The notes under the pieces: model-generated
The model's input: only the letters and a program-made list of their open reading frames with translations
Database searches by the model: none
Told to the model about the DNA's origin: nothing
Source of the DNA: Chloroflexota bacterium
GTDB taxonomy: Bacteria > Chloroflexota > Anaerolineae > DTLA01
Direction of reading: 5' to 3'
Length of the DNA stretch: 54,937 bases
NCBI GenBank assembly: GCA_014360805.1
Contig: JACIWU010000013.1
Span: 1-54,937 of the forward strand
Made by a program: the position numbers and the translations under genes
In this document: positions 1 to 54,937 of the stretch, piece after piece
Layout: each line of letters opens with the position of its first letter
Position numbering within the stretch: the first letter of the stretch is position 1

Positions 1-836
1 GCCGCGCCCGACGTGGTTACCTCCCGATAGGGCAAAACGTCTGCATCGGCGGCCAACAGGTAGCGGTGGAGTTCCTCGTCGGGGACGTACCCCAGCCGCA
101 GGCGAATGCGCGGGTCGCCGTGCGCCGCCGCCTCAATGCGCGCCGCGTAGCCCGAGTCCTGCGGGTTGCCCGCGATGAGCAGCACGTACCCATCGCCCTC
201 CAACTGGCGAAACGCCGCAATCAGTTCCTCCACGCCCTTGTAGGGCCGTATCTGCCCCAGGAAGAGGAAGACCTTCTCGTGCGGCTGAAGGCCCAGATGT
301 TGGCGAGCCTCTTCGCGCGTGGCGGTTACGGGATACGCGCCGATGTAGTTCCCGTGCGGGACGACGTACACGCCGCGCCTGCGGCCGTAGAGCGCCGCCA
401 ACTGCGCCGCCACGCCCTCGTCGTGAACGTGCACCGCGTCGGCCAGCCAGAACACCCACCGATTGGCCCATCGGTTCAAGCGCGCGTTCTGCCCCTCGTG
501 GTGGGCCAGGTTGTGCACGGTGTACACGAACGTGATGCCCAGAAGCCGTGCCAACAGGACGGCCCTCACCAACCGCGTGAACTTCTTGAGCGCCCGCCAG
601 CGCGACGGCGACGCGATTTGCAATTCCACCCAGTGCAGGTGGATCACGTCCAGCCGCCGATGGCCCCACACCCAGTCGGGCGTGAGGTCGCGGTGAGAAG
701 TGGCGCGCACGCCCGGGATGGCGTCCAGCGCCTGGCGGAGCAACTCCACGTAGGGGTTCATCGTAACCGTTGAGATGAGGGCCACGCGCAGGTTCCGGTC
801 TGCGTCGCGCGGGCGGTCGGCTCCCCATGCGGTCAT
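1..836 (-). CDS. Glycosyltransferase family 4, 3' end outside window
   Basis: The gene is cut by the left edge, leaving 278 codons without a stop. The visible protein reads as a GT-B fold retaining glycosyltransferase. Its N-terminal half contains an HNLAHHEG segment and a VHVHDEG segment. The start of the C-terminal donor-binding half follows, with the VVPHGNY and FLGQIRPYKGVEEL motifs typical of GT4. The ATG at 836 follows AAGGAGG with a 6-nt gap and lies one base after the stop of the flippase gene, so the two are co-transcribed. It probably transfers a nucleotide-activated hexose to a lipid-linked glycan at the cytoplasmic face. The donor sugar cannot be read from sequence. Confidence 0.85.
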   Translation of the reverse strand, partial: MTAWGADRPRDADRNLRVALISTVTMNPYVELLRQALDAIPGVRATSHRDLTPDWVWGHRRLDVIHLHWVELQIASPSRWRALKKFTRLVRAVLLARLLGITFVYTVHNLAHHEGQNARLNRWANRWVFWLADAVHVHDEGVAAQLAALYGRRRGVYVVPHGNYIGAYPVTATREEARQHLGLQPHEKVFLFLGQIRPYKGVEELIAAFRQLEGDGYVLLIAGNPQDSGYAARIEAAAHGDPRIRLRLGYVPDEELHRYLLAADADVLPYREVTTSGA

Positions 837-837
837 C

Positions 838-2313
838 TCAGGCCTCCTTCGCGACGGCGCTGCGCCCACGGAGCCGCACGAATTCCCATGCGGCCTGCGC
901 CAACTGGCGCACCTCCGGGTCAATCGCCCACATGATGGCCGCGTACACCACCACGATGGCCACGCCCGCCGCGCCCAGCCGAACGATGGCCCGCGTCAGG
1001 CCCCACGTGTTCCAGTACACCAACTTGCCCGCCAGCACGGCGATCACCGAAGCAATCCCCTGGGGCACGAGAATCTGCACGTACTTGCCCCACGAGGCGT
1101 GGATGATCTTGTTCGCCAAGAAGACCGAGATGCCGAAATCAATGACCGAGATGATCGCCGAGAACAGGCTGACGCCGACGATCCCGCCCCATCGGATGGC
1201 CGGGTACAGGAAGATGAGCATCATGGTCAGCCGCCACAGCGCAATGTAGGTGAGCCACTTGGGTTGCCCGCCCGCCTTGAACACGTTGCCCATGTTGGCC
1301 GCCACCGAACGCACCAGCCCGTAGATGCCCAGCAACTGCATCGGCAAGATGGCGGGACTCCATTCGCGCCCATAGGCCTGCGTTACGAAGTTGTCGGCAA
1401 ACCCGATAGTAGTTACCGCAATAGGCACCGACAGGAGCGACACGTACTTCAGCGCGCGGAAATACACGTTGCGGAACATCTCCAGGTCGCTCTGGACTTT
1501 GGAGAACGTGGGGAACATCACCTGATTCACCAGGCGCGTGATCTGCGTGGCGGGCAGGTTGGCGATGGTGTAGGCCAGGTCGTAGAACCCCAGCGTCGCA
1601 GTAGCCAAGAACTTGCCGACGAAGACGTTGTCCACGTTGGTGATGGCGAACACCAGCGTCTGGCTCCCCACGATGTGCTTGCCATAGTCAATGAGTTCTT
1701 TCACGCGGGCCTTGCTGAAGCGAAGCCTGGGCCGCCACGGCGTGAAGAACCAGATAAGCCCCGCCGCAATAAGCGACACCGCCACCTGGCCATAGACCAG
1801 GCTCCAAACGCCGTACCCCAGCATGGCGAGCACGATGGAAAGGCCGTTGCCCAGGACTCCCGCGATCAGGTCGGGAATCACCTTGCGTTTGAAGGCCAGT
1901 TCCTTCACGAGGAGCGTAACGGGCACCTGGGCGAACGACGACAGGAGCATGGTGAGCGCCAGCACCCGCATCACAGGGATCAACTGCGGCTCGTGGAAGA
2001 AATCGGCGACCCAGGGCGCGGAGAAGAACCCGACGAGGTACAGGGTCAGGCTGCTGGTCAGGACCGTCCAGAAGGCGGTGTCCGCCGCCTCCTCCACCTC
2101 CGTCTGCCTGTAGATGAGCGCCGACGTGAACCCCAACTCCTGGAACATCATCAGCAGGTTGATGGCCGGGTTCGCCAGCGCGCGCAGGCCGAAATCGCCC
2201 GGAGCGAGAAACCGCGCCAGGACGAGTTTCGTCAAGAACGACAGAAACCGCGTGAAAATCACGGACAATATGACCCAGACGATGGCCGAACCCACCTGCC
2301 GTTTCAGGCTCAT
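838..2313 (-). CDS. Polysaccharide/lipid-linked glycan flippase (Wzx/MviN-like, MOP superfamily)
   Basis: This is a 491-residue polytopic membrane protein with about 12-14 hydrophobic segments and an N-terminus (SLKRQVGSAIVWVILSVIFTR) typical of the PST/Wzx flippase family. Internal motifs include LARFLAPGDFGL near residue 34 and VDNVFVGKFL near residue 226, both matching oligosaccharide flippases. By family it would move an undecaprenyl-linked glycan from the cytoplasmic to the outer face of the membrane. Its ATG overlaps the stop of the upstream methyltransferase as ATGA at 2310-2313. It is the expected partner of the surrounding glycosyltransferases. Confidence 0.9.
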   Translation of the reverse strand: MSLKRQVGSAIVWVILSVIFTRFLSFLTKLVLARFLAPGDFGLRALANPAINLLMMFQELGFTSALIYRQTEVEEAADTAFWTVLTSSLTLYLVGFFSAPWVADFFHEPQLIPVMRVLALTMLLSSFAQVPVTLLVKELAFKRKVIPDLIAGVLGNGLSIVLAMLGYGVWSLVYGQVAVSLIAAGLIWFFTPWRPRLRFSKARVKELIDYGKHIVGSQTLVFAITNVDNVFVGKFLATATLGFYDLAYTIANLPATQITRLVNQVMFPTFSKVQSDLEMFRNVYFRALKYVSLLSVPIAVTTIGFADNFVTQAYGREWSPAILPMQLLGIYGLVRSVAANMGNVFKAGGQPKWLTYIALWRLTMMLIFLYPAIRWGGIVGVSLFSAIISVIDFGISVFLANKIIHASWGKYVQILVPQGIASVIAVLAGKLVYWNTWGLTRAIVRLGAAGVAIVVVYAAIMWAIDPEVRQLAQAAWEFVRLRGRSAVAKEA

Positions 2314-3008
2314 ACCGTCTCCTTCTTACGGCAGACGAGCACGAAATCGCGCGCGAACATGGAAGGCCACACGTGCGCCAGCCACTTGTACACGCTCCGC
2401 ACCACGGGCTTGCGGAAGAACGCCGGATAGAAGTCCCGCGCCCACAGCGACGCGCTGCCGTCCACCTCCACCGGCTCCAGGTTGCGCGTGCGGCACAGCC
2501 GCTTCGCCTCGCCCACGGTGAAGAAGCGCAGGTGCATGGCGTCGGTAGGCGAATGCTGCACGTAGGGGAATCGGCCGAACAGCACCCACAGCCGGCACTT
2601 CCAGTGGGCGATGTTGGGCAGGCAGACGATGAACCGCCCGCCGGGTTTCAGCACCCGCGCGCATTCGTCAAACGACCGCTCGTGGAAGAAGCGGTGCTCA
2701 ATGGCCGAGTTGGACACCACGACGTCAAAGGTGGCGTCGGCAAAGGGCAAATCCTGCGTGTCTATGTCCACCTGCTGGGCGGGGATGCCCTTGTCCCGCG
2801 CGCGCTGCACCGCCACCGACGACAGGTCTGTCGCCGTAACGTCGGCCCCGCGCTCCCGCATCTTCTTCGCAAGGACGCCCGGCCCGCAATCCACCTCCAG
2901 CACCTTCTCGCCCGCCCTCACGCGGCTCGCCAGCAGTTCCAACCGCTCGTGGTCAAAGGTGTCGTCGGCTTGCGTCCAATAGGCGTCGTAGTAGGCAACT
3001 AAATCCAT
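2310..3008 (-). CDS. Class I SAM-dependent methyltransferase
   Basis: The 232-residue protein has a methyltransferase type 11/12 core. Motif I is VLEVDCGPGVLAKKM, the acidic strand-2 region is VTATDLSSVAV, and FDVVVSNSAIEH is followed by ARVLKPGGRFIVCLPN. A C-terminal hydrophobic segment resembles sugar or lipid methyltransferases of glycan clusters. I chose the ATG at 3008 because AGAGGAGAG precedes it; a further upstream in-frame ATG would run into the neighbouring gene. It probably O-methylates a sugar or lipid intermediate; the substrate is unknown. Confidence 0.85.
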   Translation of the reverse strand: MDLVAYYDAYWTQADDTFDHERLELLASRVRAGEKVLEVDCGPGVLAKKMRERGADVTATDLSSVAVQRARDKGIPAQQVDIDTQDLPFADATFDVVVSNSAIEHRFFHERSFDECARVLKPGGRFIVCLPNIAHWKCRLWVLFGRFPYVQHSPTDAMHLRFFTVGEAKRLCRTRNLEPVEVDGSASLWARDFYPAFFRKPVVRSVYKWLAHVWPSMFARDFVLVCRKKETV

Positions 3009-3033
3009 GCTCTCTCCTCTGTGTGTGGTGGCC

Positions 3034-4461
3034 TCACGCTCGGCGCAGGGCGCGCTTGACCCCGCGCCAGACATTCAGCACGCGCTCCATTCGGGCCTCG
3101 TCGCCGCGCACGAGCGCACGCAGCGCCTTCTTGGCGCGGTACTTCCACGGGTGGGTGCGCCTCAAACTCAACTCGCTCTTGAGCGCCATGAATCGGTCGT
3201 ACTCGTGGGCCAGTTCCTCCTGCGTCAGCGTGGGCAGGTTGAGCACGCTGGTGCGGCTGTAGTACGTGGACAGCGCGCCCGCCTGCGGCACGTAGTACCC
3301 CTTGGCCACCGCCACGTCGTGAAGTTCCGTCATGGGGTACGGGTAGAACACCGAGAACTGCAAGTCATCCGGCTCCAGGCGGCGGTTGAGTTCAATCGTC
3401 TCCTCTATCATCTCTTTGGTCTCGCCCGGCACACCCAGCATGTTGCACGTGTACGCCTTCAGCCCGTGCTTGCGCAGGCGGCGGAAGGCCGCGATGATGT
3501 CCTCGTTGCTCATGCGCCGCTTCAGGATGTCGCGGCGCAGCAGTTCATTGCCCGACTCAATGCCGATACGCACGCCCCTACAGCCGGCGCGGGCCAGCGC
3601 CGCCACGATCTCCTCGGACAGGCGCTCCACCCGCGTGTTGATCCAGAACGGGAGTTTGAACTCCCGCCCGTAGGCGTCGCAGAACTCCAGCGTCCACTTC
3701 TCGTCCAGGGTGAAGGTGTCGTCCTGGAAGTTGATGGTCTTCACGTTGTAGCGCGCGCGCAGGGCACGAATCTCGGCCAGCACGTGGGGCACGCTGCGGA
3801 AGCGCACGTACTTGCCCAGGCCCTTGTAGCGGCTCTGAAGCCCAGGATTGCAGCAATAGGAGCACTGGTACGGGCAACCGCGCCCACTCATCATGTCCAC
3901 CCAGCCATCGTTGGCCGCGAGAATCTCGTCAAAGGCGAACAATTCGCGGTCGGCGAACGGCAGTTCGTCCAGGTTGGCGATGAGGGGCCGCAAGGGGTTG
4001 CGGATGATCTCCTCGCCGCGCCGCACCCACAAGTTGCGGATGTCGTGAAACGGCTGCCCCTCGGCCACGCGCTGGGCCAGTTCGCGGAAGGCGTACTCGC
4101 CCTCGCCCACGCACACCGCGTCCCAATTGGGGCTGGCGATGACCTCCTCCGGCGCCAGCGTGGGATGGGTACCGCCGGATACCAGCACAAGTTGGGGCCT
4201 GGCTTCCTTCAACCACGCCGCCCATTTCTCCACGAACGGGTGCTGGTGCGTCGTGGACGAGAACGCCACGATGGCCGGGTTAGCGCGGGCCATGCGCTCC
4301 AGGAGTTCGTCGCGGGTCGGCTCGCGGTCAGCGTAGTACAGTTCGGTCTCATGCCCGTCCTGCTTGACCATGGCCGACAGGTAGGCCAGGCCATGGTAGA
4401 ACTTGCGCGCGCCGTAATGCTCCACTCCTTCTATGTCCGGATACACAAACAGAATCTTCAT
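3034..4461 (-). CDS. Radical SAM protein with N-terminal B12-binding-like domain
   Basis: The 475-residue protein starts with a Rossmann-like cobalamin-binding-type domain (ILFVYPD, then SGGTHPTLAPEE near residue 95 and VGEGE near 118). The radical SAM core follows with the [4Fe-4S] ligands Cys196, Cys200 and Cys203 in GCPYQCSYC, and a family-typical GVRIGIESGN segment. The family performs radical methylations, C-C bond formation or rearrangements, often on lipids or glycans. GAGGAG precedes the chosen ATG at 4461. No canonical DxHxxG cobalamin ligand was noticed, so B12 binding is by architecture only. The substrate is unknown; the context suggests a modification of the glycan or its lipid anchor. 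Confidence 0.88.
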   Translation of the reverse strand: MKILFVYPDIEGVEHYGARKFYHGLAYLSAMVKQDGHETELYYADREPTRDELLERMARANPAIVAFSSTTHQHPFVEKWAAWLKEARPQLVLVSGGTHPTLAPEEVIASPNWDAVCVGEGEYAFRELAQRVAEGQPFHDIRNLWVRRGEEIIRNPLRPLIANLDELPFADRELFAFDEILAANDGWVDMMSGRGCPYQCSYCCNPGLQSRYKGLGKYVRFRSVPHVLAEIRALRARYNVKTINFQDDTFTLDEKWTLEFCDAYGREFKLPFWINTRVERLSEEIVAALARAGCRGVRIGIESGNELLRRDILKRRMSNEDIIAAFRRLRKHGLKAYTCNMLGVPGETKEMIEETIELNRRLEPDDLQFSVFYPYPMTELHDVAVAKGYYVPQAGALSTYYSRTSVLNLPTLTQEELAHEYDRFMALKSELSLRRTHPWKYRAKKALRALVRGDEARMERVLNVWRGVKRALRRA

Positions 4462-4474
4462 GCGCTCCTCGCTT

Positions 4475-7400
4475 CTAGTGCCAGAAATAGGGTGGCACCG
4501 ACACAAACGGCAAAAACAGTTGCGGCCGCGCCTGACGGGTCGCCGTAGGTGTAGGCGTTGCCGACGGCGTGGGCGTGGCGGTCGGCGTCGGCGATGGCGT
4601 GCCCGTCGGCGTTGGCGTCGGCGTCCGCGTCGCCGTGGCGGTCGGCGTCGGCGATGGCGTGAGCGTCGCCGTGGCAGTCGGCGTCGGTGATGGCGTCGGC
4701 GTAGGCGTGGGCAGCGCGTAGGCCACCCACAGGCGCGGGCCGTTCGGGTTGTCCCCGTCCGACGACGCGATGCGGTACCAGGTGTAACTCTTACTCTGGC
4801 CCTTCAGCAACAGGCCCCGATTGGTCGCCGAGTCCGCCACCCACTGGCGCGTCATGGGCCGGACGTTCACCTCATAGGTCTTGAAGACCTGGCTGATGTC
4901 CACCACCCCCTCGGCGTCGGGGAAGCGGTCGGTTTCGGTGCTCTCCGCGCCGCTGACGCCCCAGTTCTCCGAGGCGGTGGCCTTGAACCACGTCGCTTCG
5001 GCCGCGTTCCAGGCGCGGCGCATCTGGTAGGCCGAAACGGTCAACGTCTCGGTGTTGCGCTGCGAGGTGGCAACGAGGCGCAGCGAACTCCCCAGGACAA
5101 CGGCGTTCTCCGGAATCGCCGCGGTGTCAAATTGTATGAGCGCGCGCTGATTCCCGTCGGACTGGATCGTCATGTAAGACTCGGAGCCTTTCGGCGTGTT
5201 GTCGTCTTTGACGATGTAGGTATCCTCCACGGCGCGCAATTCCACCTCGTGGATTTGCGGGGCCAACGCGGGCGGCGAAATCCGTATCTCGTGCGTGCCC
5301 CAGCCCGGCGTTACCGACAGGAACCCCCCGACGGAAGAGGCGTTCGTGTGCGAATAGCGCCCTGTAGCCGCGTCAAAATTCTGCACCACCCACGTGGACG
5401 ACAACCCCGCCAGCCCCATCTGCTCCAGGTTGAAGCCCAGGGTCATGGATGGCGTGCTCGCTGTGGTGGAAGCGGGCCTGGGATCCTCGCTGGTTACGGT
5501 GATGACGCCGTCGGCGTCAAAGGTCGCCGCCACGCGGCTCCAGTGGTCGCTGCCCGTCTGGGTGATGGTGAGCCAGTAGTAGGTGCACGTGCGGTCGGTG
5601 AAGGCGCAGCGGCCGTCGGTGCGGACAACCAGGCTCTGGGGCATCCCCACTCGGCGGTACGGCTTCAGAAAGTTCAGAACGCCGTCGCTGCCGCCGGGCC
5701 ACGGCGTATCGTGCCCGCCGGTGTACAGTTCCACCCTGGGCGGTGTGGCAGCATAGGTGCCGACGGCGTCGGACAGCCGAAGGGTGTGCGAAACCGGTAC
5801 CACGGTGTCCTGCAGCCCGTGGGTCAAGAGCATGGGGATACTCGCCATATTGGATGCGTACTCAATCGGCGAGCGGCGTTCGTACTCAAAGGGCTTGCCC
5901 AGAGGCGACCCGCCGATTTCGTATTCCAGCCAGTTCCGCCTCCAGTCCTCCGTCTCCCAATACCACTGATCCAGGTCCGACGGGCCGCGCTCAATGGCGG
6001 CGGCGGCGAACAGATGAGGGTACTTCCCCACCATCCCGCTGGCCATCATCCCGCCCATGGACACGCCCGTGATGTAGATGCGCGATTCGTCCACGCGGTA
6101 GTTGGCCTTCATGTAGTTGATGGTGTCCAGCAACTGCTGTTGCACGCTCAGCGAAAGCGTGTGGTTCTGTTCCAGGTCGGGGGCCACCACCAGCCAGCCG
6201 TTGCGGTTCGCCGCGTCGGCGTGGATTCCCAGCGCGTCCATCGGCTTGCCGCTCCAGCCGTGGATGCTCACCAACAGCGGCAGCGGCACATCGCCCATGT
6301 AGCCCGAAGGGGTCATGATGGCAGCACTGTAGGTCCAACTGCCGTTGCTCGCTTTGAACGACACGGTGCGAATCCTTGCAGGCACCACATCGCCCTCGGC
6401 TTCAATGCGGATGTTCACCGCGCCCCACAGATCGGCGGGGTCGGCGTCGGCGGTGATGGTGATCTCGTTGAACCCGCTGGTCAGGATGGCTGGGTCAAAC
6501 GGCCAGGGGAACGTGCGCCCCGGCTCGCAGGTGCTTCCTCCAGAAGGAAACGAGGTGCCGATCTTGCGGCCGTTCACGTAGATGCTGTGGCCCGCCTTGC
6601 TGTTGGAAATGTCCATGATCAGTTTGGCGCGGGTGAGGCTCCCTGTGTACACGAGCAAGACGTTGGTCTTGGCCTCGGTCCCGAATGTGGAGCCTACCTT
6701 GACGCAGTCGGTAGCCACGGTGGACGTGATCACCGTGCCCGGCACAGGGGTGGGCGTGGGCGTCGGCGTCGGCGTGCGGGTAGCCGTCGGCTCCGGCGTT
6801 ACGCCCGGCTCAAAGGTGTAGTAGATGTCCAGCAGGGGGCGCTTCTGGGCGTCATTGAGCCAATCGGATGCCCAGAACCGATACTCTATGATGGACGAGG
6901 CCGTCGGCAAGAGCAGGAACCCCTTGTTCGTGTCCGGCGCTCCGAACCAGTCCGAAATCGCCCGGGTAACGTCCAGGGTGTATTCAGCGTTGACGGCATT
7001 CACCGTAACCGAAGAGACCGGGCTGGTCTCGCGGTCGCCTGCGCCATCGGCTCCCGCCCCCTCCCAGGGGACGCCCGTGAGGCGGCTTCGCCACGTGGCC
7101 TGGCTCGCATCCCAATCCTGGAGCAAACGATACAGTTCCAAGGTTATGGGCCTGTCAGCCGAGCGCCACGAAGTCGTCCACAGATGCAGCGTAGCCGTCA
7201 GGATGCGGGCGCCCGTTGGAATCTGCCCCGCCAGGTCAAAGCGAAGGAGGGCACGCTTGGCAGGGCCGCCCGTCCGCACCTGCAACTCGCCCCAATGGCT
7301 GGGGTCGTTGAAGTTGGTGTCGGCCGCGTCCTCGTTGATGTACGTATCCGACGCCCCCGTATAGCCGTTGACGTTGTGGCGCAGTTGGACGTGGTAAATC

Positions 7401-7603
7401 GTCTCCCCGTTCAGCACCCCAACGGGCTGAGGCATGCCCGCGCCCCCCGCCGCGTCCGAGGAATCCAGCGCCGCGCTCCACATCAGAGCAAGCAGCGCCA
7501 CCGTGCCCACCACAAGCACCAATACCAGCGCTTTCCCGTTACCTTTTCGCGATGCAGATTCACCATGTGTGCCCATGTTCACCCCTAGGTTGACCGTGAT
7601 CAT
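4475..7603 (-). CDS. Secreted alpha/beta-hydrolase esterase flanked by two DNRLRE-type domains, with Pro/Thr linker and tail
   Basis: The protein has about 1,042 residues. A membrane segment near residues 25-42 acts as signal or anchor. A DNRLRE-like beta domain (about 75-265) ends in a short PT linker (about 270-288). An accessory beta domain (about 300-405) follows, then a PHB-depolymerase/esterase-like hydrolase (about 410-660) with Ser515 in GVSMGG, Asp599 in HGLQDT and His631 in GGHDTPWP. A second DNRLRE-like domain (about 795-960) is followed by a long Pro/Thr repeat tail ending in [15 protein letters not shown]. It is probably an envelope enzyme removing acyl or ester groups. An ATG at 7576, preceded by AGGGGTGA, is a plausible alternative start, because GGAGGT lies too close to the ATG at 7603. 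Confidence 0.88.
4537..4725 (-). repeat. Pro/Thr-encoding low-complexity tandem repeat in the esterase tail
   Basis: The DNA is a degenerate short repeat of GGCGTC-like units encoding PTPTPT/TAT. A 28-bp stretch at 4574-4601 is repeated exactly at 4634-4661, a 60-bp period. It is coding, and such tracts are prone to length change by slippage. Confidence 0.85.
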
Positions 7604-8286
7604 ACCTCCACTGCCCGGCGGCCCCGATAGCGGATGACCTTGGCCGGGACTCCGGCGGCGATGGCGTAGGCAGGGATGTCGCGGGTTACCACCGACCCCG
7701 CGCCGATGACCGCGCCCTTGCCGATACGGACGCCGTCCAGCACATACACCCCCAGCCCCAGCCAGACATCATCCTCTATAACGATGTCGCCGCGCGTTGT
7801 GATACCCTGCTCGCGAATGGGACGCGAAGTGTCATCAAACCCGTGCTCATAAGGGCTGAACCCGCACCCGGGCGCCATTTGCACGTTGGCCCCGATGCGC
7901 AGGTTGCCGAGAAACCCCTTGAGGTTGCAGTTGCTCTGGATGTGCGTATGCGGGCCGATGACCACGCTCCCGCCGGCGCCGACCTCCACGATGGTGCCGC
8001 GGTACAGGTGCACCCCTTCGCCCAGGACGATGCGCCCGCCGTCGGGATGCGCGTAGATCGTAACGTAGTCGTCCACGAAACACTGCGGCCCGATTTCCAG
8101 GTCTTTCGCCCAAATCTGCGCCTTCGGCGAGATGTACGGGTTGCGCGTCAGGTTGGCCAGGTATTTCTTGTCCTTGTACGGCCCCCGCAGCGCCGATGCC
8201 AGCCGCACGCACAGCCCGCCGATGACGGGCGCCCCAGCCCCTTGCATCAAGACGGTTAGCACCTGTTTACGTATCCCCAAGGCCAT
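7600..8286 (-). CDS. Left-handed beta-helix (hexapeptide) acyltransferase
   Basis: The protein has 228 residues. Its C-terminal two thirds are hexapeptide-repeat beta-helix rungs (for example [49 protein letters not shown]), ending with the [10 protein letters not shown] motif of the WbbJ/NodL/xenobiotic acetyltransferase group. It probably O-acetylates a sugar using acetyl-CoA. The ATG at 8286 lies a suitable distance after GAGGAG; a GTG nine bases upstream overlaps that site and is rejected. Its TGA overlaps the ATG of the esterase gene, which pairs an acylating with a deacylating enzyme. Confidence 0.87.
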
Positions 8287-8333
8287 GCAACTCACTCCTC
8301 GCTCGTCGTGTTAGGCCGCGATAAGCCCCGCTG

Positions 8334-9950
8334 CTACGGCACGGCTCGCCGAAACACCAGCAGCCCATCCGTGCCCCACGCGCGGGTCTCCAGACGCGCC
8401 AGCAAGGGGTACATCCGGCGAAACCCCTCCGAAGAAAGCAGCGTTCGCCGGATGAAGATCTCCAGCGCAACGACATAGTCCGGCATGAAGGCATAGATGA
8501 GCGGCTCGGGCACGGCATAGTTGCTGTCCGCCAGCGAAGGCTCCACCGGATTGAACGGGATGGCCTGCGGCGAGACCAGCCCCACGGTGTCCAATATCGT
8601 CGCATCGCAGTAGTAGCCGAGCGCCCCTATCTCCGGCGCGGCGACCACAGTGGCAGGAGTTACGGCGGGATCCAGCATCAGCGCCACCTCACGGTACAAG
8701 TTCTCACGCTCCAGCCACACAGGCCGCCGCAGCGACATCCAACCACCCCCGGCATCCGGAATCAGGTTGTAACCGAACAGTTGCGTTAGCGCCACCGCGC
8801 CAACTGTTGCGACCGCTCCCGCGCGGGCCAGGCGCAGCGAACCGAGCCGTCCCTGTACCCACCGCCCCACCGCCACCAGCCCCGCGACGATGCCCGCGAC
8901 ATAGAACGGTGCTGGCAACACGAAGTACCACTCAAACATCAGCGGGTCCGCCACCGAATATGCCGCGACGTAGGCCAGCGGGAAGGCGAAAATGGGCCAG
9001 GCGGCGCCGCGTTTCCGCACCCCATCCCACGCCCCCACACCCCATAGAGCCGCCTGCACCACCCCAAGCAGCGGAAACCACGGCGTATAGTGCTCGTACA
9101 GGAGCACGCTGCGCGCAGGCCATGCGAGGAGCGCGCGCAGAATCGGCAGATTCCCCAATCGCCCCGCAATCTGATCTACAAAGAGATTGCTGAACCGGCT
9201 GCAGAAGTTGATGAGCGCCGCAAACGCGGGCATGGCCTGATACGATTGCTCTTTGGCCCACAGGCTGTTCGTAACCGGGCTGCCGAAGTACGCGGTGGCA
9301 AAGGCAACCCATGGCAGCACCACGAAGGCAAACACAGCCGCCTCGCGCCACGCGGCCCATCGCCTGACCGCGAAGATGCCCAGAAACGCCAAGCCTGCGG
9401 CGATGATGGCGTCGGGCCGCGTGAGCACGGCCAGGCCGAAGACCGCGGCCGATGAGATGAAGTGCCCACAAGCATACAGGCAGAACGCCGCTACGAGGAG
9501 CATTGTGCAGAACGACGTTTCCATCCCGGTAGTCGCGCCCGCGACGCTCTGCGAACACAGGGCAAACGCCGCGGCGCCAAGCACCGCGCCGCTCTTGCTG
9601 CCGGTCAGTCGCCAGATAAGCCCCGCCAGCAGGATGCACGTCAGCCCGTCGCTCACGGCGCTGATCGCCAGCGCAAGGTGGGCATGGGACACAGGGAGCG
9701 CGCTGCCCAACCCGGCCAGAAGCAGGGTGAACAGCGGCGTAGTCGTGCCCAACACCCGCTCACCCACGTTGTACACGAACCCCAGGCCCTGCGCCAGGTT
9801 CCGAGCGTAGCGGAACGTGATGAAGGCATCGTCCACAACCTGCGGGCCTTGCAGGTAGCGCAGGGCCATCGCCACAAGCGCCGCCAACCCGACGGCCCAG
9901 GTGTGCCCACGTCCCTCGCCCCGGTCGCGCCCGAAGACTGCGCGCATCAT
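8334..9950 (-). CDS. Polytopic GT-C membrane glycosyltransferase (AftB/GT39-like)
   Basis: The 538-residue protein has about 10-12 membrane segments and an extracytoplasmic C-terminal domain. The N-terminal loop reads VVDDAFITFRYARNLAQGLG, followed by GERVLGTTTPL; the DDAFITFRYA pattern is that of GT-C enzymes using polyprenyl-phosphate sugars, including the AftB-like group. ATG at 9950 is used because it overlaps the upstream SDR stop (ATGATG arrangement). It would act at the outer membrane face on flipped glycans. Donor and acceptor are unknown. Confidence 0.82.
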   Translation of the reverse strand: MMRAVFGRDRGEGRGHTWAVGLAALVAMALRYLQGPQVVDDAFITFRYARNLAQGLGFVYNVGERVLGTTTPLFTLLLAGLGSALPVSHAHLALAISAVSDGLTCILLAGLIWRLTGSKSGAVLGAAAFALCSQSVAGATTGMETSFCTMLLVAAFCLYACGHFISSAAVFGLAVLTRPDAIIAAGLAFLGIFAVRRWAAWREAAVFAFVVLPWVAFATAYFGSPVTNSLWAKEQSYQAMPAFAALINFCSRFSNLFVDQIAGRLGNLPILRALLAWPARSVLLYEHYTPWFPLLGVVQAALWGVGAWDGVRKRGAAWPIFAFPLAYVAAYSVADPLMFEWYFVLPAPFYVAGIVAGLVAVGRWVQGRLGSLRLARAGAVATVGAVALTQLFGYNLIPDAGGGWMSLRRPVWLERENLYREVALMLDPAVTPATVVAAPEIGALGYYCDATILDTVGLVSPQAIPFNPVEPSLADSNYAVPEPLIYAFMPDYVVALEIFIRRTLLSSEGFRRMYPLLARLETRAWGTDGLLVFRRAVP

Positions 9951-10912
9951 GGTGCCACCTCCACGTATCCGTTCCGGCGAAACCACTCCACAGCCTCCGC
10001 CAGCGCCTGTCGGATGGGCGTCTGGGGCATGCCCAGTTCCTCCACGGCGCGGCGGCAGTCGCACGTCAGCGCCGGCGGGAGAAACCCCCTGCGTCCGGCC
10101 GCGCCGCCCAGCGCCAGGCGCACGGCACGCAGCGGCGACTGTCGGGGCGGCCGCGCCACCCGCACCCCCGCGACCTCGCCCACCAGCCGCAGGAATTCGT
10201 CCCGCGTCAGGTTGCCCTGCACGTTGCCCAGGATATAGCGGCGGCCCGGCTGCCCCCGCTGGGCCGCCAGGATATGCCCGCGCGCCACATCCTTCGCGGC
10301 CACCACGTTCAGGCCGCCCGGCGGAAACGAGGGCGTCTTGCCCCGGAGCGCGTCCAACACCCTGCGCCCGCTGGACGAGGGCTTCACGTCGCCCGCGCCG
10401 ATGGGCGATGTGGGGTTGACCACCACGACGGGAAGCCCCTCCCGCGCCATGTTCAGCGCCAGAAGTTCGGCCAAGTACTTGGAGCGCACGTAGTGGCTGC
10501 ATGAATCCCACAGGTTGAATTCCACATCCTCATTGGGCAGCGAGCCGTCGGCGGGCCTGCCGATGGTGCCGATGGTGCTGGTAACGACAACGCGGGCGTA
10601 GCGCAACCCCGCCGCCACCTGCAAAATGTTCCGCGTTCCCACCACGTTGGTCTCGTACATCAGCGCGCTGTCGGCCTCGCTGGTGGAGTAGAATGCCGCG
10701 ACATGGAACAGCGTGTCGCATCCCTCCATGGCCGCGGCCAGGCTGTCGCGGTCGCGCAAGTCGCCCGGCGCCACCTCCGCGCCCAGTCGCTCCAGCCAGC
10801 GGGTGTCGTGCCCAGGCCGCACCAAAGCGCGCACCGGCACGCCGTCGCCCGCCAGTTCGCGCACCACAAGGCCACCGATGAAACCCGTCGCGCCCGTTAC
10901 GAATGCCTTCAC
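9947..10912 (-). CDS. NAD(P)-dependent SDR epimerase/reductase, HpnA/dihydroflavonol-reductase-like
   Basis: The 321-residue extended SDR has the nucleotide-binding motif GATGFIGG at residues 7-14, DLRDRDSLAAAM, the NVVGTRNIL helix and a YxxxK pair in HYVRSKYLAE. Overall it resembles HpnA-type hopanoid-associated epimerases and dihydroflavonol-4-reductases. The GTG start at 10912 follows GAGGAGG with 8 nt spacing and overlaps the TGA of the radical SAM gene upstream (GTGA). It lies beside a radical SAM protein, as HpnA relatives often do, but no other hopanoid gene was seen in the window. Confidence 0.85.
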   Translation of the reverse strand: MKAFVTGATGFIGGLVVRELAGDGVPVRALVRPGHDTRWLERLGAEVAPGDLRDRDSLAAAMEGCDTLFHVAAFYSTSEADSALMYETNVVGTRNILQVAAGLRYARVVVTSTIGTIGRPADGSLPNEDVEFNLWDSCSHYVRSKYLAELLALNMAREGLPVVVVNPTSPIGAGDVKPSSSGRRVLDALRGKTPSFPPGGLNVVAAKDVARGHILAAQRGQPGRRYILGNVQGNLTRDEFLRLVGEVAGVRVARPPRQSPLRAVRLALGGAAGRRGFLPPALTCDCRRAVEELGMPQTPIRQALAEAVEWFRRNGYVEVAP

Positions 10913-12207
10913 CGACCAAGCCTCCTCGCAACCCTCGCCAAAAGTCCGCGCCGCGCCTGCGCCGACGGCGGCGTCCACGACGCGCGGAGAACCTCGGCGC
11001 GGCGCTGTGCATCCCCCGCAGGCACCGCCCAGTCCATGGATGTGCCCGGATACCTGTCCACAACCTTGACGTGCAACGCCGACGGCCGCATCTCCGCCAC
11101 GAAGCGCGCGGTCTCGGCGATGGCGGCGTCGCTCTCCTGCGGCAAGCCCGTGAGCAGAAACACCCGCAGCGCGACGCCATGGCGCGCGCAGGCCGCAGCC
11201 ACCGCCAGGGCGCGCCCGCGGTACACCTCCGCGCTGGCGGCGTCGCGCACGCGCCTCGCGGCCACAAGCACCGCCGTGTCGGCGGACTCCACGCCCAACT
11301 TCACCGCCGTGCACCCCGCCCGCGCCATCGCCTGCACCAGTTCGGCGTCCAGGTCGTCGGCGCGCGACTCGCACTCCCACGCCAGGCGCACCTTGCGCCG
11401 CGCCAGCCCCTCGCACAGCGCCAGGACGCGGTCGCGCTCCCGGGCGAAAACCGGATCGCGGAACACCACCCGCGCCGGTCGGAACTCCCGCGCCAGATAC
11501 GCCATCTCGTCCACGATCTCGTCCACCGGACGCGGGCGGAACCGATTGCCCTGGGCCACGATATACGGGCAGTAGGCGCAGGCGTGGTCGCACCCCTTGC
11601 TGCCCACGACGGTGAGCATCCCGTAGCCCTGCCAGCGGAACAAATCCCACGCGGGCCGCGGCAGATTCTCCAGGGACTGCACCTGCCGTGTCGGTGCTCC
11701 GGGCTTGCTCAACACGGCTGGCGATAGCGCCCCACGCCACCGCTCCGAATCCGTCCCGAACAACGCCAGGAAAAGGCCCAGCGTCCGCTCCGGCTCGCCG
11801 ACAAGCCACGCCACATCGGGAACCGCGCGCTGCGCATCCTCCATCCACGCCACCGACGCGCCGATCGCCACAATGGGCGTGTGGGGAAGGGCCGCGCGCG
11901 CCGCCCGCAGAAAGGCGACATCCGCCTCCCGCGTAGCCCACGACACCTGCACGATCAACCACGTGGGCATCTGGCCGGCCGCCCAGGCCACCGCCCGATC
12001 CACCGAGTCGCCCTCCAGGACGCCATCGCGCGCCACGACTTCCAGCCCGCCATCCCGCAAGGCCCCCGCCACCGCCGCCAGAGTGTGCGGCGGGTACAGG
12101 AACGCGCCCGGTTCGGGGTACACATTGCCCATGCCGCCCGCGCCCTCGCGGTTGGCGGTCGTACCCGGCAGGCCGGGCGGGTTCACACAAACCGTGCGGC
12201 TGTTCAC
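10909..12207 (-). CDS. Radical SAM protein, B12-binding-like N-terminus
   Basis: The 432-residue protein has an N-terminal Rossmann-like region (residues about 1-150, with HTLAAVAGALRDGGLEVV and IVAIGASV). The SAM core has [4Fe-4S] ligands Cys206, Cys210 and Cys213 in GCDHACAYC and an AVKLGVESA segment near the SAM-binding strands. The GTG start follows GGAGG and overlaps the stop of the upstream glycosyltransferase (GTGA at 12204-12207). It clearly differs in sequence from the other three radical SAM proteins here. A role in modifying a lipid or sugar is inferred from context only. Confidence 0.87.
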   Translation of the reverse strand: MNSRTVCVNPPGLPGTTANREGAGGMGNVYPEPGAFLYPPHTLAAVAGALRDGGLEVVARDGVLEGDSVDRAVAWAAGQMPTWLIVQVSWATREADVAFLRAARAALPHTPIVAIGASVAWMEDAQRAVPDVAWLVGEPERTLGLFLALFGTDSERWRGALSPAVLSKPGAPTRQVQSLENLPRPAWDLFRWQGYGMLTVVGSKGCDHACAYCPYIVAQGNRFRPRPVDEIVDEMAYLAREFRPARVVFRDPVFARERDRVLALCEGLARRKVRLAWECESRADDLDAELVQAMARAGCTAVKLGVESADTAVLVAARRVRDAASAEVYRGRALAVAAACARHGVALRVFLLTGLPQESDAAIAETARFVAEMRPSALHVKVVDRYPGTSMDWAVPAGDAQRRAEVLRASWTPPSAQARRGLLARVARRLGR

Positions 12208-13856
12208 GGCGCACCTCCCCCCAGGGCGTACACCAGCGTGCGACCCTTGTTGCCCACGAACTGGTACACTAGTTTCAGTTCCGGCGGGGCCGTCTCGGCG
12301 TGGAGCAGCGCCTTCATGTGCGGGCGGATGACCGTAACCTCGCGTTCGTCCACCACGACGTAGTCCACGTCATAAACGCGGGCGTACTGCAGAAACTGGG
12401 GCATCTCGGCGCGCGGCGAGGGAACCCAGTCCAGTTCGGCGTACAGGGCGATGGCCAAATCCCGCGCCATGACCACGCTACCGGCGGGCGCGTGGCGCTT
12501 GAGCCACAGCCCGGCCTCGCGGTGGCCGAAGTCCGTGCTCCGCCTGCCCTCGCCCACGGCCACCACGGTCAGGCCCAGAAACGCCAGGCTCACCAGGACG
12601 AGCGGCAACGCGACCAACAAGCGCCGCGCCCACGCCGCCAGCGGCCGGTCTGCCAGCAGCGCCTGCGCCGTGTCCACGGCCCAGTCGCCCATGACGACAG
12701 CGCCCCGTCCCACCCAGGCCAGCGCGATGGGCAGCGCTGGCGCGAAGAACCGAATCTCCACGTGGAACGGCAGGAATGCGATGAGCAGCGGAGTGAGGGC
12801 CGCCGCCCAGTACAATTCCGCAACCGCGCGCCGCCTGTCCCAGGGCGCAGCAAACCACGCCAGGCCCACGAAGACGAGCAGCAGCGTCGGGAATACGGTT
12901 ATGTCAAACCATGCGTCCAGGAGCAGGCGGAAGTTGGCCCACACGCGGCGCAGCGCCTCCATCGGGCTTGCCGCCAACTCCGCGGCCAGGTCGCGCTGGA
13001 ATCGTTCGGGCGAGTACCAGATGATTTCGCGGCCCGTGCTGTCCAGCGACGCCGTAACGCGGTCGTACTCGGCGGGGTCGCGGGCCAGCACCGCCCGCCC
13101 GATGTCGTAGGTAACGCCCAGTTTCCCGCTCACCATCCACCGGCCGGTCTGCGCGTGGATGTACACCAGGTAGGGCATCGCCACCAGCAGCGCCGCCAGC
13201 AGGTATCCGCCCAGCGCCAACCACGCCTTGCCCGAACGCGCCTGCCGCCGCGCCACCACGCCCACCGCCAGCACCAGCGCGCCCAACGCGGCGTAGAAAC
13301 TCCCCTCGGGCCGCGTCAGGTAGGCCAGGGCGAACCCCGCGCCAGCGGCGACGGCAGGCCCCACGCGCCCGCTCTCGGCAGCCACCCACGTGAGCCACAG
13401 CCCCGCGAAGATGCACAGCAGATATAGCGGCTCCGTCATCGTCCCCCAGTACAGTACCGAGGCGTTGAGGGCCGGACACAGCGCCAGCAGAAGGCTCGCC
13501 GCCAGCGCCACGCGCCCGCCGAACAGTCGCCGCACCAGCGCGAAGAACGGCACAATGAGCGCCGCGCCCGCCAGGACGTACACCGCATCGCTGGCGGCCT
13601 TCAGGTTGCCCAGCAGCCGGTAGAACAGGCTCGCCACCAGCGGGAACAGCGGCGCGTAGTGCAATTCGGGGTGGCCCGCCACCGAGAAGCCGCGCCCCGT
13701 GGCCAGATTCCGCGCCAGCGTGAGGTAGTCAGGCTCGTCCCAGCGGATGGCGCGGTCGGCCCATAGAACCAGCGCCAGCCGCACGGCCAGCGCCAGCAGC
13801 GCGATGCCCGCCACCGCGACGTATTCCTTTCGCCCCGCCCGTTTGCTCTCCAACAC
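12204..13856 (-). CDS. GT39-like (GT-C) membrane glycosyltransferase
   Basis: The 550-residue polytopic protein has the GT-C acidic loop IRWDEPDYLTLARNL near residue 37 and a WGTMTEPLY stretch near 137. A soluble C-terminal portion (about 440-550) has LWLKRHAPAGSVVMARD and YVVVDER. It is probably a sugar transferase using polyprenyl-phosphate-linked donors at the outer face. The start is GTG at 13856 after TTGAGG. It is closely similar in layout to the gene at 15503-17188 (same WGTMTEP and C-terminal pattern), so the two look like paralogues. Confidence 0.85.
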   Translation of the reverse strand: MLESKRAGRKEYVAVAGIALLALAVRLALVLWADRAIRWDEPDYLTLARNLATGRGFSVAGHPELHYAPLFPLVASLFYRLLGNLKAASDAVYVLAGAALIVPFFALVRRLFGGRVALAASLLLALCPALNASVLYWGTMTEPLYLLCIFAGLWLTWVAAESGRVGPAVAAGAGFALAYLTRPEGSFYAALGALVLAVGVVARRQARSGKAWLALGGYLLAALLVAMPYLVYIHAQTGRWMVSGKLGVTYDIGRAVLARDPAEYDRVTASLDSTGREIIWYSPERFQRDLAAELAASPMEALRRVWANFRLLLDAWFDITVFPTLLLVFVGLAWFAAPWDRRRAVAELYWAAALTPLLIAFLPFHVEIRFFAPALPIALAWVGRGAVVMGDWAVDTAQALLADRPLAAWARRLLVALPLVLVSLAFLGLTVVAVGEGRRSTDFGHREAGLWLKRHAPAGSVVMARDLAIALYAELDWVPSPRAEMPQFLQYARVYDVDYVVVDEREVTVIRPHMKALLHAETAPPELKLVYQFVGNKGRTLVYALGGGAP

Positions 13857-13891
13857 GATTCCTCAAACCCTCGCCTGTACCCGCGACGCCG

Positions 13892-15481
13892 TCAGCGCCG
13901 CCGATACACAAAGACATCCGCCCCTTCCGTAGCCATCTTGCGGAAGCGGCCTTCATGCTCCACCAGGTCGTACTGCTCGTCCAGCGCCGCCTTCAGCACC
14001 CTGATCTGGCCGAAGTAGGGGTCGTTCGGGTACATGTCAAGCGGCGCGATGAGCCAGATTCGGCCATCGAGCGCGCCGGTGGCCACGAATTCCAGCGTGG
14101 GCGACACCGCCTCGTCCGCCTGCTCCCAGCGGGCGCGCCAGCCCTGCCAGATGATCTCCTCCACGCGGCCGGGCGGCTGCGGGAATGCCACCTGCGCCTG
14201 CTCGCCCGAGAAGTAGAAGTTGAACGGCGTGGCCAGGTAGTCGGGCGCGATGATGACCACATCGTCCGGCCCGGCGGAGTCCTGCACGTACCGCGCGATC
14301 TCGCGCATGGCCGACACGGGCTTGGCGTACAGGTTCTGGAGCGCCGGATACCAGAACAGCAGCGCGATGACCGCCAGCGCCATCAGCCCATACGCCGGGC
14401 GCAGGCCCGAAATCGCCCGCGCCAACAGGAAGCACAGCGGCGGAAACACCGCCATCGCCACATACGACGGGATCAGCCCCTGCGTGCGGCTCGTGGCCAG
14501 AATGCCCACCGCCATCGGGAACAGCAAGGCCAGCACCACCAGGTCGGTCGCGGGCGAGAACTCGTAGGCCACCGCCAGGCGCTTGCGGGATACGGTGAAC
14601 GACAGCACCCCGATAGCCAGCAGGAGCACATACGGCAGCGGACGGTCGCCCGGCCAGGTCATGGACGTCAACTCGTTGAAGATGCGCCAGAAGTGGCCGA
14701 TAGGCGAGTTCTCGCTGCGCACCCAGGGGCCCATGACGATGCCCGGAATGCGGAACTGCTCCAGGAGCGTGGGCAGCCACGGCAGATACAGCAGGCCCAC
14801 GCCCGCCAGCGACACCATCCACGCGCCCAGCGAGGACGGCCGCCGGTCTCGCATGAGCCAGTGCCACGCCACGAACAGGTTCTCGGCGGCAAACACCAGG
14901 ATGCCCCAGTTGTGGCTGTACATCATCAGCACCGACGACACCACCCAACCGGCCCAGTATCGGCGCATGTTGTGGCGCGTGGCGTCGTACAGCGTCCAGA
15001 TGGACAGGAGCGCCAGGAGCGGCAGCAGCGTGTACATCCGCGCCTGCCGCGACACGAGCACGTGCATCGGCAACAGGGCGCCAATGCCCGCAGCCAGCAC
15101 GCCCACGTACCGGCCGAACATGTCGCGCCCGACCGCGTACAGGAGCGGGATGGTGGCAATCCCCAGCAGCGCCGGCAACAGGCGGATGCCGAACTCGTTG
15201 GTGCCCCAAATCTTCGCCCAGAAATGCATGAGGAAGAAGAACAGCGGCGGGTGGCCATCGGCGACGAGCGCCCCCGTGATTCCCGTCGGGAACGACTTGG
15301 CGGCGACGAACAGCCCCTGTGCCTCGTCGCGCCACAGGCCATCCGCGCCCAACTTCCCCAGCCGCAGCGCCGCGCCCGCAAGGGTGAACGCCGCCACCGT
15401 CCACACGTCCCAGCGCAGGCGCGCGGCGACTTTGCCCAGCGCCTGCCTCAACTGCGAAATCCCTTTGCGCAACAACTCCAT
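13892..15481 (-). CDS. GT39-like (GT-C) membrane mannosyltransferase-type protein
   Basis: The 529-residue protein starts with a cytoplasmic segment. The first extracytoplasmic loop carries LWRDEAQG near residue 49 and DGHPPLFFFLMHFW near 76, a hallmark of PMT/GT39 family enzymes. The motif SRQARMYTLLPLLA follows near residue 145, and about 11-12 membrane segments and a C-terminal soluble domain are predicted. It sits between two other GT-C genes with short gaps (35 and 21 nt). Family knowledge points to a polyprenyl-phosphate sugar donor such as the product of the DPM-type gene in this locus. The acceptor is unknown. Confidence 0.85.
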   Translation of the reverse strand: MELLRKGISQLRQALGKVAARLRWDVWTVAAFTLAGAALRLGKLGADGLWRDEAQGLFVAAKSFPTGITGALVADGHPPLFFFLMHFWAKIWGTNEFGIRLLPALLGIATIPLLYAVGRDMFGRYVGVLAAGIGALLPMHVLVSRQARMYTLLPLLALLSIWTLYDATRHNMRRYWAGWVVSSVLMMYSHNWGILVFAAENLFVAWHWLMRDRRPSSLGAWMVSLAGVGLLYLPWLPTLLEQFRIPGIVMGPWVRSENSPIGHFWRIFNELTSMTWPGDRPLPYVLLLAIGVLSFTVSRKRLAVAYEFSPATDLVVLALLFPMAVGILATSRTQGLIPSYVAMAVFPPLCFLLARAISGLRPAYGLMALAVIALLFWYPALQNLYAKPVSAMREIARYVQDSAGPDDVVIIAPDYLATPFNFYFSGEQAQVAFPQPPGRVEEIIWQGWRARWEQADEAVSPTLEFVATGALDGRIWLIAPLDMYPNDPYFGQIRVLKAALDEQYDLVEHEGRFRKMATEGADVFVYRRR

Positions 15482-15502
15482 TCACCCATCTCCAGCGTGC
15501 GA

Positions 15503-17188
15503 TTACGGATTCGGTTTGATTCGGTACACCATCAGCGTCTCGCCCTCGCTGGTGTCCACGTGTACCAGTTCCAGTTCGGGCGGTATCTGCGTCTTGTCCA
15601 TCAGGAAGGCCAGTTGCGGCCGGAGTTTCTCCACCTCGCGGCTATCCAGCACGAAATAGTCCGCCCCAACGTGCCGAGCGTAGCGCAGCACCTCGGGCCA
15701 GGTGGCGTTGGGCGTGGGTTCCCATCGGGCATCCGCATAGAACGCGATGGCCGGATAGCGCGCCATGATGACCGTGTCCCGCGTCGTAGGCAGCGCGTCC
15801 TTTATCCACAGGCCAACGGTCTTGTGCGCGAAGCGGAACGAGCCGCGCGCCGTGTTGTCCATAATGCGCGGGAGCGCCACCACGAGCATCGCGACGATGA
15901 GGAGCGTGGGCAGCCATGTCCCCCAGCGCCGCCAGCGCGGGGCCTCCGACGCCCCGAACAGCAGGCGCGCCGTCCCCGCGACCCACTCGCCCAACCGGAC
16001 GAGACCCGCCGCAAGCCACAGGATGAGCGTCGGCAGCAACGCCGCGATGTACCGCTCCTGGATGAAGAAGACCAGGAACGCCATGACCGGCAGGAGCGAC
16101 AACAGCATGAGGAACTCCCGCTTGGCGCGCGTGCGGCTCCAGGTCTCGCCGAACAGTCCCAGCCCCACCAGCGGCAGGAAGAAGTACGGGAACATGCGCG
16201 GCGAGAACGCCTGCGCCAGGAGCGCCAGGACGTTCTGATACACCAGGCGCACGAACTCCGCGGGCGCTTGCAGGATGGCCTCCACCATGCTCACGTGATA
16301 ACTCTCGCGGGAGAAGAAGAACACCTCCAACCCGGTGGAGTCCAGCCCCCACGTGGCCTTGTCAAAGGCCACCGTGTCGCCGTAGGCCAGCCGCCAACTG
16401 GTAACGAAAGTTACGCCCGCCTTCTCGCTGATCATCCACGCCCCCGTCTCCAGGCGGACGTAGATCATGTAGGGCATGAAGATGAGGGCGAATCCCACCG
16501 CCAGGCACAGCAGTTCCAGCGCTACGCGCCGCGCCTGTAGGGGCGGGTTTGCAGCCCGCCGGCCCGCAATCCACTCGCCCAGGCGAATCACAACGAGATA
16601 GAACAGCAGGATGGCGAAATAGGCGATCCCCTCCGGGCGAACGATGTACGCCGCGCCCGCCGCAAGGCCCGCCAGGAACACCGCCCACGCGCGCCGCCGC
16701 TCCATCCCCGCAAGGAGCGCGAGCAGAGCCCCATACGCGAAGAAGTAGTAGGGCGGCTCGGTCATCGTGCCCCAGAACAGGATAGTCCCCGTGAGCGCGG
16801 GATAGACCGCCGCCACGAGCAGCGCAATATACCCGGCCTCGCGGCTGTAGATACGCCGCGCCAGCAGGTACAAGGGCACCATGAGCGCCGTGCCAAACAG
16901 CACGTAGCAGATGTCGCTGGCGGTCTCCAGGTTGCCCGTGATGAGATAGAAGACGGCGCTCAGGAACGGATACCCAGGCGTGTGGTGCACGTCCGAGTAG
17001 CCCGTGAACGAATAGCCGCGCCCCTCAAACCAGTTGCGCCCCAGCCACAGGTAGAACGGCTCGTCGCCCCACACCACGCGGTCCACGAACAGCACCAGCC
17101 CTAGCCGCACCAGAAACGCCAGGCCGACCAGCAGCCCCACCCACAGCCATTCTCGGTTCCGCGAAGTCTGCCCCGCCCGAACGGTCAT
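15503..17188 (-). CDS. GT39-like (GT-C) membrane glycosyltransferase with a dispersed repeat inside the coding region
   Basis: The 561-residue polytopic protein has the acidic loop VVWGDEPFYLWLGRNWF near residue 39 and ILFWGTMTEPPYY near 137, matching the paralogue at 12204-13856. A soluble C-terminal domain includes YFVLDSREVEKL. Codons at 16531-16560 contain GTAGGGGCGGG and CCCGCC inverted halves and encode RAANPPLQARR in a loop, a sign of an inserted intergenic-type dyad that keeps the frame. The ATG at 17188 overlaps the stop of the DUF2304 gene. Confidence 0.85.
   Translation of the reverse strand: MTVRAGQTSRNREWLWVGLLVGLAFLVRLGLVLFVDRVVWGDEPFYLWLGRNWFEGRGYSFTGYSDVHHTPGYPFLSAVFYLITGNLETASDICYVLFGTALMVPLYLLARRIYSREAGYIALLVAAVYPALTGTILFWGTMTEPPYYFFAYGALLALLAGMERRRAWAVFLAGLAAGAAYIVRPEGIAYFAILLFYLVVIRLGEWIAGRRAANPPLQARRVALELLCLAVGFALIFMPYMIYVRLETGAWMISEKAGVTFVTSWRLAYGDTVAFDKATWGLDSTGLEVFFFSRESYHVSMVEAILQAPAEFVRLVYQNVLALLAQAFSPRMFPYFFLPLVGLGLFGETWSRTRAKREFLMLLSLLPVMAFLVFFIQERYIAALLPTLILWLAAGLVRLGEWVAGTARLLFGASEAPRWRRWGTWLPTLLIVAMLVVALPRIMDNTARGSFRFAHKTVGLWIKDALPTTRDTVIMARYPAIAFYADARWEPTPNATWPEVLRYARHVGADYFVLDSREVEKLRPQLAFLMDKTQIPPELELVHVDTSEGETLMVYRIKPNP
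16540..16560. repeat. Dispersed GC-rich dyad inside a glycosyltransferase gene
   Basis: GGCGGG at 16542-16547 pairs with CCCGCC at 16555-16560 across a TTTGCAG loop. Similar GGCGGG-loop-CCCGCC dyads occur between genes in this window at 47063-47078. Here it lies in frame within coding sequence. Confidence 0.6.
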
Positions 17189-17583
17189 TCCGTGTCTTCC
17201 ACCTCCGCATGCTGCGCGGCGCGGGCCTCGGCCAGTTGCGCCTCCAGGCGACGCACCCGCTCCTTCAGGATCGCCACCTCCTGCGCCAGAACCTTCGTCC
17301 GCTCGCTGAAGCGCGAGATACTGGTGGAGAACTGGAACAGGATGAACAGGATGCAGACCGCCGCCACCAGCCCGATGAACGCCGGCGGGTACGTGATGCC
17401 CAGGGCGAACGAGATGGCGTCCAGCAGGTCAATGACGACGGGCAGCAGCACGAGGACGATGCCGGTGAACAGCCACAGGATGGCGTACTCCTCTTTCAGT
17501 TTGCGGGTGCGCACCAGGTTGACAACGAACACCAGTATCCCGACGCCCACCGCGATGAGCAAGATCCTCGCAGCAAGGCTCAT
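17185..17583 (-). CDS. DUF2304 membrane protein
   Basis: The 132-residue protein has three hydrophobic segments (about 5-23, 37-55, 67-87). A charged, heptad-rich C-terminal coiled coil (about 95-130) contains LAQEVAILKERVRRLEAQL. The KEEYAILWLFTGIVLVLL segment is typical of DUF2304. Family members commonly sit next to GT2 polyprenyl-phosphate sugar synthases, and here two such GT2 genes lie about 2 kb upstream. The ATG at 17583 follows AAGGAGGGGAGAC. It overlaps both neighbours by 4 bp (17185-17188 and 17580-17583). It may anchor or regulate a GT2 enzyme, but this is inference. Confidence 0.85.
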   Translation of the reverse strand: MSLAARILLIAVGVGILVFVVNLVRTRKLKEEYAILWLFTGIVLVLLPVVIDLLDAISFALGITYPPAFIGLVAAVCILFILFQFSTSISRFSERTKVLAQEVAILKERVRRLEAQLAEARAAQHAEVEDTE

Positions 17584-18818
17584 GTCTCCCCTCCTTGCGC
17601 CGCCGGCGCAGGCAATTTGCGCCACAGGATGTAGAAGACCAGCGCGGCCAGCAGCAGCGCGCCGAACATCACATGCGAGCGCACGAACCGCACCGGTATG
17701 GGCGGCAACCGGAACCACTGCCTCCCCAGCATGAAGTAGCCCACCACCAGCGCCCCAACTTCCAGCCACGACCACGGGTAGGTGCTCACGGCGCGGCAGG
17801 CCACGACAATGAGCGGCAACAGCGCCCACACGAAGGCATAGACCTGCGAGTGGGGCTGCGCCAGCAGGAGCACCAGGATGGCCGCCGAGAACTCCATGTC
17901 AAACCGCCGGTCTCGCGCATCGGTGCCCTTGCGCGTCAGCCAGGCCAGCGCCGCGCCCAGGACCGCCGCGCCCCCCAACCACAGGCCCGTCGCCAGGCCC
18001 GGCAGTTCCAGCCCGCGCAGCGTCGGCCAGAACACGTTGGGGCGGAACAGGCGGCTGAAAAACCCGTTGAGCGACTGATTGAGCGGAAACGCGCTGAACG
18101 CCCCGCCCGCATAGACCCCCCACGCCTCCGTGTACGCGGCGAAGTTCTCAGGCCCGGCGATGAGGATGCTCGCGGCCAGCACCACCGCGCCGATGCCCAG
18201 CCCCCACGCGGCCGCCTTCCATTTCCGCTTCCACGCCAGGAACAGGATGAGCGCGCCCGGGAAGAACTTGATGGCGGTGGCGAACCCCAGCGCCGCCCCT
18301 GCCCACTCGTCGCGCCCGCGCTTCAGCGCCAGGAACGCCAGCGCGATGAGCAGGAACAGCAGGATTTCCACCTGCCCCAGGCGCAGACACACCGTCGCCG
18401 GATAGTAGCCGTACAGCAGCACCAGCGCCACGACCGCCCCCGTCCAGTCCAGCCGCCCGATGGCCGCCAAAATCGCCGCGCACGCGCCCAGCAAGAACAG
18501 CGTCGTGAGGCCTGTCCAGATGGCCGCCGCCACGTCGTAGGGCAGATAGGTCAGCGGCACGGTCAGGATGGCCAGCAGCGGCGGGTTGGCGTAGGGCCAG
18601 CGTATGCTGTTGTCTCGCATGTTGAACTGGCCGCTCTCCAGGGCCGCCTTGAACCCCGCGCTGTCGGCGTAGATGTTCTCACCGGCGCGCAGCCGTTCGG
18701 CCGCTTGATACTGCACCTCAAAATCGTGATTGTTCGTGATGCGATAGACGCCCACGCCCCACCACGCCACAAGCGCGACCAGAACCGCAACGACGACAAC
18801 TTGTAGCCACCGATTCAT
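17580..18818 (-). CDS. GT87-type (DUF2029) polyprenol-dependent mannosyltransferase-like membrane protein
   Basis: The 412-residue polytopic protein has an N-terminal TM helix followed by NNHDFEVQYQAAERLRAGENIYA, the acidic loop of GT87. Later motifs RWPYANPPLLAIL, RLGQVEILLFLLIALAF and TAIKFFPGALILFLAWKRKW are typical of DUF2029. GT87 enzymes transfer mannose from polyprenyl-phosphate mannose. The ATG at 18818 overlaps the upstream stop; AAGGAGG lies about 10 nt before it. A longer in-frame start would extend into the deacetylase gene. Confidence 0.87.
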   Translation of the reverse strand: MNRWLQVVVVAVLVALVAWWGVGVYRITNNHDFEVQYQAAERLRAGENIYADSAGFKAALESGQFNMRDNSIRWPYANPPLLAILTVPLTYLPYDVAAAIWTGLTTLFLLGACAAILAAIGRLDWTGAVVALVLLYGYYPATVCLRLGQVEILLFLLIALAFLALKRGRDEWAGAALGFATAIKFFPGALILFLAWKRKWKAAAWGLGIGAVVLAASILIAGPENFAAYTEAWGVYAGGAFSAFPLNQSLNGFFSRLFRPNVFWPTLRGLELPGLATGLWLGGAAVLGAALAWLTRKGTDARDRRFDMEFSAAILVLLLAQPHSQVYAFVWALLPLIVVACRAVSTYPWSWLEVGALVVGYFMLGRQWFRLPPIPVRFVRSHVMFGALLLAALVFYILWRKLPAPAAQGGET

Positions 18819-19705
18819 GAGGGCTGCGCCTCCTTCACCGAGTTGACCTGCGCCGCCCACGCCTGCAAGACCTCGCGCATGGGCGCGAAGGCGAAATCGC
18901 GCAGCAAGGCCCGAACCTTGGCCAGCCCGCCCCTGCGTCCCCAGTAGGTCGCCACGTGCTCAAGCGGGGTCAGACCTTTGACCTTGGGCGTGCCCTCGTA
19001 CAACTCCCACGGGTGCACGTACACGACAAAGGGCCGGGTGCGGTTGACCTCGCGCAGGCACCGCCGCACCAGCCGATAGGGCCACAGCCGCAGGTACGCC
19101 CCGCCCGAAACGGGCAGCCGCAGCCCCGCCACGTCGCACACCGTCATGGGGAATTCCCACAGCGGCCCGCGCGGCTCCTCGCGCCTCACATCCGCCGCCG
19201 AGATGCGGTACGGAGCCAGCGGCGCGCCGGGCACCCCGTACAATGGCGTCCGTGCGGGGAAAATGCTGGAATCGTAGGTGTACCCGAATTCGCGCAGCAC
19301 CGGCACGGCCCAGCGGGTGTCCCGATTCAGCGAAAACGTGGGCGCCCGGAACCCCGCAGGCCGCCTCCCATCCAGAACACGGTCGTAGAGATCGGAGAAC
19401 TCGCCCAGTTCGCGCTCCAACTCGGCCTCCGACATGGTCCACAGCGGGCGATGGCTCATGCCGTGGCAGGCGATTTCGTGCCCCAGGTCGTGGATGCGGC
19501 GGAACAGGGCCGGATGCTTCTTCATCACCTCGCCGACGACGAAGAACGTCGCGCGGACGCCCGTCTCCTCCAGCAAATCCAGCAGGGGCTGGATGGCTTC
19601 CTTGGCCTGATCCTCCGGCGTCGCGGGGAGCCGACGCTGGCGCAGGAGTTCAGCCTGGTACCACTCCTCCACGTCCACGGTGAATGCGTTGATCACCTGT
19701 ACCAT
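18815..19705 (-). CDS. Polysaccharide deacetylase (CE4) with DUF3473 C-terminal region
   Basis: The 296-residue protein has the CE4 NodB motifs FTVDVEEWYQ (Asp11), ATFFVVGEV and the metal-binding His81/His85 in HGMSH. GFRAPTFSL with YDSSIFP follows. The C-terminal SGGAYLRLWPYRL, YVHPWELYEG and YWGRRGGLAK match the DUF3473 extension found in deacetylases of exosortase/PEP-CTERM polysaccharide loci. It presumably removes N-acetyl groups from glycan amino sugars. No signal peptide is evident. No exosortase is visible in the window. It lies immediately downstream of the GT2 gene (stop and ATG adjacent). Confidence 0.88.
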   Translation of the reverse strand: MVQVINAFTVDVEEWYQAELLRQRRLPATPEDQAKEAIQPLLDLLEETGVRATFFVVGEVMKKHPALFRRIHDLGHEIACHGMSHRPLWTMSEAELERELGEFSDLYDRVLDGRRPAGFRAPTFSLNRDTRWAVPVLREFGYTYDSSIFPARTPLYGVPGAPLAPYRISAADVRREEPRGPLWEFPMTVCDVAGLRLPVSGGAYLRLWPYRLVRRCLREVNRTRPFVVYVHPWELYEGTPKVKGLTPLEHVATYWGRRGGLAKVRALLRDFAFAPMREVLQAWAAQVNSVKEAQPS

Positions 19706-20461
19706 TCACTTACCTCCCTGGCGGATTCCGTTTTGTGAGGGGCGAATGGCGTTGGTGTGCGTTTGCTTGCGGAGCAGGACCACAAAGATAGACAGCAGCA
19801 TCTTGACCACGTAGTAGATGGGCTTCCAGCCGGCGTGCATGGACGTGCCGCTGATCCGCGCCCGAACAACGACGGGAACCTCCACGACATTGAACCCCGC
19901 ATGGTGGAGCACGATGAGCGTGTCGGCATCGGGAAAATCCGTCGGATAGTTGTCGCGCGCGAAGAACTCCATCACCTCGCGCGTGAGGGCCTGATACCCC
20001 GATGTGGGGTCGGTGAAAGGCCGACGGGTAACCCGCCGCACGATGGCGCGGAAGATGCCCATGCCCGTGCGGCGCGCCCACCCTGCGTCGTACTCCATAC
20101 GGCCCAGGAAGCGCGACCCCAGCGCCACGTCCGCGCCTTCCTCCACCGCGCGCAGCAGCGCCGGTAGGCTTTGCGGGGCGTGCTGGCCGTCGGCGTCCAT
20201 CATGATGCCGATGTCGTAGCCGTGTTCCACCGCGTAGCGAAAGCCCGTCTGAACTGCGCCCCCGTAGCCTAGGTTGCAGGGCAGGCTCACCACCGTGGCC
20301 CCTTTACGGCGGGCGCGCTCGGCCGTATCGTCCGTGGAAGCGTCGTCCACCACCAGCACGTCCAGGCCAGGGTCCACGGCCCGAATCTGATCCAGGACGG
20401 CCTCTATGTTGTTGGCCTCGTTGTGGGCCGGCATGATGACCAACCGACGTTTCCCGCTCAA
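19706..20461 (-). CDS. GT2 family glycosyltransferase (polyprenyl-phosphate sugar synthase-like)
   Basis: The 251-residue GT-A enzyme starts VIMPAHNEANNIEAVL, has VVDDASTDDT and the metal-binding DAD in MMDADGQH, and GSRFLG followed by DPTSGYQALTREV. The C-terminus has one hydrophobic helix (YYVVKMLLSIFVVLL). I chose TTG at 20461 because it follows GGGAG at 8 nt and lies just after the upstream gene's stop; a longer reading would overlap that gene extensively. It probably makes a lipid-phosphate sugar or a related intermediate. Confidence 0.83.
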   Translation of the reverse strand: MSGKRRLVIMPAHNEANNIEAVLDQIRAVDPGLDVLVVDDASTDDTAERARRKGATVVSLPCNLGYGGAVQTGFRYAVEHGYDIGIMMDADGQHAPQSLPALLRAVEEGADVALGSRFLGRMEYDAGWARRTGMGIFRAIVRRVTRRPFTDPTSGYQALTREVMEFFARDNYPTDFPDADTLIVLHHAGFNVVEVPVVVRARISGTSMHAGWKPIYYVVKMLLSIFVVLLRKQTHTNAIRPSQNGIRQGGK

Positions 20462-20477
20462 GTTCTGTGCTCCCAGG

Positions 20478-21242
20478 TCAGTTTTCCTGCGCGTGCTCGT
20501 CGCCTGCGCGGCGCGCCGCTCCGCGTCCCCCCGGCGGGCGACCCAACCGCAGGCGCAATACAGTATCCAGGGCGCGGTAGATTTCTTTCTTGGAGACTTT
20601 GGACGCGCCCCGTCTGCGATTTTCAAAAATTATGGGCACCTCGCGGATACGGTAACCCATCCGCTGCGAGCGGTACAGTATCTCTATCAGAAACGAATAT
20701 CCCTCGGAGAAAATCTCGTCCAGGGCAATGCGCTCCAGGACTTCGCGACGGTAGCAACGGAACCCAGCCGTACAGTCATGGGCGCGCAGCCCCAGCATGA
20801 TTCTGGCAAAGGCATTGGCCCCCCAACTCAGCACTTTGCGCGGCAGGGTGCAGAACCGCGTCCCGCCGCCCCGCACGTACCGCGACCCGACGACCAGGTC
20901 GCATTCGCCCATCTTGTCCACCATGGCGGGGATATAGCGCGGATTGTGCGAGAAATCGGCGTCCATGCTCAAAATCAGCCCCGCGCCATCGGCCAACGCC
21001 CGCTTGAACCCCGCGATGTGAGCCGTGCCCAGGCCCAGTTTGGCGGGGCGATGAATCGGGATAATCCGCCCATCCTCGGCAGCCAGCCTGTCCAGGATAG
21101 CCCCTGTCCCGTCGGGCGAGTTGTCATCCACCACGATGACGCGCAAATCAAGCGGCAGGGCCAGCAACTGCCACACGAGCGGCTCTATGTTTTCGGCCTC
21201 GTTGTATGTCGGGATGACAACGGCAATGGGATCAGACTGCAT
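20478..21242 (-). CDS. Dolichol/polyprenol-phosphate mannose synthase-like GT2
   Basis: The 254-residue protein matches the DPM1 type: VVIPTYNEAENIEPLV, VVDDNSPDGTG, the DxD site in MDADFSHNP, VVGSRYVRGGG, AHDCTAGFRCYRREVLE and GYSFLIEIL. GASKVSKKEI then closes the catalytic domain. It would transfer mannose (or a similar sugar) from GDP-mannose to a polyprenyl phosphate at the inner membrane face, supplying the many GT-C transferases of this locus. It lacks the C-terminal membrane domains of longer relatives. The start ATG overlaps the YfhO-like gene by 11 bp. Confidence 0.9.
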   Translation of the reverse strand: MQSDPIAVVIPTYNEAENIEPLVWQLLALPLDLRVIVVDDNSPDGTGAILDRLAAEDGRIIPIHRPAKLGLGTAHIAGFKRALADGAGLILSMDADFSHNPRYIPAMVDKMGECDLVVGSRYVRGGGTRFCTLPRKVLSWGANAFARIMLGLRAHDCTAGFRCYRREVLERIALDEIFSEGYSFLIEILYRSQRMGYRIREVPIIFENRRRGASKVSKKEIYRALDTVLRLRLGRPPGGRGAARRAGDEHAQEN

Positions 21243-23298
21243 GTTTCACCTCATCCTGCAATACAAGTACATTCGGATTCCAGACCGCGACAACCAGCAG
21301 CGCCATCGCCGCCAGCCCGCTCAGCACGCACGTAACCGCAATATAGGATGGCTCTCTGTACGCGAACAACACCTCGTGCTCCCCAGCCTCCAGTTCCACG
21401 CCCAGGAGCATGTCGTCCACGCGCTCCAGCGCAGCGGGCGCGCCATCCACAGACACGCGCCAGTGCGGATACCAGCCCTCGCTGACCACGAGCAGCGCCC
21501 GCGAGGTCGGCGCCGCCTGCACGCGGATGCGCGTGGGGCTTTCGCGCACGTAGGCCACGTCGCCGCCCACAGGCTCTGCCGACGCCGCAGGCGAACGCAA
21601 CACGGCGAACGGACGGTAGTCCGGCTTCTCCAGTATCTCCACGGTATCCGAATCCCACACGGTCTGCGCGAATCCGGCGGCCACGGCACCGGCGCGGATG
21701 GCGCTGTACTGCGGGTCGGTCTTGCGCAGCATGGCGTAGCGCGCGCTCAGGATGTGCAGCGCCGTGTTGTAATCGCCCCAGTCCAGCAGTTCCCACGTGT
21801 GAATCGGCGTCCCCTCCACCCAGTGGCCCGCGAAGCGCAGCACCGGCGCCAGCGGCAGGGAGTAGGACGCGGCGTAGCGCACCGCGTTCTGACTCGCGGG
21901 TTCCCACAGCCGCCAGTCCCCGCCCTGTTGGGCCAGGAATGCGTAGGCGGCCCGCTCATCGCGGGTAAAGTAAGAGTCGGTCGTCGTGAAGACTCCGCCG
22001 GCGGGCCGGAAATCCACGAGAATCACCAGCGCGGCCAGCGCCAGCCACCCATTCACCGGCACGCGGCGCACGGCGCGCTCCAGCGTCAGAAGCCCAAGCC
22101 CCGCCAGTACCGCCAACGCGAAGACCACCAGCATCAGCGCGCGGAACGGGATGAGCGTCTTGAACAGGGGCAGCGCCTGGAATGGATTCCACGCCACCGT
22201 GGGGCCGAACGCCATCCAGAGGGCCAGCGCCCCCAGGAGCGCCACCACCCACGCCTCGCGTTGCCTGCGCAACTGTCCGAGGCCCAGCGCCGCAAGCCCC
22301 AGCACGGGCCAGCCCAGGTACCATGCAAACAGCCCGCCGAAGGATTTCCATATCGTCGGCAGGGCGGCGGTGTCCACGGGCACGCCAACGCGCCGCAGGA
22401 GCGCGCCCCACAACAGCGCGGGCGCCGCCGAGTAGTCCGCCAGCAGCGCCGTCGCCGCGCCCCCCGCGCTCCCCCGCATGTGGTACGCGCCCAGGTGCTT
22501 GAGTTCCACCGTCGCCGGAAGCGCCATGCCCAGCGCCACCACCGCCGCGCCGAGGGCCACCCCGGCCAGGCGCAGCAACGCCCCGCCCGGTGCGGATTCG
22601 CGGCGCGCCACCCGCGACAGTTCGCGCAGGGCCGCGTAGCCCCCGAACCACACCGCCGACACCAGCGCGCGCTCCGGACTCACCCACGGGAACAGCCCCA
22701 GGCACAACGCAGCCAGGGCGAGCATCCGCGCGCGCCTTTCGGGACGGCGCAGCGCCAACTCGTAGAACAGAAACGGCAGCGGCAGCAGCGCCCAAAACGG
22801 AACAAACTCCCACCAATCCACCGCCGTGTGGATATGGTACGGCGCGATCATGTAGACCAGCCCGGCCACCAAGGCAGCCTGCCATCGCCCCGTGAGAAGC
22901 CGCACGTATTCGTACATCGCCACACCCGACGCCGCAAACCCCAGAAACGCCACGCCCTTCAGCGCCTGCTCCATCGGGATGCCAACCCACCCGATGAGGG
23001 CCATGCCCGCGTACAGCGGCCAAGCCAGCAGGCGCATCCACGGGAATCCGCCGAACTCCCACGGGTTCCACGGCGTCAGGAATCGGCCCTGGCGCAGTTC
23101 GTCCAGCACAAACCACGACGTGGCGAACTGCACGATCATCTCCATGCGGGGCGACGTGGGCAACCGCCCATTGAGCCAGCCGCGCATGAAGAACAGCATC
23201 ACCACGCCCAGGAACGCCCAGTGCGCCCAGCGGCTGCCGAGTATTCGCTTGTACCCCTCGCGGCTATCCGCGGAGGTGCCAGGCGATGACCTCGTCAA
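21232..23298 (-). CDS. YfhO-family polytopic membrane protein
   Basis: The 688-residue protein has about 12-13 membrane segments and a C-terminal beta-rich domain. Typical YfhO features are GRFLTPWNPWEFGGFPW near the N-terminus, TLIPFRALMLVVFALAVLAG in the core and SEGWYPHWRVSVDGAPA with EAGEHEVLFAYRE at the end. YfhO proteins are GT-C-like and involved in glycosylation of wall or lipid polymers in Firmicutes; the activity here is inferred. The start is TTG at 23298, overlapping the epimerase gene by 35 bp; no better start lies before the first membrane helix, so the start is uncertain. Confidence 0.82.
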   Translation of the reverse strand: MTRSSPGTSADSREGYKRILGSRWAHWAFLGVVMLFFMRGWLNGRLPTSPRMEMIVQFATSWFVLDELRQGRFLTPWNPWEFGGFPWMRLLAWPLYAGMALIGWVGIPMEQALKGVAFLGFAASGVAMYEYVRLLTGRWQAALVAGLVYMIAPYHIHTAVDWWEFVPFWALLPLPFLFYELALRRPERRARMLALAALCLGLFPWVSPERALVSAVWFGGYAALRELSRVARRESAPGGALLRLAGVALGAAVVALGMALPATVELKHLGAYHMRGSAGGAATALLADYSAAPALLWGALLRRVGVPVDTAALPTIWKSFGGLFAWYLGWPVLGLAALGLGQLRRQREAWVVALLGALALWMAFGPTVAWNPFQALPLFKTLIPFRALMLVVFALAVLAGLGLLTLERAVRRVPVNGWLALAALVILVDFRPAGGVFTTTDSYFTRDERAAYAFLAQQGGDWRLWEPASQNAVRYAASYSLPLAPVLRFAGHWVEGTPIHTWELLDWGDYNTALHILSARYAMLRKTDPQYSAIRAGAVAAGFAQTVWDSDTVEILEKPDYRPFAVLRSPAASAEPVGGDVAYVRESPTRIRVQAAPTSRALLVVSEGWYPHWRVSVDGAPAALERVDDMLLGVELEAGEHEVLFAYREPSYIAVTCVLSGLAAMALLVVAVWNPNVLVLQDEVKHAV

Positions 23299-24199
23299 TC
23301 TTGTCCTCCAGCCGTCCCTTCGGCTCGTAGCCCAACAGGCGGCGCGCCTTAGAGATGTCGGGCACGGAATAGCGCAACTCGCCCGGGTGGGCGGGAGCGT
23401 GCTCGGGCCGAATGGTCGGGTTCAACTTGCGGCACAGCAGGGCGGCCACTTCGTTGACCGACGTGGCGTGGCCCGTGCCGATGTTGAAGATTTCGCCCGC
23501 CACGTCCTTCAGCGACGCCAGCACCGTCGCGTCGGCGACATCGCCCACGTACACGAAATCGCGGCGCTGCTCGCCATCGCCGAAGATGACGGGCGGCTCA
23601 CCGGCCAGCAACCGCTTGATGAAAATCGTGATGACGCCCACGTAGGGCGTGTAGCCTTGGCGCGGGCCGTAGGTGTTGAAGTAGCGCAGGATGACCGGCT
23701 CCAGGCCCAGCGTCTCCGCCAGGCACAGCAGGTACTTCTCGCCGGCGAGTTTGCCCACGCCGTAGGGCGAAATCGGCTCCGTGGGGTGGGTCTCCGGAAT
23801 CGGGGCGGGCGTCGGGGCGTCGGCGTACACCCCCATGGACGACGCATACACCAAGCGCCGCACCTTGCGTTCGGCGCAGGCTTGCAGCAGGGTCAGCGTG
23901 CCCATGACGTTGGTCTGCGCGTCCTCGTAGAAGCGATCCACCGAGGCACGGATGCTCACGCGCGCGGCCAGGTGGAACACGATGTCCACGCCATCCAGGG
24001 CGCGCTCCACCGCCGCGGGGTCGCGCACATCGCCGACGACGAGTTCGGCCCCGTCGGGCACGTTCTCGCGCACGCCCACCGACAGGTTGTCCAGCACGCG
24101 CACTTGCGCGCCCAACCCCAGCAGCCGCTCGGCCACGTGCGACCCGATGAACCCGGCGCCCCCTGTTACAAGCGCCCGTCGGAATCCAGGCCCGTTCAT
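23264..24199 (-). CDS. NAD-dependent nucleotide-sugar epimerase/dehydratase (GalE-like extended SDR)
   Basis: The 311-residue protein has TGGAGFIGSHVAE at residues 12-24, VLDNLSVG, the HLAARVSIRASV segment, the YxxxK pair in SPYGVGKLAGEK and ILRYFNTYGPRQ. GDGEQRRDFVYVGDVADA follows. This pattern is that of UDP-glucose 4-epimerase/dTDP-glucose dehydratase relatives. The ATG at 24199 overlaps the stop of the nucleotidyltransferase (ATGA at 24196-24199). Together they probably make and convert an activated sugar for the locus; epimerase is more likely than dehydratase but not proven. Confidence 0.87.
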   Translation of the reverse strand: MNGPGFRRALVTGGAGFIGSHVAERLLGLGAQVRVLDNLSVGVRENVPDGAELVVGDVRDPAAVERALDGVDIVFHLAARVSIRASVDRFYEDAQTNVMGTLTLLQACAERKVRRLVYASSMGVYADAPTPAPIPETHPTEPISPYGVGKLAGEKYLLCLAETLGLEPVILRYFNTYGPRQGYTPYVGVITIFIKRLLAGEPPVIFGDGEQRRDFVYVGDVADATVLASLKDVAGEIFNIGTGHATSVNEVAALLCRKLNPTIRPEHAPAHPGELRYSVPDISKARRLLGYEPKGRLEDKIDEVIAWHLRG

Positions 24200-25146
24200 G
24201 GCGCGGTCTCCCTCAAGTCCAGCGTTACCTCCGGCGTTACCAGTTGGCGCACCAGGTCGTGGGGCGCATCCACGACGGTGCCCGACAGAATCAGCGAGTC
24301 CTGCACGAGAATGGGATGCTTCACCACGACGCCGTCGCCCAAGACGGAGTTCTGCACGCGCGCGCCTGGGGCCAGCGTTACCCCCTCGCCGATGACGGCG
24401 TTGACGCCCAGCCGCTGCAGTTCCGCCAGATTGCATTCCAGCAGGTCTTTGGCCACCGTAACGTTCACGTCCATGTCCACCACTTCGGCGGGATACACAG
24501 GATAGCCGTCGTCAATGAGAATCTGGATGGAATTGGTGAGTTCGTACTCGTCGCGCTGGGCAGTCCGAGGCGTGCGGCGGATAGCGTCAAAGATGGACAG
24601 GTCAAAGGCGTAGATGCCACAGCCCTTCAGGTTGCTGGGCGGGCACCGAGGCTTCTCAATGACCCGCGTAACAATGCCGCTGGGGTGGACGACGACGGCA
24701 AAGTTGCGGCTGATACGGGCGGGGTCGGCCTCCCGCTTGACGGCCAGCACAGCGCCGGCCCTGCGCTCCCAGAACATCTCCACCATCTCGTGGAGCCGCG
24801 GAGCCGCCATGAAAATGTCGCCTAGGAATAGCAGGAAGGGGTCGTTGACGTAAGGCTCCAACTGGCCCACCGCGTGGGCAATGCCGAGTTTCTCCTTCTG
24901 CTCCACGTAGGTGATGTGCATCCCAAGCCACGCGCCGTCGCCGAAGCGCGAGACGATGCCCTCCTTCAAGTGGCCCACCACCAGAATGACCTCGCGGATG
25001 CCGATGCGCCGCATGTCTTCCAGTTGGTACTGCAAAATCGGCTTGTTGCAGACGGGCAGGAGTGGCTTGGGCCGATAGATGCTCAGCGGCTCAATGCGGC
25101 TTCCCTGCCCCGCCGCCAGAATCACTCCGATCATCTTGCCATTCAT
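24196..25146 (-). CDS. Sugar-1-phosphate nucleotidyltransferase (RmlA/GalU-like) with partial beta-helix C-terminus
   Basis: The 316-residue protein begins IGVILAAGQGSRIEPLSIYRPKPLLPVCNKPIL, matching the NTP_transferase signature with the GxGxR nucleotide loop. FLGDIFMAAP gives the catalytic acidic metal site, and IEKPRCPPSNLKGCGIYAF follows. The final about 80 residues (VNAVIGEGVTLAPGARVQNSVLGDGVVV) are hexapeptide-type beta-helix turns. It makes NDP-sugar (dTDP- or UDP-glucose type) for the epimerase encoded immediately downstream. The ATG at 25146 follows GGGGGTGGG. The base specificity cannot be told from sequence. Confidence 0.88.
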   Translation of the reverse strand: MNGKMIGVILAAGQGSRIEPLSIYRPKPLLPVCNKPILQYQLEDMRRIGIREVILVVGHLKEGIVSRFGDGAWLGMHITYVEQKEKLGIAHAVGQLEPYVNDPFLLFLGDIFMAAPRLHEMVEMFWERRAGAVLAVKREADPARISRNFAVVVHPSGIVTRVIEKPRCPPSNLKGCGIYAFDLSIFDAIRRTPRTAQRDEYELTNSIQILIDDGYPVYPAEVVDMDVNVTVAKDLLECNLAELQRLGVNAVIGEGVTLAPGARVQNSVLGDGVVVKHPILVQDSLILSGTVVDAPHDLVRQLVTPEVTLDLRETAP

Positions 25147-25174
25147 GAACCCACCCCCTGACGGGCGTCGCCGC

Positions 25175-25918
25175 CTAGATGCGGTTGAGCACCCGCGCCC
25201 GATACAGAATCTGCTTGAACTTCAGATAGACCAGAAACCAGCCCATCTGCCAGGCCGTGCGAAACGTCTTGAGTTTGGACTGCCCCGCCAACCGCTCCGA
25301 GTGCGTAATCCCCACCTCGCCGATGCGGTAGCCCAGCGTCTGCGCCTTGACGAGAATCTCGGTCGGCGTCGGATAGCCGCGCGCCTCAATCGGAATGGCC
25401 TGGGCCACGTCGCGGCGCAACAGTTTCAACGCGCAGTTTGTGTCGCGCAGGCGCAGCCCGAACATCAGCCGCACCAGCACGTTCAGCCCGCGGTCGGCCA
25501 CCACGCGCACGAAGGTGTCGCGCTTGCCCTTGCGGTAGCCCGTTACCAGATCGTACCCGCCGCGGCGGAGTTCGGCCAGCAGCAGGCGATACTCGGCGGC
25601 GTCAAACTGCCCGTCGGAGTCAATGGTAACCACGTAGTCGCCGTCGGCGTGGGCGATGGCCTGCGACAGGGCGTACCCGTAGCCGCCGTTGGGCTTGTAG
25701 TCCACCACCACCAGGAACGGAATCTCCGCCTGCAGTTCGCGCAGGATGTCCGCCGTGCGGTCGGTGCTGCCGTCGTTGGCCACGACGATTTGGCCGCGAA
25801 TGCCATCCTCGCGGATGACCTGCGCCCAGTAGCGCACCACCCGCGCGATGCCTTCCTCCTCGTTGTAGGCCGGCGCGCAGATGGAGATTTCGGGTCTATC
25901 CTCTGTCCGCTCGTCCAT
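25175..25918 (-). CDS. GT2 family glycosyltransferase
   Basis: The 247-residue GT-A enzyme has ISICAPAYNEEEGIARVV, VVANDGSTDRTADIL, the acidic DSD site in TIDSDGQFD, and TNCALKLLRRDVAQAIPIEARGY. A SERLAGQSKLKTF tail is typical of DPM-like GT2 enzymes without C-terminal membrane helices. The ATG at 25918 follows TGAGGGGA, five nt after the stop of the small EamA-like gene. It probably charges a polyprenyl phosphate or extends a lipid-linked sugar. Longer readings upstream are not supported by a ribosome binding site. Confidence 0.87.
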   Translation of the reverse strand: MDERTEDRPEISICAPAYNEEEGIARVVRYWAQVIREDGIRGQIVVANDGSTDRTADILRELQAEIPFLVVVDYKPNGGYGYALSQAIAHADGDYVVTIDSDGQFDAAEYRLLLAELRRGGYDLVTGYRKGKRDTFVRVVADRGLNVLVRLMFGLRLRDTNCALKLLRRDVAQAIPIEARGYPTPTEILVKAQTLGYRIGEVGITHSERLAGQSKLKTFRTAWQMGWFLVYLKFKQILYRARVLNRI

Positions 25919-25923
25919 TCCCC

Positions 25924-26277
25924 TCACCTGCCGATGAGAAACGCCCCGCCGCAGATCAGCAGAACGCCGATCCATCGCGCTGGCGAGACCGGTTCCTTGA
26001 GAACCAGCCACGACAGAAAGACCACGACCACGTACCCCAGGCCCACCATCGGATAGGCAAAACTCAACGGCAGCCTGGACAGCGCCACCAGGTACACGAT
26101 GGACGACAGGGCATAGCAGAGAATCCCCAGCACCACGTAGGGGTTGGAGAACATCCGAACCAGCGCGCGCAAGGTCAGGGTGTTGAGCGCCCCCACCTGC
26201 GTCATGCCCGTCTTCATCACCATCTGGCCGGCCACGCCCAGTAACACGGCCAGCAGCAGGAATATCACCGGATTCAT
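25924..26277 (-). CDS. Small EamA/SMR-like membrane protein (ArnE/F-type)
   Basis: The 117-residue protein has four hydrophobic helices (about 2-20, 36-54, 58-80, 92-115). It has GVAGQMVMKTG in helix 1, LGILCYALSSIVYLVALSRLPLSFAYPMVGLGYVVVVFLSWLVLKEP in the middle and WIGVLLICGGAFLIGR at the end, as in small drug/metabolite transporters and ArnE/ArnF subunits that flip undecaprenyl-phosphate sugars. Next to a GT2 gene, a flippase for a lipid-phosphate sugar is the best inference. ATG at 26277 follows AAGGAGA. Confidence 0.85.
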   Translation of the reverse strand: MNPVIFLLLAVLLGVAGQMVMKTGMTQVGALNTLTLRALVRMFSNPYVVLGILCYALSSIVYLVALSRLPLSFAYPMVGLGYVVVVFLSWLVLKEPVSPARWIGVLLICGGAFLIGR

Positions 26278-26297
26278 GCCCGTTCTCCTTGATCGCG

Positions 26298-28202
26298 TCA
26301 TTTGTGCTCCACGCCTGTGAATCGGTAGGCCCATATCGTATCCTGGATATAGGTCTTCTTGTCCCCGTTTACCCACTCGCTCGACGGGATTGCCGGCGTG
26401 GGCGGCACCAGGCGCATCAGCGCGCCGCCGTGATACAGCGCCGTGTCCTCAAACCGGCCCGCCAACTCCCACCCGTTGCGAGCGTCCATGAGCGCCCTGG
26501 CCTCATCCCAAGACGCGCCCAGACTCCCCTGCGCGAGCAGAACGATGCGCACGCCGTTGTCCTCCAGCCAGTCCAGCGCCTCGTCCGAGGGGAACCCTCG
26601 CAGAGTCTGCTCCGCCTGCCGGAACGCCAGGGGTACGAAAGTCCCGTATCCGTAGGCGATGGGCTGGCCGTGAACCCGCTGCTGGTACAGCGGATAACCG
26701 TACCAGGTGCGCTCCAGCGGGAACTGGGCCACCGGCGACGGCCTGGGCTGCGCCGCCAGCCAAGCGTCCACCGGCTGCCCCCTGGCCTCGCTATATCCTA
26801 ACGGAAACGGCGCGGACGCCAAATCCAGCGCCAGGAAGAGCGCCAGGCCGCCGATGACGGCGACCCGCCCCCCGCGAGCCTTCGCCCGCCCCGCCAGCCA
26901 CGCCGCGCCCGCCCCCGCCAGCACCGACACGGAGACGACCGTCATCAGCGCGAAACGCGCCGGAACCCGCATCGCCGTGAAGAACGGGAAGAACAGGTAC
27001 AAGAGCAGCGTCGGCATGGGCACGAGCACCGTACCCGGCACATCCATCTTGCCGAACGCCAGCGGGTTCAGCGCCGCCTTCTCCGTCAGGAAGTACATAC
27101 CGCCCGCGAACGCCCGCGATACTGCCTCGGGCGCGGGAATGCGCACGGGGCCGCCCGCGACGTGCAGCGTCGTCCCCAGCGCCAGCGCAAGCCCCACCAG
27201 CCCAAGCCAGGCGTAGGGCCGCAACTGCCGGTCGCGCCGCTTCCACAGCCAGACCCCCGCCAGCGCCACCGCCGCCCACCCCAGGTAGAGCACGCCCTCG
27301 TGGATGTTGGGGATATAGCGGGCGGCCAGCGTTTCGCCCCAGAGGGGATGCAGCACGCTGGGCCACAGGAAGTCGGCCACGCTCGCCGACCACTGGTCAA
27401 TGTAGGCCAGGTCGCGGTACTCCGTGGCCCCCGCGCCCGCGTTGCGCACGAGGGGAATCGCCGCGGGCAGCATCACCACGCCGGCCACGCACACAAGGGC
27501 CGCGACAACCGCCGCCAAGCGGCGCGGCTCCCACTCGCGGCGCGTCTGCACCCATCGGATCACGCCGAACAGCCCCAGGAACAACCCCACCATGTAGGCG
27601 TAATACCAGGACGACAGCGCCGTGAGGCCGAAGAACAATCCGGCCAGCGCGCCGTCCCTTGCCCGCCGCATCCGAAAGGCCTGCTCCACGAACAGGAACG
27701 CCAGGGGAATCCACTGCGTGCCCAGCAGCGGCAGATGCCCCGCCCCCAGGTGGGCCATGCGGTAGGGGCTGAAGGCGAAAACGGCCCCCGCCACCGCCCC
27801 GGCCAGTCGGCTACCGGTCAGGTACCGCGCCAGGCAGTACATGGCCCACCCCGACAACACAAACGACAGCAGCACCACCGCGTTGTACGCCGCCACCTCG
27901 CCCCAGATGGCCGCGAATGGCAACGCCAGCGCCATGTTCGCGAGCGTGGTCTCCGACAGGCTGACGTCGTAGCCCGATGGGTAGAAAACGTCCGGATTGA
28001 ACAGCGGCGACTGCCCGCGTTCCAGCAGGGCGGTTTTGAACCACCCTATCTTGTAAAGGTACTCGTAGTTGTCGCCCGGCGGCCCCAGCACAGCATCGGA
28101 CAGATGGGCGACGAGCGGCCAGGTGCCCACTGCCGCCAGCACCGCGAAGGCCGCCAAGACCGCCAGGTGCTCCCGCCACGACATCGCGCCCCCGGCCTTC
28201 AT
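26298..28202 (-). CDS. Large polytopic membrane protein, GT-C/YfhO-like
   Basis: The 634-residue protein starts with a membrane helix and a loop carrying GPPGDNYEYLYKIGWF and NPDVFYPSGYDVS. About 11 further helices follow, with RLAGAVAGAVFAFSPYRMAHL and MRVPARFALMTVVSVSVLAG, then an extracytoplasmic C-terminal domain with GFPSDEALDWLEDNGVRIVLL. It resembles uncharacterised GT-C-like proteins common in Chloroflexota rather than a named family. The ATG at 28202 overlaps the upstream stop as ATGA. A glycosyltransferase role is inferred from topology and neighbours. Confidence 0.75.
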   Translation of the reverse strand: MKAGGAMSWREHLAVLAAFAVLAAVGTWPLVAHLSDAVLGPPGDNYEYLYKIGWFKTALLERGQSPLFNPDVFYPSGYDVSLSETTLANMALALPFAAIWGEVAAYNAVVLLSFVLSGWAMYCLARYLTGSRLAGAVAGAVFAFSPYRMAHLGAGHLPLLGTQWIPLAFLFVEQAFRMRRARDGALAGLFFGLTALSSWYYAYMVGLFLGLFGVIRWVQTRREWEPRRLAAVVAALVCVAGVVMLPAAIPLVRNAGAGATEYRDLAYIDQWSASVADFLWPSVLHPLWGETLAARYIPNIHEGVLYLGWAAVALAGVWLWKRRDRQLRPYAWLGLVGLALALGTTLHVAGGPVRIPAPEAVSRAFAGGMYFLTEKAALNPLAFGKMDVPGTVLVPMPTLLLYLFFPFFTAMRVPARFALMTVVSVSVLAGAGAAWLAGRAKARGGRVAVIGGLALFLALDLASAPFPLGYSEARGQPVDAWLAAQPRPSPVAQFPLERTWYGYPLYQQRVHGQPIAYGYGTFVPLAFRQAEQTLRGFPSDEALDWLEDNGVRIVLLAQGSLGASWDEARALMDARNGWELAGRFEDTALYHGGALMRLVPPTPAIPSSEWVNGDKKTYIQDTIWAYRFTGVEHK

Positions 28203-29653
28203 CCCGCGCCTCCGCGCCGCCGGAAATGCAGAATCACTATGTCGCGGAACTCCCGCCGCTCTACCACATCCGCAAAACGCCCCAGATACTGCTCCAGCGC
28301 GTCGTTGTCCGTGTGGCTGACCACGAGCCAGAACTCGGAAACCGTCGCCATCACCGGCGCGACCTTCGGCTCCAGATCCGCGTCGCTCGTGTGCCCGCGC
28401 CACACGGGGTGCAAATCCGCAGGCGTCTGGTAGTAGTGCACCAGCGGCACGCGGATGTCCTCATCCACCAGGAAGATCGTGCCCCCGGCCGGCACGTGCT
28501 GGGTCAAGTACGCGGCAGCGCCTCGCCAATCTTCCTTCTGCGGCACCAAGTACATGACAAGCAGCACCGCCGCGACCCCCGCCAGGTACGGGATCATCAC
28601 CGCCCACCGCAGGAACACGCGCCGAATCTGGCAGAACCCCCTGCCCGCGACGATGGCGAAGGCGGGCGCGAACGGCACCATGTACCGCAACACGAACATC
28701 GGCCTCACCTGGGCCAGCGCGAACGCGACGGTCGCCGGCAGAACCGCGAGCAGCACGGCGCAGGCCCACTCGCGCCCGCCGGCCTGCCACCACGATTCCC
28801 CGCGCCGTCGCGGAGGCGGCACCGCACCCAGCAGCAGGCCCAGCCCGAAGCATCCCGCCCCCAGCCACAAGGCCCACGACCACGGGGGCCGAATCGTGCC
28901 CAGCGCAAAATCCACCGGAAGCAGGAGCAATTGCTTCAGCCCTGGCGTGCCGTACTTCTGGCCGATCCAGGCCCACCATCCCGCGCTCTGCTGGGCAGAG
29001 ATGCCGAGGAACCACGGCACCGCCAGCGCCACAAGCGCGGCGTTGGCGCCCAGCCACGGCCACAGCATCTTTCGCCGCGCCGGCTCCACGATGAGCACCA
29101 CAGCCACCCAGACGTTGACCGCCGCGACGACGAAGATGGAAAAGGTGTGCGTGTACAGCCCCAGGGCCGCGCAGAGGGCGTACATCCCCCATAGCGCGAG
29201 CACACGTCGGCGCTGGACGGCTTCCAGCACGGCCAACACCGCCAGCCAGGCGAAAAGCCCCGCCAGGACGTACATCCGCGCCTCGCGCGAATACCAGATG
29301 TGGAACGGCGAGACCGCGAGGAGTCCCGCCGCCCAGGCCGCAGCGCGCCCGCCGAAAAGCCGCCGCGCCACTCTCAGCACCACCAGCACCGTCGCCACCC
29401 CGAAGAGGACCGACAGCAGGCGGATCACGAACTCTGTCCGGCCCAGGCCCAGCCAGAAGTGCAGCAGGATGTGATACACGTTCTTATCGGTGAACGCGAA
29501 CCCGCCCGGACGCAAGAAGTTCAACAGCGAGAGATCCGCCCCCGCGAACGCCACGCTGTAAGCCTCGTCAAACCACAGGCTCTCGGCCCCCAGCGCGACG
29601 ATGCGAAGCAGCACGGCGATCGCCACCAGTTCCACGACGATCCACCTGTCCAT
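28199..29653 (-). CDS. GT39-like (GT-C) membrane glycosyltransferase
   Basis: The 484-residue protein has LGAESLWFDEAYSVAF near residue 21, the PMT-type acidic loop, NVYHILLHFWLGLG near 58 and SREARMYVLAGLFAWLA near 122. About 11 helices and a short C-terminal domain with EDWRGAAAYLTQHVPAGGTIFLVDE follow. It is a paralogue of the gene at 29732-31207, sharing WRGAAAYL and the SREARMY/SQQARMY motif. It probably uses a polyprenyl-phosphate sugar donor. There is no strong Shine-Dalgarno before the ATG at 29653, so a weaker or more internal start cannot be excluded. Confidence 0.83.
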   Translation of the reverse strand: MDRWIVVELVAIAVLLRIVALGAESLWFDEAYSVAFAGADLSLLNFLRPGGFAFTDKNVYHILLHFWLGLGRTEFVIRLLSVLFGVATVLVVLRVARRLFGGRAAAWAAGLLAVSPFHIWYSREARMYVLAGLFAWLAVLAVLEAVQRRRVLALWGMYALCAALGLYTHTFSIFVVAAVNVWVAVVLIVEPARRKMLWPWLGANAALVALAVPWFLGISAQQSAGWWAWIGQKYGTPGLKQLLLLPVDFALGTIRPPWSWALWLGAGCFGLGLLLGAVPPPRRRGESWWQAGGREWACAVLLAVLPATVAFALAQVRPMFVLRYMVPFAPAFAIVAGRGFCQIRRVFLRWAVMIPYLAGVAAVLLVMYLVPQKEDWRGAAAYLTQHVPAGGTIFLVDEDIRVPLVHYYQTPADLHPVWRGHTSDADLEPKVAPVMATVSEFWLVVSHTDNDALEQYLGRFADVVERREFRDIVILHFRRRGGAG

Positions 29654-29731
29654 AGGGAGGGCCGGCCCCCAATATGAAATCAGCGCATCACGCCGCTGCC
29701 CACGCCAATCCGATAGTTTCAGACGCGCCTC

Positions 29732-31207
29732 CTACGGTGCAGTCAAGATGTACAGCGCCACGCCGATAGGCCCGCGAAACTGCCGCTCGTCCACCCGCGT
29801 GTAGTGCTCGTCCATGAACTGCTTGACCATGCCGCGCGGGTCGCCGTAGTGTCCGATAGACCAGACCAGCCACGCCCGGCGATACCCCTCCACCCCGGGC
29901 CGCACGCTGGATTCCACCTCGTTCGGCGGCAGCGGGACCTTGAACCACGTCCACGCGGGCAGGTCCACGGTGGAATAGTAGCCAAACGGCTTCTCGTTCC
30001 AGCCGGGGTAGAAGACCGCCACGTCGCCATCGGCGGCGCGCTCGGAGACATACGCCGCCGCGCCGCGCCAGTCCTCGGTCTGCAACACGCTGCCCATCTG
30101 CCACAGGCCGAAGGCCATCGCCGCCACGAGCAGCGCCACCGCGACGCGCCGCAGCCACGCCTTCGGCAGCGCGCCCACACCCCCGGCCGCCAGAAGCAGG
30201 TAGCCCGGTAGGAAGGTTACCAGGTACCGCTCCGAGTACAGCGGCTTGACTTGAGAGATAAGCCAGGCCGTCCCCACCGGCACGGCGAGATACACGGCAG
30301 CGAAGAACACCCCCCGGCGCGGCACGCGGTCGGGCCAGCGCAGCCCCGCCCAGATGGCCCAGACGCTCAACCCTGCCAGCAAACCGTATGCCAGCCAGCG
30401 CAGCCAAAACGGGTACAGCGCCCTCACGTTGCCCACGCTGAACCCGACCAGGATATCGGCCAGGGCGCGCAAACCCGGCGTGCCCCCGCGGGCCACCCAG
30501 CCCCCACCGCCGGACGTAACCTGAAACAGCATCGTCGGAGTCCACGGCGCAAACAGCAGCACGCTCGCCCCGACGCCCGCCGCGAACTCGCCCACGTGCC
30601 GCCAGCGGCGCGCCCGCCACGCCTCGTACAGCACGTACACCCCCTGCGCCAGGAACACGAACACCGTGTAGTAGTGCGTGTACAGCGCCGCCGCGCTGGC
30701 GAGCGCGTAGCCCACGGCGAAGCGCGCCCTTCGGGTGTCCAGAAACGCCACCAGGCATAGACTGGACAGGAGCGCCCAGAACCCGAGCCAGGCGTACATC
30801 CGCGCCTGCTGCGAGTACCACACGTGGATGGGCACCAGGGCCAGCAGCGCGCCCGCCGCAAACCCCGTGCGACGGTCAAACAGGCGCGCGCCCAGCGCGT
30901 AGAGCACGACCGTGCTCAACGCGCCCGCCACGGCCGACAAACTGCGCAGCGCCGCTTCGCTCTCGCCGAACACCCGCCAGAAATGCAGCAACAGGTAATA
31001 CAGAGGCGGGTGGATGTCCTTCGCCGTCCACGCGATGACGCCCGCAACCGACTTGCGCGCCAGGAACAGGCTGGTCGCCTCATCCAGCCACAGGCTCTCG
31101 GCCCCGATGCGCCACAATCGCACGCCCAGGGCCAGCAAGAACAATGCCAATGGCGCAATCCATGTTGTCCGAACGATTCTCGTTGCGGTGGCGGGTTGGG
31201 TCTTCAC
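29732..31207 (-). CDS. GT39-like (GT-C) membrane glycosyltransferase
   Basis: The 491-residue protein has IGAESLWLDEATSLFL near residue 34, KDIHPPLYYLLLHFWRVFGESEAALRSLS near 63 (the HPPLYY signature) and YSQQARMYAWLGFWALL near 131. VKPLYSERYLVTFLPGYLLLAAGG and TEDWRGAAAYVSERA follow. Eleven to twelve helices are predicted by eye. It is the paralogue next to 28199-29653, a 78-bp gap away. It is likely a sugar transferase acting at the outer membrane face on lipid-linked or protein acceptors. Confidence 0.85.
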   Translation of the reverse strand: MKTQPATATRIVRTTWIAPLALFLLALGVRLWRIGAESLWLDEATSLFLARKSVAGVIAWTAKDIHPPLYYLLLHFWRVFGESEAALRSLSAVAGALSTVVLYALGARLFDRRTGFAAGALLALVPIHVWYSQQARMYAWLGFWALLSSLCLVAFLDTRRARFAVGYALASAAALYTHYYTVFVFLAQGVYVLYEAWRARRWRHVGEFAAGVGASVLLFAPWTPTMLFQVTSGGGGWVARGGTPGLRALADILVGFSVGNVRALYPFWLRWLAYGLLAGLSVWAIWAGLRWPDRVPRRGVFFAAVYLAVPVGTAWLISQVKPLYSERYLVTFLPGYLLLAAGGVGALPKAWLRRVAVALLVAAMAFGLWQMGSVLQTEDWRGAAAYVSERAADGDVAVFYPGWNEKPFGYYSTVDLPAWTWFKVPLPPNEVESSVRPGVEGYRRAWLVWSIGHYGDPRGMVKQFMDEHYTRVDERQFRGPIGVALYILTAP

Positions 31208-31237
31208 GTTGACCTCGTGTGTGCGTGCTCCTGGTGC

Positions 31238-32230
31238 CTACTCCTGCGGGCGGTTGCCGAAGGACTGGAACGGCGTGGGCTTCCACCACGACCACTCCAC
31301 ACAGTTGCGGCACGAAGGCACGTCGTCCAGTCGGCGCGCCAGGTGTTTGCGGCGCAGTTCCTGCATGGCCGGGCCGTTCCACGCCTTCATCACGCCGCCC
31401 GCCACATTGCCCAGCGGGTACAGGGCATCAAAGTCGCGGTCGCAGCAGACCAGCGTGCCGTCCCAGTAGATGTGGACATGGAACCACAGGTTGGGGCAAT
31501 GCCAGCGTTTGGGGGGCACTTTGGCCTCGGCGGCCCGCAGGCTGGCGATGGCGTCCACCTGATTGCCCCACGAGTCAAAGGGCTTGACGCTCACGCGGTA
31601 CACTCCCGCCTGCCGCCACTGCTTCGTGAACTCCTCCACCTCGGGCAGGGTCGGCTGCATCTCTATGATCTGCACGTTGACCTGGGGCTCCGCGCCGGGC
31701 ACCTGGCGGCGCAGGTCAATGAACCGCTGGATGTTGGCCCGCGTCTGCTCAAAGTCGCCGCGACGGCGGATGGTCTCGTAGGTCTCGGCCGACGCGCCGT
31801 CCAGGCACATATAGATCGTCCCCAGCCCCGCCCGCAGGATCTCCTTGCTGAGGTCCTCCGTGAGCAGCGTGGCGTTGGTGGAAATCTCGGGGCGGATGCC
31901 CTTCTGGCGGGCGTAGGCGATCATGTCGGGCAGTTTCGGATGGAGCAGCGGCTCGCCCCAGATGTGGAGCGTGGTAACCGGCACGTGGCCGGCCATCTCG
32001 TCCACGATGCTCCGGAATAGATCCCAATCCATGTAGCCCCGCTTGCGCTTCATGGTGCCGATGCCGTTGGGGCACATGATGCAATTCAGGTTGCAGGCGT
32101 TGGTGGACTCCAAGTACATGCGGTCGGGATAGTAGGGCAACCGAACCAGGCCGGCCTTGTATCCGAGATACTTGACTAGGGAAGCCGCTCGCTTTCGCAG
32201 GCGGCGGCCCCGCGGAATCCTTATGCCCAT
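31238..32230 (-). CDS. Radical SAM/SPASM-type protein
   Basis: The 330-residue protein has [4Fe-4S] ligands Cys46, Cys50 and Cys53 in ACNLNCIMC, with SRC-type features LHIWGEPLLHPKL, ISTNATLL and MCLDGASAETYETIR. A C-terminal SPASM-like cysteine set includes HCPNLW, TLVCCDRDF and CRNC. SPASM enzymes bind auxiliary clusters and often modify peptides, cofactors or sugars. The ATG at 32230 follows AAGGAAGG. It overlaps the preceding radical SAM gene by 10 bp. It is the only SPASM type among the four radical SAM genes of the window. Confidence 0.87.
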   Translation of the reverse strand: MGIRIPRGRRLRKRAASLVKYLGYKAGLVRLPYYPDRMYLESTNACNLNCIMCPNGIGTMKRKRGYMDWDLFRSIVDEMAGHVPVTTLHIWGEPLLHPKLPDMIAYARQKGIRPEISTNATLLTEDLSKEILRAGLGTIYMCLDGASAETYETIRRRGDFEQTRANIQRFIDLRRQVPGAEPQVNVQIIEMQPTLPEVEEFTKQWRQAGVYRVSVKPFDSWGNQVDAIASLRAAEAKVPPKRWHCPNLWFHVHIYWDGTLVCCDRDFDALYPLGNVAGGVMKAWNGPAMQELRRKHLARRLDDVPSCRNCVEWSWWKPTPFQSFGNRPQE

Positions 32231-33690
32231 GCGTGTTTTCCTTCCTTTCGTAGGGATGCGAAACGCTTGAACAGCCCCAGGCGCATCAGCCTGCGGCCCA
32301 GCGCCCGGATAGGCTTGACGCGCGAGATAGCCCACGCCACAGCGCCCAGGCGCGGGCCGAAAGCCTTCAGGTACCGGCGACGCTGGCGGCTCTCCTCAAA
32401 CCGCCGCCGCGCGATCAGGGCCAGTTTCCCCAGCCGCGAGTCCGACACCTCCGACACGTTCAGGAAAGGCGCGATCTCCTCGGTGTAGGCGTTGTAATAG
32501 TAAGCGCGCGTGAAGTCGGCATTGTAGCGGGTCTCCGGGCGCTTCTTGACCAATTCGTCCCACAGGCGCGTGCCTGGGAATGGCGTCGTGATGCTGAACA
32601 TGGCCTCGTCCAATTCCAGTTCGCAGGCGAAGCGAATCGTCTGCTCCATCGTTTCTTCGGTATCGCCCGGCAGTCCGAGCATGAAGTAGCCCTTGCTGCG
32701 GATTCCGGACTCCGCCGTCCACTTCACGGCCTGGCGCACCTGATCCATGGTGATGTTCTTGCCGGTGGCCGCCAGGACCTGCGGGTTGCCCGACTCAATC
32801 CCGTAGTGGATTTCGCGGCAGCCGGCGCGGTACATCATGGCCAAACTCTCGGGCGTTACGCGGTCCACGCGCCCCAGGCACTGCCAGCGAATGTCCAGGC
32901 CCTCGTCTATGATCATCTGCGAGATGGCCATGAGGCGCTTGGTGTTGATGGTGAACAGGTCATCAATGAAGTAGAAGTTGCGCACGTTGTACTGATTGCG
33001 CAGCAGGCGCAGTTCGTTCACCACGTTCTCGGCGCTCCGCTGGCGGTAGGTACGCCCAACGATGCCCTTGAAGCAGTAACTGCAATTGAAGGGGCAGCCG
33101 CGGCTGGACAGGACGGTCAGCATCTTGCCGCCGTCGGGCGCGGCGAGGGGGTACTTGTCCAGTTCCAGCAGATGGCGCGCGGGCAGCGGCAGCGCGTCCA
33201 GGTCGGCGATGAGCGGGCGCTCTGGCGTGCGCACCACGTCGCCGTCGCGGGCGTAGGCGATGCCGCGAATGCCCGAAAAATCCTCGGCCCCGGCCTCCAG
33301 CGCGGCGATCAGTTCCATCAGCGTCTCCTCGCCCTCGCCGTAGACCACGAAGTCCACGCCCGGATCCGACGCCACGGCCTCCGGGAAGACGGTCGGGTGC
33401 GGCCCGCCCAGAACGATGGGCACCGACGGCAGCGCCTGCTTCAGCAGCGCGATGGCTTCGGTTACGCTGTGGTACCCGCCCGTCATCACCGTGAACCCGA
33501 TGAGCGCGGGCGCGTAGCCCACCACGTCCGCCACGTCCTCCTGTTGTGGGCGGTGGGGATGCAGGCCGAAGTCAAAGATGCGCGCCTCGTGCCCGCCACG
33601 CTCCAGGACTGCCGCCAAGTACGCCAGCCCCAAGGGCGGGTAGTCGGTGATCTTCTCGTGCCACTTCGGCGCAATCAGCGCAACTCTCAA
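32221..33690 (-). CDS. Radical SAM protein with B12-binding-like domain; first gene of the glycan operon
   Basis: The 489-residue protein has a B12-binding-like N-terminal domain (MRVALIAPKW, PPLGLAYLAAVLERGGHEARIFD, LGGPHPTVFPE near 94, YGEGEE near 117). The SAM core has Cys199, Cys203 and Cys206 in GCPFNCSYC and a REIHYGIESGN segment. The start is TTG at 33690 because GAGGAG lies 8 nt before it; longer readings would run back across the leader and hairpin. It is the first gene downstream of the predicted promoter at 33874-33879. Confidence 0.85.
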   Translation of the reverse strand: MRVALIAPKWHEKITDYPPLGLAYLAAVLERGGHEARIFDFGLHPHRPQQEDVADVVGYAPALIGFTVMTGGYHSVTEAIALLKQALPSVPIVLGGPHPTVFPEAVASDPGVDFVVYGEGEETLMELIAALEAGAEDFSGIRGIAYARDGDVVRTPERPLIADLDALPLPARHLLELDKYPLAAPDGGKMLTVLSSRGCPFNCSYCFKGIVGRTYRQRSAENVVNELRLLRNQYNVRNFYFIDDLFTINTKRLMAISQMIIDEGLDIRWQCLGRVDRVTPESLAMMYRAGCREIHYGIESGNPQVLAATGKNITMDQVRQAVKWTAESGIRSKGYFMLGLPGDTEETMEQTIRFACELELDEAMFSITTPFPGTRLWDELVKKRPETRYNADFTRAYYYNAYTEEIAPFLNVSEVSDSRLGKLALIARRRFEESRQRRRYLKAFGPRLGAVAWAISRVKPIRALGRRLMRLGLFKRFASLRKEGKHAWA

Positions 33691-33805
33691 ATCATCATCT
33701 CCTCTGGATTCGGATGTGGAGGAAGGGCAGAAGTGTCGGGCGTTACTGTTCTTTGCACCCCATGTTCGGGCCGCGCATCCCTCGCCATCCCACCTGCACA
33801 ATTAC

Positions 33806-33831
33806 GTCGGCCCCGAGTGCCGGGAGCCGAC
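33806..33831 (-). promoter_or_regulatory. Leader hairpin upstream of the glycan operon
   Basis: GTCGGC-CCCG (33806-33815), a 5-nt loop AGTGC and CGGG-A-GCCGAC (33821-33831) form a 10-bp stem with one bulged base. It lies in the predicted untranslated leader of the 33,690 gene. No T-run follows it on either strand, so it is not an obvious terminator. Confidence 0.5.
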
Positions 33832-33873
33832 GCAGGCAGCGGCCCACTTGTGATGATAGGTCTCCTCATCCCG

Positions 33874-33930
33874 ATTATACACAACCTTGATGAAAAACGG
33901 ATGACAAACCCGTCGGGCGCGCATGACAAA
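33874..33930 (-). promoter_or_regulatory. Promoter with 11-bp-phased PhoB/OmpR-like activator site
   Basis: Read on the minus strand, TTTGTCATGCG (33920-33930), a degenerate 11-mer (33909-33919), TTTGTCATCCG (33898-33908) and TTTTTCATCAA (33887-33897) are consecutive 11-bp units. A 7-bp spacer leads to TATAAT (33879-33874). There is no clear -35 hexamer, as expected for activator-dependent class II promoters. PhoB family proteins bind 11-bp direct repeats (Pho box half-site CTGTCAT). Confidence 0.65.
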
Positions 33931-33970
33931 CTGTTCATGATAACCGACGCCAGGGCGAGGACACGAGACC

Positions 33971-36277
33971 TCACTGTCGGGCGCCCTCGGAGGGCAACGT
34001 GGTGAAGTCCAGCGACAGGTCGCGCCCGCCTTCCAGGCGCTTGGGCAGGACGAACTTGAACACGCTGCCCTGCGGTTCCGCGCCCTCCACCCAGATGCGC
34101 CCGCGGTGATGCTCCACGATGTGCTTGCAGATGCTGAGGCCCAGGCCGGTGCCGCGATAGGGGCGAGTCGCGCCGCTGTCCACCTGGTAGAACCGCTCAA
34201 AGACCTTCTCGCGCTCGGCTGGCGGGATGCCGATGCCCGTATCGGCCACCGAGATGAGCACGCGGTCGCCCAAATCCTCGCCGTGGATAACGATGCGGCC
34301 GCCCGCCGGCGTGAACTTGATGGCGTTGTCCACCAGGTTGGTGAGCACCTGCTCCATGCGAGTCGCGTCGGCCTCCACCGTGGCGAAATCGGCGGGAATC
34401 GTGGACTCCAGCGCGATCTGCGCCTCCTGCGCCTGCGGCGCCAGTTTCTCGGCGACGCGCGCCGCGATGTCGGCGAACGAAATCTCCTCTATGCGCAGCC
34501 GAATCTGCCCCGATTCCAGCCGCGAGAACTCCAGGAGTTCGCTGATGAGATTCTGCAACTGGTCGGTCTGCTCGCGAACCGTAGCCAGAAAGTCGCGCTG
34601 GAGGTCGTTGATCTTGCCCGTCTTGCCCATCAGGATGATGTCCACAAACCCCTTGATGGAGTGGAGCGGCGTCTTCAATTCGTGCGAGACGACGGACAGG
34701 AAATTGGACTTCATCTGCTCCAGTTGCTTCTGGCTGGTGATGTCGCGCAGCACGGTAACGACGCCGCGCGCCTCGCCGGCAGCGCCCGGGACGGTCGTCG
34801 CAAGGGCCTGGTAGATCATCTCCGGGTGCTCGCGGGTCATCGGCACCCGAATCTCGCGGATGACAGGCTTCCCCGGGGCCGCCAGCGCCTCGCGCATCAC
34901 GCCCATCAGTTCGCGGTGGCCCACCGTGTCGGCCAGCGGCTTGCCCAGCGAGGGGGCGTCCTCCACGCCGAAGATGCGCACCGCCACGGGGTTCATCATC
35001 ACCAGGTTCAGGTCGGTGTCGGTAACCAGGACGCCGTCGCCAATACCCTGGAGCACCGCCTCCAACTCGTTGCTCTTCTCCTGCACGCTCCGGTAAATCT
35101 GCTCCGTCTGGCGCTTCTCGCGGGCCAGGTCTTCGTAGAGCCGCGCCTTCTTGACCGCGATGGCCGCCTGGTCGGCAAAGGCCGCCAGAAGGTTCAGGTC
35201 ATCCGGCCCGAATGCGTTGGCCTCGGGGCTGGTGGCGCTGATGGCCCCGATGGCCTTCCCGTCGGACATGAGCGGAACGCTGATGATGGACTGCACGGGC
35301 ATCTGGCCCAGGCGGATGTAGCGGGCATCCTGGCTCACGTCGCCGATGAGCGCCGGCGCCGCGTTGGCCACGACCCAGCCGGCGACGCCCTTGCCCACGG
35401 GGAAGCGAGACCCCCACAGGCTCTGCGCGGGCACGCCCGACGCCGCCAGGGTTACCACCTCGCCCGTCGCCTCGTCCAGCAGCGCGATGGAGCAGCGAGT
35501 GCCCCGCAGCACCTGCGAGGCGTTGGCGACAATCATCCCCAGCAGCGACTCCAGGGCCACCGCCGAGTTGATCGTCTTGATCCCCTCTTGCAGGGAGCGC
35601 AACTGCATGACCCGGTCGCCCAAGTCCGTCGCCGTCCGCTGCAACACCGACGTCTTGCGGCGGAGTTCCTGCCCCTGCTCCTCCAGGGCGTAGTTGAGCC
35701 CGCGCACGAGGCGATACCGGCGCTCCAAGAGCCATGCCACGTACAGCGCCGCCAGCACCATCGCGAACAGGATGAGATACCGCAGCACGAACCCGGGCGA
35801 CAGCAGGAACAAGAGCGATTGAATCTGCAGGTACACGCCGAGGATGTACAGCGGCCCGTAGAGGAACGGCAGGAAGATGAGCCAGTGCGCGAACGGGTAG
35901 CACAGGGCCACTTTCACCGCAAGCACGAAGTAGAGCAGGTAGAGTTCGCTCCCCACGCCGCCGGAGTACGGAATCAGGAACAGGATGGCCAGCGAGTCCA
36001 CGATGGTGGCCGCCGGCACGAGCCAGACGGGAATCCTGTCGCGCCAGGTGCCGTACACCAGCACCGAGATGAGGAACGCGAAGGCCATGAACACCGCCAG
36101 GCCGAGCGCCGCCGCCCGCGGGAACGGCACCTGCTGCGTCGTCCACACGCTGATGGCGCCCACCAGGAACATGCCCCAGCGCAACGGCGCGCCGAACCGC
36201 CGTTCCAGGCGCAACAACCCATCCTTGCGGTAGTGGAGCGTCGGCGGTGGGATGTAGATCGTCGTGGATGCGCTCAT
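33971..36277 (-). CDS. Membrane sensor histidine kinase with GAF and PAS domains
   Basis: The 768-residue protein has about six hydrophobic segments in residues 34-185. A coiled coil (about 190-235) leads to a GAF domain (237-380), a PAS domain (about 400-520) and HisKA with phospho-acceptor His532 in SVVSHELKTPLH. The HATPase domain (to about 745) has NLVDNAIKFTP, DTGIGIPP and GTGLGLSI. It is a full-length two-component kinase that autophosphorylates and then phosphorylates a response regulator. The OmpR/PhoB-type regulator at 45988-46668 is the likely partner, although four other genes separate them. The ATG at 36277 follows GAGGGGGG. What the sensor detects is unknown. Confidence 0.92.
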   Translation of the reverse strand: MSASTTIYIPPPTLHYRKDGLLRLERRFGAPLRWGMFLVGAISVWTTQQVPFPRAAALGLAVFMAFAFLISVLVYGTWRDRIPVWLVPAATIVDSLAILFLIPYSGGVGSELYLLYFVLAVKVALCYPFAHWLIFLPFLYGPLYILGVYLQIQSLLFLLSPGFVLRYLILFAMVLAALYVAWLLERRYRLVRGLNYALEEQGQELRRKTSVLQRTATDLGDRVMQLRSLQEGIKTINSAVALESLLGMIVANASQVLRGTRCSIALLDEATGEVVTLAASGVPAQSLWGSRFPVGKGVAGWVVANAAPALIGDVSQDARYIRLGQMPVQSIISVPLMSDGKAIGAISATSPEANAFGPDDLNLLAAFADQAAIAVKKARLYEDLAREKRQTEQIYRSVQEKSNELEAVLQGIGDGVLVTDTDLNLVMMNPVAVRIFGVEDAPSLGKPLADTVGHRELMGVMREALAAPGKPVIREIRVPMTREHPEMIYQALATTVPGAAGEARGVVTVLRDITSQKQLEQMKSNFLSVVSHELKTPLHSIKGFVDIILMGKTGKINDLQRDFLATVREQTDQLQNLISELLEFSRLESGQIRLRIEEISFADIAARVAEKLAPQAQEAQIALESTIPADFATVEADATRMEQVLTNLVDNAIKFTPAGGRIVIHGEDLGDRVLISVADTGIGIPPAEREKVFERFYQVDSGATRPYRGTGLGLSICKHIVEHHRGRIWVEGAEPQGSVFKFVLPKRLEGGRDLSLDFTTLPSEGARQ

Positions 36278-36308
36278 GGCGAAGCCCCCCTCATCCTCGG
36301 TCGCGCCG

Positions 36309-37688
36309 TCATCGCGGCGGCAAGGTCGGCGTCGCCGTCGGCGCCGGCGTTGGGGTGGGCGACGGCCCCGGCGCGGTGGGCGTGAACGTGGGCGCGGGGC
36401 GGGTCGGCTCCTGAACGACCGCCGTCGGCGAGGGACTCGGAGAGAACGTGGCCGTGGGCGACAGCGCAACCGTCGCCGTCCGTGCCGGCGTGGCGGTCGG
36501 CGCCAGCGTCGCCGTAGCCGTCGGGCTGGGCAGGCGCGTGCGGGTCGGCGTCGGCGTTCCCGTGGGCGAGCGCGTGGGCGTCGGCGACTCGGTAGGGGGC
36601 AGCGGCGTGGGCGTGTACGGCGGCGGCACGGTTATCCCAGCGCCGCTCCTCACCCATGCCAGCGACCGCGCCCACACGCCGTTGTCGGTGCCCGCCAGAA
36701 GCGTCTCGTTGTCCAGCGGATCCAGCGCCAGGCTGTTCACCCCAAGCCTCCCCATGCCCTCGCGGAAGGGCTGCCATGTCCTGGCGTAGTTGTTGCTCCA
36801 GTACACGCCGTCGGGGTTTGTACCCAGGAACACCGTGCCGCGCACGGCGGGATCCACCAGCAGCGCGACGGCAAACCCCGACCCCAAACCGGCCGCGCGG
36901 CGCGTCCATGTCCCCCCGCCGTCGGTAGTCGCATACACGCTGGCCCCGGCGGCCATGTACGCCATGTTGGGTTCCACCGGATCAATGGCGATGGAGTTCA
37001 CCACCCGCTCCAGCGACAGGCGCAGCGACAGGGCCCACGTCTGGCCCCGATCCCGCGAGATGTACACTTCGCCCCGCGACGTGCCCAGCCAGAGTTCGCC
37101 CGGGCTGCGCGGGTGCACCACCAGCACCGAAGGCGCGCTGGCGGCGGCAGGGCCTCCCAGCCGCTGCCAGGTCAGCCCGCCATCGGCGCTGCGATAGATA
37201 TCCGTACCGGTGGCCGCGTACAGGATGTTCGGGTCCGACTCCAACGCCACCGCCCGAACCACATCCTTCCCGAAGTCCACGCGCAGCAAGGCCCACGACG
37301 CGGGATACGTCTGGGCGTAGAAGCCCACCGAATCCGCCCGCTCTCCCAGGGCCAGGTACAGCCGTATCTGCTCCCCATCCTGGGCTGCCAGGCGCACGCG
37401 CGGAACCTGGCCCCACGCGCCTGTGGGCAGGCCGCCGTTGAGCGCGCGCCAGCGTCCGTCCGTCAGATGCCACACGCCAAGCCCCGACGTGGTGCAGAGG
37501 TATCGGGTTTCCCCGTCGCTCCTCAAGGCATAGACGGCATCCACCTTGCTGCCCTCCATGCCCAGGGGCCGCCAGGCGTTCGCCAGAGAATCCCGCGGAA
37601 CGGCGAACACCAGCAGCAGAGGCGCGAAGAAGACCAGGCTAGCCGCTAGCGCCTGAATCACTCGGGCCCTGGTTATCGGGACTTGCAT
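36309..37688 (-). CDS. Secreted BNR/Asp-box beta-propeller protein with Pro/Thr tail
   Basis: The protein is about 459 residues long. An N-terminal hydrophobic segment (about 8-30) acts as signal or anchor. A propeller of repeated blades has Asp-box motifs SADGGLTW, SRDRGQTW and TTDGGGTW, with a related YARTWQPF, like VPS10/Ycf48-type BNR proteins. The last about 110 residues are PTPTPT/TATP repeats ending TLPPR. It is probably an envelope-exposed binding protein. The ATG at 37688, 6 nt after AGGGG, is preferred over the ATG two codons upstream, which abuts that site. Confidence 0.82.
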   Translation of the reverse strand: MQVPITRARVIQALAASLVFFAPLLLVFAVPRDSLANAWRPLGMEGSKVDAVYALRSDGETRYLCTTSGLGVWHLTDGRWRALNGGLPTGAWGQVPRVRLAAQDGEQIRLYLALGERADSVGFYAQTYPASWALLRVDFGKDVVRAVALESDPNILYAATGTDIYRSADGGLTWQRLGGPAAASAPSVLVVHPRSPGELWLGTSRGEVYISRDRGQTWALSLRLSLERVVNSIAIDPVEPNMAYMAAGASVYATTDGGGTWTRRAAGLGSGFAVALLVDPAVRGTVFLGTNPDGVYWSNNYARTWQPFREGMGRLGVNSLALDPLDNETLLAGTDNGVWARSLAWVRSGAGITVPPPYTPTPLPPTESPTPTRSPTGTPTPTRTRLPSPTATATLAPTATPARTATVALSPTATFSPSPSPTAVVQEPTRPAPTFTPTAPGPSPTPTPAPTATPTLPPR

Positions 37689-37697
37689 GGGCATCCC

Positions 37698-39167
37698 CTA
37701 GCGCGGCGGCCTCGTGGGCGTGGGCGGCACCGGCGTCGCCGTGGGCGGCTGGGTTGGCGTCGGCGGCTTTGTGGGCGGCGGCGGAGGCGGCTGGGTCGGC
37801 GGCACCGGCGTCGCCGTGGGCGGCACCGGCGTGTTCGTGGGCGCGCGCGTCCGCGTCGGCGTGCGGGTCGGCGTAGTGGTGGGCGTCGGCGTCGCATAGT
37901 TGGTGAGGATGTCGGCGATTCGCGCTTGCGCCTCGGCGGTATCCACGCCCGCCACGGCCTGCGCCTGGCCGTACTGCGCCAGCGCCTCGGTGTAGCGGCC
38001 AGCATCTCGCAGAGCATCGCCGCGCGCGATGTAGGTCTTGTACAGCCAATAGCCCGCGTTGCGAATGGGATACTCGCCCGGCGCGCTGTAGAGTTTGTTG
38101 AAACGCGCGTGGGCCAAATCAAACTCGCCATTCCCGAAGGCCACGACGCCGGCCAGGTACGACTCGGCGTCGCTCTTGATGGCCGCCACCCGACTGTCCT
38201 GCGGGTTCAGAGTCAGCGCGCTGGACAGATGCTGGATGGCGCGCCGCAGGTCGGCCACCTGGCTCGCCTGATCGTCTATCAGGCGCTTCGCCTCGTTCAC
38301 ATACGACTCAAACAGCATTTTGCGGACCAACTGCTCATTGTAGGATGGCTCCAGACTGCGGGCGCGCTCCAGGCGGTCTATCGCTTTGCCCCATTCGCCG
38401 CTCTCGTAGTAGCCCTGTCCCTCCTTGTACAGGTCGGCGACCGTCTTGCGGCGCTCCACAAACGAGGCCAACGTGCTGGCATCGCTGTAACTGGGATCTA
38501 TCTCCAGAATCTTGTTGAGTTCGGCCCAGGCCAGGTCCCACTGTTCGTTGGCAATGTACGTCCTCGCGTTCTGGTACAGGATGCTGAGATTGGACAAACG
38601 GCGTGCCTTGTCCAGGCCAAACTGCGCGCCCTTGTGATTGGGATCGCGCTCCAGAATCTGCTCGTAGATGCGGATCGCCTCTTCGTAATCCCCGACCGTC
38701 ATCTTCGCCTGGGCGCGGTTGTATAGCACATCAATGGGATCGGGCTGCTGGGTCTTGAAGATGAGGAACGCCCCAAGGGCGACGACGACCAGCACCAGCG
38801 GCCATATCAGGACGCGCCAGTTGAAGCGGATGGGGGCGCGGCGGGCCTTCGGCGGGCGCGCGACCACCTCGCGGACTTCCGGCTCCGCAGACGGCCCGGT
38901 ACGCACCGCCTCGGTCTCTGTCGCCTGGCCTTCAGGTCCCATGGCCTGGAGTTGGATGAACCAATCCAATTCGTCCAGCAGGGCGTCAATCCCAGGCCGA
39001 TTCGGCTCAAGCGCCTTGAGGCGCACGAAGTACTCCATGGCCCTCTGCCACTCGCGGCGACGGTAATGGGCCATGCCCCGTGTGTAGAGCGCCTCTGCGT
39101 CCAGTTCCTCGTCGGGGTTCGGGTCCCCAGCAGCCTCCTGGGCCATCTTATTCAGGGGATCATCCAT
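37698..39167 (-). CDS. TPR membrane protein with Pro/Thr tail
   Basis: The 489-residue protein has a cytoplasmic TPR-like segment (about 25-75, EALYTRGMAHYRRREWQRAMEYF), a membrane helix (117-137) and several extracytoplasmic TPR repeats (about 145-430) such as YEEAIRIYEQILERDPNHKGA and ARTYIANEQWDLAWAELNKILEIDPSYSD. A tail of PTPT/PPT repeats ends it. The ATG at 39167 follows GGGAGGGG. TPRs on both membrane sides suggest a scaffold linking cytoplasmic and envelope partners. It is preceded by a 135-bp gap. Confidence 0.83.
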   Translation of the reverse strand: MDDPLNKMAQEAAGDPNPDEELDAEALYTRGMAHYRRREWQRAMEYFVRLKALEPNRPGIDALLDELDWFIQLQAMGPEGQATETEAVRTGPSAEPEVREVVARPPKARRAPIRFNWRVLIWPLVLVVVALGAFLIFKTQQPDPIDVLYNRAQAKMTVGDYEEAIRIYEQILERDPNHKGAQFGLDKARRLSNLSILYQNARTYIANEQWDLAWAELNKILEIDPSYSDASTLASFVERRKTVADLYKEGQGYYESGEWGKAIDRLERARSLEPSYNEQLVRKMLFESYVNEAKRLIDDQASQVADLRRAIQHLSSALTLNPQDSRVAAIKSDAESYLAGVVAFGNGEFDLAHARFNKLYSAPGEYPIRNAGYWLYKTYIARGDALRDAGRYTEALAQYGQAQAVAGVDTAEAQARIADILTNYATPTPTTTPTRTPTRTRAPTNTPVPPTATPVPPTQPPPPPPTKPPTPTQPPTATPVPPTPTRPPR

Positions 39168-39246
39168 AGCCCCTCCCGATGCCCAGGCGCGGTGCAACAT
39201 ACTGCAACTCGCATTCTTCTCCCCCCAAGCATTCCAAAACCTCAAA

Positions 39247-39277
39247 CGGCGGCAACTCGTTTGGCCTCGTGCCGCCG
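39247..39277 (-). terminator. Possible intrinsic terminator or attenuator after the giant repeat gene
   Basis: CGGCGGCA (39247-39254) pairs with TGCCGCCG (39270-39277), an 8-bp stem with a 15-nt loop. On the minus strand it is followed by GTTTGAGGTTTTGG, a weak T-rich stretch. It lies in the 135-bp gap between the giant gene's stop and the TPR gene. Confidence 0.35.
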
Positions 39278-39302
39278 ACACGACGCGCTTCGCCGCGGCC
39301 CC

Positions 39303-42300
39303 CTAGCGTCTCGGGCGCCCCTCCGTCAGCGGTATGGCCCAAAGCGCCTCGGGCACATCCTGCGGCCCAACGGCCGACGTGCGCCCGGCGCGCGTGCCGT
39401 CAAAGTTCAGCGGCACCAGCGGCAGGCGCACCTTTGGCGCAAGCCGCGTGCGCACCTGTACCCCATCCACCAGCGTCCACGTGTTGTACCAGCCCAGCCC
39501 CTGCTGCGGGTCGTAATCGTACTCGCGGTTCCAGTTGGCGAACTCCACGGTGATCGTCTGCCCGGCGTAGGGCGACAGGTCTATCTGCGCGTAGCGCCAG
39601 CCCAGGTCCCGCAGAATCAGCACCGACGTGATCGGCTCTGTGAAGTTGCCGTCGCGCAGGACTAACTGCGGCGAGCCGCCTTGCCGCGTGATCGTTACGT
39701 CAAACGAATCGTAGAGCATCCCATCGCTCCCCACGACCACGTCATACGTGTAGATATGATACCAGAAACTCAAGACCGGGGTCAACACCTGGTCGGCGGT
39801 GGGCACGGTGAACGTCTGCGACATGCACGCCGCCCCGACCGGCACGCTGGGCAACGTGTCCGTGCGCGTGTAGGCGGGGTCGCCCAGGCGGGCCACCCAG
39901 CCCTCAACCCCGCGATAGTCCGTGGCGCGCACCACGCTGCGGTTGAACCTGGGCGTGCAGCCCAGCGTCCAGCCGCTGAAGCTGCCGGTCTCCAGGTCAC
40001 CGTTCACCACCGGCGAGACCTGCACCAGGATTTGGGCCGACAGGGGATAGTCGCCCTGGTTGCCCGCAACATCCCGCGCGCGGGCCCTGAAGCCATAGGT
40101 GTGCCCCCGCTGTCCCACATACGGCGCCGACGTCAGGTCGGTGTTGGTGAGCCAGTCGGTCCAGGCGCCGCCAAGACCATCGACCACCTGCACATCGTAA
40201 CGCGCCAGGCCCGACCCGGGCGCAGGATCCAGCCCCACCCACGACACGGTGAAGTTCGTACCGGTCTGGAACGAACCAGGCGGGATGAACGCCACGATAG
40301 GCGCCGTGCGGTCAATGCGGAACGACACCGTAATCACACCCGACTCGTTGCCGGCCACATCCGCAGCCTTGTAGGCCACTGTGTGATCGCCGTCCGTGCT
40401 CACAACGACGGAATTGCCCGTCTGCCACGAGCCTCCGTTCACTCGGTACCGGGTGGCGGCCAGGCCCGATAGCGTGTCGGTGGCCGCGAATGTTACCGTA
40501 ACCGGCGACACGTACCAGTTCTCGGAGCCTAGCGTGCCCGCCAGGGTGTGCGTAACGGTAGGCGGCAGCGCGTCGCGGCGGATCGCCCGCGGCAGCCAGG
40601 CGTAGTTCTGATAGCCCACGTTCCCGGCCACGTCTTCCAGCCAGACGTACAGGTCATGCTCGCCGTTGGCCGTAACGTTGATGGAGGCGCTGGGGACCAC
40701 AACGGCCACGCGCGTCCCGTCCGTCGGCCCGGATGGCGGGGCGTTGAGTTTGTAGTACATCGCCGCGATGCCGGAATCATCGGCGGGCAGCGGGTTCTTC
40801 CAGGTTACCGTGAAGGTGCTGCCCCTGGACCACCCCGAAGGCGTTACGCGCACATCGGTTGGGGCGGCGGGCGGCCGATTGTCCATGCGGACGGTGAGGG
40901 AGCGCACGACTTCCACATTGCCTGCCGCGTCCAGCCCGCGGTACTCCACGACGTGCTTGCCGGGCGTGCTGATCGCCGCCATCGCCGTGGCGACGCCCGT
41001 CTCGGTAACCCACGCCGACGCATCTACCCGATAGGCCACGCCGGAAACGCCGGACAGCCCCGGCTGATCCTGCGACACGAAAGTAACGGTAACCGGCGAA
41101 GTGAACCAGGCGTTGTTGCCCAGCGTGCCGTTCAGCGAGGCATTCGTGATGGGCGGCAGCGGGTCGTACAGGAACGCATTGATGCGGGCGGCACGGTTCA
41201 CAAAACTGGTGTTCCCCGCCATGTCGCGCAGCCAGACGGTGATGCTGTGCCTGCCCTCGCCAGACACGGTGATGTCGTCAATGCGGGTGCCGCCGGGGAC
41301 ATACGTGCCGTCGGTGTTGAACGTCGGCTCGGCGTCCAGTTTATAGTAGGCGCCTGCAATCCCCGACGTGTCCGCCGGCGGGGTCCACGAGATGCTGAAG
41401 TGGTTCACGTTGGTCCACGTCGTGGGCGAAGGCGTCAAATCCATCGGCATTCCGGGCGCTGTGGTGTCAATGCGCACCGGGCTTGCCTGCGGTTCGCCCC
41501 GATTCCCCGCCTCGTCCACGCCGTAATGCTCCAGGACGTGGTCGCCATCGGCGGAGATGCCCACGGTGTTGCCTTTGACCCACGGGCCACCGTCCAGCCG
41601 GTAGTACACCTCGCCCTCGGCCGGGCCGGATGTCGTATCCGTAACGGAGATTGTAACGCCGACCGACGAGCGATACCACCCGTTGTCGCCGACCGCGCCG
41701 CTGATCTGGATGCTGCTGGTGGGCGGAATCGTGTCCACGCGCACCGTGCCCGACATGACCTCGCTCTCGTTGCCCGCGCGGTCAATGGCGTAGTAGTAGA
41801 ACGTGCGCGTCCCTTCGCCGCCCACGACGAACGTCTTGCCCGACAGCCACGGGCCGATCGTCCCCATGCGATAGCGATACCCGTCTTCCCCCACGCCCGA
41901 TGTGGCGTCGGTGCCGTCCAGAATCACGGTAACCGGCGACGTGTACCACCCCGTCGCGCTCAACGTGCCCGACAGGGTGTGCGTAACCGACGGCGCGGCC
42001 GTGTCTATGCCCACGCTGTACGCATGGGTGGCCTCTACGTTGCCGGCGTTGTCGGTGGAATAGTACTCAAACGTGTGGACGCCATCGCCCGACATCACGA
42101 ACGAAGCCGTGGTGGTGAGCCATGCGCCCGCGTCCACCTGGTAGAAGCGCTGATCCACGCCGGACAGCCCCGGCTGATCCACCGCGGTCAGGGTGGCTGT
42201 TACCGCGCCACGGAACCAGCCATTGTCGCCGGCTGGCCCCGAAAGGGCATGGGTCGTCTGGGGCGGCGTGGCGTCGTACTTGAACATGCCCGGCCACACC

Positions 42301-45300
42301 AGGCGGCGGTTGTGGTTCACGTTGCCCGCGTTGTCCTGAAGCCACAGGTGGATATCCCAAACCCCCTCGGCCGGCACGCTGATGTCCGTGATGGTGTTGG
42401 TGGTGCTGACGAAGCGCACAGCGTCGGTGGGCGAGGTCGGCGGCGTGAACTTGTAGTACGCGCCGGCAATGCCCGACAGGTCGGGCGCGTTCGTCCAGGT
42501 TACGGTGAACACGTTGGTATTCTTCCAGCCGTCGTAGTACTGCGGCTCGGTGGGCGCGAAGGGCGCGGTATTGTCCACGATGAACGTAGATGGCGTCGGC
42601 GGATCTTGCGCGTTGCCGGCCTTATCCGTCGGGCGCATCTGCACGGTGTAGATGGCTTCCACCGGCGGCGCAAAGGTGTAGGCCCAGGTCTCGGCGCCGG
42701 TGGCGCGCAACCACACCGGACTCCCCACCCACACGCTGCCGGAGAAGTACTTGCTGTCCGAACTGCGCTGCAGGGTGAAGTCCACGAAATCCACGCCTAC
42801 GCCCGCATCGGCAGCCGTTCCGGCGATGGCGCCGGGCCATGTGGCCGTGCGGTAGGCCGCCGACGTCTCCAGGGTAGCCGTCGGCGGCGTGCTGTCGTAG
42901 ATGAACTGGCCGGTCCCGTAGGTCAACTCCGGATTGCCCGAGACGCTCCACGCGCGAGATTGCACCGTGTAGGTAACCGACTCCGTCGGACTGAAGGGGT
43001 AACTCCAGTTCAGGGTCCCCGTCGCCGTGAGCCACTGGGAGGTCAACTGCCAACCGCTGCCGTTGTAGTACTTGTCGTCCGTGCTGCGCTGTACGGTGAT
43101 CTCCACGCGGGCGACGCCCGAAACCCCCGCCGAGGCCGTGCCGGTGATGGCACCCGTCCACGTGGTGGCGCGGTAGAAGCCCACCGTGCCCACGATGGAG
43201 TCGGGCTCCTGCACGTCCAGCGCGAACGAGGCGCTGCCGTAGGTGGTCTCGGTGTTGCCGGCCTTGTCCACGGCGCGCGAGGTTACGGTGTACACCCGGT
43301 CCGACTCGGGACTGAACGGGTAGGTCCAGGTCGTCGTGCCGGTCGCGGTGATCCACGTCTGCGCAACCTGCCAGACGGCGCCGTTCCAGTACCTTCCATC
43401 ACCCGAACGCTGCACCGTGATGGCCGCGGCCAGCACGCCCGAAGTGGCATCGGTAGCCGTGCCGGTGATGGCGCCTGTCCACGTCAGGGCGTTGTAGTAG
43501 CCGCTGGTGGCCACCTGCGAATCGGGCGGCTGGAGGTCGTAGCAGAACGAACTGCTCGCATAGACGGATTGGATGTTCCCTGCCACGTCCAGCGCCCGCG
43601 AACGCACCGTGTACGTCAAGCCATCCGTTGGCGTGAAGGCGTACTGCCAGGCATCCGTGCCCGTGGCCAGAAGCCAAAACTCCGTCGCCTGCCAGCCGGA
43701 CCCGTTATAGTAGTAGTTATCGGGTCTCTGCACCGTCAGTTCCACCCGCTGGAGGCCCGAGCCTTCGTCCGAGGCCGTGCCGGTAATCTGCCCCGTCCAC
43801 GTATCCAGGCGGTAGAAGCCGGAGGTCGCGATGGCCGAGACGGGGATGGCCGCGTCGTAGGAGAAGGTGGATTGCGACGGCGTCGTCTGCTCGTTGCCCG
43901 CGCGGTCGGTGGCCTTGGCACGCACCGTGTACGTCTCGCCGTGCTGGGGCGAGAACGGGTACGACCAGTTGGCCGTGCCTGTGGCGGGCAGCCAGATCTC
44001 AATCGGCTGCCACGTTGTCCCGTTCCAGAACGTGTTGTCCGACTTCTTGATGGACAGCGCCACCGACTGTAGCCCCGACTCGGCATCCGCCGCGGTGCCG
44101 GTGATGGCCCCCGACCACGTCAGCGGCCCGTAGTAGCCGGATACACCCACCGTGGACGTGGGGTCGGTGCCGTCGTAGGAGAATGACGCTGAGCCGTAAG
44201 TGGTCTGCTCGTTGCCCGCGCGGTCGGTGGCCCTGGACTGCACCGTGTACGTGATGCCCTGCGTCGGGGTGAACGGGTAGGTCCAGGCGTTGGTGCCCGA
44301 GGCCAGCAGCCACGTGGGTGAGGACGCCCACCCGCTGCCGTCATAGTACTGGCCGTCGGGGCGGCGCACGGTAATGTGCACCACATCCACGCCCACGAAG
44401 TCATCCGACGCCAGGCCGGCGATGGTGCCGGTCCACGCCGTCTTGCCCAGCAGCCCGCTGGTGGTTACCGAGGACGTGGGGACGCCGCTGTCGTAGACGA
44501 GCGTGCCCGTGCCGTAGGCAGTTTGCTGGTTGCCGGCGGCATCCTGGGCGCGGGACTGGATGGTGTAGGTCTTGCCGTGCTCCGGCGCGAACGGATAGTG
44601 CCAGGCCGTCGTGCCGCTGGCGAGCAGCCACACCGGAGTGGCTTGCCACCACGAGCCGTTGTAGTACTGATTGGTGTCGCCGCGCTGGATGGTGATGTCC
44701 ACCCGTGCAACGCCCGATTCGGCGTCCTCGGCGGTTCCGGTGATGTTGCCCGTCCACGTGAGAGTCCCATAGTAGCCGCTGGTGCCCACGGCCGAGGTGG
44801 GCAGCCCGATGTCCAGCATGAACGTGGCCGCCGCCGACAGAGGGGATTGCACGTTGCCCACGTTATCGGTGGCGCGCGAACGCACTTCGTAGGTCATCCC
44901 CGGCTCGGGCGTGAAGGCGTAGGACCACGATTCTGTGCCGCTGGCGAGCAGCCACACGGCCGAGCCGACCCACCCGCTGCCGTCGTAGTACAGGCCGTCG
45001 TTCACGCGCCTCAGCGTGATCTCCACCTTCTGCACGCCGGAACCCACGTCGCTGGCCGTGCCCGTGATGAAGCCCGTCCACGTGGCGGCGCGGTAGAAGC
45101 CCGACGTCCCGACGGCCGAGGTGGGAGCGGTGTTGTCAAAGTGGATGGTGCCCGAGCCGAGCGCGGTCTGCACCAGGCCGGCCACATCCGTGGCGCGCGA
45201 GGACACGTTGTAGGTTACGGTCTCGGTGGGCGCGAAAGAATAGGACCAACTCGTCGTGCCGGTGGCCAGGAGCCACAAGGGACTCCCCTGCCAGCCGACG

Positions 45301-45944
45301 CCGTTGTAGTACTGATTGTTGTCGCCGCGCTGGATGAGGATGTCCACCCGCGCAACGCCCGACGTGGCATCCGACGCCGTGCCCGTGATGACCGAGAGGG
45401 TCTTGAACCAGCCGTCGGTCGTTACCGAAGAGGCGGGCGCTGTGGAGTCCACCTGGAGCGGATAGGCCGGGCTGGTCTCCGTCATCGCGGCCCCGTCCAG
45501 GATACGAAACATGATGAGGTTGTCGGTGGCCGAGTCGGGCAGGAACAGGTTGGTAACGGTCATCCGCTTGGTGGTCGTCAGGTCGCCGGCGATGGAAAGG
45601 CCCGTCTGCCCCCACGAGAACCAGGACCCGCCGCCATCGGTGGAGTACGAGTATTGCGCCGTGGTATCCTGTAGCCCGTCCGCGTCGGTAACGGAGACGC
45701 TGGCCGAGACCAGGCTCTGGGTGATCCAGCCCGTGGGCGCGAACTCGTCCCACGTGGCCGCCTCGGCCGCCTGGGGCGGTACTGGGGGCGCGGCGGGGGT
45801 GTCCAGGAAGCCCGCATGGGGAGTAACGCCCGCGCGAGCCGCCTGGCCGCCAATGAAGAAGACCCCCAGCAGCAAGAGGCCCGCGACGCCAAACGCAACA
45901 GCAAGGCGAATGCCCTGTTGCCTTCGGGTTTCAGTGTTTTTCAT
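39303..45944 (-). CDS. Giant secreted repeat protein (2,213 residues) with OmpL47-type and Ig-like repeats
   Basis: A signal peptide (about 1-38, cleavage near ARA-G) precedes an N-terminal beta region. Nine tandem repeats of about 106 residues follow, each with GxYRxxTWTGxITGTAxD, xGVxRVxITxQR, YYNGSGW, WLLASGT and SYPFxP. Then come about five OmpL47-type repeats (VTHTLSGT, GWYTSPVTV, VDEAGN) alternating with four FN3-like segments (SGIAGAYYKL). A jelly-roll-like C-terminal domain contains YAQIDLSPYAGQTITVEF and ends RLPLVPLNF plus a 37-residue tail. The ATG at 45944 has a weak GGAG upstream. A surface adhesin or glycan-interacting envelope protein is plausible; the function is unknown. Confidence 0.85.
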   Translation of the reverse strand: MKNTETRRQQGIRLAVAFGVAGLLLLGVFFIGGQAARAGVTPHAGFLDTPAAPPVPPQAAEAATWDEFAPTGWITQSLVSASVSVTDADGLQDTTAQYSYSTDGGGSWFSWGQTGLSIAGDLTTTKRMTVTNLFLPDSATDNLIMFRILDGAAMTETSPAYPLQVDSTAPASSVTTDGWFKTLSVITGTASDATSGVARVDILIQRGDNNQYYNGVGWQGSPLWLLATGTTSWSYSFAPTETVTYNVSSRATDVAGLVQTALGSGTIHFDNTAPTSAVGTSGFYRAATWTGFITGTASDVGSGVQKVEITLRRVNDGLYYDGSGWVGSAVWLLASGTESWSYAFTPEPGMTYEVRSRATDNVGNVQSPLSAAATFMLDIGLPTSAVGTSGYYGTLTWTGNITGTAEDAESGVARVDITIQRGDTNQYYNGSWWQATPVWLLASGTTAWHYPFAPEHGKTYTIQSRAQDAAGNQQTAYGTGTLVYDSGVPTSSVTTSGLLGKTAWTGTIAGLASDDFVGVDVVHITVRRPDGQYYDGSGWASSPTWLLASGTNAWTYPFTPTQGITYTVQSRATDRAGNEQTTYGSASFSYDGTDPTSTVGVSGYYGPLTWSGAITGTAADAESGLQSVALSIKKSDNTFWNGTTWQPIEIWLPATGTANWSYPFSPQHGETYTVRAKATDRAGNEQTTPSQSTFSYDAAIPVSAIATSGFYRLDTWTGQITGTASDEGSGLQRVELTVQRPDNYYYNGSGWQATEFWLLATGTDAWQYAFTPTDGLTYTVRSRALDVAGNIQSVYASSSFCYDLQPPDSQVATSGYYNALTWTGAITGTATDATSGVLAAAITVQRSGDGRYWNGAVWQVAQTWITATGTTTWTYPFSPESDRVYTVTSRAVDKAGNTETTYGSASFALDVQEPDSIVGTVGFYRATTWTGAITGTASAGVSGVARVEITVQRSTDDKYYNGSGWQLTSQWLTATGTLNWSYPFSPTESVTYTVQSRAWSVSGNPELTYGTGQFIYDSTPPTATLETSAAYRTATWPGAIAGTAADAGVGVDFVDFTLQRSSDSKYFSGSVWVGSPVWLRATGAETWAYTFAPPVEAIYTVQMRPTDKAGNAQDPPTPSTFIVDNTAPFAPTEPQYYDGWKNTNVFTVTWTNAPDLSGIAGAYYKFTPPTSPTDAVRFVSTTNTITDISVPAEGVWDIHLWLQDNAGNVNHNRRLVWPGMFKYDATPPQTTHALSGPAGDNGWFRGAVTATLTAVDQPGLSGVDQRFYQVDAGAWLTTTASFVMSGDGVHTFEYYSTDNAGNVEATHAYSVGIDTAAPSVTHTLSGTLSATGWYTSPVTVILDGTDATSGVGEDGYRYRMGTIGPWLSGKTFVVGGEGTRTFYYYAIDRAGNESEVMSGTVRVDTIPPTSSIQISGAVGDNGWYRSSVGVTISVTDTTSGPAEGEVYYRLDGGPWVKGNTVGISADGDHVLEHYGVDEAGNRGEPQASPVRIDTTAPGMPMDLTPSPTTWTNVNHFSISWTPPADTSGIAGAYYKLDAEPTFNTDGTYVPGGTRIDDITVSGEGRHSITVWLRDMAGNTSFVNRAARINAFLYDPLPPITNASLNGTLGNNAWFTSPVTVTFVSQDQPGLSGVSGVAYRVDASAWVTETGVATAMAAISTPGKHVVEYRGLDAAGNVEVVRSLTVRMDNRPPAAPTDVRVTPSGWSRGSTFTVTWKNPLPADDSGIAAMYYKLNAPPSGPTDGTRVAVVVPSASINVTANGEHDLYVWLEDVAGNVGYQNYAWLPRAIRRDALPPTVTHTLAGTLGSENWYVSPVTVTFAATDTLSGLAATRYRVNGGSWQTGNSVVVSTDGDHTVAYKAADVAGNESGVITVSFRIDRTAPIVAFIPPGSFQTGTNFTVSWVGLDPAPGSGLARYDVQVVDGLGGAWTDWLTNTDLTSAPYVGQRGHTYGFRARARDVAGNQGDYPLSAQILVQVSPVVNGDLETGSFSGWTLGCTPRFNRSVVRATDYRGVEGWVARLGDPAYTRTDTLPSVPVGAACMSQTFTVPTADQVLTPVLSFWYHIYTYDVVVGSDGMLYDSFDVTITRQGGSPQLVLRDGNFTEPITSVLILRDLGWRYAQIDLSPYAGQTITVEFANWNREYDYDPQQGLGWYNTWTLVDGVQVRTRLAPKVRLPLVPLNFDGTRAGRTSAVGPQDVPEALWAIPLTEGRPRR
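42565..45430 (-). repeat. Nine tandem about 318-bp coding repeats
   Basis: The nine repeats of the giant protein are visible as DNA repeats of about 318 bp carrying recurring sequences such as GTGCCGGTGATG and TTGTAGTA. They are divergent enough to be distinguished, so the array is old. Recombination between repeats could change repeat number. Confidence 0.8.
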
Positions 45945-45987
45945 AAGACTACCGCTCCGCAATGCGAATACCGGGGCAGCCCCGGCG

Positions 45988-46668
45988 CTACGCCTCAAAC
46001 CGATAGCCCAACCCCCGCACGGTGAGCAGATACTCCGGATGGGCCGGGTCTGCCTCTATTTTGTTGCGCAGCCGCCTCACGTACACGGCCACCTGGTTGC
46101 TGTACCCTTCGTAGTCGTACCCCCACACGGCCGTCAGCAGGAAGTCCTGCGACAGGACTCGTCCGGCGTTGCGGGCCAGGCAGTACAGCAGCCGAAACTC
46201 AATGGGCGTGAGGTCCACGGTCTTGCCGCGCACCGTCGCCTTGTTTTCCAGCGGATCCAGAACGAAGTCGCCGACCACGAGCCGCCCCTGCGGTTCGCCC
46301 GTGGCGTAGGCTTCGGTGCGCCGCAGGACGGCCTTCACCCGCGCCAGCAACTCGGCCGGCTCAAAGGGCTTGGCCAGATAGTCGTCCGCGCCCAGTTCCA
46401 GACCCTGCACGCGGTCCGCCGTCTCGCCCCGCGCCGACAGGAAGATGATGGGCACTTTCTTCTTGCTGCGGATGCGGCGGCAAACCTCGTGCCCGTCCAT
46501 GTGCGGCATCATCACATCCAGAATCACCAGGTCCGGCGACTCCTTTTCTACCAGTTCCAGGGCCTTGATGCCGTTGTCGGCCGTGCTTACCGTGTACCCT
46601 TCCTCCCGTAGAAGGAAGGCGATCATCTTCACGCTGGGGGCATCGTCATCTACCACGAGAACGTGCAT
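45988..46668 (-). CDS. OmpR/PhoB-family response regulator
   Basis: The 226-residue protein has an N-terminal receiver domain with acidic residues VVDDD near 5-9, phospho-acceptor Asp51 in VILDVMMP, Ser/Thr in LSARGETADR and Lys100 in DYLAKPFEP. A winged-helix DNA-binding domain follows with LTPIEFRLLYCLARNAGRV and VYVRRLRNKIEADP. Family members bind direct repeats near promoters after phosphorylation. It is separated by 43 bp from the giant gene downstream. The histidine kinase at 33971-36277 is a likely partner, and the repeats at 33887-33930 a likely target. Confidence 0.93.
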   Translation of the reverse strand: MHVLVVDDDAPSVKMIAFLLREEGYTVSTADNGIKALELVEKESPDLVILDVMMPHMDGHEVCRRIRSKKKVPIIFLSARGETADRVQGLELGADDYLAKPFEPAELLARVKAVLRRTEAYATGEPQGRLVVGDFVLDPLENKATVRGKTVDLTPIEFRLLYCLARNAGRVLSQDFLLTAVWGYDYEGYSNQVAVYVRRLRNKIEADPAHPEYLLTVRGLGYRFEA

Positions 46669-46755
46669 TTGCCTTTCCTCCGCGGTCGCAAATACACCCT
46701 AGGTTGCGCAGTTTGCCAGGGCGAGGTGGGCGACCCGGCAACTGCCTTGTGGCTC

Positions 46756-46784
46756 ATTATACCACGCCTGACATAACAGCGCAA
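46756..46784 (-). promoter_or_regulatory. Predicted sigma-70-type promoter for the response regulator gene
   Basis: On the minus strand TATAAT (46761-46756) is preceded by TGG (extended -10). A weak -35 TTGCGC (46784-46779) lies 17 bp away. It is placed about 90 bp before the regulator ATG, and GGAGGAAAGGCAA precedes that ATG. Confidence 0.7.
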
Positions 46785-46925
46785 CCGTGCCCGCGGGTTG
46801 TCTCGGTTCCAAAGTCTGTTGGTCGCGCCATGGGCATAGGTGCGACGCACTTCCGAAAGCGCGTCGCGCCCCGGCCGCCAACACAAGATGGAACCGAATC
46901 CACGGTTTTCGGCCCCATCCGCAGA

Positions 46926-46970
46926 TCAGGTTTCCATACCTGACCGTAGGTCGGGTTTCCATACCCGACC
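46926..46970. repeat. Twin hairpins with identical loops
   Basis: TCAGGT-TTCCAT-ACCTGA (46926-46943) and GGTCGGGT-TTCCAT-ACCCGACC (46949-46970) are adjacent, have the same 6-nt loop and different but self-complementary stems. A third dyad, GGCTA-GGGA-TAGCC, is at 46982-46995. They look like a dispersed REP-type element. Confidence 0.7.
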
Positions 46971-47062
46971 ATCAGCCCGGCGGCTAGGGATAGCCACCCT
47001 ACGCGCTGAAACAACGACGCAACCGGCGTGCGACTTTCCGCCCCCAGAGCCGGTGTGCAAGA

Positions 47063-47078
47063 GGCGGGCCAGCCCGCC
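47063..47078. repeat. GC-rich dyad near the plus-strand promoter
   Basis: GGCGGG (47063-47068) pairs with CCCGCC (47073-47078) across CCAG. It lies five bases before the -35 element of the MoaD-gene promoter. Confidence 0.55.
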
Positions 47079-47082
47079 CCAC

Positions 47083-47111
47083 TTGTCCCACACGGCAATC
47101 CATGCTAGAAT
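47083..47111 (+). promoter_or_regulatory. Predicted promoter for the MoaD/phosphorylase-like operon
   Basis: TTGTCC (47083-47088) is followed 17 bp later by an extended -10, TGC-TAGAAT (47106-47111). The first gene starts 70 bp downstream. Confidence 0.65.
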
Positions 47112-47180
47112 GCAGGTGCACACAGGTCTCTACCTAGTCAACGAGCGTGCAGAACCCTGGATACGGGGACGACAACCGCC

Positions 47181-47453
47181 ATGCGCATCACGCTGAAACT
47201 GGATCCGCTGTTTCGCTCCAAGATCGGCGGGGAAGGCCCAATCACGCTGGAATTGCCCGACGGGGCAACCGTGGCCGACTGCCTGGCGGCCCTTTCGGCC
47301 CGATGGCCCGAACTGGAGCCAATGCTGCGGGCGCCCGCCGTGCCCTACTCGCTGTTCGTCAACAGCCGCATCGTGCCGCGAGGACGGGCGGCATCGTTTG
47401 CGCTCAAGGACGGGGACACGCTGTACCTGTTTGAACCCGTGGCGGGCGGATAG
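47181..47453 (+). CDS. MoaD/ThiS-family ubiquitin-like sulfur-carrier protein
   Basis: The 90-residue protein has the beta-grasp pattern ITLKLDPLF, TLELPDGATVADCLAALSARWPEL, YSLFVNSRIVPRG and KDGDTLYLFEPVAGG. It ends in Gly-Gly, the residue pair that becomes a thiocarboxylate in MoaD/ThiS proteins. No other molybdopterin or thiamine gene is adjacent. Its only partner is the 573-residue gene 26 bp downstream, so a specialised sulfur-transfer role is possible but unproven. Confidence 0.85.
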   Translation: MRITLKLDPLFRSKIGGEGPITLELPDGATVADCLAALSARWPELEPMLRAPAVPYSLFVNSRIVPRGRAASFALKDGDTLYLFEPVAGG

Positions 47454-47479
47454 CCGCGCCACGCGCGGAGAGGCACCAT

Positions 47480-49201
<1,722 letters not shown>

Positions 49202-49218
49202 CCACGGTTCACCCCCGT

Positions 49219-49258
49219 CGCGAATTGACACGCCTCGCCCAGAGGCATACAATTCGCG
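49219..49258 (+). promoter_or_regulatory. Consensus promoter inside a nested inverted repeat
   Basis: TTGACA (49225-49230), 17 bp, TACAAT (49248-49253) is close to the sigma-70 consensus. CGCGAATTG (49219-49227) and CAATTCGCG (49250-49258) form a perfect 9-bp inverted repeat covering both promoter ends, with GCCTC (49232-49236) / GAGGC (49242-49246) inside. A repressor binding here would occlude the promoter. It drives the MFS gene at 49288. Confidence 0.75.
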
Positions 49259-49287
49259 TTGCGAAATATCTCACCCAAGGATTGCCC

Positions 49288-50478
49288 ATGAAGAACCGCC
49301 AAATTCTGATTCTGTTCATCGGCCTGTTCATCATCATGGTGGGGTTCGGCATCATCATCCCCATCCTGCCGTACTTTGCCGAATCCATGGGGGCCACGTC
49401 GCTGCACCTGGGCCTGCTCATGGCGTCCTATTCCCTCATGCAATTCCTCTGCGCGCCTCTCTGGGGCCGCTATTCGGATCGCGTCGGGCGGCGCCCCGTG
49501 CTTCTGCTGGGGCTATTGGGCTTCGGCTTCACCTTCCTCATGTTCGCGATGGCCACGCGCCTATGGATGCTGTTCGCAGCGCGGATTCTGGGCGGCATCC
49601 TGACCTCTGCCACCCTGCCCACGGCCATGGCGTATATCGGCGACTCCACCTCGGAGCGGGATCGGGGCGGCGGGATGGGCCTCATGGGCGCGGCCATGGG
49701 CCTGGGGATGATCTTCGGCCCGGCTATTGGGGGCTACCTGGGCGTGCTCAGTTTCCGCGCACCGTTCTTCATGGCGGCAGGGCTGGGCTTCCTCACGGCC
49801 GCCCTCGCCTTCTTCCTGCTGCCCGAATCGCTCCCGCCCGAACGGCGCACGCAGCAGGGGCCTCGGGCGCGGCGCCCGTCGCTCTGGGCCGCGCTCAAGG
49901 GGAATCTGGGGTATGTCTTCTTTCTGTCGTTCCTCGTGGCTTTCGCCATGGGCAACCTGGAATCCATGTTCGCGCTGTTCGTGGAAGCCAAACTGGGGTT
50001 CGGCAGCGCCGAGGTGGGCACGGTGTTCACCGTCGTGGGCATCATCGGGGTTGTGCTGCAAGGCGTCGCCGTGGGGAAAGCCGTCAACCGCTGGGGCGAG
50101 ATCACCGTCAGCCGCGCGGCCCTGCTGATGACGGCCATCGGGTACGTGCTGGTTACCCGCGCCACCAACTTGCTGACGCTCATCGGGTTCGTGGCCGTGC
50201 AGAACCTGGGCAGCGCGTTCCTGAACCCCTCGCTCTCGTCGTATGTGTCCAAGCGCGCCGATGCCGGGCAGGGCACGGCGATGGGATTGCAGCAGTCATT
50301 CATGAGCCTGGGGCGGGTGGCCGGGCCGTTGTGGGGCGGCGCCGTCTTCAGCATCAGTTACCACATGCCCTACTACACCGGTGCGGTCATCATGCTGCTC
50401 GGCTTCCTCGGCTCGCTCGTCTTCCTCAACGGCGCACGTCTGCCCACGCCGCAGCCCGCGCCCGAACGCGAGGCGTAG
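49288..50478 (+). CDS. MFS transporter (drug-efflux-like)
   Basis: The 396-residue protein has about 12 membrane segments and the MFS motif A loop GRYSDRVGRRPVLLLGL between helices 2 and 3. GIIIPILPYF in helix 1 and MGAAMGLGMIFGPAIGGYLG in helix 5 match TetA-like drug:H+ antiporters. ATG at 49288 follows AAGGA. The preceding promoter with its palindrome suggests repressor control. The substrate is unknown. Confidence 0.87.
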   Translation: MKNRQILILFIGLFIIMVGFGIIIPILPYFAESMGATSLHLGLLMASYSLMQFLCAPLWGRYSDRVGRRPVLLLGLLGFGFTFLMFAMATRLWMLFAARILGGILTSATLPTAMAYIGDSTSERDRGGGMGLMGAAMGLGMIFGPAIGGYLGVLSFRAPFFMAAGLGFLTAALAFFLLPESLPPERRTQQGPRARRPSLWAALKGNLGYVFFLSFLVAFAMGNLESMFALFVEAKLGFGSAEVGTVFTVVGIIGVVLQGVAVGKAVNRWGEITVSRAALLMTAIGYVLVTRATNLLTLIGFVAVQNLGSAFLNPSLSSYVSKRADAGQGTAMGLQQSFMSLGRVAGPLWGGAVFSISYHMPYYTGAVIMLLGFLGSLVFLNGARLPTPQPAPEREA

Positions 50479-50499
50479 GCAGCACAGCAAGGAGCGGCC

Positions 50500-51540
50500 A
50501 TGAGAGTCTTCCTCACCGGCGCGCTGGGGTTCATCGGCAGGCACGTAGTCGTCCGCCTGATGCAGGACGGGCACGAACTGGTGTGCCTGGCGCGCAAGAC
50601 CAGCGACCCCGCCTGGCTTCGCGAGGTGGGCGCCACCGTCATCATCGGCGACGTGCTGGACAAGGACTCCGTCCTGGCCGGCATGAGGGGGTGCGACTGG
50701 GCCGTCCACCTGGCGAATCTCTACTCGTTCTGGCAGCCCGACCGCTCCCTGTACGCCGCCGTCAACATAGACGGCACCCGCAACGTCATGGAGAGCGTGC
50801 TGGAAACGGGCATCGCCAAGATCGTCCACATCAGCACGGCAGCGGTTTACGGCTGCCCCGCCGATTGCCCTTTCACCGAGGACAGTCCCGTCGGCCCCGT
50901 GCGGTTCAGCGAATATGCCCGCACCAAGTACGCCGGCGACCTTGTCGCGTGGGAACTGCACCAGAAGCGCGGCCTGCCGCTCGTCGTCATCTACCCGGGT
51001 GTGGTTCTGGGCCCGGGCGACCCCAAGTTCACCGGCCTGTACATCCGCGACTTCCTGCGGGGCCGCATCCCCGCCACCGGCTTTGACGACGCCGTGTTCA
51101 CCTACGTGCACGTGCGCGACGTGGCCGAAGGCATCGCGCGGGCGCTGGAGAAGCCCGACAACATCGGGGAGAAGTACCTCCTGGGCAAGGAGCAACTGTC
51201 CAACCGACAGTACAGCGCCCTCATCAGCGAACTGTCGGGTGCGCCCATGCCCCGACTGCACCTGCCGGGGTTCGCCATCATGACCATCGCGGGCGTGCTG
51301 ACGTGGATTGCGGATCGGGTGAAGCGGCCACCTGTGTGGGGCATGTCCCGCGACCGCGGCTGGGTGATCTCGGTGGACGCCATGCGCACCACGCGCGAGG
51401 GGTTCCGATTTGACGGGAGCAAGGCCGAGCGGGAACTCGGCCTGACCTACACGCCCATACGCCTGGCGCTGCAAGAGGCTATTGCGGCGTGCCGCCAAGG
51501 GCTTGAAGCCCCTGTTGCGCCGCCGCGTCCCACGGGTTGA
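50500..51540 (+). CDS. NAD-dependent SDR epimerase/dehydratase
   Basis: The 346-residue extended SDR has GALGFIGRHVVV at residues 7-18, DVLDKDSVLAGMRGCDWAVHLA, VNIDGTRNVMESVL and the YxxxK pair in SEYARTKYAGD. YPGVVLGPGDPKF follows. It is related to HpnA/dihydroflavonol-type reductases. ATG at 50500 follows AAGGAG. Its last 62 bp overlap the 3' end of the minus-strand DUF2723/TPR gene. Co-transcription with the MFS gene is likely (21-bp gap). The substrate is not evident. Confidence 0.85.
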   Translation: MRVFLTGALGFIGRHVVVRLMQDGHELVCLARKTSDPAWLREVGATVIIGDVLDKDSVLAGMRGCDWAVHLANLYSFWQPDRSLYAAVNIDGTRNVMESVLETGIAKIVHISTAAVYGCPADCPFTEDSPVGPVRFSEYARTKYAGDLVAWELHQKRGLPLVVIYPGVVLGPGDPKFTGLYIRDFLRGRIPATGFDDAVFTYVHVRDVAEGIARALEKPDNIGEKYLLGKEQLSNRQYSALISELSGAPMPRLHLPGFAIMTIAGVLTWIADRVKRPPVWGMSRDRGWVISVDAMRTTREGFRFDGSKAERELGLTYTPIRLALQEAIAACRQGLEAPVAPPRPTG

Positions 51541-53512
51541 TGGCCAGCGCGCGCAGGTAGGCGGCGCGGGCATCGGCGGCGCGGCCCATCTGCGCGTACA
51601 GGTCCCCCGCCAGGCGGTGCGGCAGCGCATACTCGGGATCCAGCGCGGCGGCCTCGCCCCATGTCCCCAGCGCCTCGTCGGGGCGGCCGTGGCGGGCCAG
51701 GTACACGCCACGGTACGCCCGCACCGCCGCGTAGGTGCGGCGAATCTTCTTGACCACGGCATCCACGGGAATCGTGCCGTCGTTCAGCCCACGGCCACGC
51801 ACGCTGGCCGTGTCAAAAGGCTCAAATGCGTCCTGCTCGCGCAGGGCCACCGTTACCCCCAGGGGAACCCCCACGTATCCGCTACCCACGCCCTCCTCCA
51901 TGTCCAGCCCCACGTGGGCGGGCTGCCCCTCGCGGATGAGCGCATTGATGAGGGCGATGTACCGCTCCTGAATCGTGGCGGGGTTGTAGGGCAAGCCGTA
52001 CTCAAACAGGCGCAGTTGCTCGCGGTAGGCGTCCAGTTCGGCGCGGCACCGCGACACCAGGTCGGGATATTGGCGGGCCAGGTAGTCCAGGTACCACGTG
52101 CGGCGTAGCAATTCCACGTCAACAATGCGGACGTCGGGGCGCAGCCCCTCCACGTGCTGGCCGTACAGCAGCGGCGAGTACGCCTGCCAGTCGCGGGTCA
52201 GAAACGTCGCTCCCGGCTCCAACTCGGCCAGAACCTGCGCGGCGTAGTCCTCGGGCAGGTACAGCCGATGCTTGTCGGACTGCCGCCAGTGCAGGCCCAG
52301 GTTCAGGGCAACCAGCACGGCCAGCGCCGCGTAGGCGATGGGCAGGTGCGCCGTGCGGTTGGACTTTCCACGCCCACCGCGCCCCGAAGCGCGCAGCGCG
52401 CCGCGGAACCGGGCCAGAACCGCGTGCGCACCCCAGGCGATTCCCAACGCCGTCATCAGGAACGTGGGGATGTAATAGGCGTCGCTGTCCTCGGCGATGT
52501 CGTAGTGCGCCGCGAAGGCCACATCCACGGCCACCACGAGGGCGCAGAACAGCGCCAGACGGCGGTCGCGCCGGGCCATGGCCGCAAACCCCCACGCCGC
52601 CAGCAGCAGCCCCGTCGGCGTGAACTGCCCCCACCACAGGCGCAGGCCGAAGGATAGGTTGTCCAGCATGGCCGACAGCGGCACGGCGAACAGGTTGACC
52701 TGGTACTGCCGGCCCGTGACGTGCCACGCGAACCGTTGCAGGTTGACCGGGTTGCCCCAGTTCAAGAGCGGCTGTTGCGCCGCGCGGATGGGCAGGTACA
52801 GGTAGAGCGAGAGGCCGAGCAACAGCCCCAGCATCGCGGGAATCCAGCCGCGCCCGAAAGCGCGCCTGTGCTCACGCGCGGACAGCAGCAGGAACAGCAT
52901 GGCGGGCGCGAACACCAGCGTCATCACGTGGTGGTTCGCCAGCCCCAGGCCGACGCACAACCCCGCGGCGAACCACGCTCCGCGGCCCCCGCCGCACAGC
53001 GCGGCGAAGAACGCCCACAGCATGAGGGTCAAAATCGCAGCCTGGAGCGTGTACACCTCGGCCACGGTCGCCCAGTTCCACAGCGTGATGCCAAAGGCCA
53101 GGCACAGCCCCGCGCACCCGGCGGCGAGAACGGGGGCCAGCCGCGAATGGCGCGAATCCGCGCGGACGACTTCCCGTTTCTTCGCGCCCGTTCGCTCGGG
53201 TTCGTGGAGCGGCTCCTCGTGCAGGGTGCGCCGCGCCAGCAGGAGGAACGCGCCCACCGCCACCGCAGCCCACATCGCCGACATCAGGTTCAGCCGCCAG
53301 GCGACCGCGCCGAAGGGCAGGCGGCCGAAAATCCAGCCCAGCAGGACGTACAGCGGGAATCCGGGCGAATGGGGAATGCCCAGCGTGTACGCGGCGACGA
53401 TGAGTTCGCCGCTGTCGGTGAATCCGACGCCGGGGGCCAGGGTCAGCAGATAGACCAGCAGCGCCACGCCCGCGATGGCGATCGCGAGAAGCACAACGCG
53501 GCGGGACAGCAT
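51479..53512 (-). CDS. DUF2723 (TMEM260-like) polytopic membrane protein with C-terminal TPR
   Basis: The 677-residue protein has about 11-12 membrane segments. Near the N-terminus APGVGFTDSGELIVAAYTLGIPHSPGFPLY is the DUF2723 signature, a GT-C-type acidic loop followed by HSPG(F/Y)P. A soluble C-terminal part includes YLEDYAAQVLAELE-like and TPR-like segments (PDEALGTWGEAAALDPEYALPHRLAGDLYAQMG). TMEM260 relatives are O-mannosyltransferases, so a protein or lipid glycosyltransferase activity is inferred. Its stop lies inside the plus-strand epimerase gene (overlap 51479-51540). Confidence 0.85.
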   Translation of the reverse strand: MLSRRVVLLAIAIAGVALLVYLLTLAPGVGFTDSGELIVAAYTLGIPHSPGFPLYVLLGWIFGRLPFGAVAWRLNLMSAMWAAVAVGAFLLLARRTLHEEPLHEPERTGAKKREVVRADSRHSRLAPVLAAGCAGLCLAFGITLWNWATVAEVYTLQAAILTLMLWAFFAALCGGGRGAWFAAGLCVGLGLANHHVMTLVFAPAMLFLLLSAREHRRAFGRGWIPAMLGLLLGLSLYLYLPIRAAQQPLLNWGNPVNLQRFAWHVTGRQYQVNLFAVPLSAMLDNLSFGLRLWWGQFTPTGLLLAAWGFAAMARRDRRLALFCALVVAVDVAFAAHYDIAEDSDAYYIPTFLMTALGIAWGAHAVLARFRGALRASGRGGRGKSNRTAHLPIAYAALAVLVALNLGLHWRQSDKHRLYLPEDYAAQVLAELEPGATFLTRDWQAYSPLLYGQHVEGLRPDVRIVDVELLRRTWYLDYLARQYPDLVSRCRAELDAYREQLRLFEYGLPYNPATIQERYIALINALIREGQPAHVGLDMEEGVGSGYVGVPLGVTVALREQDAFEPFDTASVRGRGLNDGTIPVDAVVKKIRRTYAAVRAYRGVYLARHGRPDEALGTWGEAAALDPEYALPHRLAGDLYAQMGRAADARAAYLRALAINPWDAAAQQGLQALGGTPQ
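51498..51513. repeat. Inverted repeat within the convergent gene overlap
   Basis: AGGGCTT (51498-51504), G, AAGCCC (51506-51511) is a near-perfect palindrome inside codons of both overlapping genes, so it codes in two proteins. A weak hairpin (GGGC/GCCC) could also act in transcription ending, but no T-run was seen. Confidence 0.5.
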
Positions 53513-53516
53513 AGGC

Positions 53517-53936
53517 TCACTCGCCGATGACCTGAATCACCACGCGGCGGGCGCGGGGGCGATTGTCAAAATCCACCAGCACGATTTGCTGCCAGGTGCC
53601 CAGCATGAGCCGGCCGCCCTGGATGGGGACGGCCACCGAAGGCCCCAGGATCGCGGCCCGCACGTGAGCGTAGCCGTTGCCGTCGCCCCAGCGGCGGTCG
53701 TGCTGGTAGGCAGCGCCTTCGGGCGCGAGGCGCTCCAGCGCCGCCCGCAAATCGGCGTGAAGTCCAGGCTCGTCCTCAATCGTCGTGATGGACGCCGTGG
53801 AGCCAGGGACGAACGCCACCGCGACGCCGTTGACCACGCCCGCCTGGGACACGGCGGCCTGGACGCGGGCCGTGATGTCCAGGATGTCTGTGTGGCCACG
53901 GGTTTCCAGGCGCTCTTCGGAAATCACCACCCGCAT
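53517..53936 (-). CDS. YjbQ/UPF0047 family protein
   Basis: The 139-residue protein has PGLHADLRAALERLAPEGAAYQHDRRWGDGNGYAHVRAAILGPSVAVPIQGGRLMLGTWQQIVLVDFD, matching YjbQ/UPF0047, whose members have thiamine-phosphate synthase-like activity reported in some cases. ATG at 53936 follows GGGGGGAG; a TTG upstream is rejected because it lies inside that ribosome-binding region. It lies 4 bp from the DUF2723 gene downstream and belongs to that operon. Confidence 0.87.
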   Translation of the reverse strand: MRVVISEERLETRGHTDILDITARVQAAVSQAGVVNGVAVAFVPGSTASITTIEDEPGLHADLRAALERLAPEGAAYQHDRRWGDGNGYAHVRAAILGPSVAVPIQGGRLMLGTWQQIVLVDFDNRPRARRVVIQVIGE

Positions 53937-53951
53937 CGCTCCCCCCAACCG

Positions 53952-54164
53952 CTAAGGCAACAGCGCCTTCAGCCGGAACCAATCTGTGCCGCCGATGATG
54001 TTGCACAGCAGGATGAGAAAGATGATGAGCAGGATGACCCCGCAGCCGCAGCCCGTGCAGGAAGTGCGGCGACCGAACCCGAACCGCTTTTCCAGCCAGT
54101 CAAAGGCCGCGGTGAGCAAGAAGACCTGGAATAGCCCCTCAAGGCACCCTCTACGCTGTCTCAT
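53952..54164 (-). CDS. Small Cys-cluster membrane protein
   Basis: The 70-residue protein has a positively charged N-terminal segment, a FDWLEKRFGFGRR stretch, a CTGCGCG cluster (CxxCxC) and one strongly hydrophobic helix (VILLIIFLILLCNIIGG), then a short tail. The cysteines could bind metal or a cluster. ATG at 54164 follows GAGG at 5 nt; a GTG two codons upstream is less well placed. No family is recognised. Confidence 0.7.
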   Translation of the reverse strand: MRQRRGCLEGLFQVFLLTAAFDWLEKRFGFGRRTSCTGCGCGVILLIIFLILLCNIIGGTDWFRLKALLP

Positions 54165-54174
54165 GCGCACCTCG

Positions 54175-54681
54175 CTACGCTTTTCCGAGCGGCTCTACAA
54201 TCAGGCGCACGCGCAACCCGTCCGGAAGGGGGACGGCCTCTACAGGGCGGAACACGCCACTCTCGTAGATGGCGCTGACCGTAACGTTGGCCAGCACTTC
54301 CTCGCCTTCCACCACCAGCACGTTGCTGCAGACCTCACCGATGCTGAGGTAGCGATGGCGCGGGGCCAGCGCCCGCAGAGCCGACAGGACGCTCTCCGGC
54401 GCGTTTCGGCTCACCGCGTAGGCCAGCAACTCGGCCTTGGTCGCGGGGAAGCGGATGCCCTCCAGCGCGCGGTAGACGTCTAGCGAGCACACGATGCTGA
54501 CGTTGTCGCAGACGGCCCCGATATCGCTGAACTCCACCCCGTCGGGCAGGCTGTTCAGCGAGATGAGAACCGCCTCGGGGGCATCGCGCTGGGTTACGTA
54601 GGACATGATCTGCGCCTTGGTCGCGGGAAACGACAGGCCCTCCAGGGCCTCAAAAATCTCTCGGCTGCAATAGAGCGCCAT
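54175..54681 (-). CDS. DUF2795-DUF2795-DUF104 fusion protein
   Basis: The 168-residue protein has two DUF2795-like repeats (about 8-60 and 69-118: EALEGLSFPATKAQIMSYV and RALEGIRFPATKAELLAYA). A C-terminal segment SAIYESGVFRPVEAVPLPDGLRVRLIVE matches DUF104/AF2212-like antitoxin domains. AAGGAGG lies 6 nt before the ATG at 54681, an almost ideal ribosome binding site. No toxin gene is next to it; downstream are the Cys-cluster peptide and YjbQ. A role in regulation rather than toxin-antitoxin is possible. Confidence 0.82.
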   Translation of the reverse strand: MALYCSREIFEALEGLSFPATKAQIMSYVTQRDAPEAVLISLNSLPDGVEFSDIGAVCDNVSIVCSLDVYRALEGIRFPATKAELLAYAVSRNAPESVLSALRALAPRHRYLSIGEVCSNVLVVEGEEVLANVTVSAIYESGVFRPVEAVPLPDGLRVRLIVEPLGKA

Positions 54682-54709
54682 AGGCCACCTCCTTTGCGGT
54701 GATGCACCA

Positions 54710-54738
54710 AGTATAGCGGGAAACAAAAGAGGCGTCAA
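54710..54738 (-). promoter_or_regulatory. Near-consensus promoter of the 54,681 operon
   Basis: On the minus strand TTGACG (54738-54733), 17 bp, TATACT (54715-54710). The ATG is about 29 bp beyond the -10. The -35 overlaps the inverted repeat at 54731-54754. Confidence 0.75.
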
Positions 54739-54754
54739 GGGCATCCCTGACGCC
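54731..54754 (-). terminator. Inverted repeat: possible terminator or operator
   Basis: GGCGTCA (54731-54737) pairs with TGACGCC (54748-54754) across 10 nt. On the minus strand it is followed by TCTTTTGTTT, the layout of an intrinsic terminator for a gene reading from beyond the window edge. Equally it could be an operator over the -35. Confidence 0.5.
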
Positions 54755-54782
54755 ACTGTTCCGACGTGTGCTGACGACTATC

Positions 54783-54937
54783 ATTGCGAGGGCGCATAGC
54801 GCCCAAGCAATCGCCGTGGGCACACGCACTTCACCCCGTGCCTTGGGCATCCCCCTCTCCGCGCGCGGAGAGGGGGACAGAGGGGGTGAGGTCGGCATGG
54901 CCGCGCGGGGCTAAACCCCCGCGCTACGTGCACGAAG
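54783..54937. repeat. Three REP-like dyads in non-coding right end
   Basis: ATTGC (54783-54787)/GCAAT (54807-54811) with inner GGGCGC-ATA-GCGCCC; a perfect 26-bp palindrome at 54851-54876 (half CCCCCTCTCCGCG); and GCGCGGGG (54903-54910)/CCCCGCGC (54917-54924). No gene is seen from 54757 to the end. The window end truncates any gene further right. Confidence 0.7.

Follow-up and report, generated by a model that had tools for sequence, protein, structure and literature searches.

Pho boxes are built from pairs of 11-nt repeats, the letters of which depend on the species (PMC4415409). At the promoters controlled by PhoB, an OmpR/PhoB-type regulator, in E. coli and other bacteria, 11-bp tandem half-sites for a winged-helix protein take the place of the -35 element beside a good -10. 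The ArcA operators of E. coli comprise two core direct repeats 11 bp apart, often accompanied by extra direct repeats 11 or 22 bp away (PMC3798270); their layouts are varied, and they have been described as direct repeats only. Most regulators of the OmpR/PhoB family bind direct repeats, and the atypical Helicobacter pylori regulator HP1043 is among the few described as recognizing inverted ones (PMC3960148). In Actinobacteria, MtrA, tied to the cell wall and to division (PMC6265350), and RegX3 are the best matches, among solved structures, to the regulator considered here. Little appears to have been published on transcriptional control in the class to which the present organism belongs; a matching regulator or motif was not found in the literature searched, papers outside that search being possible.

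The stretch of DNA analyzed here (54,937 bp, hereafter the window) carries, behind a histidine kinase gene and ahead of a long run of glycan genes, a promoter element that resembles the PhoB promoters in having tandem 11-bp half-sites where a -35 would be, adjacent to a good -10, but differs from them in its regulator, its TTTTCATC half-site, an upstream inverted half-site and its envelope targets. Whereas ArcA operators are variable, the layout of this element (an everted pair, then 22 bp to unit 3 and the tandem pair) is nearly invariant and tied to the -10; and in contrast to HP1043, it is a canonical phospho-acceptor regulator that appears to use everted and tandem pairs within one promoter, an unusual combination for this family. 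The system is set apart from those of MtrA and RegX3 by its GAF-PAS kinase with about five membrane helices, by three repeat-protein genes lying between kinase and regulator, and by its different targets. The kind of control is a known one (OmpR/PhoB two-component control), and the novelty lies in the regulon and in the layout of the operator.

Layout and conservation of the promoter element

Comparison across the genomes of the class gives the full promoter as ATGAACAAACTGTCATC-N14-TTTTCATC-N3-TTTTCATC-N9-TATAAT, that is, an upstream pair with its first half-site in inverted orientation, followed by a tandem pair (11 bp apart) adjoining the -10 (Table 1). The minus strand of the window reads ATGAACAG TTTGTCATGCG CGCCCGACGGG TTTGTCATCCG TTTTTCATCAA GGTTGTG TATAAT. 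The initial annotation had described four consecutive 11-mers in front of TATAAT, three of them with TTTxTCAT, and was exact in position and letters, TTTKTCAT being common to three of the four. Its 11-bp phasing also stands, with units 3 and 4 spaced by 11 bp and unit 1 by 22 bp, as in tandem half-sites of the OmpR/PhoB family; its count of four repeats does not, because the element has four parts including the overlooked inverted half-site, and unit 2 is degenerate. This spacer carries no information in the logo of the class sites and, judged by its sequence, is not a recognition unit. The consensus ATGAACAA of the inverted half-site is the reverse complement of TTGTTCAT, which differs from TTTTTCAT at a single position; this makes the upstream pair everted (ATGAACA/TGTCAT), in contrast to the tandem downstream pair. 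TTTKTCAT occurs four times in the window, which has 67% GC, three of them at this element, and the 11-bp pair only once; at up to three mismatches 0.09 such pairs are expected per window, and the single one observed has none.

Table 1. Coordinates of the promoter element, its predicted targets and the associated gene cluster in the window
Feature	Coordinates	Strand	Basis
Inverted half-site ATGAACAG (consensus ATGAACAA; reverse complement TTGTTCAT), 5' part of operator	33931-33938	-	Fixed distance in regulator-holding genomes; logo
Unit 1, TTTGTCATGCG	33920-33930	-	Sequence, congeners, logo
"Unit 2", spacer turn, CGCCCGACGGG, degenerate	33909-33919	-	Varies even between congeners
Unit 3, TTTGTCATCCG, first of tandem pair	33898-33908	-	Sequence, scans, logo
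Unit 4, TTTTTCATCAA, second of tandem pair, over -35 position	33887-33897	-	Sequence, scans, logo
-10 element, TATAAT	33874-33879	-	Sequence; conserved in the sites found though outside the 396-genome search pattern
5' leader, about 180 nt, GC-rich hairpin sequence CGTCGGCTCCCGGCACTCGGGGCCGACG kept in three genomes	33691-33873	-	Alignment
B12-binding radical SAM protein, 489 aa, first gene behind site	32221-33690	-	PF02310 + PF04055; ortholog behind site in other families
SPASM radical SAM protein, second gene	31238-32230	-	Domains
Remaining 25 genes of run: GT2, GT87 and PMT_2-type glycosyltransferases, nucleotidyltransferase, epimerases, deacetylase, others	1-31144	-	Domains
Histidine kinase, 768 aa; about five predicted membrane helices, GAF, PAS, HisKA, HATPase_c	33971-36277	-	Domains
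BNR/sortilin-like repeat protein, N-terminal hydrophobic segment	36309-37661	-	Domains
TPR protein, one predicted membrane helix	37698-39167	-	Domains
Giant Ig-like (Big) repeat protein, 2190 aa	39303-45875	-	Domains
OmpR/PhoB-type response regulator, 226 aa, receiver Asp D51, winged helix; proposed operator binder	45988-46668	-	PF00072 + PF00486

A promoter search found no sigma-70-type -35/-10 pair in the region of the element, in line with the previous remark that a good -35 is missing. Units 3 and 4 lie over the -35 position, with 9 bp between the end of the pair and the -10; a good -10, no -35 and a putative activator site over the -35 are the arrangement of a class II sigma-70 promoter. 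PhoB-type activators contact region 4 of sigma-70 at that place, over the -35 and next to the -10, which makes activation likely here. The missing -35 and the position of the operator thereby favor activation rather than repression, and support the activator dependence that had been suggested for this site.

In both other genomes of the genus the element recurs at this position, flanked by the same genes, with units 1, 3 and 4, the 7-nt gap and the -10 identical and unit 2 different. The pair at up to two mismatches gave 3, 4 and 4 matches in the three genomes of the genus, the reversed pattern giving 0, 0 and 1. The same architecture recurs ahead of the gene for an unknown 216-aa protein, itself upstream of a gene for an HD-domain protein (G000:C132), and ahead of a GH1 gene in the two congeners (G001:C11 and G002:C56), which makes the element a module and not a one-off. 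In this genus the regulator's own promoter lacks the site. Regarding leaders, that of the window run (33691-33873) had no credible Rfam match. Between the site and the GH1 gene there is a leader with a strong terminator-like hairpin (L036 8716-8832, z -4.2, with a matching leader in L035), likewise without an Rfam match and followed by a sigma-70-like promoter of its own; the site ahead of the GH1 gene may drive a short RNA.

Distribution across the class and linkage to the regulator

A first class pattern, TTKTCATC-N2-WTTTTCATC-N9-TANNAT at up to three mismatches, gave 69 matches in 23 class genomes with an ortholog of the window regulator (reversed control, 0) and 15 matches in 37 genomes without it (reversed control, 2). 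Of the 59 distinct sites in regulator-holding genomes, 47 carry the upstream block ATGAACAAACTGTCATC, which had no part in this search pattern, at 30 or 31 bp ahead of unit 3; none of the 17 sites in the other genomes does. A strict pattern made of the upstream block and the tandem pair, with the -10 left out and up to three mismatches, was then applied to 396 genomes of the class: it matched 75 times in 41 genomes, while its reversed form matched in none of the 396, and it recovered the -10 at its fixed distance (T in 89%, A in 100%, the last T in 97%). The next start lies at a median distance of 118 bp from this -10. The initial annotation had held that lack of conservation, or frequent occurrence at random positions, would speak against the motif; the element is conserved, its reversed control is zero, and none of the 96 testable sites falls inside a called gene, in DNA that is 73% coding. 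The plain pair TTTKTCAT-N3-TTTKTCAT was rejected as a regulon-specific marker, several of its 23 class matches outside the genus being attributable to another regulator group and others lacking a clear promoter, and a further candidate (site D, G000:C31:12809, TTTTTCACC repeats before a cyclic-di-AMP receptor) was dropped for want of the upstream element.

Close orthologs of the regulator are present in 75 of the 396 genomes, and in 40 of the 41 site-positive ones (Fisher p = 8e-33), a count made on genomes related by descent; within one family (f36), the element occurs in five of five regulator holders and in none of ten non-holders (p = 3e-4). The only site-positive genome without the regulator (G063) is an 84%-complete assembly and a congener of a regulator-bearing genome. 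The strict pattern was unmatched in 35 regulator-holding genomes, which points either to drift of the motif or to an over-strict pattern. In families f1, f7, f17, f22 and f42, the element lies directly behind the kinase and before the B12-radical SAM and SPASM genes; in f16, f18, f20 and f23 it directly precedes the regulator gene. The probable cognate winged-helix regulator is encoded in the cluster and co-occurs with the element over the genomes of the class.

The kinase and the regulator had been placed together immediately upstream of the site. This holds for the kinase, whereas 12 kb separate the site from the regulator gene, which lies upstream at the far end of a conserved five-gene cluster (regulator, Big-repeat giant, TPR, BNR, kinase) whose order is kept in nearly all families checked, with BNR undetected in two loci. 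Both proteins have the domains of a two-component pair, their genes remain linked, and a kinase ortholog was present wherever the regulator ortholog was in the first 41 genomes, more weakly in one. The three repeat proteins (36309-45875 in the window) are encoded between regulator and kinase in many families; outside the genus the giant falls to about 33-44% identity, and the regulator keeps 63-75%. In the PDB the regulator is related to MtrA, RegX3 and RpaA, the first two being the closest solved structures. Its recognition helix NQ[VI]AVY[VM]RRLR (SNQVAVYVRRLR and close variants) is nearly fixed among the orthologs and differs from that of the genome's PhoB (RTVDVHVRWLR) and of the other paralogs examined.

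Predicted targets

In the window, the element precedes 27 genes on one strand, none separated from the next by more than 93 bp, with many glycosyltransferases and sugar-nucleotide enzymes among them; the run leaves the contig end, its order is the same in a congener (G002), and a single 33-kb transcript is plausible from this arrangement. Over the class, a called gene was in range for 76 of 97 distinct sites, and Pfam was run on cluster representatives only. These first genes include 17 sugar-phosphate transferases (PF02397), a family that primes exopolysaccharide synthesis, 14 giant secreted proteins with SdrD_B, DUF11 or PKD domains, eight B12-radical SAM proteins, seven HTH_32 proteins and, in three cases, the regulator itself, together with single cases, among them genes for a Wzz-like chain-length protein, a DegT aminotransferase, group-1 glycosyltransferases and a Flp pilin. 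Most of the targets are, by their domains, envelope genes. Ten genomes contain 49 PF02397 genes (3-7 per genome), and in nine of these genomes a site precedes one of them. A scan of relatives for enrichment upstream of glycan genes had been proposed as a check, and the PF02397 and B12-radical SAM genes among the 76 sites provide that enrichment. Some targets are not obviously related to glycans (the GH1 gene, a DUF362 gene and the unknown gene upstream of the HD-domain gene). The single regulatory circuit for surface-glycan targets that had been envisaged is supported by regulator co-occurrence, linkage and envelope first genes; it would in fact be wider than proposed, since these comparisons strongly support a class-wide regulon across many families.

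Competing readings and the proposed circuit

The resemblance to PhoB promoters raises the question of whether the element is a Pho box in the strict sense, recognized by the organism's PhoB and tying the glycan cluster to phosphate starvation, and the 11-bp tandem layout, the -10 distance and the TGTCAT core are indeed like the E. coli box (CTGTCAT; PMC4415409). We nonetheless consider this very unlikely, since the pst operon lies with a PhoB/PhoR pair of its own on contig 31, where the one pstS promoter inspected has TTAAC-type 11-mers (TTTAACAAGAT GTTAACATGGT GTTGAACGGTC GTTAAACGGCG) and no TTTKTCAT, and the recognition helix of that PhoB is a different one. The four TTAAC-type 11-mers, before TAGACT at pstS (L037, about 5048-5110), are the probable true Pho box of the organism; the same layout with other letters fits two regulators of one family. 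The "PhoB-like" label given to the window site consequently survives for its layout and not for its letters. Another OmpR-type paralog, of which the genome has about 15, could also bind the element, the neighboring regulator being co-distributed by descent. The half-site is shared by more than one paralog, in view of a second regulator group of the class that precedes TTTTTCAT-type 11-mers of another layout; but the 40/41 co-occurrence with the neighboring regulator and the linkage of the site to the cluster in nine families, in four of them before the regulator gene, render this explanation improbable. In that second pair (L028 in G002:C80, L044, L045, L053, L054, L060 and L062), the kinase and an OmpR-type regulator (helix YLRAYVRYLRRK) are followed by TTTTTCATGGA TTTTTCAT and, about 20 bp on, by TTTCTATGNG TTTTTCAT, directly before another operon whose first gene is NuoE-like in two genomes. 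Likewise, TTTTTCACC-type 11-mers between the genes of an OmpR-type regulator and a cyclic-di-AMP receptor (PF06153; L037 12782-12968), kept in G001, suggest yet another regulator-operator pair.

The small HTH_32 protein, the gene of which is directly behind the site in several families, might itself be taken for the DNA-binding factor. It is absent, however, from the three genomes of the window genus and from G019, G027, G029 and G054, all of them site-bearing, and it was discarded as a general factor, being a target and not a requirement; the probability left to this reading is very small. The protein (L180 12314-12751 and relatives) has about 145 aa and resembles the N-terminal part of a transposase. 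Finally, a single locus can look striking, and the repeats could be AT-rich sequence that arose fortuitously within GC-rich DNA, the -10 being an ordinary one; conservation between families, the fixed spacing, the absence of sites inside genes and the empty reversed-pattern control rule this out for practical purposes.

The reading we prefer, with a probability of about 0.86, takes the site for an activator-dependent promoter belonging to a conserved surface-coat regulon under two-component control, that of the kinase and the regulator of the window. The membrane kinase would phosphorylate the OmpR-type regulator, a pairing suggested by their conserved linkage; with about five predicted membrane helices, GAF and PAS, its cue may come from the membrane or be internal. 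Dimers of the regulator would occupy the upstream everted pair and the downstream tandem pair TTTTCATC-N3-TTTTCATC, and we infer its physical binding to the element from the sequence comparisons. From the tandem pair, over the -35 and abutting the -10, sigma-70 polymerase would be recruited in the manner of PhoB, switching on the glycan genes from 33690 and further envelope genes elsewhere in the genome; in other families the element would also drive the regulator's own gene. A broader version would have a single canonical OmpR-type regulator recognize a fixed composite operator of everted and tandem pairs throughout an undescribed class-wide regulon, with the Ig-like giant, the TPR and the BNR proteins acting as part of its sensing or output device; it is more tentative, and we rate it at slightly under even odds.

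The specificity of the motif would allow predicting, genome by genome, co-expressed glycosyltransferase clusters, priming sugar transferases and giant surface proteins of the class, and its layout offers a test case for how one OmpR-type regulator may work on everted and tandem half-sites in a single promoter.

Follow-up and report, generated by a model that had tools for sequence, protein, structure and literature searches.

The nine tandem repeats encoded on the minus strand of the window (the whole 54,937-nucleotide stretch of a Chloroflexota contig analysed here) probably each fold as an Ig-like beta-sandwich and together act as a stiff spacer within a large, exported protein of the cell surface, hereafter the giant protein. 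We computed the predicted fold, the direct joining of the units, the conservation of three aspartates (D1, D30 and D91), the constant N and C modules on either side, the gene cassette in which the protein is encoded, and a copy number that runs from 0 to 9.

The open reading frame of the giant protein (45998..39303, minus strand) comprises 2231 residues without the stop codon and opens at a TTG. Judging from the sequence, an ATG at 45944, 18 codons into this frame, is the likelier true start; a counterpart ATG stands at the matching place in the relatives Chloroflexi bacterium Tumba.bins.16 and Anaerolineae bacterium A05DMB-I-30. An apparent export signal was read by eye at the N-terminus, in agreement with the original prediction of a secreted protein. 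The nine units follow head to tail and span residues 184-1141 (window 45449..42576, minus strand). The N module ahead of them gave nothing above the cut-off in a Pfam search. Approximately 830 residues of other Ig-like domains separate unit 9 from the C-terminal domain, for which the AlphaFold2 model was unusable (pLDDT 37). Profile searches with this domain gave weak hints of a jelly roll: a T9SS-target protein at E 0.036 and a weak InhA-like MAM match in three of 13 members (best E 0.0091). No anchor was recognised in the giant protein. A plus-strand frame at 40548-44072 (1174 residues, Arg-rich), which lies antisense to the repeats, was rejected as a gene, as it looks like a mirror-frame artefact of the GC-rich repeat.

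Table 1. Features of the giant protein and its cassette, in window positions
Feature	Position	Strand	Remarks
Response regulator, OmpR/PhoB type	45988..46668	-	first cassette gene
Giant Ig-like protein	39303..45944	-	from the ATG at 45944; Arg is the final residue before the stop
Signal peptide-like N-terminus of the giant protein	45831..45944	-	positive residues, hydrophobic core, ARA/G; by eye
N module	45450..45830	-	conserved in orthologues
Unit 1	45138..45449	-	without the TWTG stretch
Unit 2	44814..45137	-	
Unit 3	44493..44813	-	first half of the AlphaFold2 model
Unit 4	44175..44492	-	second half of the AlphaFold2 model
Unit 5	43857..44174	-	above the Pfam Big_3_2 cut-off alone, 27.7 bits
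Unit 6	43539..43856	-	
Unit 7	43218..43538	-	above the Pfam Big_3_2 cut-off alone, 23.8 bits
Unit 8	42897..43217	-	without the loop aspartates D30 and D91
Unit 9	42576..42896	-	
C region with additional Ig-like domains, Big_13 / OmpL47 type	40077..42575	-	
C-terminal domain, possibly an InhA-like MAM jelly roll (weak)	39444..40007	-	from profile searches
LP motif, variable tail and terminal Arg	39306..39431	-	
TPR protein	37698..39281	-	single membrane span by eye; Pro/Thr tail with terminal Arg
BNR/sortilin-type beta-propeller protein	36309..37694	-	signal peptide by eye; Pro/Thr tail with terminal Arg
Histidine kinase	33971..36469	-	GAF and PAS domains; true start probably an ATG near 36280

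The repeat is regular at the protein level. Unit length is 104-108 residues, and the mean protein identity between unit pairs is 49.7% (41.1-60.6). Shuffled partners gave 8.1%, with a maximum of 14.6, which rules out a chance similarity. The prediction of nine regular tandem repeats was thus borne out. Its placement of the array at 42565-45430 was right in substance, the exact ends (42576 and 45449) lying 11 and 19 bases away. The motifs it quoted are present in the unit consensus, which holds TWTGxITGTASD, YYNGSGW, WLLATGT and YPFxP (TWTG is missing from unit 1). The units begin with DSTAP, DNTAP, DIGLP, DSGVP, DGTDP, DAAIP, DLQPP, DVQEP and DSTPP. At the DNA level they are 53-68% identical, and Tandem Repeats Finder did not report the array. 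A unit profile run against the whole genome matched nine places at E <= 0.001, every one of them in the array.

The fold had been called unassignable, but an AlphaFold2 model of units 3-4, built on 24 unit pairs from three species, consisted of strands only, arranged as a two-sheet Ig-like beta-sandwich (mean pLDDT 96.7, pTM 0.83). The whole giant protein scored far above the cut-offs of Pfam Big_13 (PF19077; 88.8 versus 27 bits), Pfam Big_3_2 (PF12245; 79.8 versus 23.3 bits) and the NCBIfam OmpL47-type family (NF047446; 338 versus 40 bits). Taken singly, two of the nine units exceeded the Big_3_2 cut-off, four were listed below it and three were unlisted; none exceeded that of Big_13 (best 19.1 versus 27 bits) or NF047446 (best 28.2 versus 40 bits). 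The C region alone reached 62.2 bits with Big_13. A confident match of every unit to a known Ig or FN3 family had been named as the result that would overturn the original prediction; a match above the cut-off was obtained for the protein as a whole and, unit by unit, for two of nine with Big_3_2. Since only these two pass on their own, the repeat represents a divergent Ig subfamily, and both the sequence and the predicted structure mark the unit as a divergent bacterial Ig-like domain distinguished by a Trp-rich hairpin. A sulfite-oxidase dimerisation domain was also considered and rejected, the similarity being one of weak sequence resemblance only (E 0.24-0.33; NCBIfam SorT at E 0.032 for unit 6).

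The hairpin has aromatic residues, turns at N-G or D-G and continues with further Trp. Of 86 units collected across related genomes, all have W56 and W71, and 83 have W62. This conservation speaks for a different explanation, possible but rather doubtful, in which the units themselves bind ligands, for example glycans through their aromatic hairpin (YYNGSGW ... W), so that copy number would adjust avidity and not length. The available portion of one study lends it a precedent, with conserved Trp and a zipper-like multivalent lectin binding proposed for the adhesin SiiE (PMC6272769). Invariant Trp may, however, be merely structural.

Structural comparison with VIA-align brought out the BIg domains of SiiE (2yn3_A; Z 9.6, rmsd 2.8 Å over 170 residues, 22% identity), which had the highest identity and the lowest rmsd among the 50 rows listed. 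The remaining listed rows showed 6-16% identity and rmsd of at least 4.2 Å, with Z up to 9.8 (a titin FN3 pair); fragments of the grappling-hook protein GhpA scored Z 8.4-9.3 against units 3-4. The Z score alone does not part SiiE from the FN3 pairs or the GhpA fragments, which lie within 1 Z unit. In Foldseek's own ranking SiiE was not among the 50 rows listed, and pair-level TM-scores were low (0.24-0.50). A single-unit profile found 2yn3 as its best solved match (E 0.0092 for the whole chain, with no single significant stretch); SiiE was absent from the two-unit profile search at E up to 1, and a plain sequence search with the array found no solved structure at E up to 1. On present evidence from model and profile, SiiE is the nearest solved relative of the unit, though its lead is not large.

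Giant surface proteins with stalks of tandem Ig domains are already well documented. The array resembles SiiE, the giant adhesin of Salmonella, in its Ig-like sandwich, in the direct joining of its domains and in aspartates compatible with a type I calcium site. SiiE also has type II sites, marked by the aspartate pair D16 and D24. It differs in having nine units versus 53, in its Trp-rich hairpin and in units that fall below the Big_13 cut-off, whereas the SiiE BIg domains (PDB 2yn3/2yn5) are Big_13 according to the part available of PMC9704523. The routes of export may also differ, a signal peptide being read by eye in the giant protein, whereas SiiE uses a type I secretion system. Another comparison is offered by the giant bead-string proteins of Ig fold GhpA (Aureispira) and GhlA (Litorilinea aerophila), the latter also from the Chloroflexota; GhlA is described in an excerpt of PMC13319060 as a hook-filament protein of 6,596 residues with 49 DUF11 domains. 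We rejected a DUF11 grappling hook for the giant protein, as DUF11 was absent from its Pfam matches at E up to 1. Two separate giant frames with many DUF11 domains (5522 and 4152 residues) were observed on contigs C6 and C36 of the source genome (L164 and L169) and are possibly like the hook protein GhlA of Litorilinea.

The start of an Ig domain, its BC loop and its FG loop share one pole. In the array, D1 lies at the unit junction, while D30 comes after the GTAS strand and D91 ahead of the AGN turn. Of 86 units, 70 have D1, the other 16 being partial matches with a gap at this position. D30 (as D or E) and D91 occur together in 76 units and are jointly missing from eight; D91 occurs alone in two and D30 alone in none. 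The double losses comprise unit 8 in three species and single units of G010, G045, G046, G011 and G139, in which the unit match starts past position 1; since the rows are related, these eight losses are not independent events. In SiiE, type I sites lie at the domain interface, where D43 and D97 are joined by D117 from the domain before them, as given in the accessible part of PMC5466336. With SiiE numbering matched to the units by topology and spacing, the positions of D1, D30 and D91 are compatible with such an interdomain site, and by this analogy a calcium site at the junctions is probable. Because unit 8 is without D30 and D91 in all three species of the genus, the junction between units 7 and 8 may be a hinge. 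We also observed single units near the C-terminus of proteins of 1302-1424 residues (L048, L051, L052, L053 and L084) that have neither D30 nor D91 and no regulator cassette.

In the class, at least 40 of 396 genomes contained a unit at E 1e-12 or better and at least 75 of 396 the C-terminal domain at 1e-10, and across the phylum at least nine of 400 genomes contained a unit, four of them outside the class; these searches scored no more than 12 candidates per genome for units and no more than 6 for the C-terminal domain, and weak extra matches may be missed. Copy number was counted in 39 proteins with a nearly complete C module, the window included. We found zero units in 17, one in 12, two in one, four in two, five in two, seven in two and nine in three, and the proportions are no census because the loci without units were a chosen set (20 of those with a C-terminal domain). 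Four of 43 loci (G019, G054, G111 and G062), with broken or cut frames, were left out of this count and of the C-module tree.

Whatever their number (0, 1, 2, 4, 5, 7 or 9), the units lie between N and C modules that stay constant. Subtracting the unit block from the total length leaves a nearly fixed 1240-1273 residues in the nine multi-unit proteins of families f1 and f42, so in these proteins unit number sets length. Outside the two families the lengths of one-unit (1438-1777 residues) and zero-unit proteins (1229-1590 residues) overlap, and unit number alone does not set length there because other domains differ. In four zero-unit proteins (G198, G021, G078 and G033) the C match begins one residue past the end of the N match, leaving an empty site; other zero- and one-unit proteins carry different sequence at the array site.

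This architecture recalls the DDxP proteins, for which the available text of PMC7730722 describes 'growth by insertion': repeats lie between an N and a C region that do not change, and there are homologues free of repeats. The last trait was found here too, 17 of the 39 C-module proteins having zero units, with N and C modules abutting in four. The units differ, however, in beginning with D-x-x-x-P, in having no DDxP ends and in being ~106 residues long versus at least 136 in the DDxP proteins (PMC7730722, as available). That portion of the paper names only proteobacterial genera and makes no mention of Chloroflexi. DDxP-type insertion by an endonuclease was rejected, the motif being absent at the unit ends even though empty homologues exist.

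The original prediction also supposed that repeat number varies between strains. With one genome sampled per species, the number was constant within genera, at nine in all three species of the source genus, seven in both species of a second and four in both of a third, and it differed between genera; variation was thus found at a deeper level than had been proposed. The same data bear on the idea of a Periscope-type stalk, in which recombination would rapidly change the repeat number within a species. Tandem repeats of Ig type on a bacterial surface protein, a copy number that differs between relatives, and units 4 and 5 of G144, close sisters that point to a fairly recent duplication, would suit this idea. 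Periscope repeats are, however, highly identical by definition (PMC9704523, in the part available), whereas these units are 53-68% identical in DNA, are not near-identical and are stable in number wherever at least two multi-unit species of a genus were sampled. They also cluster by position, all nine in the source genus and most in two other genera. We therefore regard rapid switching of this type as very improbable, and at the species level it is unsupported by the constant number and the DNA identity.

The history of the array can be partly read from the unit trees. Each of the nine units clusters with the same-position unit of the other two species, giving nine clades (support 99-100 / 92-100); the array of nine therefore predates the genus and has not undergone homogenisation. 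Pairing by position was also seen in the seven-unit genus (six of seven places) and in the four-unit genus (three of four). In f42, 27 of 32 units form one group (96/93), and the five outside it comprise unit 1 from each of four genomes plus the last unit of G161. Units 4 and 5 of G144 (L076, f42) are sisters with support of 99/95 and would represent a fairly recent tandem duplication. In the C-module tree, the source genus is sister to the one-unit G149 (94/89), and f42 is sister to the two-unit G018 (97/92). Largely separate expansions in the two lineages seem the simplest reading of these trees. The 72-unit tree places the G149 unit outside the group of the other 62 (100/100) and not closest to the nine, so that G149 is not established as a progenitor. 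Unit 9 of the source genus falls with the f42 units (90/86), apart from units 1-8, and some duplication may therefore predate the split of the two lineages. Deep branches among units are weak, with few columns and 23 open forks. A phage or plasmid origin of the units was rejected: units 3-7 had no phage match, and there was one weak plasmid match, to a Salinibaculum surface glycoprotein (31% identity over 27% of the query).

The giant protein belongs to a five-gene cassette, running from 46668 to 33971 in the order response regulator, giant protein, TPR protein, BNR/sortilin-type protein and GAF/PAS kinase. The regulator was found upstream on the same strand in all 42 orthologous loci outside the window (63-96% identical), and in 41 of these it lies within 300 bases of the open frame of the giant protein or overlaps it; in G062, where that frame is broken, it is 2.2 kb away. 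The TPR protein came next in 40 of 42 loci, both misses being contig ends. Among the 25 loci with at least 4.5 kb of downstream sequence, a histidine kinase was present in 24, a beta-propeller in 21 and the full order in 21. The cassette was found at none of seven unit proteins of other architecture, two of which had too little downstream sequence. Such linkage could mean that the giant protein is more than a mere target of the regulators and acts as a surface probe, its engagement being reported to the kinase via the TPR and propeller proteins. The five genes on one strand in order at 21 of 25 loci, and the kinase at 24, favour this role, which we consider unlikely: the kinase has GAF and PAS domains, membrane spans by eye and no recognised extracellular domain, and gene linkage alone cannot separate a probe from a target. 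A TMEM260-like protein O-mannosyltransferase gene with TPR lies nearby (51482-53512, minus strand); as a guess, it could glycosylate the Thr/Ser-rich tails.

Three proteins of the cassette share a terminal arginine, at 39306-39308 (giant), 37701-37703 (TPR) and 36312-36314 (propeller), all on the minus strand. The giant protein ends in Arg in 37 of 40 proteins (by majority in 12 of 14 families), the TPR protein in 27 of 30 (11 of 13 families) and the propeller protein in 21 of 24 (9 of 11 families), two of the three propeller exceptions being tailless. In the controls, 2 of 39 response regulators and 5 of 18 kinases end in Arg. The background in the source genome was 40 of 254 roughly predicted genes, the three cassette proteins included, in a sample of about a tenth of one genome with rough gene calls (frames chosen by GC at codon positions); in G105 it was 3 of 57. 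Where the N-terminus is hydrophobic and membrane spans are few, 10 of 51 genes end in Arg. The tails ahead of the terminal Arg are unalike, and the giant proteins use five different codons for it (CGA 13, CGC 8, CGT 7, CGG 7, AGA 2), which makes a constraint at the protein level likelier than one at the DNA level. It is conceivable, and we offer it tentatively, that the cassette is a surface-assembly system with a C-terminal targeting code, the terminal Arg being read by a sorting or processing factor and the Ig array serving as an adjustable spacer. Elsewhere in the window (4475-7603, minus strand), a protein of 1042 residues has a Pro/Thr tail that ends in LFLPF, not Arg; this ending resembles the LP motif ahead of the tail of the giant protein.

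Taking the units as a spacer, we infer the following course. The giant protein would leave the cell by its N-terminal signal peptide and then stay at the surface, and calcium held by D1, D30 and D91 would stiffen most junctions, as in the SiiE type I site. An Ig domain is about 4 nm long, and on that assumption nine units would add roughly 35 nm. The spacer would move the neighbouring modules off the wall, for adhesion or cell-cell contact, and expression of the cassette is probably governed by the two-component pair that its first and last genes encode. A precedent for a length-setting role of the units comes from SiiE, in which the loss of more than five BIg domains abolished SiiE-dependent invasion, as reported in the accessible section of PMC6272769.

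As far as the open-licence literature goes, the 0-to-9 series in one orthologous protein, the divergent unit, the cassette and the terminal-Arg pattern are new. The titles and abstract openings listed from that literature made no mention of the giant protein or of a terminal-Arg surface signal, and nothing was found there on Ig-like, adhesin or surface proteins of Anaerolineae or Chloroflexi. Should the terminal Arg serve as a targeting signal, the Chloroflexota would have a surface-sorting code of a new kind. What appeared to be an unknown fold becomes a natural series, in which one orthologous surface protein has a variable number of Ig copies between fixed ends. This copy-number series lets the effect of spacer length be asked directly, in a class for which little work exists on envelope and attachment.
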